Shown here: positions 1 to 26,410 of the stretch, piece after piece | Position numbering within the stretch: position 1 is the first letter of the stretch | How the letters are laid out: every line of letters starts with the position of its first letter | Origin: a virus | Strand: one strand, 5' to 3' | DNA length: 26,410 nt | IMG/VR virus record: IMGVR_UViG_3300042887_003401 | Span: 1 to 26,410 of that record | Program-made: the position numbers and the translations under genes | The notes under the pieces: generated by a model | Database searches by the model: none | What the model was told of the DNA's origin: nothing | Seen by the model: only the letters and a program-made list of their open reading frames with translations

Positions 1-111
1 CATCAGCAAGATCTTTTCTTCTTTTACGAGAAATGGGCGATATTCAATAGCCTTCTTTGTGGAAGGAATTTCAACGGTATACTTTGGGGATTCTAGGATT
101 GGTAATGCCAT
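1..111 (-). CDS. 26: gp26-type baseplate hub protein, N-terminal fragment
   Basis: The minus strand reads an open frame of 37 codons from the ATG at 111 to the window edge, so only the N-terminus is present. It begins MALPILESPKYTVEIPSTKK and continues to EYRPFLVKEEKILLM. This pattern (a short Leu/Pro opening, 'Y.v.iPST', then 'YRPFLVKEEKILLMA') is the typical start of the T4-like baseplate protein family annotated gp26 (T4_baseplate family) in aquatic T4-like phages. In T4, gp26 acts in assembly of the central baseplate hub. It is the last gene of a minus-strand group running from gp4 through gp2 and the tube-like protein. The 21-nt gap upstream holds an AT-rich TATAAATT, one mismatch from a late promoter, but it lies too close to the ATG to be convincing. 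The identification rests on the N-terminus alone. Confidence 0.72.
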   Translation of the reverse strand, partial: MALPILESPKYTVEIPSTKKAIEYRPFLVKEEKILLM

Positions 112-132
112 AATTTAATTTATAATATATTT

Positions 133-648
133 TTAAGTTAGTTTTCGTGATGACCACGTGTTGTATGTAAACACTATTGTTAATTTTTGAACGCTATTTT
201 CTGAAGAGTTGTCTAGTTCGATAGAATTAACTCCAACAGGCCATGCATATGGAAGTGTGACTTCATATATTGGTTTGTCTGTTTCATCCAACTGTTGTAT
301 TATAACTGTTGTTGCAAATTTTTTAGTATACTCAACCAAGTATGATACTGGATTTATTATCTTAACAAGCCATTGGTCAAAAAGGTTTTTAACATAATAG
401 TCATTTGTTAAATAAAACACACAAGTAACATCCTCATCGCTATAACCAGTTGGTACTTTGTTTTCATTACGCCAAACAGAAAAGTCCGTTGTAAGTATTT
501 GTCTCCCTGGCAGCGTACAGCTTTCGCACAATAGGTTAAGATCTTTTCCATCATCAATTGGATTGGAAATGATAATATTAAAGCGATTACCACGTGATAA
601 ACCGGATCGTTTTATAATGGTACTTTGTAAGTCTTGTATAGATCCCAT
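133..648 (-). CDS. gp19-fold tail tube protein or tube initiator
   Basis: A 171-residue protein with the layout of the T4 gp19 tail-tube family: an N-terminal strand (GNRFNIIISNP), the loop signature ESCTLPGRQILTTDF, a central 'FYLTNDYYVKNLFDQWL' segment and a C-terminal strand block 'LPYAWPVGVNSIELDNSS...KLTIVFTYNTW'. Length is close to T4 gp19 (163 residues). Tube proteins stack as hexamer rings inside the sheath and carry the DNA during ejection. It sits between gp26 and gp2 rather than next to gp18 and gp20, so it may be the main tube protein relocated, a paralogue, or a baseplate-proximal tube ring acting like T4 gp54. Its stop lies 21 nt before gp26, and its ATG at 648 lies 2 nt beyond the stop of the gp2-type gene. 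No Shine-Dalgarno sequence is visible. The fold assignment is strong; the exact role is open. Confidence 0.75.
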   Translation of the reverse strand: MGSIQDLQSTIIKRSGLSRGNRFNIIISNPIDDGKDLNLLCESCTLPGRQILTTDFSVWRNENKVPTGYSDEDVTCVFYLTNDYYVKNLFDQWLVKIINPVSYLVEYTKKFATTVIIQQLDETDKPIYEVTLPYAWPVGVNSIELDNSSENSVQKLTIVFTYNTWSSRKLT

Positions 649-650
649 GG

Positions 651-1262
651 TTAAAATTGTTTAAGAGATTCTTTCCATACACCTGCTTTATCAGAACCAA
701 CAAATTTCCATGTTGGCAAACATACAGCAATTTCCCAATCCGTTGATGGTACCTCTACAGGCACACTGCGTAAGTGAGCGAAAAGATAGTGTTTAAAACA
801 TGGCGCAAAGTATTTAAGAACTTGCACACTGCTCAACATATTGTATGTTAGCTTGAACTTTGTGCTTTCATCATACTTATCATTGTTGGTAAATGATAGC
901 AGCTTATCAAAAAATAGTGCACGCAACTTATTGGGAAGGTAGTGTAGGTTGAGTCCATAGAATCCACCTTTGGCTTTTCCTACCATTATAACAAGTGGAA
1001 AATTATCGTAATATGGCAATTCTTCCTTTCCTTTTGGATCATAAAAGAACATAAACATGCGACCGGCTAATGGTCGAGCCATAGGATTGAGCGCCTGATC
1101 TTTAAGAAGTGTTTTGCGATCTATGTTGCTAAGTCCTTTTAGCTTTCTAAAAAACCATGCACGTGACTCATCAGTTTTAGCTTCAATTCCGCTAGCAGAC
1201 AATTTTTCATGATACTTTTGAAATGAAAAACCTGTTCTTGTAGTTGGACGTTTAGATGCCAT
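651..1262 (-). CDS. 2: gp2-type DNA end protector (probable)
   Basis: A 203-residue protein with a conserved core 'FYDPKGKEELPYYDNFPLVIMV...GFYGLNLHYLPNKLRALFF' (about residues 72-118). This YYD-FPL / G-GLNLHYLP signature marks a widespread T4-like and jumbo-phage structural family that is often annotated gp2, the protein that binds the ends of packaged DNA and protects them from host nuclease. Two things support gp2: it directly follows gp4 on the same strand, and T4 itself has genes 2 and 4 adjacent. It is shorter than T4 gp2 (274 residues). A perfect TATAAATA lies on the minus strand at 1281-1274, just ahead of the ATG at 1262, giving a predicted leader of about 6 nt. The family match is seen in the sequence; the end-protecting function is inferred from family and synteny. 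Confidence 0.55.
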   Translation of the reverse strand: MASKRPTTRTGFSFQKYHEKLSASGIEAKTDESRAWFFRKLKGLSNIDRKTLLKDQALNPMARPLAGRMFMFFYDPKGKEELPYYDNFPLVIMVGKAKGGFYGLNLHYLPNKLRALFFDKLLSFTNNDKYDESTKFKLTYNMLSSVQVLKYFAPCFKHYLFAHLRSVPVEVPSTDWEIAVCLPTWKFVGSDKAGVWKESLKQF

Positions 1263-1273
1263 AAGCGCAAGTA

Positions 1274-1281
1274 TATTTATA
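1274..1281 (-). promoter_or_regulatory. T4-type late promoter for gp2-type gene
   Basis: The plus strand reads tatttata here, i.e. a perfect TATAAATA on the minus strand, the sequence recognised by the phage late sigma factor gp55 in T4. Counting the last A as -6 puts +1 near 1268, 6 nt before the ATG at 1262. It sits between the stop of gp4 (1285-1287) and the next gene. Confidence 0.75.
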
Positions 1282-1284
1282 CAC

Positions 1285-1728
1285 TTATGTTAGCAGCTTG
1301 ATTCCCATACCACGAATTGTCTCTTCTGTCCAAACCTCAAATTTCCAGCCACGCTGCTTTGCATATTCATCAGCGCTTTCCCACTTGCTTATATTCTTAA
1401 CATACTTTAATACCTCAGTAAGATATCCTTTGCTTTTGGTAGCTCTTTTCTTTGGCTCAACTGTTTCTTTCTTTGGCTTTATTTCAACAAGATATGTGTC
1501 GCCATTCTTAAATGTAATTTTAAGATCAACAAAATATCTGTGTACACGGTTGTCTGTTTTACAACGGTAAGGAACAACTACTTCTTCGCTGCTCCATCGC
1601 ACAATTGCGTCATTGTCATCGCAAAAACGAAAAACCTGTCGCTCCCAAAGGCTGCGATACTCTATGCGACGCCAATCTCCTTCATACTTGTTGAGATTCT
1701 TAGGGTTAAATTTGCCACGATAAGCCAT
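1285..1728 (-). CDS. 4: gp4 head completion protein
   Basis: A 147-residue protein starting MAYRGKFNPKNLNKYEGDW, followed by 'IEYRSLWERQVFRFCDDND.IVRWSSEEVVVPY' and 'DNRVHRYFVDLKITFKNGDTYLVEIKPKKE'. This matches the T4 gp4 (gp50) head-completion family, about 150 residues in T4, which has a nuclease-like (TnsA N-terminal-like) core: E of SSEE, D of FVDLK, then ExK in VEIKPK. In T4 it acts after DNA packaging to make the head competent for tail joining. The ATG at 1728 is preferred over an upstream in-frame ATG at 1761 because family members begin with this M-x-x-x-GK-x-P-KN pattern and because the late promoter lies between the two. The start codon shares its first base with the opposing promoter. 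The stop lies 22 nt before gp2. Confidence 0.88.
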   Translation of the reverse strand: MAYRGKFNPKNLNKYEGDWRRIEYRSLWERQVFRFCDDNDAIVRWSSEEVVVPYRCKTDNRVHRYFVDLKITFKNGDTYLVEIKPKKETVEPKKRATKSKGYLTEVLKYVKNISKWESADEYAKQRGWKFEVWTEETIRGMGIKLLT

Positions 1729-1735
1729 ATAAATA
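1728..1735 (+). promoter_or_regulatory. T4-type late promoter, rightward arm of divergent pair
   Basis: A perfect TATAAATA reading right. The predicted +1 is near 1741, leaving a 9-nt leader before the ATG at 1750. It would drive the baseplate run starting with the gp48/54-type gene. Its first base is also the first base (on the other strand) of the gp4 start codon. Confidence 0.82.
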
Positions 1736-1742
1736 GTTATAG

Positions 1743-1750
1743 TATTTATA
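1743..1750 (-). promoter_or_regulatory. T4-type late promoter, leftward arm of divergent pair
   Basis: The plus strand reads tatttata, a perfect TATAAATA on the minus strand. The predicted +1 is near 1737, leaving a 9-nt leader before the gp4 ATG at 1728. With the rightward copy it forms a 23-bp symmetric element with 8-bp arms and a 7-bp centre. Confidence 0.82.
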
Positions 1751-2658
1751 TGCCCGCACAAATATTAGTATACCCACTTGAATTGAATAGCGTTGCAACC
1801 TCGGCTGTTGGCGCACAGGCAGGTCGCCCAATGATTCGGTTTCAAAGCTTTGGTGCTGAACCTGGTTCTAGTGTTGCTATATGTATGCCAATACCACAAA
1901 ATATATCTTTTGCTGATGCAGCCACATATAATGATGCTGAGCTTGGATTTGCTGGCGGAGCTGGTATGGCCGCAGCACGGGCTGGACTTGGTGCAGGTGG
2001 TAATATAGAAGCTGGTGTAAATGCTGGATTGGGCGCAATTGGTGGCGGTATACCAAAAAGTTTGGGTAACTTGGTGCAAGGTCTGACAGCTAGCTTTACT
2101 TCGGCTGGTGCCACAGTACAATCAGCCGTAAGTATTGGTGTAGGAGCTACACTAAATAAAAACATAACTACACAATTTACTGGAACTGGCACTCGGCGCT
2201 TTTCATTTGTATTTAAATTCATTTCGGTATCTTCGGCAGAATCTAACCAAATAAATAAAATTTCAAAAGCATTTCGTTTGGGATTATATCCTAAGGGCAA
2301 TGCTTATCAATTGCAATATCCAGCTACATGGACTATTCAATTTGTTAATGGTGTAACTGGAAATGATATTGAATACTTACCCAAATTGTTTGAATGCTAT
2401 TTGGAAAGTATGACAAGTACATACAATAGCATTGCAAATATATGGAGAACGGATGGCAGTCCATTGGACAGTGAAATAACATTAACGTTTATTGAGTCAC
2501 GCGCACTTACTAAAGATGATATTAAATTTCTTGAAGACAAACCTTATGATAAGAGTCGCTTCCTTGCAAATTATAATGTTCCAGACGCAACGGTAAGCGA
2601 TGTAAACAGCAATTCGGCTAATACTACACCAACTCCTGTTGCAAACACACCAGCTTAA
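1750..2658 (+). CDS. 48: gp48/gp54-type baseplate tail-tube cap or initiator
   Basis: A 302-residue protein. The N-terminal part has 'ISFADAATYNDAELGFAGGAG', followed by a Gly/Ala-rich stretch (about residues 73-105). The C-terminal half (about 145-285) has the tube-like domain: 'TGTGTRRFSFVFKFISVSSAES..I..I.KAFRLGLYP', 'LQYPATWTIQFV', 'LPKLFECYLESMTSTYNS' and 'DGSPLDSEITLTFIESRALTKDDI'. This is the pattern of gp48 and gp54 of T4-like phages, which sit on the hub and start and cap the inner tube. Only one such gene is in the window, so gp48 and gp54 cannot be separated here; gp48 is favoured by adjacency to gp53. The ATG at 1750 is chosen over in-frame Mets upstream, which would cross the promoter and the gp4 gene. 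There is no Shine-Dalgarno sequence, and the predicted leader is about 9 nt. Confidence 0.75.
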   Translation: MPAQILVYPLELNSVATSAVGAQAGRPMIRFQSFGAEPGSSVAICMPIPQNISFADAATYNDAELGFAGGAGMAAARAGLGAGGNIEAGVNAGLGAIGGGIPKSLGNLVQGLTASFTSAGATVQSAVSIGVGATLNKNITTQFTGTGTRRFSFVFKFISVSSAESNQINKISKAFRLGLYPKGNAYQLQYPATWTIQFVNGVTGNDIEYLPKLFECYLESMTSTYNSIANIWRTDGSPLDSEITLTFIESRALTKDDIKFLEDKPYDKSRFLANYNVPDATVSDVNSNSANTTPTPVANTPA

Positions 2659-2661
2659 TTT

Positions 2662-4128
2662 ATGGCAACAAATTTCTTTTCACAATTTCCAAAATTATCA
2701 TATGACATTGATGGAGAAGGATCATATGTAAATTTAACTGATATATCACGAAATGTTGATATATCAAATCTTAACGAAGATAAAGGTAGTTACTATACAT
2801 ACTATGATATTATGGATGGAGATCGTCCAGATACAATATCACAATTGTTATATCAAACTCCTCAATACTATTGGAGCATTTTCATATTAAATGATTCTCT
2901 TAAAGCTGGCCTTAATAATGCATGGCCGCTGTCTGCATTGGATTTTGAAACAATGATCGGCAATGAATATGACAAATATAGTTCATTTGCGGTAAGTCCA
3001 CAATTAACGGTACCTGGCTCTATTCAACAACAACGCAGCGACTTTTCAGTTGTTCCTTTGAATGAAAAATATTTACCTTATTTGTTTTTGTCTTCAAACG
3101 AAACCGAATTGCGTGCTAATATTTTAAAGTATGACCGCCGTTTGTTACAAGCTGTAGTGTATAATATAACACCGCATGAGCATGCAACCCAATCATATGC
3201 AAACACAGCATCTTTTGAGCTGCGCAATACATTTTTAAGTAGTAGCGAATATGTTTTGGAATGGATCAACCCGTTCAATTCTGTTACACAAGCCGCTGCA
3301 TATGCTGCTTGTGAAGCATTAAAAGAAGAATGGATTGACATTGCAATAGAGCCATTTAAAACCATAGACATTGCTATACCCAATGCTGGCTATAATACTG
3401 TTGCAAATGGCACATATGCAAAGGAATCATATATGTTCAATAAAAAATATTTGACGGCCGGTGAAGGATTCACTTGGCCATTATATAGAAATGCAGTATA
3501 TCAATATTTTAAGTATGACACACTAGATTCTTCAATTACATATCCAGTAAGCGCATTTAATATACTTGAAGAAAAAGCAAATACGATTTATATATCCGGT
3601 GATACAAGCCCAAACGTAAACGGCGCATTAACTTATGTAATGACTAGCGATGGGCAAAACGGTTTATGGACAAATGCTGATATTCAATTTGTTGATGTCT
3701 GGTTTAGCGAAGATCCAAACATAAGCTTCCCACTGCGACCATATGATGTTACTGTATTAAGTTATTTAGATTATCAAGACCCTCCTCATTGGCGTATTAA
3801 TACATATGCAGCAAATAGTGAGACTATTATATTTGCAGCTAAATCGGAGTCAACTGATAATTCGTTTTCGCCATTAAATTTAACATACACAACCGAGCTC
3901 AGCAGTACTACAGTATGTATTGGTAGCGATCCTCCTGTTTGCACAACCACAATACTTAGGTATGGCACCGGAACCCCAATAGTTAGCACTAAATTTATTG
4001 GTAATCCAAGTATTAGTAATTATGAAAAAGAACAGCTTGAGAACGACACCAAAAGAAAGATAAAAGTTGTCAGACCCGATATAGTGCGGGACTTCACCAG
4101 AACATATTTTACACTTTTAAACTCTTAA
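2662..4128 (+). CDS. 53: gp53 baseplate wedge protein, enlarged
   Basis: 488 residues, against 196 for T4 gp53. The N-terminal 115 residues match the gp53 family: 'NFFSQFPKLSYDIDGEG...LTDISRNV', then 'YYTYYDIMDGDRPDTISQLLYQTPQYYWSIFILND' and 'WPLSALDFETMI'. The usual gp53 C-terminus, 'SNYEKEQLENDTKRKIKVVRP' followed by IVRDF, appears only at about residues 450-480. Between them lie about 320 residues with no recognised domain, beta-rich and aromatic, so the family core appears split by a large insert. gp53 joins neighbouring wedges in the baseplate. It starts 3 nt after the previous stop without a Shine-Dalgarno sequence (upstream cttaattt), so coupled translation is likely. Confidence 0.85.
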   Translation: MATNFFSQFPKLSYDIDGEGSYVNLTDISRNVDISNLNEDKGSYYTYYDIMDGDRPDTISQLLYQTPQYYWSIFILNDSLKAGLNNAWPLSALDFETMIGNEYDKYSSFAVSPQLTVPGSIQQQRSDFSVVPLNEKYLPYLFLSSNETELRANILKYDRRLLQAVVYNITPHEHATQSYANTASFELRNTFLSSSEYVLEWINPFNSVTQAAAYAACEALKEEWIDIAIEPFKTIDIAIPNAGYNTVANGTYAKESYMFNKKYLTAGEGFTWPLYRNAVYQYFKYDTLDSSITYPVSAFNILEEKANTIYISGDTSPNVNGALTYVMTSDGQNGLWTNADIQFVDVWFSEDPNISFPLRPYDVTVLSYLDYQDPPHWRINTYAANSETIIFAAKSESTDNSFSPLNLTYTTELSSTTVCIGSDPPVCTTTILRYGTGTPIVSTKFIGNPSISNYEKEQLENDTKRKIKVVRPDIVRDFTRTYFTLLNS

Positions 4129-4134
4129 TTTGTT

Positions 4135-5535
4135 ATGGCTAATAGTTTAAATTCGCCGGTGTCAAGAAATACTCCCAAGGGAATTGGCGCGGATGGTAAT
4201 GTTGCTCTTATACCATCTGCATATACTGTCAAGTCGTTAAGCATACAAAATTCCAAAGGGGAAGTGCGTGACATACAAACTATAATTACTGCCTTTACCA
4301 TCACAGAAGAATTGTTTTCTCCAGTGGTAGTTTTTAATGCACGCATAAGAGATACAATCAATTTCTTTGAAGATTTTGCAATTAGTGGGCAGGAAATTAT
4401 AAATGTAAAATTGCAAAAAGTTGATGTTGCTCAACAAAAACGAGATCCTGCAAATACATCACAACGCGATGTTGAAATCAATTTTATTGTAAAGGAATAT
4501 CCAAATTATGAAAAGACTGTTACCAATATAGGTACACAAGAATACAATTTGATTGCTGTTAGCGACTATGGATACCTAAGCATGCTTAAACGAATTAGCA
4601 GAAGCGTCAAAGGTAACGTAGCAGAAAATATACGAAAGATTTTTGAAAATGATTTGAATGTAACTAAAGTAATTGTGCGCGGCTCATGCAGTACAGCATT
4701 TGATGGCATACTAACAATTCAAAGCCCACTTAAAGCGGTTGAATGGTTGCGTAAAAAAGCATATGATGTTAATGGTGCGCCATTCTTTGTGTATGTTACC
4801 ATATCAAGTGGAGTTGTGTTGATCAGTTCGCTAACAACGCTACTCAAAGGACCATTATATTCAACATACCGCTATCATCAGTTTTTAAAAAATACTGCAG
4901 CAACACCAGAGTCATATGCTGAATCAATGAGTAGAGTGCTCAACATGAAAAGCAATATCAAGTTGGACAAGCTCAAGCAGGCTACTGAAGGTGGATTTGC
5001 AAATCGTACCGATGTCACCGATTATGCTAAGAAAAGTTTTATTAGTAAGATATTTGATTATAGCAAAGATGATACAGTTGCAAAAAATAGATTGCTTGCG
5101 AATACTACATATGGGCAAGCCATGAATTTTTTTTCAAAAGGAAAGACTAGCCCAGGCGCAAACTTAACAGGTAGCCCAGATGCTAGTCGCAGTTTGTTGT
5201 CAGTAAACACCGATGCAAACAGTAATGGCGCTCCCAATTCAAGTGGACCGCTGGCAGAGAATATTGGGCGTGCCAAATCATACTTAGCAAATCTTGAAAG
5301 TATGAATCATGAAATTGAAGTGTATGGCGACTTTCGACTTAATCCTGGGCGTAAAATTAAAATAGAAGTTCCTAAGAGTAGTGATCCTACGGAATACAAT
5401 ACAAATATCAACAAGTCCAATACTGAAGAATTGGATCTGTCTCTTAGTGGCGAATATTTGGTAGCGGTAGCCGTTCATTCATTTAAAGAAGGCGTATATA
5501 CTTCACGTTTAAAAATAATTAAAGATAGTGCATAA
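4135..5535 (+). CDS. 27: gp27-like baseplate hub protein
   Basis: 466 residues. The N-terminal region 'YTVKSLSIQNSKGEVRDIQTIITAFTITEELFSPVVVFNARIRDTINFFED..ISGQEIINV' is the typical first beta-barrel of gp27-like hub proteins, a tube-like fold also seen in VgrG/gpD. The middle has 'EYPNYEKTVTNIGTQEYNLIAVSDYGYLSMLKRISRSVKGNVAENIRKIFENDL' and 'SPLKAVEWLRKKAYDVNGAPFFVYVT', characteristic of hub proteins. The C-terminus returns to a beta domain (GDFRLNPGRKIKIEVPKS, then LSGEYLVAVAVHSF). T4 gp27 is 391 residues; it forms the trimeric torus that holds gp5. Position directly before gp5 fits. The stop and the next start overlap as TAATG at 5533-5537. A Ser/Asn/Gly-rich segment (about 335-380) is probably a flexible loop. 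Confidence 0.82.
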   Translation: MANSLNSPVSRNTPKGIGADGNVALIPSAYTVKSLSIQNSKGEVRDIQTIITAFTITEELFSPVVVFNARIRDTINFFEDFAISGQEIINVKLQKVDVAQQKRDPANTSQRDVEINFIVKEYPNYEKTVTNIGTQEYNLIAVSDYGYLSMLKRISRSVKGNVAENIRKIFENDLNVTKVIVRGSCSTAFDGILTIQSPLKAVEWLRKKAYDVNGAPFFVYVTISSGVVLISSLTTLLKGPLYSTYRYHQFLKNTAATPESYAESMSRVLNMKSNIKLDKLKQATEGGFANRTDVTDYAKKSFISKIFDYSKDDTVAKNRLLANTTYGQAMNFFSKGKTSPGANLTGSPDASRSLLSVNTDANSNGAPNSSGPLAENIGRAKSYLANLESMNHEIEVYGDFRLNPGRKIKIEVPKSSDPTEYNTNINKSNTEELDLSLSGEYLVAVAVHSFKEGVYTSRLKIIKDSA

Positions 5536-6539
5536 TGAATATTAGCAATTGGTTTACTGCTGTAGTTGAAGATGTAAGCGATCCTTTACAGCAAGGTCGT
5601 GTGCGAGTGCGATGCCTTGGGTATCATACTGATGACACATCCGAATTGCCTAAAGAAGATCTTCCATGGGCTACATGCATTATGCCAGTAACAAGTCCAT
5701 GCGTAAGCGGCGTTGGGCAAAGTGCTACTGGTCTTGTCCCAGGGTCATGGGTATTTGGTTTCTTTAGAGATGGATTAGAATTGCAGGATCCAGTTGTAAC
5801 TGGCAGTATACCAAGTGCTGTTGGTTATGATAATGGCTTAGGTACGGTTGGGCAAGGGTTTGGTGACCCGCATGGAGTATTTCCATATAGAGCTGGCAGT
5901 GATACTCCAAGCGGTGCAGGAATATATTCTGGAACTAGTGCTGGCTATGCAACTCAAGCTAGCGGCGCGCAAAATTTTGGAGGATGTGCAGTAGGCACTG
6001 GTAGCCCATGCTCAACACTTGAAAATCCACAAACTCCTATTGTAGTAAACAGTGCAGCTAAAACAAAAATTATTCAAGCCGCTCAAAGTAAAGTAGGCAA
6101 CACATACGAGGTTAGTCAAAATCAAGGACCTGGGATAGCTGAGATGTGGAAAGCTACAGATTATTCTGATGGCTACAATGCACGAGCTCCATGGTGCGCA
6201 GCATTTGTTAGTTGGTGTGTGCAACAGAGTGGTGTATTTAGTGAAGCAGATCGCCCAAAAAGCGCGGCTGCATTTAAAGGTGGTGGCTATGAAGCATGGG
6301 CACGCAGCAAAAGCAATGCTGTTAGATTGACAACAAATCCATCTAAGGTGTATGCTGGTGATCTTGTTATATTTTCATTTAGTCATATTGGTATAGCTAC
6401 AAGTGATAGCGATGCTAACGGTAAATTTAATACCATTGAAGGAAATACAAATGCTGCTGGCAGTCGTGAAGGAAATGGTTGTTATGCAAAGACGCGTAGT
6501 TTATCTGTTGTTCGTAGTACTTGTACCATAATTGCTTAA
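5535..6539 (+). CDS. 5: gp5-type hub protein with CHAP/NlpC-P60-like hydrolase
   Basis: 334 residues. Residues 1-95 are a gp5-type OB-fold domain: 'NWFTAVVEDVSDPLQQGRVRVR' pattern, then 'LPWATCIMPVTSP' and 'GLVPGSWVFGFFRDGLELQDPVVTGSIP'. Residues 95-165 are a Gly/Ser linker. Residues 165-334 are a CHAP-type cysteine peptidase/amidase: Cys221 in APWCAAFVSWC, His284 in SFSHIGIA and Glu302/Asn304 in IEGNT form the expected Cys-His-Glu/Asn set, with 'YAGDLVIF' before the His. T4 gp5 instead carries a lysozyme, so a peptidoglycan peptidase or amidase replaces a muramidase. The protein stops without the gp5C beta-helix, which is supplied by the next gene. It acts at the spike tip, opening the wall during injection. 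The start overlaps the gp27 stop by one base (TAATG). Confidence 0.87.
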   Translation: MNISNWFTAVVEDVSDPLQQGRVRVRCLGYHTDDTSELPKEDLPWATCIMPVTSPCVSGVGQSATGLVPGSWVFGFFRDGLELQDPVVTGSIPSAVGYDNGLGTVGQGFGDPHGVFPYRAGSDTPSGAGIYSGTSAGYATQASGAQNFGGCAVGTGSPCSTLENPQTPIVVNSAAKTKIIQAAQSKVGNTYEVSQNQGPGIAEMWKATDYSDGYNARAPWCAAFVSWCVQQSGVFSEADRPKSAAAFKGGGYEAWARSKSNAVRLTTNPSKVYAGDLVIFSFSHIGIATSDSDANGKFNTIEGNTNAAGSREGNGCYAKTRSLSVVRSTCTIIA

Positions 6540-6545
6540 TAAATA
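6538..6545 (+). promoter_or_regulatory. possible late promoter variant AATAAATA
   Basis: One mismatch from TATAAATA, overlapping the gp5 stop and just before the needle gene. The form NATAAATA has been described for late promoters of T4-like cyanophages. The predicted +1 would fall on the ATG at 6551. The same 8-mer occurs inside the gp48-type gene at 2250-2257, so chance is a real alternative. Confidence 0.3.
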
Positions 6546-6550
6546 CAATT

Positions 6551-7333
6551 ATGGCAAACAATGAAACATGGAGTGCATCTTTACCAACCGATGGTGCTGT
6601 ATATCCATTCAATAACGTTACTCAAACACGCAGTGGCCACGTTTTTGAAGTTGATGATACTCTTGGTCACGAGCGTTTGCTAAGACAACATAAGAGTGGT
6701 ACACGTGAAGAGATTAACCCCACTGGTGATCGTACCATTACTGTATATGGCAATGGTTATAAAGTTGTTCATGGTGAAGACAACATTACGGTTGAAGGAA
6801 ATGTTAATATAACAGTGCTTGGCAATTGCAATACTGTCGTGAATGGAAATTATAATGTTGAAATCAATGGAGACTATAATGAAACTGTAAAAGGAACACG
6901 CCGTACTAAAGTTGGTGGTCAATATGTAATGGAAATATCTGATGAATATGCAATGAACATTGGTGCTGGCGCCAAAGTAACGGTGCATGATGACTATTCA
7001 TTGCATGCAAGCGGCAAATATACTCTTTATGTTGGTGGAGAAAGTAAGACTGATGTGTATAGCACCAATACAAGTACGGTTCACGGTATGAACTTAACAA
7101 CTGTTCTTGGCGAAAATAAAACAGTATCAACTGGCAAAAGTATAACTGTTGCGGCAACCATTGAAATTGCATCAAGCGGTACAACAAGTATCAATGCAAA
7201 AGGAATAAGTGTAACATCAACTGCTGGCGCGAAATACTCTTCAGAAAGCACTACAAGTATCAGAGGAAAAGGTATTAATGTTGTAAGCATCCGTGATGTG
7301 GTAATCATAGGTAATAAAATTAAACTAAACTAA
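6551..7333 (+). CDS. gp5C-like beta-helix needle (central spike), separate gene
   Basis: 260 residues. Residues 1-64 match the segment that follows the enzyme domain in gp5/VgrG proteins: 'YPFNNVTQTRSGHVFEVDDT', 'GHERLLRQHKSGTREEI'. Residues 65-200 are 17 consecutive octapeptides of the T4 gp5C type, V/I-x-G-x5, for example VYGNGYKV, VHGEDNIT, VEGNVNIT, VLGNCNTV, VNGNYNVE, INGDYNET. Such repeats form the intertwined three-stranded beta-helix of the membrane-piercing needle. The last 60 residues continue as shorter beta repeats ending in VVIIGNKIKLN. In T4 this domain is part of gp5 and is released by self-cleavage; here it has its own start. The ATG at 6551 is chosen because the upstream in-frame Met at 6521 overlaps gp5 coding sequence and lacks the family pattern. 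It probably trimerises and binds gp5. Confidence 0.85.
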   Translation: MANNETWSASLPTDGAVYPFNNVTQTRSGHVFEVDDTLGHERLLRQHKSGTREEINPTGDRTITVYGNGYKVVHGEDNITVEGNVNITVLGNCNTVVNGNYNVEINGDYNETVKGTRRTKVGGQYVMEISDEYAMNIGAGAKVTVHDDYSLHASGKYTLYVGGESKTDVYSTNTSTVHGMNLTTVLGENKTVSTGKSITVAATIEIASSGTTSINAKGISVTSTAGAKYSSESTTSIRGKGINVVSIRDVVIIGNKIKLN

Positions 7334-7334
7334 T

Positions 7335-9311
7335 ATGCCATCATCCAATGCAAATCTTTCGGCTTTAACCACAAGCGCTGGAGCTTTAACTCCTTTTCCT
7401 TTTAATGCATCCACAACGGCATATACAGTTTATATGCCATACACAGCATATGAAACTCCTACACGAACAGTAACACCAACCGTAGCGGATACTGGATTAG
7501 CTACAGTTAAAGTTAATGGTGTTAGCGTAACTTCAGGATCAGCTAGTGCGGCAACTTTTATAAATGTAGGCAGTAATGTTTTTACAATAGTTGTTACCGC
7601 AGAAGATGCAACTACAAAAACATATACCGTTAATGTTATACGGGCTGCAGCGTCAACGGTCAGTTCATTATCAGCAATCGGTTTATCAGCTGGACAATTA
7701 TCTCCAGCCTTTTCTGCTGAAAACAATTCATACAGCGTTGATGTATCAACCGAAACTACTACATTGGCTATCACTCCAACTAGCACGTCTGCCAATTCAA
7801 AGATTGATGTAGAAGGAAGTGATGTAACCTCAGGAGCATCTAGTATAGCATTAAATCTTATTATTGGTACAAACATATTGGTAATTACATGTACTGCTGA
7901 AGATGGCGTCAGCGCATCAACATACACTCTTACCGTTATGCGCGCAGATTTTTCTGATAGCATTTCAACTTTTGAATCAAAATCAAATGCGCTTGGGTAC
8001 GGTGTATCGGACGTTTCAATACTTGATACTTTTAATGTAAACGACTTGCAACTTGTTAATCAGGTACAAAGTTTAGCAGATTGTGCTAAGAATTTGCCAC
8101 ATCGCTTGATGGAAATGGGTATCAAGAAAGCTACAGAATTGGTACTCAATAATCCAACAGCCACTTCTTTACTATTACAACTTGATGCTCTTGCAAAAAA
8201 ATATGATGCTATCAAAAAAATAGCTGATCTAGCAAATCCCAAAAAGACTAAACCCGAAACTCTTATTGAAGCATTGCTTGCATCGCAAGGATTGACTGGA
8301 ATAGCATTGGTAAATAAAATTAATGCCATAGTAAACAACTTTTCTGATGTCTCTGGGCTATCAGATATACTCAATAATTTAAACAATCTTGATGTTTGTC
8401 AAACCGCTAACTATTTACCAGGAGGCGCATCCGTTCCCAACCCTACAAACATACCATTAGCAAATCCTCCACCAGCTGTAGGAGGTGTCATATCTCCAGT
8501 AGCAAATGCTTCTTATGATCCTAAACCTAAAGATGAGTATGATGCATTTATCTTCCAATTAAAAGAATATCTTGATAAAGACCCTCAAAGAGTAGCAGCA
8601 TTAGGTGGCACAGATTTGCAAAATTACATACGCATGCTAGCAGTATTAAACACGCTTGCATATTCATATCATGATAATATTAGTCGAACAACCGATGATG
8701 GTAAAGACCTTGAATATAAAGCAACATATCTTAAATTGGTATCAGACGAATTGAGTAAACATCCTGAATGGGACGCTGCAACAAAACTTGATTATAAAGG
8801 GCGGAGCGCTGCAATTGAAAATGAAATAACACGCAATACCAATGCAATTCGTTCTTATTACGCGCGTAATTCTGCAGCTACTGGAGAATGGATAACTATG
8901 TATATGACAGTGTATGGATCTGCTGCCATAGATAAGACTACCGCACAGGATCAGATTAAAGCTGATAGTGGAGTTGGTGGATATGAAGGTTTTAGTCAAA
9001 GCAAAGGAGCATATGGTGCAACTCTGGTGGAAGGAGTTAGTGTGGCATCCAACTATTGGACTGGTAAAACTGTTCTTGAAATACGTTATGCCGAAGATCA
9101 AACACCCGTTGGGAGTGGGCGCGTAACCGTTCATGACACTGGCGGTATGTCAAACAATGTGATTGATTATTATTGCGGCTCCAATCTGTCTCTATACAAA
9201 TCAATTCAAAATAAAGGCATCAATACTGGTGGAAAAACAAAACCATCATATGCTGTACCAATCCAAGTTCGTGTTGTAAGCGGTGCGCCAAAAGCAGGCA
9301 AGACGCTTTGA
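7335..9311 (+). CDS. hub-associated protein with two cadherin-like domains and a possible 3D-type C-terminus
   Basis: 658 residues. Two tandem N-terminal domains (about 5-105 and 110-205) match the cadherin-like beta-sandwich family PF12733: 'LSAL.TSAGAL.PFPFNASTTAYTVYMP', 'GSNVFTIVVTAEDATTKTYTVNVIRA', then 'SAGQLSPAFSAENNSYSVDV', 'GTNILVITCTAEDGVSASTYTLTVMRA'. The middle (210-390) is mainly helical; a Pro-rich linker (about 390-430) and another helical part follow. The C-terminus (about 535-658) contains 'VTVHDTGGMSNNVIDYYCGS', resembling the double-psi barrel 3D domain core (A.DTGGAIKGNRIDLYF), with Asp601 and Asp611 in the places of the conserved Asp pair. That would make it wall-active, like MltA-type transglycosylases; this is inference. 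Position between the needle and gp25 suggests a spike or hub accessory. The start is 1 nt after the needle stop. Confidence 0.7.
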   Translation: MPSSNANLSALTTSAGALTPFPFNASTTAYTVYMPYTAYETPTRTVTPTVADTGLATVKVNGVSVTSGSASAATFINVGSNVFTIVVTAEDATTKTYTVNVIRAAASTVSSLSAIGLSAGQLSPAFSAENNSYSVDVSTETTTLAITPTSTSANSKIDVEGSDVTSGASSIALNLIIGTNILVITCTAEDGVSASTYTLTVMRADFSDSISTFESKSNALGYGVSDVSILDTFNVNDLQLVNQVQSLADCAKNLPHRLMEMGIKKATELVLNNPTATSLLLQLDALAKKYDAIKKIADLANPKKTKPETLIEALLASQGLTGIALVNKINAIVNNFSDVSGLSDILNNLNNLDVCQTANYLPGGASVPNPTNIPLANPPPAVGGVISPVANASYDPKPKDEYDAFIFQLKEYLDKDPQRVAALGGTDLQNYIRMLAVLNTLAYSYHDNISRTTDDGKDLEYKATYLKLVSDELSKHPEWDAATKLDYKGRSAAIENEITRNTNAIRSYYARNSAATGEWITMYMTVYGSAAIDKTTAQDQIKADSGVGGYEGFSQSKGAYGATLVEGVSVASNYWTGKTVLEIRYAEDQTPVGSGRVTVHDTGGMSNNVIDYYCGSNLSLYKSIQNKGINTGGKTKPSYAVPIQVRVVSGAPKAGKTL

Positions 9312-9319
9312 TATAAATA
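9312..9319 (+). promoter_or_regulatory. T4-type late promoter before gp25
   Basis: A perfect TATAAATA beginning one base after the stop of the previous gene. The predicted +1 is near 9325, leaving only about 2 nt before the gp25 ATG at 9327, so the transcript would be essentially leaderless. Confidence 0.75.
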
Positions 9320-9326
9320 GAATGTA

Positions 9327-9764
9327 ATGAGTAATATCTTATCGGATTACAATTCTTCAACCATCACTTCAAGTAATGTTGCAAAGAAGTACATATATTC
9401 CGATTTAGATTTATCATTTATCGTTCATCCGGTTCTTAAAGATATCAGGCCAATTACAGATATTGATGCTGTAAAGAACAGCATAAAAAATATAGTCCTG
9501 ACAAGTTTTTATGATCATCCGTTTCATCCTGAAATTGGAAGTGGTGTTCGCGCTTTACTGTTTGAGCCAGCTAGTATTTTTACTGCTCTTTCGTTAAAGG
9601 ATGAAATCTTGCGATGCCTTGGTCAGTTTGAACCAAGAATAAACAATGTGACCGTTCAAATATATGATGATAGCGACAACAATGCATACCGCATAACCAT
9701 AGGATTTGTTGTACTATACGATCAAGAAGAAGAAGTTCAATTTTATTTAACCCGTTTAAGATAA
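9327..9764 (+). CDS. 25: gp25 baseplate wedge protein
   Basis: 145 residues matching the GPW/gp25 family (T4 gp25 is 132 residues): 'YSDLDLSFIVHPVLKDIRPITDIDAVKNSIKNIVLT' (about 23-58), 'FHPEIGSGVRALLFEP', and the conserved EPRI motif at 'CLGQFEPRINNV', ending in 'VQFYLTRLR'. gp25 is the most conserved wedge component across contractile systems; it forms a core bundle with gp6 and gp7 and starts the sheath. gp6 follows 7 nt downstream, as expected. No other Met is available near the N-terminus, so the ATG at 9327 is firm. A perfect late promoter sits 7 nt upstream, and no Shine-Dalgarno sequence is present. Confidence 0.93.
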   Translation: MSNILSDYNSSTITSSNVAKKYIYSDLDLSFIVHPVLKDIRPITDIDAVKNSIKNIVLTSFYDHPFHPEIGSGVRALLFEPASIFTALSLKDEILRCLGQFEPRINNVTVQIYDDSDNNAYRITIGFVVLYDQEEEVQFYLTRLR

Positions 9765-9771
9765 TCAATAT

Positions 9772-11634
9772 ATGTCAATTTCTAGACAAACACTAAATGT
9801 AACCGAATTGGATTTTGATGCAATCAAACAAAATCTAATTGATTATTTTACAACAAGCGATTCACCATTTAGTGATTGGAATTATGCTGGCAGCGGATTA
9901 AACCAACTGCTAGATGTATTAGCATACAACACACACTATAATGCAATTTTGGCGCATATGGCACTAAATGAAACATTTATTGACAGCGCCCAATTGCGCA
10001 GCAGTGTAGTTTCAAATGCAAAACTTGTTGGCTATATTCCTCGCAGTAAAGCTAGTGCTTCTGCTTCAATAAATGTTTCATTTGTTGGTGACGGGCGATC
10101 AGCCATTACTTTACCACGCGGAAGCAATTTTAAAACAAGTATCAATGGAAAAACTTATGTGTTTCTAAACCTCGATGAATTGGTTATAAACAAAGACTCT
10201 GGGCAAAATTTATATACCGAAACAATTAAAGTTCAACAAGGTAGTATTGAGACTAAACGTTTTCAGGTTAATAATGTATCCGAAAAATTAACATATCAAA
10301 TTGATGATGAAAATGTTGATATTAGTACACTTATTGTTAGAGTATACAACAGCAGCAGCCAACAAACTGCTGACATCTATACTCCTTTTACTGAAGTAAG
10401 CATAGGAAGTATAAATGGCGATAGCCAAATTTATCTTCTTAACGAAAATGTTTATGGCAAATATCAAATAGAGTTTGGTAATAATATTTTTGGAAAACGC
10501 CCTAACAATTTAAGCATAATTGAATTTGAATATCTAACAACCGCTGGTGTCGATAGCAACGGCGCAAATTCATTTCAGTACATAGGCACCTTGCCGTCTG
10601 GTGCAACCAGCATACTTCCTATAATTACTGTTAGCTCCGCAGCAGGTGGTAACAGTAAAGAAGATATTGAAAGTATTCGATTCAATGCGCCCAATTCATT
10701 TGTCAGTCAAAACCGTGCAGTAACAGCGGATGACTACAAAACAATTATTACTGCTAAATTTCCATCAACCCAAAGTATAGCTGTATGGGGCGGTGAAGAT
10801 AATGACCCTCCTCAATATGGTAAAGCTTTCATTTGTGTAAAACCAAAAGATGCATTGTATTTAACAGCTACACAGAAAGCAGAAATACTCAACATTGTTA
10901 AATACAAAAAGGTATTGAGTATTACTCCTGAGTTTGTAGATCCTGAATATATCAACTTAAGCTTGGACGTGTTGTTCAAATATAACAATACCAAAACAAA
11001 TCTTTCAAAAGGTGAGCTTGAAGGAAAAATATACACAGCGGTTAATGGTTTTGGTGTTGCATACCTTGAGTCATTTGATGGTGTATTCCGACATTCATCA
11101 TTGTTAAAAACTATTGATACATATAGTCCTGCAATTTTAAACAGTTTGGTGCGTGTATATGTATCCAAATCTTTTGTGGTGGATCCGCAAAATCAGTCAG
11201 CGAATACTATATACTATGGCACAGCCTTAACTAATGATGAAGATGGTTATGTTATAATTTCTTCTTCATCTTTTAATATCAATGCAACACAGTGTTATTA
11301 TGGTGATGAAGCTATAGCTGGTGACCCAACATATCACAGATTGTACGTTTATTATTTGGGCGCTGCCGGTGAGCGAGTAAAAATAAACAGCGATGTTGGT
11401 CGTATCAACCTTGTTACTGGAAAAGTTGAATTGGCTGAATTGTATGTTGATGGCGGAGAGCCATTAACAATCACACTAAACTTATTGCCTGCAAGCAACG
11501 ATATTGCTCCTAAGAAAAACCAACTTATAAGAATTGATATGAATTTGGTAAATGTTAGCGGAGAAGTTGACAGCATTGCAATTGGTGGAAGCAGTCGCTC
11601 AGTTGACTACAACACATTTAAACGAGATCGCTAA
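9772..11634 (+). CDS. 6: gp6 baseplate wedge protein (Baseplate_J-like)
   Basis: 620 residues, near T4 gp6 (660). The N-terminus 'LDFDAIKQNLIDYFTTSDSPFSDWNYAGSGLNQLLDVLAYNTHYNAILAHMALNETFIDSAQLRSSV' with 'AKLVGYIPRSKASASA' is diagnostic of gp6 of T4-like phages. The central region 'VSSAAGGNSKEDIESIRFNAPNSFVSQNRAVTADDYKTIITAKFP' is the Baseplate_J core shared with P2 gpJ-type proteins. The C-terminus carries a gp6 dimer-type domain (GRINLVTGKVELAEL). gp6 forms the inner iris ring of the baseplate around gp25 and the gp7-type protein. It starts 7 nt after gp25 with no Shine-Dalgarno sequence; it ends 5 nt before the next gene. Confidence 0.93.
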   Translation: MSISRQTLNVTELDFDAIKQNLIDYFTTSDSPFSDWNYAGSGLNQLLDVLAYNTHYNAILAHMALNETFIDSAQLRSSVVSNAKLVGYIPRSKASASASINVSFVGDGRSAITLPRGSNFKTSINGKTYVFLNLDELVINKDSGQNLYTETIKVQQGSIETKRFQVNNVSEKLTYQIDDENVDISTLIVRVYNSSSQQTADIYTPFTEVSIGSINGDSQIYLLNENVYGKYQIEFGNNIFGKRPNNLSIIEFEYLTTAGVDSNGANSFQYIGTLPSGATSILPIITVSSAAGGNSKEDIESIRFNAPNSFVSQNRAVTADDYKTIITAKFPSTQSIAVWGGEDNDPPQYGKAFICVKPKDALYLTATQKAEILNIVKYKKVLSITPEFVDPEYINLSLDVLFKYNNTKTNLSKGELEGKIYTAVNGFGVAYLESFDGVFRHSSLLKTIDTYSPAILNSLVRVYVSKSFVVDPQNQSANTIYYGTALTNDEDGYVIISSSSFNINATQCYYGDEAIAGDPTYHRLYVYYLGAAGERVKINSDVGRINLVTGKVELAELYVDGGEPLTITLNLLPASNDIAPKKNQLIRIDMNLVNVSGEVDSIAIGGSSRSVDYNTFKRDR

Positions 11635-11639
11635 ATCTT

Positions 11640-13595
11640 ATGTTATTAAGTATTGCAGACGGCCGCCCACGAAATCTTGAAAGTGTACGTACACAATCAT
11701 TGTTTCCTGACAATATACAATCTGGTGCAGCAAATATCATTGCATTTATTCAAGAGTATTATAACTACATCAATACTCATGGATTGCCTTCGGCTGAAAT
11801 CGGCAGCATAATTACAGATAAAGATATTGATGTTGTAAGCAATAACTATCTTGATAGCATAGGCAATCTTATTGCAAACAATATACCCAACAGTACTTCT
11901 TTAGATAAAGTCTCATTGTATAAAATTATTGTAAAGTATTACAATACGCGCGGTAGTGAAGATAGTATAACTGCATTCTTTAAGATATTCTTAAATGAAA
12001 CCGTTTCAATCTTTTATCCTAAAGAATACCTGTTTACACCTTCAAGCGGTAAGATCAATTGGGATCCATATGATGTGCCACCATTAGAATTGACGGCGGC
12101 TCCAGTCAATGGAGTAGCTGACACCATTACTATCAATAACAGTGGCTTTGAAAATCTAATAATTGCCGACAGTAACGATTCGCTATTAACATTAAATGAT
12201 ACCACAGTAATAACATTAGACCCAGTCCTTACTAGTGAAGGTGTTGTTATAAACTTTCCAACACTAACGTATGCTGGGTTTTATAATGGACGACTTGCAT
12301 ACACCAGTACTGGCACACTAACGAATTTATTACAGCAACCGTACGCGTTATATTATGATGAGCAATACGCGGCATGGATATTGCGTGGAGGTGTTGGTGC
12401 AACCGCTGGCTATTGGTATAGCACGCAAATCACTGGTGCCAATCTACTAGCGCCTCCCACAAATCAAGGAGCTGTTTGGGCTCCCAAGTTATCGTCAACA
12501 GTAGGTGTTCCATTTTTAAATTTTGTTGATGGAGATGCTGCAGCTACACAACCAACAAATGGCAATCTTTATGCACGAACAGGAACCTTTCCAAATCGCA
12601 CTGTTTACAAATGTGTTGATGACGGCAGTTTACCTGGGCATAGTATAATTTGGCAATTGCAAAGCGGTCCAGAATATGTATATGAAGATCATAAAGGATT
12701 TGCTTCAGACTCTTATAAGATTCAGGATAGCAACTATTGGCAAAACTATTCATATGACATACAATCCAACAGCGATGCAACTGTATGGCGTAATGCATTT
12801 TTAAAATTTGTTCATCCAGCTGGTTTAAAACTATTTACTTCGCTACTATTGGAAATACAAAGTCTTAATGTTTGGGATTCGTTTATTTCATACCAATTGC
12901 CAAACCCACAAGATCGTTATAGTTGGTTGGGCGCTTTAAATCCAACAGATACATATCAACGTCATACACCAAAATACCAACCGGGCTGGTTGTCGATTAG
13001 TGATCTTGAATACATCTTTACTGTATTATTCGCTGAAGGCAGTATAGCATTATCGCGTGAAGTAATCATGATCTTTCAACTCATTATGTCTTCGGAATAT
13101 AGTGAAAGACAGCTAGTTAGCCAAGAGTATGATCTTAATGGAATAAAGTTTAGAGACCCATCATGTTTGGGCGATGGCTTTTTGGGTAGTGACAGAACAA
13201 TTTCTTCAATGATCAATTCAGGTCTTGCAACAGTTATAGTTTCTTCTGTTATTGGAAGTGGAGCTGCAGGGCCCGTTGCAAGCGTTACCATTCTTAATGC
13301 AGGTGTTGGATATATTGTTGGTACTGGTAAAGTTACAACTGGTGGATCTGGAAGTAATTTCGCATTAAACATAACTGCGGTTGATAACAATGGAGGAATT
13401 ACTTCTATATCAACACCATTGAATACTTTAGGTTTTAATTATAAAGTTGGCGACGTTCTTACAATTACCAATGGAGCATTTAATTATCTACATTCTTATG
13501 CTTATAAGATGTTGAATGTATCTTCCATTGTAAGAAGCGGCTCTGGTAGTGCAACCACACAAACTGAGTTAATAGCCAACTATCCACTCGTATAA
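11640..13595 (+). CDS. baseplate wedge/structural protein in gp7 position
   Basis: 651 residues. The first 150 residues match a conserved phage baseplate-associated family: 'SLFPDNIQSGAANIIAFIQEYYNYINTHG', 'TDKDIDVVSNNYLDSIGNLIANNIP', 'LYKIIVKYYNTRGSEDSITAFFKIFLNETVSIFYPKEYLF'. The middle (about 150-480) is beta-rich and includes 'WQLQSGPEYVYEDHKGFASD' and a helical 'WRNAFLKFVHPAGLKLFTSLLLEIQS'. Near the C-terminus (about 545-615) is a beta module with 'VTILNAGVGYIVGTGKV', shared in style with the next two genes. It lies exactly between gp6 and gp8, where T4 has gp7 (1032 residues), so it is the best gp7 equivalent here; no convincing sequence match to T4 gp7 is visible. It starts 5 nt after gp6; its stop overlaps a late promoter. 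Confidence 0.65.
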   Translation: MLLSIADGRPRNLESVRTQSLFPDNIQSGAANIIAFIQEYYNYINTHGLPSAEIGSIITDKDIDVVSNNYLDSIGNLIANNIPNSTSLDKVSLYKIIVKYYNTRGSEDSITAFFKIFLNETVSIFYPKEYLFTPSSGKINWDPYDVPPLELTAAPVNGVADTITINNSGFENLIIADSNDSLLTLNDTTVITLDPVLTSEGVVINFPTLTYAGFYNGRLAYTSTGTLTNLLQQPYALYYDEQYAAWILRGGVGATAGYWYSTQITGANLLAPPTNQGAVWAPKLSSTVGVPFLNFVDGDAAATQPTNGNLYARTGTFPNRTVYKCVDDGSLPGHSIIWQLQSGPEYVYEDHKGFASDSYKIQDSNYWQNYSYDIQSNSDATVWRNAFLKFVHPAGLKLFTSLLLEIQSLNVWDSFISYQLPNPQDRYSWLGALNPTDTYQRHTPKYQPGWLSISDLEYIFTVLFAEGSIALSREVIMIFQLIMSSEYSERQLVSQEYDLNGIKFRDPSCLGDGFLGSDRTISSMINSGLATVIVSSVIGSGAAGPVASVTILNAGVGYIVGTGKVTTGGSGSNFALNITAVDNNGGITSISTPLNTLGFNYKVGDVLTITNGAFNYLHSYAYKMLNVSSIVRSGSGSATTQTELIANYPLV

Positions 13596-13598
13596 ATA
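13591..13598 (+). promoter_or_regulatory. T4-type late promoter before gp8
   Basis: A perfect TATAAATA overlapping the stop codon of the upstream gene (TAA at 13593-13595). The predicted +1 is near 13604, giving a leader of about 14 nt to the gp8 ATG at 13618. The leader is A/T only apart from one C and has no Shine-Dalgarno sequence. Confidence 0.8.
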
Positions 13599-13617
13599 GA
13601 TTCAAATAATATAAAAT

Positions 13618-15009
13618 ATGTCAGCAATTATTACAGACAACTTTCGCAGAAATAGTGCAAAATTATTTTTAAACGATATAGCCGGAGTCACCAATAACTA
13701 TTACTTGGGAATTGGCAAATCTGACAAATGGCCTAATGCAGGTGCTGTAACAGAAGATGCTTCTGGTTATAACGTTGCTGCTCCAGTTGGATCATTTAGC
13801 GATGCGTTAGAAGTGTTGAATAATGTTGCCACATTTAGCAAACTTGGAGCTAGCAATACAACACTAGTAATTCCAAACGTACCATATGCTAGCGGTAACA
13901 GATATAAAGCATATAATAGTTATGACAGCGGTTGCTTTTATGCAACTGGAAACCTGTTGCCATGTTATGCAACAACGCCAACTGGTATGTATCTTTGCTT
14001 AGCTAACAATTCCGGAGGTCTTACCGCCAGCCCACCATCCGATACATCTACATATGCTCCAGCCCAAGGTGGTGATAATTATGTTTGGATTTTGGTGCAA
14101 CCTGTAAGTCAGCTTGGAACGGCATTCATAACTGATCAATTTATTGAGGTAAGTCAGACGCCATTGACTAGTACTCCGTTGGCAAACAGTACAGCTTACG
14201 GCGGACTATGCAGCCCAGTGTTTCACGTGGTGAATGGCGGATCTGGATATACTGGAACGGCTCCAGTAGTAACATTACGAGGAAGCGATGCCGTCGGAAC
14301 CACAACATATACTCAAACGTTGACAGCTACAGTTGTAGGCGGAGTTATTACTGGAGTTATACACAGCCTCACTTTAGCTAACTGGCCAAAAGGATTGCAG
14401 GTTGCATCTGTAGAAGTTACTCATGCTACAGGCACTGGCGCAATTGTTGTTCCGGTCATTGCACCACGTTTAGGATATGGTCATATCCCAGCTGCTGTTA
14501 TGCCATCTTGGTATGCTGGTGTATCTGTTGATTTGCCTGATGGTATCAGCTCAGATAACTTTTATACTCCATATCGTCAAGTTTCGATTGTTCGCAATCC
14601 GAACACAACGGCTACAACTGCAAATGCATTGCGATCACTTACTTTACCAACTGGTCATAGTGTTCCTTCTATTACTGACGCTAATGCTTTGATAACTGAT
14701 GCCAGTGGAGTACCATTTGCAGTTGCTGATGCAGTTGTTGGAAATACTTTATATTTCCACCAAAATTACACTTCAGGCTTTAAAGAACTAGCTGCAAGCA
14801 CTACTTTCCGTTTATCAACCACAGGATCTACCAATTATACATACACCGCGGTTAATGCTTCAGAATGTACATCAAACTTTAATGGCATTACTGGTGGAGA
14901 TGGTATATTTGCACGTACCGTTGGAGAAGTTGTATTTGTTGAGAATCGCAAAAAAATTACACGTAGTGCTGGTCAAACTGAAAAAATCAAAATAATCATT
15001 CAATTCTAA
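13618..15009 (+). CDS. 8: gp8 baseplate wedge protein
   Basis: 463 residues (T4 gp8 is 334). The N-terminus 'ITDNFRRNSAKLFLNDIAGVTNNYYLGIGKSDKWPN' is the characteristic gp8 start, with 'YLGIGKSD.W' equivalent to the T4 'F.TFGRSEPW' region. Other family marks are 'SFSDALEVLNNVATFSKLGA', 'VPRxxY'-like 'NVPYASGNRYKAYNS', 'CLANNSGGLTASPP' and 'GDNYVWILVQPVS'. Residues about 199-283 hold an extra beta module (VVNGGSGYTGTAPVVTLRG and GGVITGVI), which likely explains the added length. The C-terminal half resembles the repeated second domain (PTGHSVPSIT, then 'GEVVFVENRKKITRSAGQTEKIKIIIQF'). gp8 forms a dimer on the wedge contacting gp7, gp6 and gp10. The stop overlaps the next ATG as TAATG. Confidence 0.87.
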   Translation: MSAIITDNFRRNSAKLFLNDIAGVTNNYYLGIGKSDKWPNAGAVTEDASGYNVAAPVGSFSDALEVLNNVATFSKLGASNTTLVIPNVPYASGNRYKAYNSYDSGCFYATGNLLPCYATTPTGMYLCLANNSGGLTASPPSDTSTYAPAQGGDNYVWILVQPVSQLGTAFITDQFIEVSQTPLTSTPLANSTAYGGLCSPVFHVVNGGSGYTGTAPVVTLRGSDAVGTTTYTQTLTATVVGGVITGVIHSLTLANWPKGLQVASVEVTHATGTGAIVVPVIAPRLGYGHIPAAVMPSWYAGVSVDLPDGISSDNFYTPYRQVSIVRNPNTTATTANALRSLTLPTGHSVPSITDANALITDASGVPFAVADAVVGNTLYFHQNYTSGFKELAASTTFRLSTTGSTNYTYTAVNASECTSNFNGITGGDGIFARTVGEVVFVENRKKITRSAGQTEKIKIIIQF

Positions 15010-18000
15010 TGCCAATTACAACAGACAACAATATATACCGCGATGATTTTACGGCTTCGAATGTAGATGCAAAAAATTATTTGCGTATCTTGTTTAAAGC
15101 AGGATACAGTGTTCAGGTTCGTGAATTGAATCAGATGCAGAGCATACTGCAAAACCAAATCAATAAATTTGGTCTGAGCGTATGGAAGGATGGAGCTGCA
15201 GTTATTGGTGGCAGTTGTACATATGACCAAACCATTCAATACATTGATGCTACGGTTACTGGTACTAATGTATCAACCGCAATCCTTGCATCAACTAACA
15301 TACTCCCTTTTAATGGATTAGCTGCAAGTATATTGGGTGTAAAAAGTTTAGGCGTAAGCGGTGCATACCGCATATTCTTAAGATACAATAATAGCGCAAC
15401 CGGTGGTGTAGTTGCAGCATACTCTATCAGCAATGCTTTAAGCACAAACAATGCATTGAATGTTGCTGTGACAGCAACCGGTTATGCAGCTGGCATATTT
15501 CTTTCAAAAGGAGTATTCTTCACAAAAGGAAGTTTTGTTGCAACTGATGCACAAAGTGTTTTCTTTACGCTAGATACTAAAGATGCTAGTGTAAACGGTA
15601 AAGCTTACCTTTACGTAGCTGAAACATTTGTTGACTATACAACTGATGCATCATTAACAGACAATGCAAATGGTACTCCCAATTATAATGCTCCTGGCGC
15701 TGATCGTTATGCTGTAGATTTGACATTAACCTTTGAAGCGGACGGGAGTGCAGCCAACACATCAGATAAAATTTCTCTGTTGACAGTTGTTAATAGCGTA
15801 CCTGCGGTAGCAATGCGCGATCGTTATAGCGATCTAGACCGTCAACTTGCACAACGCACATATGAAGAAAGCGGAAGTTATACACTCAATCCGTTTAGGG
15901 CTCACATTCGCGAATTGTATAACAATGGCAGCAACTATGGCCGTTATGTTAGCTCTGAATTGGATAAAGCTGGTTATAGTATTAGTGCAGGCGACTTGCC
16001 AGCTAGCATAGCTGACGCACAAACGCGCTACAGCTTGGGTATTGATCCGTCGGTTGCCTATGTGTATGGCTACCGCGTTGCACCACTCGACAAGAACGAA
16101 TTGAATGCTCCCAAGGCACGCACACTTTCACCATTGACACCAGCCAATACATATGCGAATATTGGAAACTATGTGATTGGATCTTTTGAGTCTGGTTCAT
16201 ACTTGCCCATCATCACAGAGATCAGTAGTACATACAGAGTTGGACTAACTAAAACATATGATGGATCACTCACAAGCACTGTCACGTCAATTTCGCTACC
16301 CAACACAACTGGCATAACAGTTGGTATGACTATGTATGGATCAACTTCTGGTCCGATGACAACCGGAGTTGTAATTACATCAGTTGGTGCAAATACTATT
16401 GGATTTACATCAACGGCTATTACAATTACTAACAATGAAGTATTAAATTTTGTAGCCGGAACAACCAAAATTAAAGCCGTTGAAGTTGAAGGCGCATCAA
16501 CATATCGCTTGTATCTTTATGACACCATCATAACTGCAACTGGAGGATTTAATTTGACTGATATTACACGAGTATGGAATACTGGTAGCACAGCTGTTAA
16601 ATTTACGGTTGCAACTGGAGGAGCACTCGCCTTTGCTAGCAATGATACTGCAGTATTCAAATTGCCGTTTGATGCAGTAAGTAGGCTGACTAATATCCAA
16701 TACAACATCCTGCATACTAGCAGCCCGGTACCAAGCCCCAATACTAGTGTTACCCAAATTACAGTGGATTGCAGTGGTGGTCGTGTATTTTCGGATACTA
16801 GCCCAGGCGGTATAATCTTTTTTGTTAATGGAGTTAGAAAAACAGATTTTACTACAAGCGAGCAGCCTGGACAAGTTTTAACATTAAGTTGGACTAGCGG
16901 GGCGTTGACCGGAGCAAACTATACTGTTATTGCACCTGTTACTGTTGGTATTCTTTCTGAGGGTGGCGCAGGCACAATAACAAAGACACTCACAGCAGAT
17001 AATCAAACAATGACTGCAACTAACGCGCAAACGGTATTTACTCTTTCTAAAGCAGAAGTATTTGCATTAACAAAAATAACTATTGGCACTGCCCCCGTAT
17101 TTGTCCCACCTCTTACTGACTGGGTTATCAGTGATGATGGGCAACGTGATAATTACTTTACAAACGTTAAGGTTAAATATATTGGTAAGAAAAACTTAGA
17201 CGGACTAAGTATAAAATTCGAGTATACCTATTTCCTGCGGTCGTCATATACCACCGTGTGTGCTGCGGTCAACAGCTATTTACCAAATTCAACAAATCAA
17301 ACACTAGGGTTAACATATTCAACCATACCATCATACAAAGGAGTACGCCTTGCTGATTGTATTGATTTCCGCCCCGTGATACTTACAGGTAGCACTGGTG
17401 TTGTAGATGTATTAAATCCTTATAGTAGCATAAGTGCGGCTGCTCAATTTTATTTGCCTAGAATTGACAAAGTGTGTGTCGATTATAATGGAAACTTTGA
17501 AATTACACAAGGGAATGCGGAATTGAATCCGCGTGTTCCTGAGACACCGCCCAAGTCGATGGCTCTATATACATTAGCGGTTCCAGCATATACACACAAT
17601 GCTACTGATATTGTTTCAACATATATTGATAACCGCCGCTATACTATGCGAGACATTGGCGGATTGGAAAGCCGCATTAAGAATATCGAATACTACACTA
17701 CACTATCATTGCTTGAAAAATCAGCAAATGATAAGCCAATTTTTGATAGCACTGGCAGCCGCTTTAAGAATGGTATATTGGTAGATTCATTCTACAATAA
17801 CAATACTGCAAACATTGGCAGTGAAGCTTACGCGGCCTCAATTGACATTACAAAAGGTATACTATACCCACAGTATTCTTCTCGTCGCTTTGACTTCAAA
17901 AAAGTTGACAACACACTATCTTCAATTAAGATTAACAGCAATACTGCTACTTTAGCATATTCCGAAACTCCACTAATCTCTCAATCATATGCTACTGAAT

Positions 18001-20318
18001 ATGAAAGTGTAAATCCATATGATCTTGCATCCTTTGTTGGTAATGTTACACTAACACCCGGTTCCGACGAATGGAAGGAAGTAACAAATACTACGGTGTA
18101 TGCCGCGCTCAATACTGCAAATTATGATACAGTAAAAGATACTGCAGTGTTGGGTACAATATGGAATGAATGGACTACAAATTGGACCGGTTCTACAGTC
18201 ACACGGAGTGCTCCGCATGTGGTAAGTGCTCCTGACGGTGTGATGCGTCAAGCTGTTATAACTACTGAAACAGGTAGACAATCAAGAGTTGGATTGCAAA
18301 CACAATTAAACTTTACCGATATTACACAAAATAATGGTGAACGAGTAGTTGATGTTACTTTTATTCCATTTATTCGTTCGCGTAAAGTTTATTTTAGCGC
18401 AACTGGGCTTAAGCCAAATACAAAGGTATATCCATTCTTTGACGGCATTGATATAAGTGCATACTCAATGCAATTGGATAGCATCGTTGATTATAAAAAT
18501 AGTGCTGAAGTAAAAACTTATAACGGTATCAGTCCAGCCAATACAGCGCTTTCAACAATTGGTATTGTCACTTCAGCGCTGATAACAAATGTTGCTGGTG
18601 AAATTAAAGGAGTGTTTCTTATTCCCAACAATGAAGTTTATAAGTTTAGGACTGGTTCACGCTCATTCCGTTTAGCTGATAGTTCGCGTAACCTACCTAG
18701 CGAAATCACGACATATGCAGATTCAAATTATGCTGCAAATGGATTAACTCAAACGAACGAAACACTAATAACAAGTACTCGTATTCCTCAATTATCTCAA
18801 ACAAGAGTTGACCAATCGGGAGCTGTTAGTAGAGTTACTAAAGTACAGTATGTAGATCCACTTGCGCAAAGTTTCATGATTGGTGACATTGAAACTGGTG
18901 CTTTTGTTACAAGCCTTGACCTGTATTTCCAAAGCACCAGCGCTACTTTGCCAGTCACCGTTGAAATTGTCACAGTTGAAAATGGTACGCCTACACAAAA
19001 AGTAGTACCATTCTCACAGGTATCGCTCAATCCTTATACAATTGACGGAAGCGGCGCATATACAACTACACGGGTTGTTCAAATCAGTCAAAATGGTAGC
19101 GCAGCTACACGATTCACGTTTAGCGATCCTGTGTATCTAAAAGCTGGAGCTGAATATGCAATTGTTGTAAAATCAAATGATCCTGCATACCGCATATATG
19201 TTGCGCGCGTCGGTGGAACTGACCTTGCTACATCTCAAAAGATTACAAAGAATGTATATGCTGGTGTTATGTTTATGAGTCAAAATGCTAGTACATGGAC
19301 TCCAGATCAAACACGAGACTTTAAGTTTGTGCTTAATCGCGCAGCGTTTGTTGGTTCAGGTTCACTGCAATTTAAACCGACATTCTCTACTGGTGTTGAA
19401 AGTGTAACAATTAGCGCGGGTGGTAGCGGCTTTACTCAAGCGGGAGCAAGCATGACTTTTGCTGCACCGTCAACTGTAAAACCGGGTGATATAGCTGCAA
19501 CAGGTGTGCCAACAGTTGATATATTAACAGGATCAATTGTCAGCGTAAGAGTGACCAACGCTGGCAACGGTTATGCATATAATGAAAGTCCGACGCTAAC
19601 ATTTGCTAACACAGGTACAACACCCGTGGCTCCAACGGCAACAGCTAACCTACTGAATGTTCCAGTTACTACATTCAATTTAGCTCAAGAGAATATAACT
19701 GTTGAAGGCACTGGTATAACCAACACACTTCGCCTTGATAATTTAACGCCAATCATAATTAGTCCTAATGAAAATTACGACTTAAAAACTGCTTTTTCGG
19801 TGGATCTTTCAACTGCACCAAACACAAGTATGACAACGGTGCTGTCAACTAGAAGTGATTATGTAAGTCCAGTGATTGATTTGGACCGTGTATCATTGCT
19901 TACTGTTAAGAATGAAATCAATGCATTGGCTGACAACGATACAACCGAAACGACAGCCGACAAAGGAGCTGCAACTTCTCGTTACGTAACAAAAACAGTA
20001 AATCTTAACAATCCAGCTGATCAGTTAAATATTTACATCAATGCAAATCGCCCAACCGCAGCTGCAAAAATTACACTATATGCAAAATTAGCATATGATG
20101 GCGCAAGTGCAACTCCGACAAGCTGGGTTAAGATATCACCAGTGAATGCAATTCCTGTGTCGAGCAACTCTGAAGAATACGCTGAAGCAGAATATACACT
20201 GTCAAGTCCAGCAAATGATTTTATTAGCTTTACCATTAAAATTGTGTTTTCATCGGACAACCTGTATGATGTTCCATCTATACGCGATTTCCGCGCTATT
20301 GCTACAACTGGTGTATGA
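15009..20318 (+). CDS. giant DUF4815-type virion structural protein (gp9/gp10 position)
   Basis: 1769 residues, the longest gene here. The N-terminus 'NIYRDDFTASNVDAKNYLRILFKAGYSVQVRELNQMQSILQNQINKFGLSVWKDGAAVIGG' and 'LAQRTYEESGSYTLNPFRAHIREL..NGSNYG' with 'GIDPSVAYVYGYRV' mark the DUF4815 family of aquatic T4-like structural proteins. A region about 1282-1455 (DPLAQSFMIGDIETGAFVTS onward, with 'FSDPVYLKAGAEYAIVVKS') is the repeat-type domain often found in their fibre-linked proteins. Residues about 1460-1553 carry two beta modules (TISAGGSGFTQAG; VRVTNAGNGYAYNESPTLTF). The C-terminus 'RDFRAIATT' is typical of the family. Placed after gp8, it corresponds to the T4 gp9/gp10 slot and probably links the wedge to fibres. 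The ATG shares its A with the gp8 stop. Confidence 0.78.
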   Translation: MPITTDNNIYRDDFTASNVDAKNYLRILFKAGYSVQVRELNQMQSILQNQINKFGLSVWKDGAAVIGGSCTYDQTIQYIDATVTGTNVSTAILASTNILPFNGLAASILGVKSLGVSGAYRIFLRYNNSATGGVVAAYSISNALSTNNALNVAVTATGYAAGIFLSKGVFFTKGSFVATDAQSVFFTLDTKDASVNGKAYLYVAETFVDYTTDASLTDNANGTPNYNAPGADRYAVDLTLTFEADGSAANTSDKISLLTVVNSVPAVAMRDRYSDLDRQLAQRTYEESGSYTLNPFRAHIRELYNNGSNYGRYVSSELDKAGYSISAGDLPASIADAQTRYSLGIDPSVAYVYGYRVAPLDKNELNAPKARTLSPLTPANTYANIGNYVIGSFESGSYLPIITEISSTYRVGLTKTYDGSLTSTVTSISLPNTTGITVGMTMYGSTSGPMTTGVVITSVGANTIGFTSTAITITNNEVLNFVAGTTKIKAVEVEGASTYRLYLYDTIITATGGFNLTDITRVWNTGSTAVKFTVATGGALAFASNDTAVFKLPFDAVSRLTNIQYNILHTSSPVPSPNTSVTQITVDCSGGRVFSDTSPGGIIFFVNGVRKTDFTTSEQPGQVLTLSWTSGALTGANYTVIAPVTVGILSEGGAGTITKTLTADNQTMTATNAQTVFTLSKAEVFALTKITIGTAPVFVPPLTDWVISDDGQRDNYFTNVKVKYIGKKNLDGLSIKFEYTYFLRSSYTTVCAAVNSYLPNSTNQTLGLTYSTIPSYKGVRLADCIDFRPVILTGSTGVVDVLNPYSSISAAAQFYLPRIDKVCVDYNGNFEITQGNAELNPRVPETPPKSMALYTLAVPAYTHNATDIVSTYIDNRRYTMRDIGGLESRIKNIEYYTTLSLLEKSANDKPIFDSTGSRFKNGILVDSFYNNNTANIGSEAYAASIDITKGILYPQYSSRRFDFKKVDNTLSSIKINSNTATLAYSETPLISQSYATEYESVNPYDLASFVGNVTLTPGSDEWKEVTNTTVYAALNTANYDTVKDTAVLGTIWNEWTTNWTGSTVTRSAPHVVSAPDGVMRQAVITTETGRQSRVGLQTQLNFTDITQNNGERVVDVTFIPFIRSRKVYFSATGLKPNTKVYPFFDGIDISAYSMQLDSIVDYKNSAEVKTYNGISPANTALSTIGIVTSALITNVAGEIKGVFLIPNNEVYKFRTGSRSFRLADSSRNLPSEITTYADSNYAANGLTQTNETLITSTRIPQLSQTRVDQSGAVSRVTKVQYVDPLAQSFMIGDIETGAFVTSLDLYFQSTSATLPVTVEIVTVENGTPTQKVVPFSQVSLNPYTIDGSGAYTTTRVVQISQNGSAATRFTFSDPVYLKAGAEYAIVVKSNDPAYRIYVARVGGTDLATSQKITKNVYAGVMFMSQNASTWTPDQTRDFKFVLNRAAFVGSGSLQFKPTFSTGVESVTISAGGSGFTQAGASMTFAAPSTVKPGDIAATGVPTVDILTGSIVSVRVTNAGNGYAYNESPTLTFANTGTTPVAPTATANLLNVPVTTFNLAQENITVEGTGITNTLRLDNLTPIIISPNENYDLKTAFSVDLSTAPNTSMTTVLSTRSDYVSPVIDLDRVSLLTVKNEINALADNDTTETTADKGAATSRYVTKTVNLNNPADQLNIYINANRPTAAAKITLYAKLAYDGASATPTSWVKISPVNAIPVSSNSEEYAEAEYTLSSPANDFISFTIKIVFSSDNLYDVPSIRDFRAIATTGV

Positions 20319-20542
20319 AGATAAAAGTAAAAGATAGTACGGCATTAGAGCGCGATGTAGGTAGCAATGCTATCATCAATGTTGATGGCTCTGCATATGC
20401 GGCTGTGCTTGCTAAGCGTAAAGCAACTGCTGAAGCACGAATTAAGGTAAATGCTCTTGAAGAAGAAGTATCACATCTTAAAGAATCACAACGCCAATTG
20501 CAAGAAACTGTAAATAAACTAATAAGTCTCCTAGATAAATAA
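20315..20542 (+). CDS. small coiled-coil virion-associated protein
   Basis: 75 residues. The first half has 'KDSTALERDVGSNAIINVDGSAYAAVLAKRKA', a pattern (RD..S.AIIN.D...Y) seen in small conserved proteins beside fibre genes of T4-like phages. The second half (about 43-75) is a predictable coiled coil, with heptad-spaced Leu/Val in 'ALEEEVSHLKESQRQLQETV' and 'NKLISLLDK'. It probably oligomerises with, or caps, a fibre or baseplate component; no enzymatic motif is present. It starts within the stop of the giant protein (ATGA overlap at 20315-20318), so it is likely translated by coupling. It ends 5 nt before the fibre gene. Confidence 0.65.
   Translation: MKIKVKDSTALERDVGSNAIINVDGSAYAAVLAKRKATAEARIKVNALEEEVSHLKESQRQLQETVNKLISLLDK
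20534..20541 (+). promoter_or_regulatory. possible late promoter variant GATAAATA
   Basis: One mismatch from TATAAATA, overlapping the end of the coiled-coil gene and 6 nt before the fibre ATG at 20548. It fits the NATAAATA form described in T4-like cyanophages. The predicted +1 falls 1 nt before the start codon. Confidence 0.35.
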
Positions 20543-20547
20543 CAACA

Positions 20548-21915
20548 ATGGAATCTTCTGAATACAATCTATTTTCAAGCATCTCAACCAACGGTGTTAC
20601 TGTTGCCGATACATTCAACACGTGGCGCAAAAGCACAAATGGTATTATTCAAAAACTTACCGTTGAAGCTGGCAGTCCTACATGGGATACCTCTGGAAAA
20701 TTAGTCATTGGTAGTATTGTAGCTGACACTGGTAGTGCTATAGTTGATGTAGGAGTAGCAAGCACTGGAAGCCGTGCCGCAATCTTAAATCTAGGGAGTG
20801 CTTCAAATGTTAATAGCGTTGTAATTAATCGTGCTAGCGGAACAAACGGAAGCTTTAGCGTTACAAATAATGGAACGGGATTGTTTAGCTTAAGCCAAGA
20901 CGGTGCGGGTGCTATAAGCATATTGACAAGTGCAACCGAAAGAGTGCGAATATTGTCTGGCGGAAATGTTGGCATAGGCACCGCTACACCTGATTCATTG
21001 CTACATGTAAATGGTGGTAATTTTAAAGTTAGCGGAACAATCACAAGCGGAGCAATTAGTAGCAGCGGCACCATTGGTGGAACTAATATCACTGCATCAG
21101 GATTTCTTAATGCCGCTACACTTGGAATAGGAAACAGCAACACGGCATTTACTGTTAGTGCTCTTGGTGCTATTGTAGGAACGGCACTAAATGCTGGTGC
21201 TGGAGCAATTTCTACAACAGGTGCATTAAATGCTGGCACACTTAATGTTGGCACAGTACCGCAATTTACTGTTAGTGCTCTTGGTGCTATTGTAGGAACG
21301 GCACTAAATGCTGGTGCTGGAGCAATTGTTACAACCGGTGCAATATCAGGTGGTGGTTTAAAATCTACAAAAAATTCACAAACTGGATATGGTGATGCAG
21401 CTTTAATTAGTGAAAGTGCAAGCGGAGATGCTGGCATAACATTGCATTGTTTCGGAGCAAATGCGGTGTATCTCAAATGCGCACGAGACGCTATAAGCGG
21501 TTATGCAGCTGGCAGTTTACATATAATAACTCATGTTGGAACCACATCGTATGCTAATATTATAGTTAATCAACTTGATGCAAAAGGCGACATCGTTGCT
21601 TATAGTACATCCGACCGCAAGTATAAAGACAACATAGTAAACATTACAAATCCATTGGACAAAGTGTCTCGTATAAATGGTGTGTCCTTTGACTGGAATA
21701 ACCAACAGTCTGCATTCTCTGGTCATGACATTGGTGTAATTGCTCAAGAAGTTGAAGCTGTATTGCCTGAGATTGTAGCTACGCGCGAAGATGGAAGTAA
21801 GGCTGTTAAGTATGATAGGATTGTAGCACTTCTCATTGAATGCGTTAAAGAACTTAAGGTTAGCAACGAGCAGTTGCATGCTGAAGTAGACGCATTAAAA
21901 CTTCTTGTTAAATGA
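20548..21915 (+). CDS. tail fibre/spike protein with C-terminal S74 self-cleaving chaperone
   Basis: 455 residues. The N-terminal 'NLFSSISTNGVTVADTFNTWRKSTNGI' is an attachment-type region. Residues about 60-340 are repetitive beta-rich fibre shaft, including 'RVRILSGGNVGIGTATPDSLLHVNG', a motif common just before S74 domains, and a 39-residue in-frame repeat (FTVSALGAIVGTALNAGAGAI, twice). Residues 355-455 are a peptidase S74 intramolecular chaperone: 'SDRKYKDNIVNI', 'VSFDWNN', 'HDIGVIAQEVEAVLPEIV', 'KAVKYDRIVALLIECVKEL' and a terminal coiled coil. Ser355 and Lys360 match the cleavage dyad, so the chaperone should trimerise, fold the shaft and release itself by cutting before Ser355. It likely recognises the host. 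Start is 5 nt after the upstream stop. Confidence 0.87.
   Translation: MESSEYNLFSSISTNGVTVADTFNTWRKSTNGIIQKLTVEAGSPTWDTSGKLVIGSIVADTGSAIVDVGVASTGSRAAILNLGSASNVNSVVINRASGTNGSFSVTNNGTGLFSLSQDGAGAISILTSATERVRILSGGNVGIGTATPDSLLHVNGGNFKVSGTITSGAISSSGTIGGTNITASGFLNAATLGIGNSNTAFTVSALGAIVGTALNAGAGAISTTGALNAGTLNVGTVPQFTVSALGAIVGTALNAGAGAIVTTGAISGGGLKSTKNSQTGYGDAALISESASGDAGITLHCFGANAVYLKCARDAISGYAAGSLHIITHVGTTSYANIIVNQLDAKGDIVAYSTSDRKYKDNIVNITNPLDKVSRINGVSFDWNNQQSAFSGHDIGVIAQEVEAVLPEIVATREDGSKAVKYDRIVALLIECVKELKVSNEQLHAEVDALKLLVK
21147..21210 (+). repeat. 64-bp perfect direct repeat, copy 1
   Basis: Read by eye, 21147-21210 is identical to 21264-21327. The offset of 117 bp (39 codons) keeps the frame. 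It lies in the fibre shaft. Confidence 0.9.
21264..21327 (+). repeat. 64-bp perfect direct repeat, copy 2
   Basis: Second copy of the in-frame shaft repeat; similarity fades after the shared gcaatt at the right end (first copy continues tctac, second gttac). Confidence 0.9.
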
Positions 21916-21927
21916 TACCTTTAATAT

Positions 21928-22482
21928 ATGTCAAAACTTCAATCATCGGGTTTAATATCTTTAGGCAACCTTGCCGACGAATATATAGTATCAAAATCTA
22001 ATGTCAGCTTCAATGCATTTCATAAAGTAGCTCCTGGTACAAGCTTAGGACCAGTAAATGGTGTAGTTAAAAGTATAGCAAATAATGCTGCTGTTCCTGC
22101 AAGTGGGCAAATACGGTTAAGTAATTTTTATGGGTCTGGCTGGTATTACAAAAGAGTTTATTTTCTGTTAACATCCGCAACGGTATTAAGTTCAACCGCT
22201 GGTACATATAACAGTAACGGTACAATTAGAGTTTATGTTGATGGCTCAAGTTCTAATTATACCGTAAGCGTAACAGGCCGAGCTGGTCAAACATTATCTC
22301 AAAACGGATTTGACGGCTCAGTATACGCACAATTTGATGGATTGGCTGGAGATGTGGCATATACAATAACCGTAACAGATAATCTTTTCGGGACAACTTA
22401 TACCTTTACCGCAAACATTTCAAAAGGCGGCACTAGCACCGTAACTGGCTATGCCACAACAACATGGCATAATGTCGGATAA
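21928..22482 (+). CDS. small tail/adhesin-like structural protein
   Basis: 184 residues. The N-terminal 72 residues follow a pattern found at the start of many phage tail or fibre-tip proteins: 'LQSSGLISLGNLADEY...SNVSFNAF' and, later, 'VPASGQIRLSNFYGSGW' (general form SG.ISL..L, then SG.I.LS.FYG). The remaining 110 residues are a Ser/Thr/Gly-rich beta domain with 'GTIRVYVDGSSSNYTVSVTGRAG' and 'DVAYTITVTDNLFGTTYTFT', Ig-like in appearance. There is no signal peptide or membrane segment. Following directly on the fibre (12-nt gap), it could be a fibre-tip adhesin or baseplate decoration. It is the last gene with the base composition of the structural region. Function is inferred from pattern and position only. 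Confidence 0.6.
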   Translation: MSKLQSSGLISLGNLADEYIVSKSNVSFNAFHKVAPGTSLGPVNGVVKSIANNAAVPASGQIRLSNFYGSGWYYKRVYFLLTSATVLSSTAGTYNSNGTIRVYVDGSSSNYTVSVTGRAGQTLSQNGFDGSVYAQFDGLAGDVAYTITVTDNLFGTTYTFTANISKGGTSTVTGYATTTWHNVG

Positions 22483-22494
22483 ATTAAAAAGAGT

Positions 22495-23211
22495 ATGAAT
22501 ACACCATTTTTAGAAATTTTCAAAAAAGATATATGTAATGGGCCTGTGTGTATTACTTATAAAGAACGAGAAGATGTTGTATATACTAAGTTTTTTTACA
22601 AAGTAGAAGATGTAGATTTTTATGATACAACTAATGATGTTTTTCATCTTGTTTCACATATAGATAATAAAACAAAAACCATTAAAGGTTGTGATATTAT
22701 CAAGTTTGAATCGCTAAAAGAAGATGACACTTTTGATGTTAAAAAATATTTCTTAGATAAAGCAGAAAAAATAAAAGCAGATTATAAAGAAATATTAAAT
22801 TTTGATTATTCCGATTCATTTAATAATTTTAATGATTACTTTTTTAATGAAAACGTAAGTTTAAATGATCTTAAGATGGTGTGTATGCTTGGCTTACCAT
22901 CATTTGATAGTCTTGAAAGTGGCGGTGAAGATACCTTGATTAGAATAAAAGAAGTATGGAAAGCTCAAATTGAATTGCATAAAGTTGAAATTTTAAAATA
23001 TCTTAAAAGTGAAATTGATTTGCCTGATTCTTCATATGATGCAGATACAGTTAAAGAAATTATGAATTTGATCACAGAATTTAATCCTTCATCAACATTA
23101 AATTCTATAAAGTCCAAAGAAGAATTGTTTGAATATTGGCCTAGTATACTATTACCTGCGCCAGATTTTATAAATGAAATACATACATTATATGCAACAC
23201 GCAACATATAA
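22495..23211 (+). CDS. hypothetical protein, first gene of AT-rich cassette
   Basis: 238 residues, not recognised. The sequence is acidic and Lys/Asp/Asn-rich. The N-terminal half looks beta-rich ('GPVCITYKEREDVVYTKFFY', 'DVFHLVSHIDNKTKTIKGCD'), the rest mostly helical ('KAEKIKADYKEILNFDY', 'RIKEVWKAQIELHKVEILKYL'). No signal peptide, membrane helix or catalytic motif was found. Base composition falls sharply compared with the fibre genes (9 G/C of 60 at 22741-22800, hand-counted). The start has one of the few purine-rich leaders here (aaaaagag ending 3 nt before the ATG). It stands between the adhesin-like gene and the sialyltransferase-like gene, so it could belong to either the tail or the cassette. 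Confidence 0.7.
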   Translation: MNTPFLEIFKKDICNGPVCITYKEREDVVYTKFFYKVEDVDFYDTTNDVFHLVSHIDNKTKTIKGCDIIKFESLKEDDTFDVKKYFLDKAEKIKADYKEILNFDYSDSFNNFNDYFFNENVSLNDLKMVCMLGLPSFDSLESGGEDTLIRIKEVWKAQIELHKVEILKYLKSEIDLPDSSYDADTVKEIMNLITEFNPSSTLNSIKSKEELFEYWPSILLPAPDFINEIHTLYATRNI

Positions 23212-23237
23212 TGAAAATCTCATTTATTAATTTTCAT
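23211..23237 (+). other. small inverted repeat overlapping a start codon
   Basis: Arms atgaaaat (23211-23218) and attttcat (23230-23237) are perfectly complementary with an 11-base loop. The right arm covers the first two bases of the ATG at 23236. The stem is AT-rich and weak; a role in start-site masking is only a possibility. Confidence 0.35.
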
Positions 23238-23943
23238 GTTAAAAAAAATATGTATCATAGGTAATGGTGTAGGTTCTATTAGAAAAGAAAACGGAAAATT
23301 TGTTGATTCATGCGATGAAGTAGTAAGAATCAAAAATTTTGAAACACGAGGATTTGAAAAATATATTGGAAGTAAAACAACAATATATTCAAGTAAATGG
23401 TTTGCATGGTTTGATCGTAAGATTCGCAATAAGCCATTAAAATTTACTTTTTTAGATGAAGTTCATACATTAATGTTTATGTTTCCAAATGAATTCATTA
23501 AAGAAGATCCTAATAATAACTTTAATGCATACACTCTTTTATACAAACAGCTTCAGCTTAAAAATGAATTGCCTCCAATACCCAATAAAAATTGGAAAGG
23601 TCATATTGAATGTTTAAATATGTTTGGTGTTGAAAAAAAGAAAGCTATACACTTTTCTTTAAATGATGTTGAACAATTATGCATAAACATATTAAAAATA
23701 CATAATAAAAACTATGTTCGATCTTTAAAAAAAATTATAGAGCCAACGTGCGGGATACGCACTGTTTTTAAAATTTTACAAATCTATCCAGATGCAGAAA
23801 TATTTTTAACAGGATTTGATTGTTTTCAAAGCGGCTGGTATTGGGATCAAAGTCATAAAATCAAAGCTGTTCATTATTATTTAGACGAATTGCTTTATTT
23901 TGGCCAACTCAAAAAAATGGAAAATGTTACTTTTTTAGATTAA
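23236..23943 (+). CDS. sialyltransferase-like glycosyltransferase (GT29-type)
   Basis: 235 residues with all the landmarks of sialyltransferase-like (GT29) enzymes. The N-terminal 'CIIGNGVGSIRKENGKFVDS' with 'CDEVVRIKNFETRGFEKYIGSKTTIY' corresponds to sialylmotif L (GNG.S...G..ID..D.V.R.N......D.G.KT). 'EPTCGIRTVFKILQIYPDAE' plus 'IFLTGFDCF' (residues 169-197; GFD at 193-195) corresponds to motif S. 'HYYLDE' (His213-Glu218) gives the H-x4-E of motif VS. Known members transfer sialic acid from CMP-sugar to a glycan; bacterial and viral relatives may use other donors. No signal peptide or anchor is seen, so it should act in the cytoplasm of the infected cell. It is AT-rich; its stop overlaps the next ATG as TAATG, so the two are likely co-translated. 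Confidence 0.75.
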   Translation: MLKKICIIGNGVGSIRKENGKFVDSCDEVVRIKNFETRGFEKYIGSKTTIYSSKWFAWFDRKIRNKPLKFTFLDEVHTLMFMFPNEFIKEDPNNNFNAYTLLYKQLQLKNELPPIPNKNWKGHIECLNMFGVEKKKAIHFSLNDVEQLCINILKIHNKNYVRSLKKIIEPTCGIRTVFKILQIYPDAEIFLTGFDCFQSGWYWDQSHKIKAVHYYLDELLYFGQLKKMENVTFLD

Positions 23944-24893
23944 TGCTAAGTACTATTTTAAACAAAAGCATTGCATTTTTGTGTGATGAATCTCTACCAA
24001 ATTATTTAGATAACCCTCAAAGATATGACTACTTAAAAGGTAAGCATAGCGCAACCGGTTACTATTATTGGATATTAAAAAATTTTGGTTTTCATAATGT
24101 ATCGTTAGTATCAGCTGATGATTGTTTAGATCATTATGATGCTGTGGTATTTCATTATGATAATCATGATTGCATAGACATCAACAAAAAGTATAAGACG
24201 CTTCAAATCGTTACCGACCGCCCACAATTACCAGGAGTTGACTTGTATGCAGCATGCAATTTGTCTTCATTCAAACCCATTCTGAATCTAGACATAATAA
24301 AAAGCACTGGAATTGGTCTTAAACATGTTTTGTGTGGTCCGCTAACATACATACATTATCCAATGGCATTAAATTACACCAAATGTAAAGCAAGTTGGCC
24401 ACCCAAAGTTTTTCATTATACTGGAAGAAAGACCACACTTATAGATGAAATATACAGTGATTCCTTTGTAGATCACATGAAAAACAAAGGAGTGAATTTG
24501 CGATTTGATTTTGAAAATGATCATAACTCTGGAGATGAAGATGTTTATTTTTGTGTGCGCAAGAGAACTACTTATTTTTCATTGAAAAGCAAAGGTAATA
24601 ATGTAGATACAAAATTAGGTCAAAAGACAGCTAACCGATTGTATCAAGCATGGAAAATGGGTACGCCTCTCATTATAAATGGGAATAGCGCAATGGGTTC
24701 TATATACAAAAACGAAAACGACTTCCTATTAGCTGATAATGTAGAACAGTTTGAATATCAATGTTTAAGATTATTGCATCATAAAGAGTTGTTTGATGCT
24801 ATGATTGCTAATGGAAATATAAGAAAAGACGAACATACAAACAGTCAAATTGTAAAACAATTCATTGAAGCTTTTCAAATACTTTTTAAATGA
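23943..24893 (+). CDS. GT-B-like glycosyltransferase (probable)
   Basis: 316 residues. The C-terminal third has the nucleotide-sugar-binding style of GT-B enzymes: 'KTANRLYQAWKMGTPLIINGNSAMGSIYKNENDFLLADNVEQFEYQCLRLLHHKELFDAMIANG', where a Thr/Ala-helix, 'A..MGTP.I', an acidic/Phe segment and a following helix are arranged as in GT1/GT4-like proteins. The N-terminal half has short Rossmann-like strands ('SIAFLCDE', 'DAVVFHYDNHDC', 'TLQIVTDRP') and 'GYYYWILKNFGFHNVSLVS'. The motif 'VYFCVRKRTTYFSLKSKGNN' with 'DTKLGQKTANRL' recalls glycosyltransferases that read a short peptide or glycan acceptor. No donor or acceptor can be named. It overlaps the upstream gene by one base and is followed by a 20-nt gap. 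Confidence 0.6.
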   Translation: MLSTILNKSIAFLCDESLPNYLDNPQRYDYLKGKHSATGYYYWILKNFGFHNVSLVSADDCLDHYDAVVFHYDNHDCIDINKKYKTLQIVTDRPQLPGVDLYAACNLSSFKPILNLDIIKSTGIGLKHVLCGPLTYIHYPMALNYTKCKASWPPKVFHYTGRKTTLIDEIYSDSFVDHMKNKGVNLRFDFENDHNSGDEDVYFCVRKRTTYFSLKSKGNNVDTKLGQKTANRLYQAWKMGTPLIINGNSAMGSIYKNENDFLLADNVEQFEYQCLRLLHHKELFDAMIANGNIRKDEHTNSQIVKQFIEAFQILFK

Positions 24894-24913
24894 AACGGAA
24901 TATATAATATAAT

Positions 24914-25801
24914 ATGAATGGTGAGTATCACATCAATAAAAGAAATGAGCGATATTATGTTAACAGCTTAAAGGATAGTTTTTTATATAAACTGCAAGGA
25001 TTAACCACAATTGAGTTGAGCGTCACTGAGTTGTGTACACGCAAATGTTCATTTTGCCCTCGCGGTGATTCTACGGTTTACCCAAATCAAAAGCTATTCA
25101 TGAGCTCGGAAACCATTACAAACATTGCAAATAAATGTTTAGCTGAAGGCTTTGAAGGCGATTTTCATATCTCAGGTTTTGGTGAATCATTCACGCATCC
25201 AAAGTTTCTTGAATTGACTTCTACACTAAGAGACACATTACCAAACAATCATTTGGTATTGACAACCAATGGTGACTTTTTAAATGATAAAACAATCAAT
25301 GAAATAATCAAAAGAAACTTTAACAAGGTTATTGTTAGTTGTTACGACGGCGCTGAAAGAAAAAAACATTTTACATTGTTGTTTGAAAAGAATGGTTTTC
25401 ATAATTATGATATAAGAGAATTGTGGTTTAACCCAGAGGAAACTACTGAAGATCTTATGAATCGCAATAACTTTAACAATCGCTCAGGTTCAGTAAATGT
25501 TGATTCTCAAAAAGAAAATCTTAACATCAATTCTCCATGTTACTTGCCTTTTTACAAAGTTATTATTGATTGGAATGGAAATGCTTTATTGTGTTGTAAT
25601 GATTGGAAAAAAGCTCATAAAGGATTGGGTAATATCAATACTCATTCGTTAAGTGATATTTGGTATGGTGAAGAATTGGTTAAGGTCCGTGCACAATTAG
25701 CAAACGGCAAACGTGTTGGGCCGGCGTGCGCAAACTGTAATATCAAAGGAACCTTAATTGGGAAAGAAAGCGTAAATTTACTATCGGATAAAGAGTTATG
25801 A
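24914..25801 (+). CDS. radical SAM/SPASM-domain enzyme
   Basis: 295 residues. 'TELCTRKCSFCPRG' supplies the radical SAM CxxxCxxC cluster (Cys41, Cys45, Cys48). The following 'DFHISGFGESFTHPKF' is the GGE-type SAM-binding strand (here GFGES) and 'LVLTTNGDFLND' the usual barrel strand. The C-terminal part is SPASM-like: 'SPCYLPFYKVIIDWNGNALLCCNDW' (Cys209, Cys227, Cys228) and 'PACANCNIKG' (Cys272, Cys275), which would bind an auxiliary iron-sulfur cluster. Such enzymes modify peptides, sugars or alcohols by radical chemistry, often in ribosomal peptide or aminoglycoside pathways. Substrate is unknown; a carbohydrate is suggested by neighbours. A weak GGAA sits 13 nt before the ATG. The stop overlaps the next gene as ATGA. 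Confidence 0.85.
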   Translation: MNGEYHINKRNERYYVNSLKDSFLYKLQGLTTIELSVTELCTRKCSFCPRGDSTVYPNQKLFMSSETITNIANKCLAEGFEGDFHISGFGESFTHPKFLELTSTLRDTLPNNHLVLTTNGDFLNDKTINEIIKRNFNKVIVSCYDGAERKKHFTLLFEKNGFHNYDIRELWFNPEETTEDLMNRNNFNNRSGSVNVDSQKENLNINSPCYLPFYKVIIDWNGNALLCCNDWKKAHKGLGNINTHSLSDIWYGEELVKVRAQLANGKRVGPACANCNIKGTLIGKESVNLLSDKEL

Positions 25802-26410
25802 TAAACGCCCATGAATATAAATGTTTTGTTGTTCAACCAAATAGGTATTTTAAATCTCTTAAGGAACAAATTAATAATGATACTTTCTATGTACATGGAG
25901 GAGGTTGGAAATTAAAAGATGAATCTCAATACAATTCTTCAAATAATTTATGGCGGCTTCCTCCGTTTACATATAAACTTATTAAAAAAAATCAAACAAT
26001 AATTGGGGTTTTTCCTCCAGACAGATTTGATTATCTTAAAAATGTTAAAAAATATACAATAATTGAAAATCCCGTAGACCGGGTTTATCAATGTTTTTGG
26101 TATATGCAGCATCAAATTGGAAGTAAAAAACTCAATAAATGCGATAAAATATATGAAGAATATAATGGTGATTTAGATTCATTTATTGATATGTATATTA
26201 AAAATCCAGATAATGTAACTCTCACCGCCCATTGTAAAAATGTCATATATGAAACACAGTATGACGCATTAAATCAATTTAAGGATTTGTCTCAATTCCA
26301 ATTTGTTGGTACTGTTGAAAAGTTAAAAAAATCAATTGACATAGTCAATGCTGGTTTTAATTTAAACTTAATATATGATGAAAAAATGAAAGCAAAAAAA
26401 TTGGATTGTT
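25798..26410 (+). CDS. sulfotransferase-like protein, truncated by window end
   Basis: At least 204 residues, running off the window without a stop. It starts at the ATG overlapping the previous TGA (ATGA at 25798-25801), with a purine-rich aaagag a few bases upstream. 'YTIIENPVDRVYQCFWYMQHQIGS' resembles the 3'-phosphate-binding motif of sulfotransferases (RDP.eR..S.yyy, here ENPVDR), and 'FQFVGTVEKLKKSIDIVNAGF' resembles the usual 'vGl.Erl..sl..l' that follows. The expected N-terminal PAPS loop (PKTGGTS type) is not seen; 'FYVHGGGWKL' is the only Gly-rich segment there. Members transfer sulfate from PAPS to glycans or small molecules. Here the family link is moderate and activity uncertain. 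It is strongly AT-rich like its cassette neighbours. Confidence 0.55.
   Translation, partial: MINAHEYKCFVVQPNRYFKSLKEQINNDTFYVHGGGWKLKDESQYNSSNNLWRLPPFTYKLIKKNQTIIGVFPPDRFDYLKNVKKYTIIENPVDRVYQCFWYMQHQIGSKKLNKCDKIYEEYNGDLDSFIDMYIKNPDNVTLTAHCKNVIYETQYDALNQFKDLSQFQFVGTVEKLKKSIDIVNAGFNLNLIYDEKMKAKKLDC

Follow-up and report, generated by a model that had tools for sequence, protein, structure and literature searches.

We found an AT-rich accessory cassette immediately behind the tail fibre genes of a T4-like water phage. It encodes a GT29 (sialyltransferase-like) glycosyltransferase, a GT-B-like glycosyltransferase and a radical SAM enzyme that resembles BtrN, and these enzymes recur in related phages together with a PLP aminotransferase. 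The window analysed here is a 26,410-nt stretch of IMG/VR record IMGVR_UViG_3300042887_003401. Our leading reading, offered tentatively, is that the cassette forms a module of soluble enzymes, expressed late and exchangeable one gene at a time, which would make and attach an unusual sugar, with the fibre as the most likely acceptor. This reading draws on the gene families and their synteny, on conserved motifs, on signs of purifying selection in the core enzymes and on the layout of late promoters; from these observations we infer each reaction, the donor sugar and the acceptor.

An accessory cassette in the host recognition cluster

The G+C content of the window falls from 38.6% at positions 1-22482 to 29.3% at positions 22483-26410, and because the poorest 3928-base window within 1-22482 (step 50) still has 36.0% G+C, this drop is not due to chance. 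A fall behind the adhesin-like gene had been put forward in the preliminary description from hand counts of G/C (23 of the 60 letters at 20041-20100, compared with 9 of 60 at 22741-22800), and both counts were exact on recount. Five closely packed genes follow on the plus strand (22495-23211, 23236-23943, 23943-24893, 24914-25801 and 25798 to beyond 26409), with the overlaps TAATG (23941-23945) and ATGA (25798-25801) where they had been described. An extension past position 26410 had also been called for, and the near-identical contig G001 carries the cassette on to the next fibre-assembly gene. The cassette is thus a linked accessory set behind fibre genes, as first proposed. Hydropathy indicated transmembrane stretches in none of ten cassette proteins.

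The upstream border is formed by a VrlC homologue (15009-20318, plus strand; Pfam DUF4815), which matched in phmmer the VrlC proteins of HTVC008M (E = 1.3e-164) and Mosig (E = 1.2e-160) as well as a Melnitz protein annotated as hypothetical (E = 4.1e-150). It is followed by a tail fibre protein with an S74 intramolecular chaperone domain (20548-21915, plus strand; Pfam Peptidase_S74, 7e-16; PHROGs tail fibre families), which is our candidate acceptor, and by a 184-aa protein (21928-22482, plus strand) that had no Pfam or PHROGs match, is 95% identical in G002 and is the last gene with normal base composition. According to the available text of the pelagimyophage study, a hypervariable 'host recognition cluster' lies between VrlC and the neck gene gp14, and glycosyltransferases, radical SAM cassettes and tail fibres are found in it (PMC7029224). 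Directly behind VrlC and with tail fibres present, the cassette site is this published cluster; up to the end of G001 we found no match to a neck gene, with which the cluster ends in pelagimyophages. The earlier statement that no described system has this set of genes therefore holds in part: the site and the gene types are published, and the GT29/BtrN-like set is additional here. In the main text of that study, 'sialyl', 'sulfotransferase' and 'asparagine synth' occur 0 times each (PMC7029224). Furthermore, the ORFs of the Mosig stretch, MoaA-annotated genes included, had no match to the window gene models at E 1e-3.

GT29 and BtrN-like enzymes of the cassette

GT29 is a family known for acting on glycans. 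The window GT29 (23236-23943, plus strand) scored 32.5 bits against Pfam PF00777 (cut-off 23; 7.9e-8), and its profile matched the sialyltransferase structure 2wml at 2.9e-5. The profile alignment to 2wml covers sialylmotif L; sialylmotif S is present in the family alignments, with 2wml aligned there only as a second, non-significant stretch; sialylmotif III reads WYWD versus HYWE in 2wml (W for H at the start); and sialylmotif VS (His-x4-Glu) is present as HYYLDE. Across 14 aligned copies, 8 carry motif VS and 6 are without the full motif; the second GT29 of the window lineage has neither the His nor the Glu. Seven viral lineages have one to four GT29 copies each. A tblastn search with the window GT29 found no relative in 50,697 phage records, and a pattern scan of genomes gave 32 stretches, none of which was confirmed. 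Family searches detected GT29 in 2 of 385 genomes of the class of Bradyrhizobium nitroreducens and 6 of 369 (5 over cut-off) of the class of Paraglaciecola algarum, the genomes of these two species counted, in 5 of 298 genomes of the phylum of a Sulfurovum MAG, and in 2 of 296, none over cut-off, of the phylum of a Flavobacteriaceae MAG; GT29 is rare among the bacteria sampled.

The radical SAM enzyme (24914-25801, plus strand) exceeded the cut-offs of the Pfam models Radical_SAM (39.3 versus 29.5) and SPASM (50.1 versus 21.5). The nearest solved structures by profile were those of BtrN (4m7t/4m7s; ~1e-29), the next structure reaching 1.6e-6, and BtrN was also matched with the single sequence (~3e-15). 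The cluster cysteines are C41, C45 and C48 (CX3CX2C) plus C209, C227, C272 and C275; the auxiliary spacings of 18/45/3 are those of BtrN, all seven cysteines align with identical spacing, and the set is invariant across 12 aligned proteins. In addition, R190, present in at least 90% of the 12 rows, aligns with the Arg of the NRxG segment of BtrN, which we take to be Arg152. A full SPASM enzyme was rejected because the protein shows a four-cysteine twitch pattern instead of the larger SPASM set. By these features it is a twitch-domain enzyme resembling BtrN, a cyclitol dehydrogenase. A cassette built around such an enzyme could yield a small molecule of the aminocyclitol type, either secreted or kept inside the cell, given that BtrN oxidises the alcohol of 2-deoxy-scyllo-inosamine in butirosin synthesis, whose pathway includes an aminotransferase (PMC9012708, in the part available). 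We consider this role very unlikely, since the cassette sits in a fibre island, homologues of the enzyme adjoin surface-sugar genes in some bacteria, and the GT29 family acts on glycans in the available parts of two reports (PMC5811610, PMC11288761). Least probable of all readings is a RiPP-like modification of a fibre peptide by the radical SAM enzymes, with the transferases as unrelated passengers: the many weak NCBIfam matches of the enzyme include peptide maturases, all far below cut-off, but its best structure match, BtrN, is a twitch enzyme of the four-cysteine kind that acts on a cyclitol, and the phage enzyme is repeatedly linked to GT29, GT-B and aminotransferase genes.

The GT-B-like gene (Glyco_trans_1_2; 23943-24893, plus strand) scored 31.2 bits against Pfam PF13524 (cut-off 25; 2.6e-7) and is 99% identical in G002. 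The label sulfotransferase-like, given to ORF E (25798-26409, plus strand, cut by the record end) from a weak likeness by eye, was not upheld, whereas the GT29, GT-B-like and radical SAM/SPASM labels were, by Pfam scores over cut-off. ORF E had no match in Pfam, PHROGs or NCBIfam, the full-length protein in G001 (231 aa) giving no Pfam match at 0.05, and the single-sequence AlphaFold model was poor (pLDDT 39). The 3'-phosphate motif of sulfotransferases is RxPxxRxxS; the corresponding region, ENPVDRVYQ, misses the first R and the last S. Two weakly homologous L033 ORFs aligned with ORF E had no Pfam match and no significant solved structure. ORF A (22495-23211, plus strand; 238 aa) has phmmer homologues in four other lineages and no match in Pfam, PHROGs or NCBIfam. 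Its alignment shows a conserved C-terminal helical domain ending in [YF]WPxxL[LF]PxPD; the AlphaFold model (mean pLDDT 55.8) was confident in the C-terminal half alone, and a fold search of a viral library gave no match with E<=0.001. In G001 and G002 a single gene separates ORF A from the fibre gene ahead of it, and in G003 ORF A immediately follows an S74-domain gene, a position from which we would guess at a fibre chaperone. Glutamine-dependent Asn synthases have an N-terminal Cys2 and an SxGxDS ATP loop; the AsnS-like gene behind the window in G001 starts with MSSF, without Cys2, and has the loop as SSGHDS.

Recurrence of the gene set in phages and bacteria

The order aminotransferase, GT29, GT-B, radical SAM was found in G002 and G003, the latter with a 72-aa ORF before the radical SAM gene, and a variant order in G006. 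Of the five T4-like lineages that carry GT29, four have a HisC-like PLP aminotransferase; the window lineage is without one in its known part. The preliminary description had held that its four families would rarely occur together in related phages if they formed no system. GT29, GT-B and radical SAM genes do recur together, so this genomic objection falls for these three, whereas the sulfotransferase-like gene was found only in the window lineage, one weak match aside. Eleven viral loci have a radical SAM gene at 39-41% identity, and no GT29, GT-B or aminotransferase gene was found at the 9 of them examined.

The core enzymes are under purifying selection: GT29a, GT-B (0.004 versus 0.173), the radical SAM enzyme and GT29b all have a pN much lower than their pS, and the two are equal (0.015) for the GT8-like gene. 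That last value, the AT-rich composition and the gains and losses of genes, which follow gene borders when window/G001 is compared with G002, would suit a hypervariable island gathering short-lived foreign genes without joint function. Such an assemblage is improbable given the low pN of GT29a, GT-B and the radical SAM enzyme and the fact that diverged phages, and to some extent one bacterium, have the same combination. In this bacterium, B. nitroreducens, the aminotransferase, radical SAM and GT29 genes are adjacent, and the genome has no second GT29; 194 other Bradyrhizobium genomes had no match to the radical SAM model better than 3e-11. The aminotransferase also adjoins the radical SAM gene in Sulfurovum and in cyanophage S-SCSM2R. 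Among 18 bacterial radical SAM loci, the aminotransferase model matched nearby in only 2 and the GT29 model in 1, and partners picked by eye at 6 were surface-sugar-type genes or Gfo/Idh oxidoreductases (128 neighbour ORFs selected, a by-eye subset of these scanned). No radical SAM match was found near the GT29 genes of P. algarum and G310 in pieces of 3.2 and 3.4 kb.

Late promoters around the cassette

The T4-type late promoter octamer TATAAATA occurs at 13591-13598 (plus strand), 20 b upstream of a gp8-like gene, as the last exact copy ahead of the cassette. The cassette had been said to hold no exact late octamer, and indeed TATAAATA is absent from both strands between 13599 and 26410. After the gp8-like promoter, the next exact octamer comes only past the cassette, shortly ahead of the fibre-assembly gene that follows it, both in the window plus G001 and in G002. 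Over the window, G001 beyond it and G002, 10 of 14 octamers are no more than 25 b away from an ORF start, as against 1.2% of positions; in number the octamers do not depart from chance (5 versus 4.25 expected), but in placement they do. Late octamers are present inside the cassettes of G005 and G006, and sigma-70 consensus promoters and terminators were at chance level only. The promoter placement suggests that the cassette may be co-expressed with the fibre genes, transcription probably reading through from 13591 into the cassette.

Proposed mechanism and acceptor

In the proposed route, the BtrN-like enzyme would oxidise a hydroxyl of a sugar (or sugar-phosphate) to a ketone, which the HisC-like aminotransferase could convert to an amine in four of the five T4-like GT29 lineages, and the Asn-synthase-like enzyme, where present, may amidate a carboxylate. 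GT29 would transfer a CMP-activated ulosonic-type sugar, either host CMP-Kdo or a modified relative, CMP-Kdo being the donor of a plant GT29 (PMC11288761, in the text available), and the GT-B and GT8-like enzymes may add further residues. The likeliest acceptor would be the fibre of the phage itself, which the same late transcript would encode; cassette gene swaps would in this way alter the coat of the receptor-binding apparatus. Several observations weigh against this reading: the known part of the window lineage has no aminotransferase, its AsnS-like enzyme has no Cys2, its second GT29 and other aligned copies do not have the full VS motif, the 9 viral loci examined have the radical SAM gene without the other enzymes, few bacterial radical SAM loci have aminotransferase or GT29 matches nearby, and late octamers occur inside the G005 and G006 cassettes.

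The same chemistry could instead be directed at the host, a possibility we rank second: soluble enzymes would alter cytoplasmic LPS core/O-chain precursors and hide the infected cell from competing phages, or keep progeny from sticking to debris. CMP-Kdo is expected to be available in Gram-negative hosts and should be at hand for this purpose. Moreover, a change of the host O-chain is the published interpretation of such islands and their glycosyltransferases (PMC7029224, in the available text), and bacterial GT29 has been reported from Proteobacteria, including marine Gram-negatives, and has been connected with LPS (PMC5811610). Against a host acceptor, a late co-transcribed cassette would act after most superinfection. 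Nor was a membrane protein seen among ten cassette proteins, in contrast to O-antigen conversion cassettes, which include membrane proteins. The phage fibre is slightly favoured over the host surface as acceptor. It is less likely than not that a class of T4-like aquatic phages gives its receptor-binding fibres a coat of modified Kdo-like sugar by a sugar-tailoring line of its own, with putative radical dehydrogenation, transamination and CMP-ulosonate transfer by GT29, and diversifies this coat by single-gene swaps between phages.

Comparison with known systems

An island behind VrlC with glycosyltransferases and radical SAM cassettes was already known (PMC7029224, as far as its text is available); added here are the BtrN likeness of the radical SAM enzyme, GT29 in seven viral lineages and the recurring GT29/GT-B/radical SAM/aminotransferase set. 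In the literature searched (titles and abstract openings, long result lists in part), we found no report of a phage GT29, and no bacteriophage paper that uses the wording 'tail fiber glycosylation'. GT29, a BtrN-like dehydrogenase and an aminotransferase offer a concrete, testable chemistry for the published, unexplained gene mix of this island. Should the fibre prove to be the acceptor, the binding of phages to hosts would be altered by sugar chemistry in addition to fibre sequence.

The cassette is like the hypervariable pelagimyophage cluster in its place behind VrlC and its tail fibres, glycosyltransferases and radical SAM genes, but has GT29 and a BtrN-like enzyme where the main text of the published study names GT8 as the commonest glycosyltransferase family (PMC7029224). 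With plant RCKT1 and animal sialyltransferases (CAZy GT29) the phage GT29 shares a Pfam GT29 match over cut-off and motifs L, S and VS, but it is short and soluble, and its motif III starts with W, not H. The radical SAM 'BtrN protein' of Campylobacter Firehammervirus matches over 90% of the length at 27-28% identity, but its neighbours are an amidinotransferase and unknown genes. In cyanophage S-SCSM2R (~27-40 kb), a histidinol-phosphate-type aminotransferase adjoins a gene annotated as SPASM; both precede the long tail fibre distal gene, and an ASNS gene comes after it. In contrast to the cassette, this stretch gave no match for GT29 or GT-B, the AsnS model did not recover its ASNS at 1e-5, and its radical SAM protein is only 27% identical. 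The aminotransferase of the butirosin pathway, BtrN's partner, is presumably BtrS; the phage aminotransferase differs from it in belonging to Pfam class I/II, with hisC as the nearest NCBIfam model, below cut-off. The phages resemble the butirosin system in having a twitch radical SAM enzyme, with CX3CX2C and four auxiliary cysteines at identical spacing, and, in most of the phage relatives, an aminotransferase in the same cassette.

Gene content and genomic site of the cassette

The window record (26 410 bases) is classed as linear in IMG/VR, and the closest relatives of its gp6 homologue are found in Methylophilales and Pelagibacter myophages at about 33–35% identity. A 1769-aa homologue of VrlC is encoded at 15009-20318 on the plus strand. 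As described in PMC7029224, the region from VrlC to gp14 in pelagimyophages is a ‘host recognition cluster’, large and variable, that contains tail fibres and glycosyltransferases, the latter interpreted as modifiers of the host O-chain, with extra radical SAM cassettes in one genome pair. The cassette of the window sits in this site. Elsewhere in the window, gp5 is split across two overlapping ORFs (5535-7333), the first comprising the gp5 OB domain followed by a CHAP domain, and a 658-aa protein with cadherin-like β-sandwich domains and no PHROGs match lies between gp5 and gp25 (7335-9311).

Re-examination of the sequence bore out the base composition, gene order and overlaps given in the preliminary description. 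Its labels for the GT29 (23236-23943), GT-B-like (23943-24893) and radical SAM/SPASM (24914-25801) genes were all above Pfam cut-offs, and its sulfotransferase-like label for ORF E (25798 to beyond 26409) found no support: three libraries (Pfam, PHROGs and NCBIfam) gave no family match. The near-identical contig G001, whose proteins are 100% identical for all genes common with the window, runs past the end of the record. There, the complete ORF E (231 aa) is followed by an Asn-synthase-like gene, whose GATase_7 and Asn_synthase matches both exceed the cut-off, by a second GT29, and by a GT8-like gene that stays under the Pfam cut-off and strongly matches a PHROG whose function is unknown. Genes for tail-fibre-assembly-like, tail-fibre-like and DUF285 proteins come next. 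In this phage type, the DUF285 protein behind the tail fibre has 783 aa (L007:16127-18478). The Asn-synthase-like protein of that locus (L007:11589-12878) lacks Cys2, and the relative in contig G008 starts with MC; the Cys2-less protein might use another amine in place of ammonia for coupling to a carboxylate.

The radical SAM enzyme and GT29

A profile built from seven phage radical SAM sequences matched BtrN at about 1e-29 among solved structures, with all others no better than 1.6e-6, and the window enzyme as a single sequence matched BtrN at 3e-15. The CX3CX2C motif and four auxiliary cysteines align between the two, and counting in the alignment gave spacings of 18, 45 and 3 for each protein. 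BtrN is described in PMC9012708 as a twitch enzyme, with a single auxiliary cluster on four cysteines, that performs the two-electron oxidation of 2-deoxy-scyllo-inosamine. We therefore prefer ‘twitch’ over ‘SPASM’ for the window enzyme, which rather likely oxidises a sugar alcohol.

The window GT29 retains sialylmotifs L, S and VS. Pfam GT29 was rare among the bacteria sampled and was found in none of 14 control genomes; bacterial members are reported in PMC5811610 from Alpha-, Gamma- and Epsilonproteobacteria, including marine ones. Since evidence in PMC11288761 points to a plant GT29 as a CMP-Kdo transferase, host CMP-Kdo would be a reasonable candidate donor for the phage enzyme. A tblastn search of 50 697 phage records, which remote relatives could escape, returned none for the window GT29, GT-B or ORF E, and eight records matched the radical SAM enzyme.

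Linkage in viruses and bacteria

Using our own models, several built from a single sequence, we took an inventory of ten stretches at E 1e-5, with G003 representing G003/G004 and G006 representing G006/G007 on the basis of matching genes. All five GT-B lineages (G001, G002, G003, G006 and G008) had a radical SAM match, 4/5 a GT29 and 3/5 a PLP aminotransferase. Among seven GT29 lineages, six had a radical SAM match (L034 had none), close in five (E below 1e-60), and four an aminotransferase; these fractions depend on the search, as several contigs were retrieved via radical SAM or GT-B queries. The matches in G008 and L033 were weak (1e-7 to 1e-20), and we do not call them BtrN-like. The proposed co-occurrence of four families thus stood for GT29, GT-B and radical SAM, which recur together in viral lineages, and did not for ORF E, found in the window/G001 lineage alone apart from one weak match (E 0.0093, L033). 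A point against the linkage is that the radical SAM enzyme was found at 39–41% identity at 11 viral loci; GT29, GT-B and the aminotransferase were found at none of the nine listed (11 minus L013 and L015), some of which are short stretches.

The viral contig L033 holds two tandem ORFs (2705-4052) with an RxPYTRxQS segment and weak likeness to ORF E, a GT29, three radical SAM matches and a carbamoyltransferase. In a different viral group, L011 encodes a DAHP-synthetase-family protein and a cytidylyltransferase (Pfam families; 15268-16783, minus strand), by eye Kdo8P-synthase-like and CMP-Kdo-synthetase-like, 5–6 kb from a radical SAM gene with 40% identity to that of the window; L008, L012 and L017 have ORFs that look similar by eye. 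In L014, a radical SAM core (Pfam; 8191-8871) is followed by a short ORF of its own (8855-9211) that contains a WPCC segment and has no Pfam match; the pair looks like one enzyme divided over two genes, an arrangement also seen by eye in L010, L012 and L017.

The phage aminotransferases belong to Pfam class I/II; for that of G002 the nearest NCBIfam model was hisC, with a score under its cut-off. The PLP-site Ser-Lys was retained in 7/7 aligned proteins (four phage cassettes, two bacteria and cyanophage S-SCSM2R). Gene order was aminotransferase-GT29-GT-B-radical SAM in G002 and G003 and aminotransferase-GT29-GT29-radical SAM-GT-B in G006. In Bradyrhizobium nitroreducens, aminotransferase, radical SAM and GT29 genes are consecutive, the last being the sole GT29 of that genome; among 195 Bradyrhizobium genomes sampled, none but this one matched the radical SAM model better than 3e-11. 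The aminotransferase also adjoins the radical SAM gene in Sulfurovum and S-SCSM2R. Across 18 bacterial radical SAM loci, the aminotransferase model matched nearby at two and GT29 at one; therefore, most bacterial homologues keep other partners. Neighbours selected by eye and scanned at 6/18 loci were mostly surface-sugar settings: a KdsD-type SIS-CBS protein (L039, L046), Gfo/Idh oxidoreductases (L038, L043, and L040 together with a UDP-GlcNAc 2-epimerase), and, at L042, both flagellin and a carbamoyltransferase.

Gene turnover, selection and expression

The related contig G002 shares 89% DNA identity with the window lineage to the end of ORF A (22495-23211), 87% across GT29-GT-B-radical SAM, and 94% across a third block made up of the second GT29, the GT8-like gene and the fibre-assembly gene. 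In the gaps separating the blocks, G002 has an aminotransferase gene that the window lacks and a different GT29 replacing ORF E and the Asn-synthase-like gene; thus, cassette genes are gained and lost at gene borders. Between the two lineages, pN was below pS in 8/9 genes (GT-B, 0.004 vs 0.173; radical SAM, 0.062 vs 0.374; first GT29, 0.176 vs 0.583), the exception being GT8-like (both 0.015). Synonymous divergence between window 22495-25801 and L004 was uneven: the pS of GT-B (0.173) resembles that of VrlC and the fibre (0.18), which makes the 99% identity of the GT-B protein a sign of strong constraint, and the higher pS of ORF A (0.34), radical SAM (0.37) and first GT29 (0.58) looks as if these genes had been exchanged with other lineages.

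The T4-type late promoter octamer TATAAATA is no more frequent in the window than expected by chance. Across the window, G001 beyond it and G002, 10/14 copies are followed by an ORF start at a distance of ≤ 25 b, compared with 1.2% of positions, although sites partly common to the window and G002 at homologous places make the p-value of this placement too small; one of the four remaining copies has a 14 b gap if a later ATG is taken as the start. Both the window and G002 have a copy ahead of the gp8-like gene, the next lies upstream of the fibre-assembly gene behind the cassette (G001, G002), and the exact octamer is absent from the window cassette, as the preliminary description stated. The simplest reading of this sequence pattern is putative late read-through of the cassette together with VrlC and the S74-domain fibre (20548-21915). 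In other cassettes, however, a copy precedes a cassette ORF (G005) or lies within the radical SAM gene (G006), which counts against a simple placement rule. A hydropathy scan of ten cassette proteins found no transmembrane stretch (top 19-residue mean 1.21).

We consider the tailoring and transfer of sugars a likely function of the cassette; as putative acceptor, the phage fibre is slightly ahead of the host surface. The enzyme set and its proposed chemistry were not found among papers in the literature searched by title and abstract listings; the kind of island to which the cassette belongs is already known.
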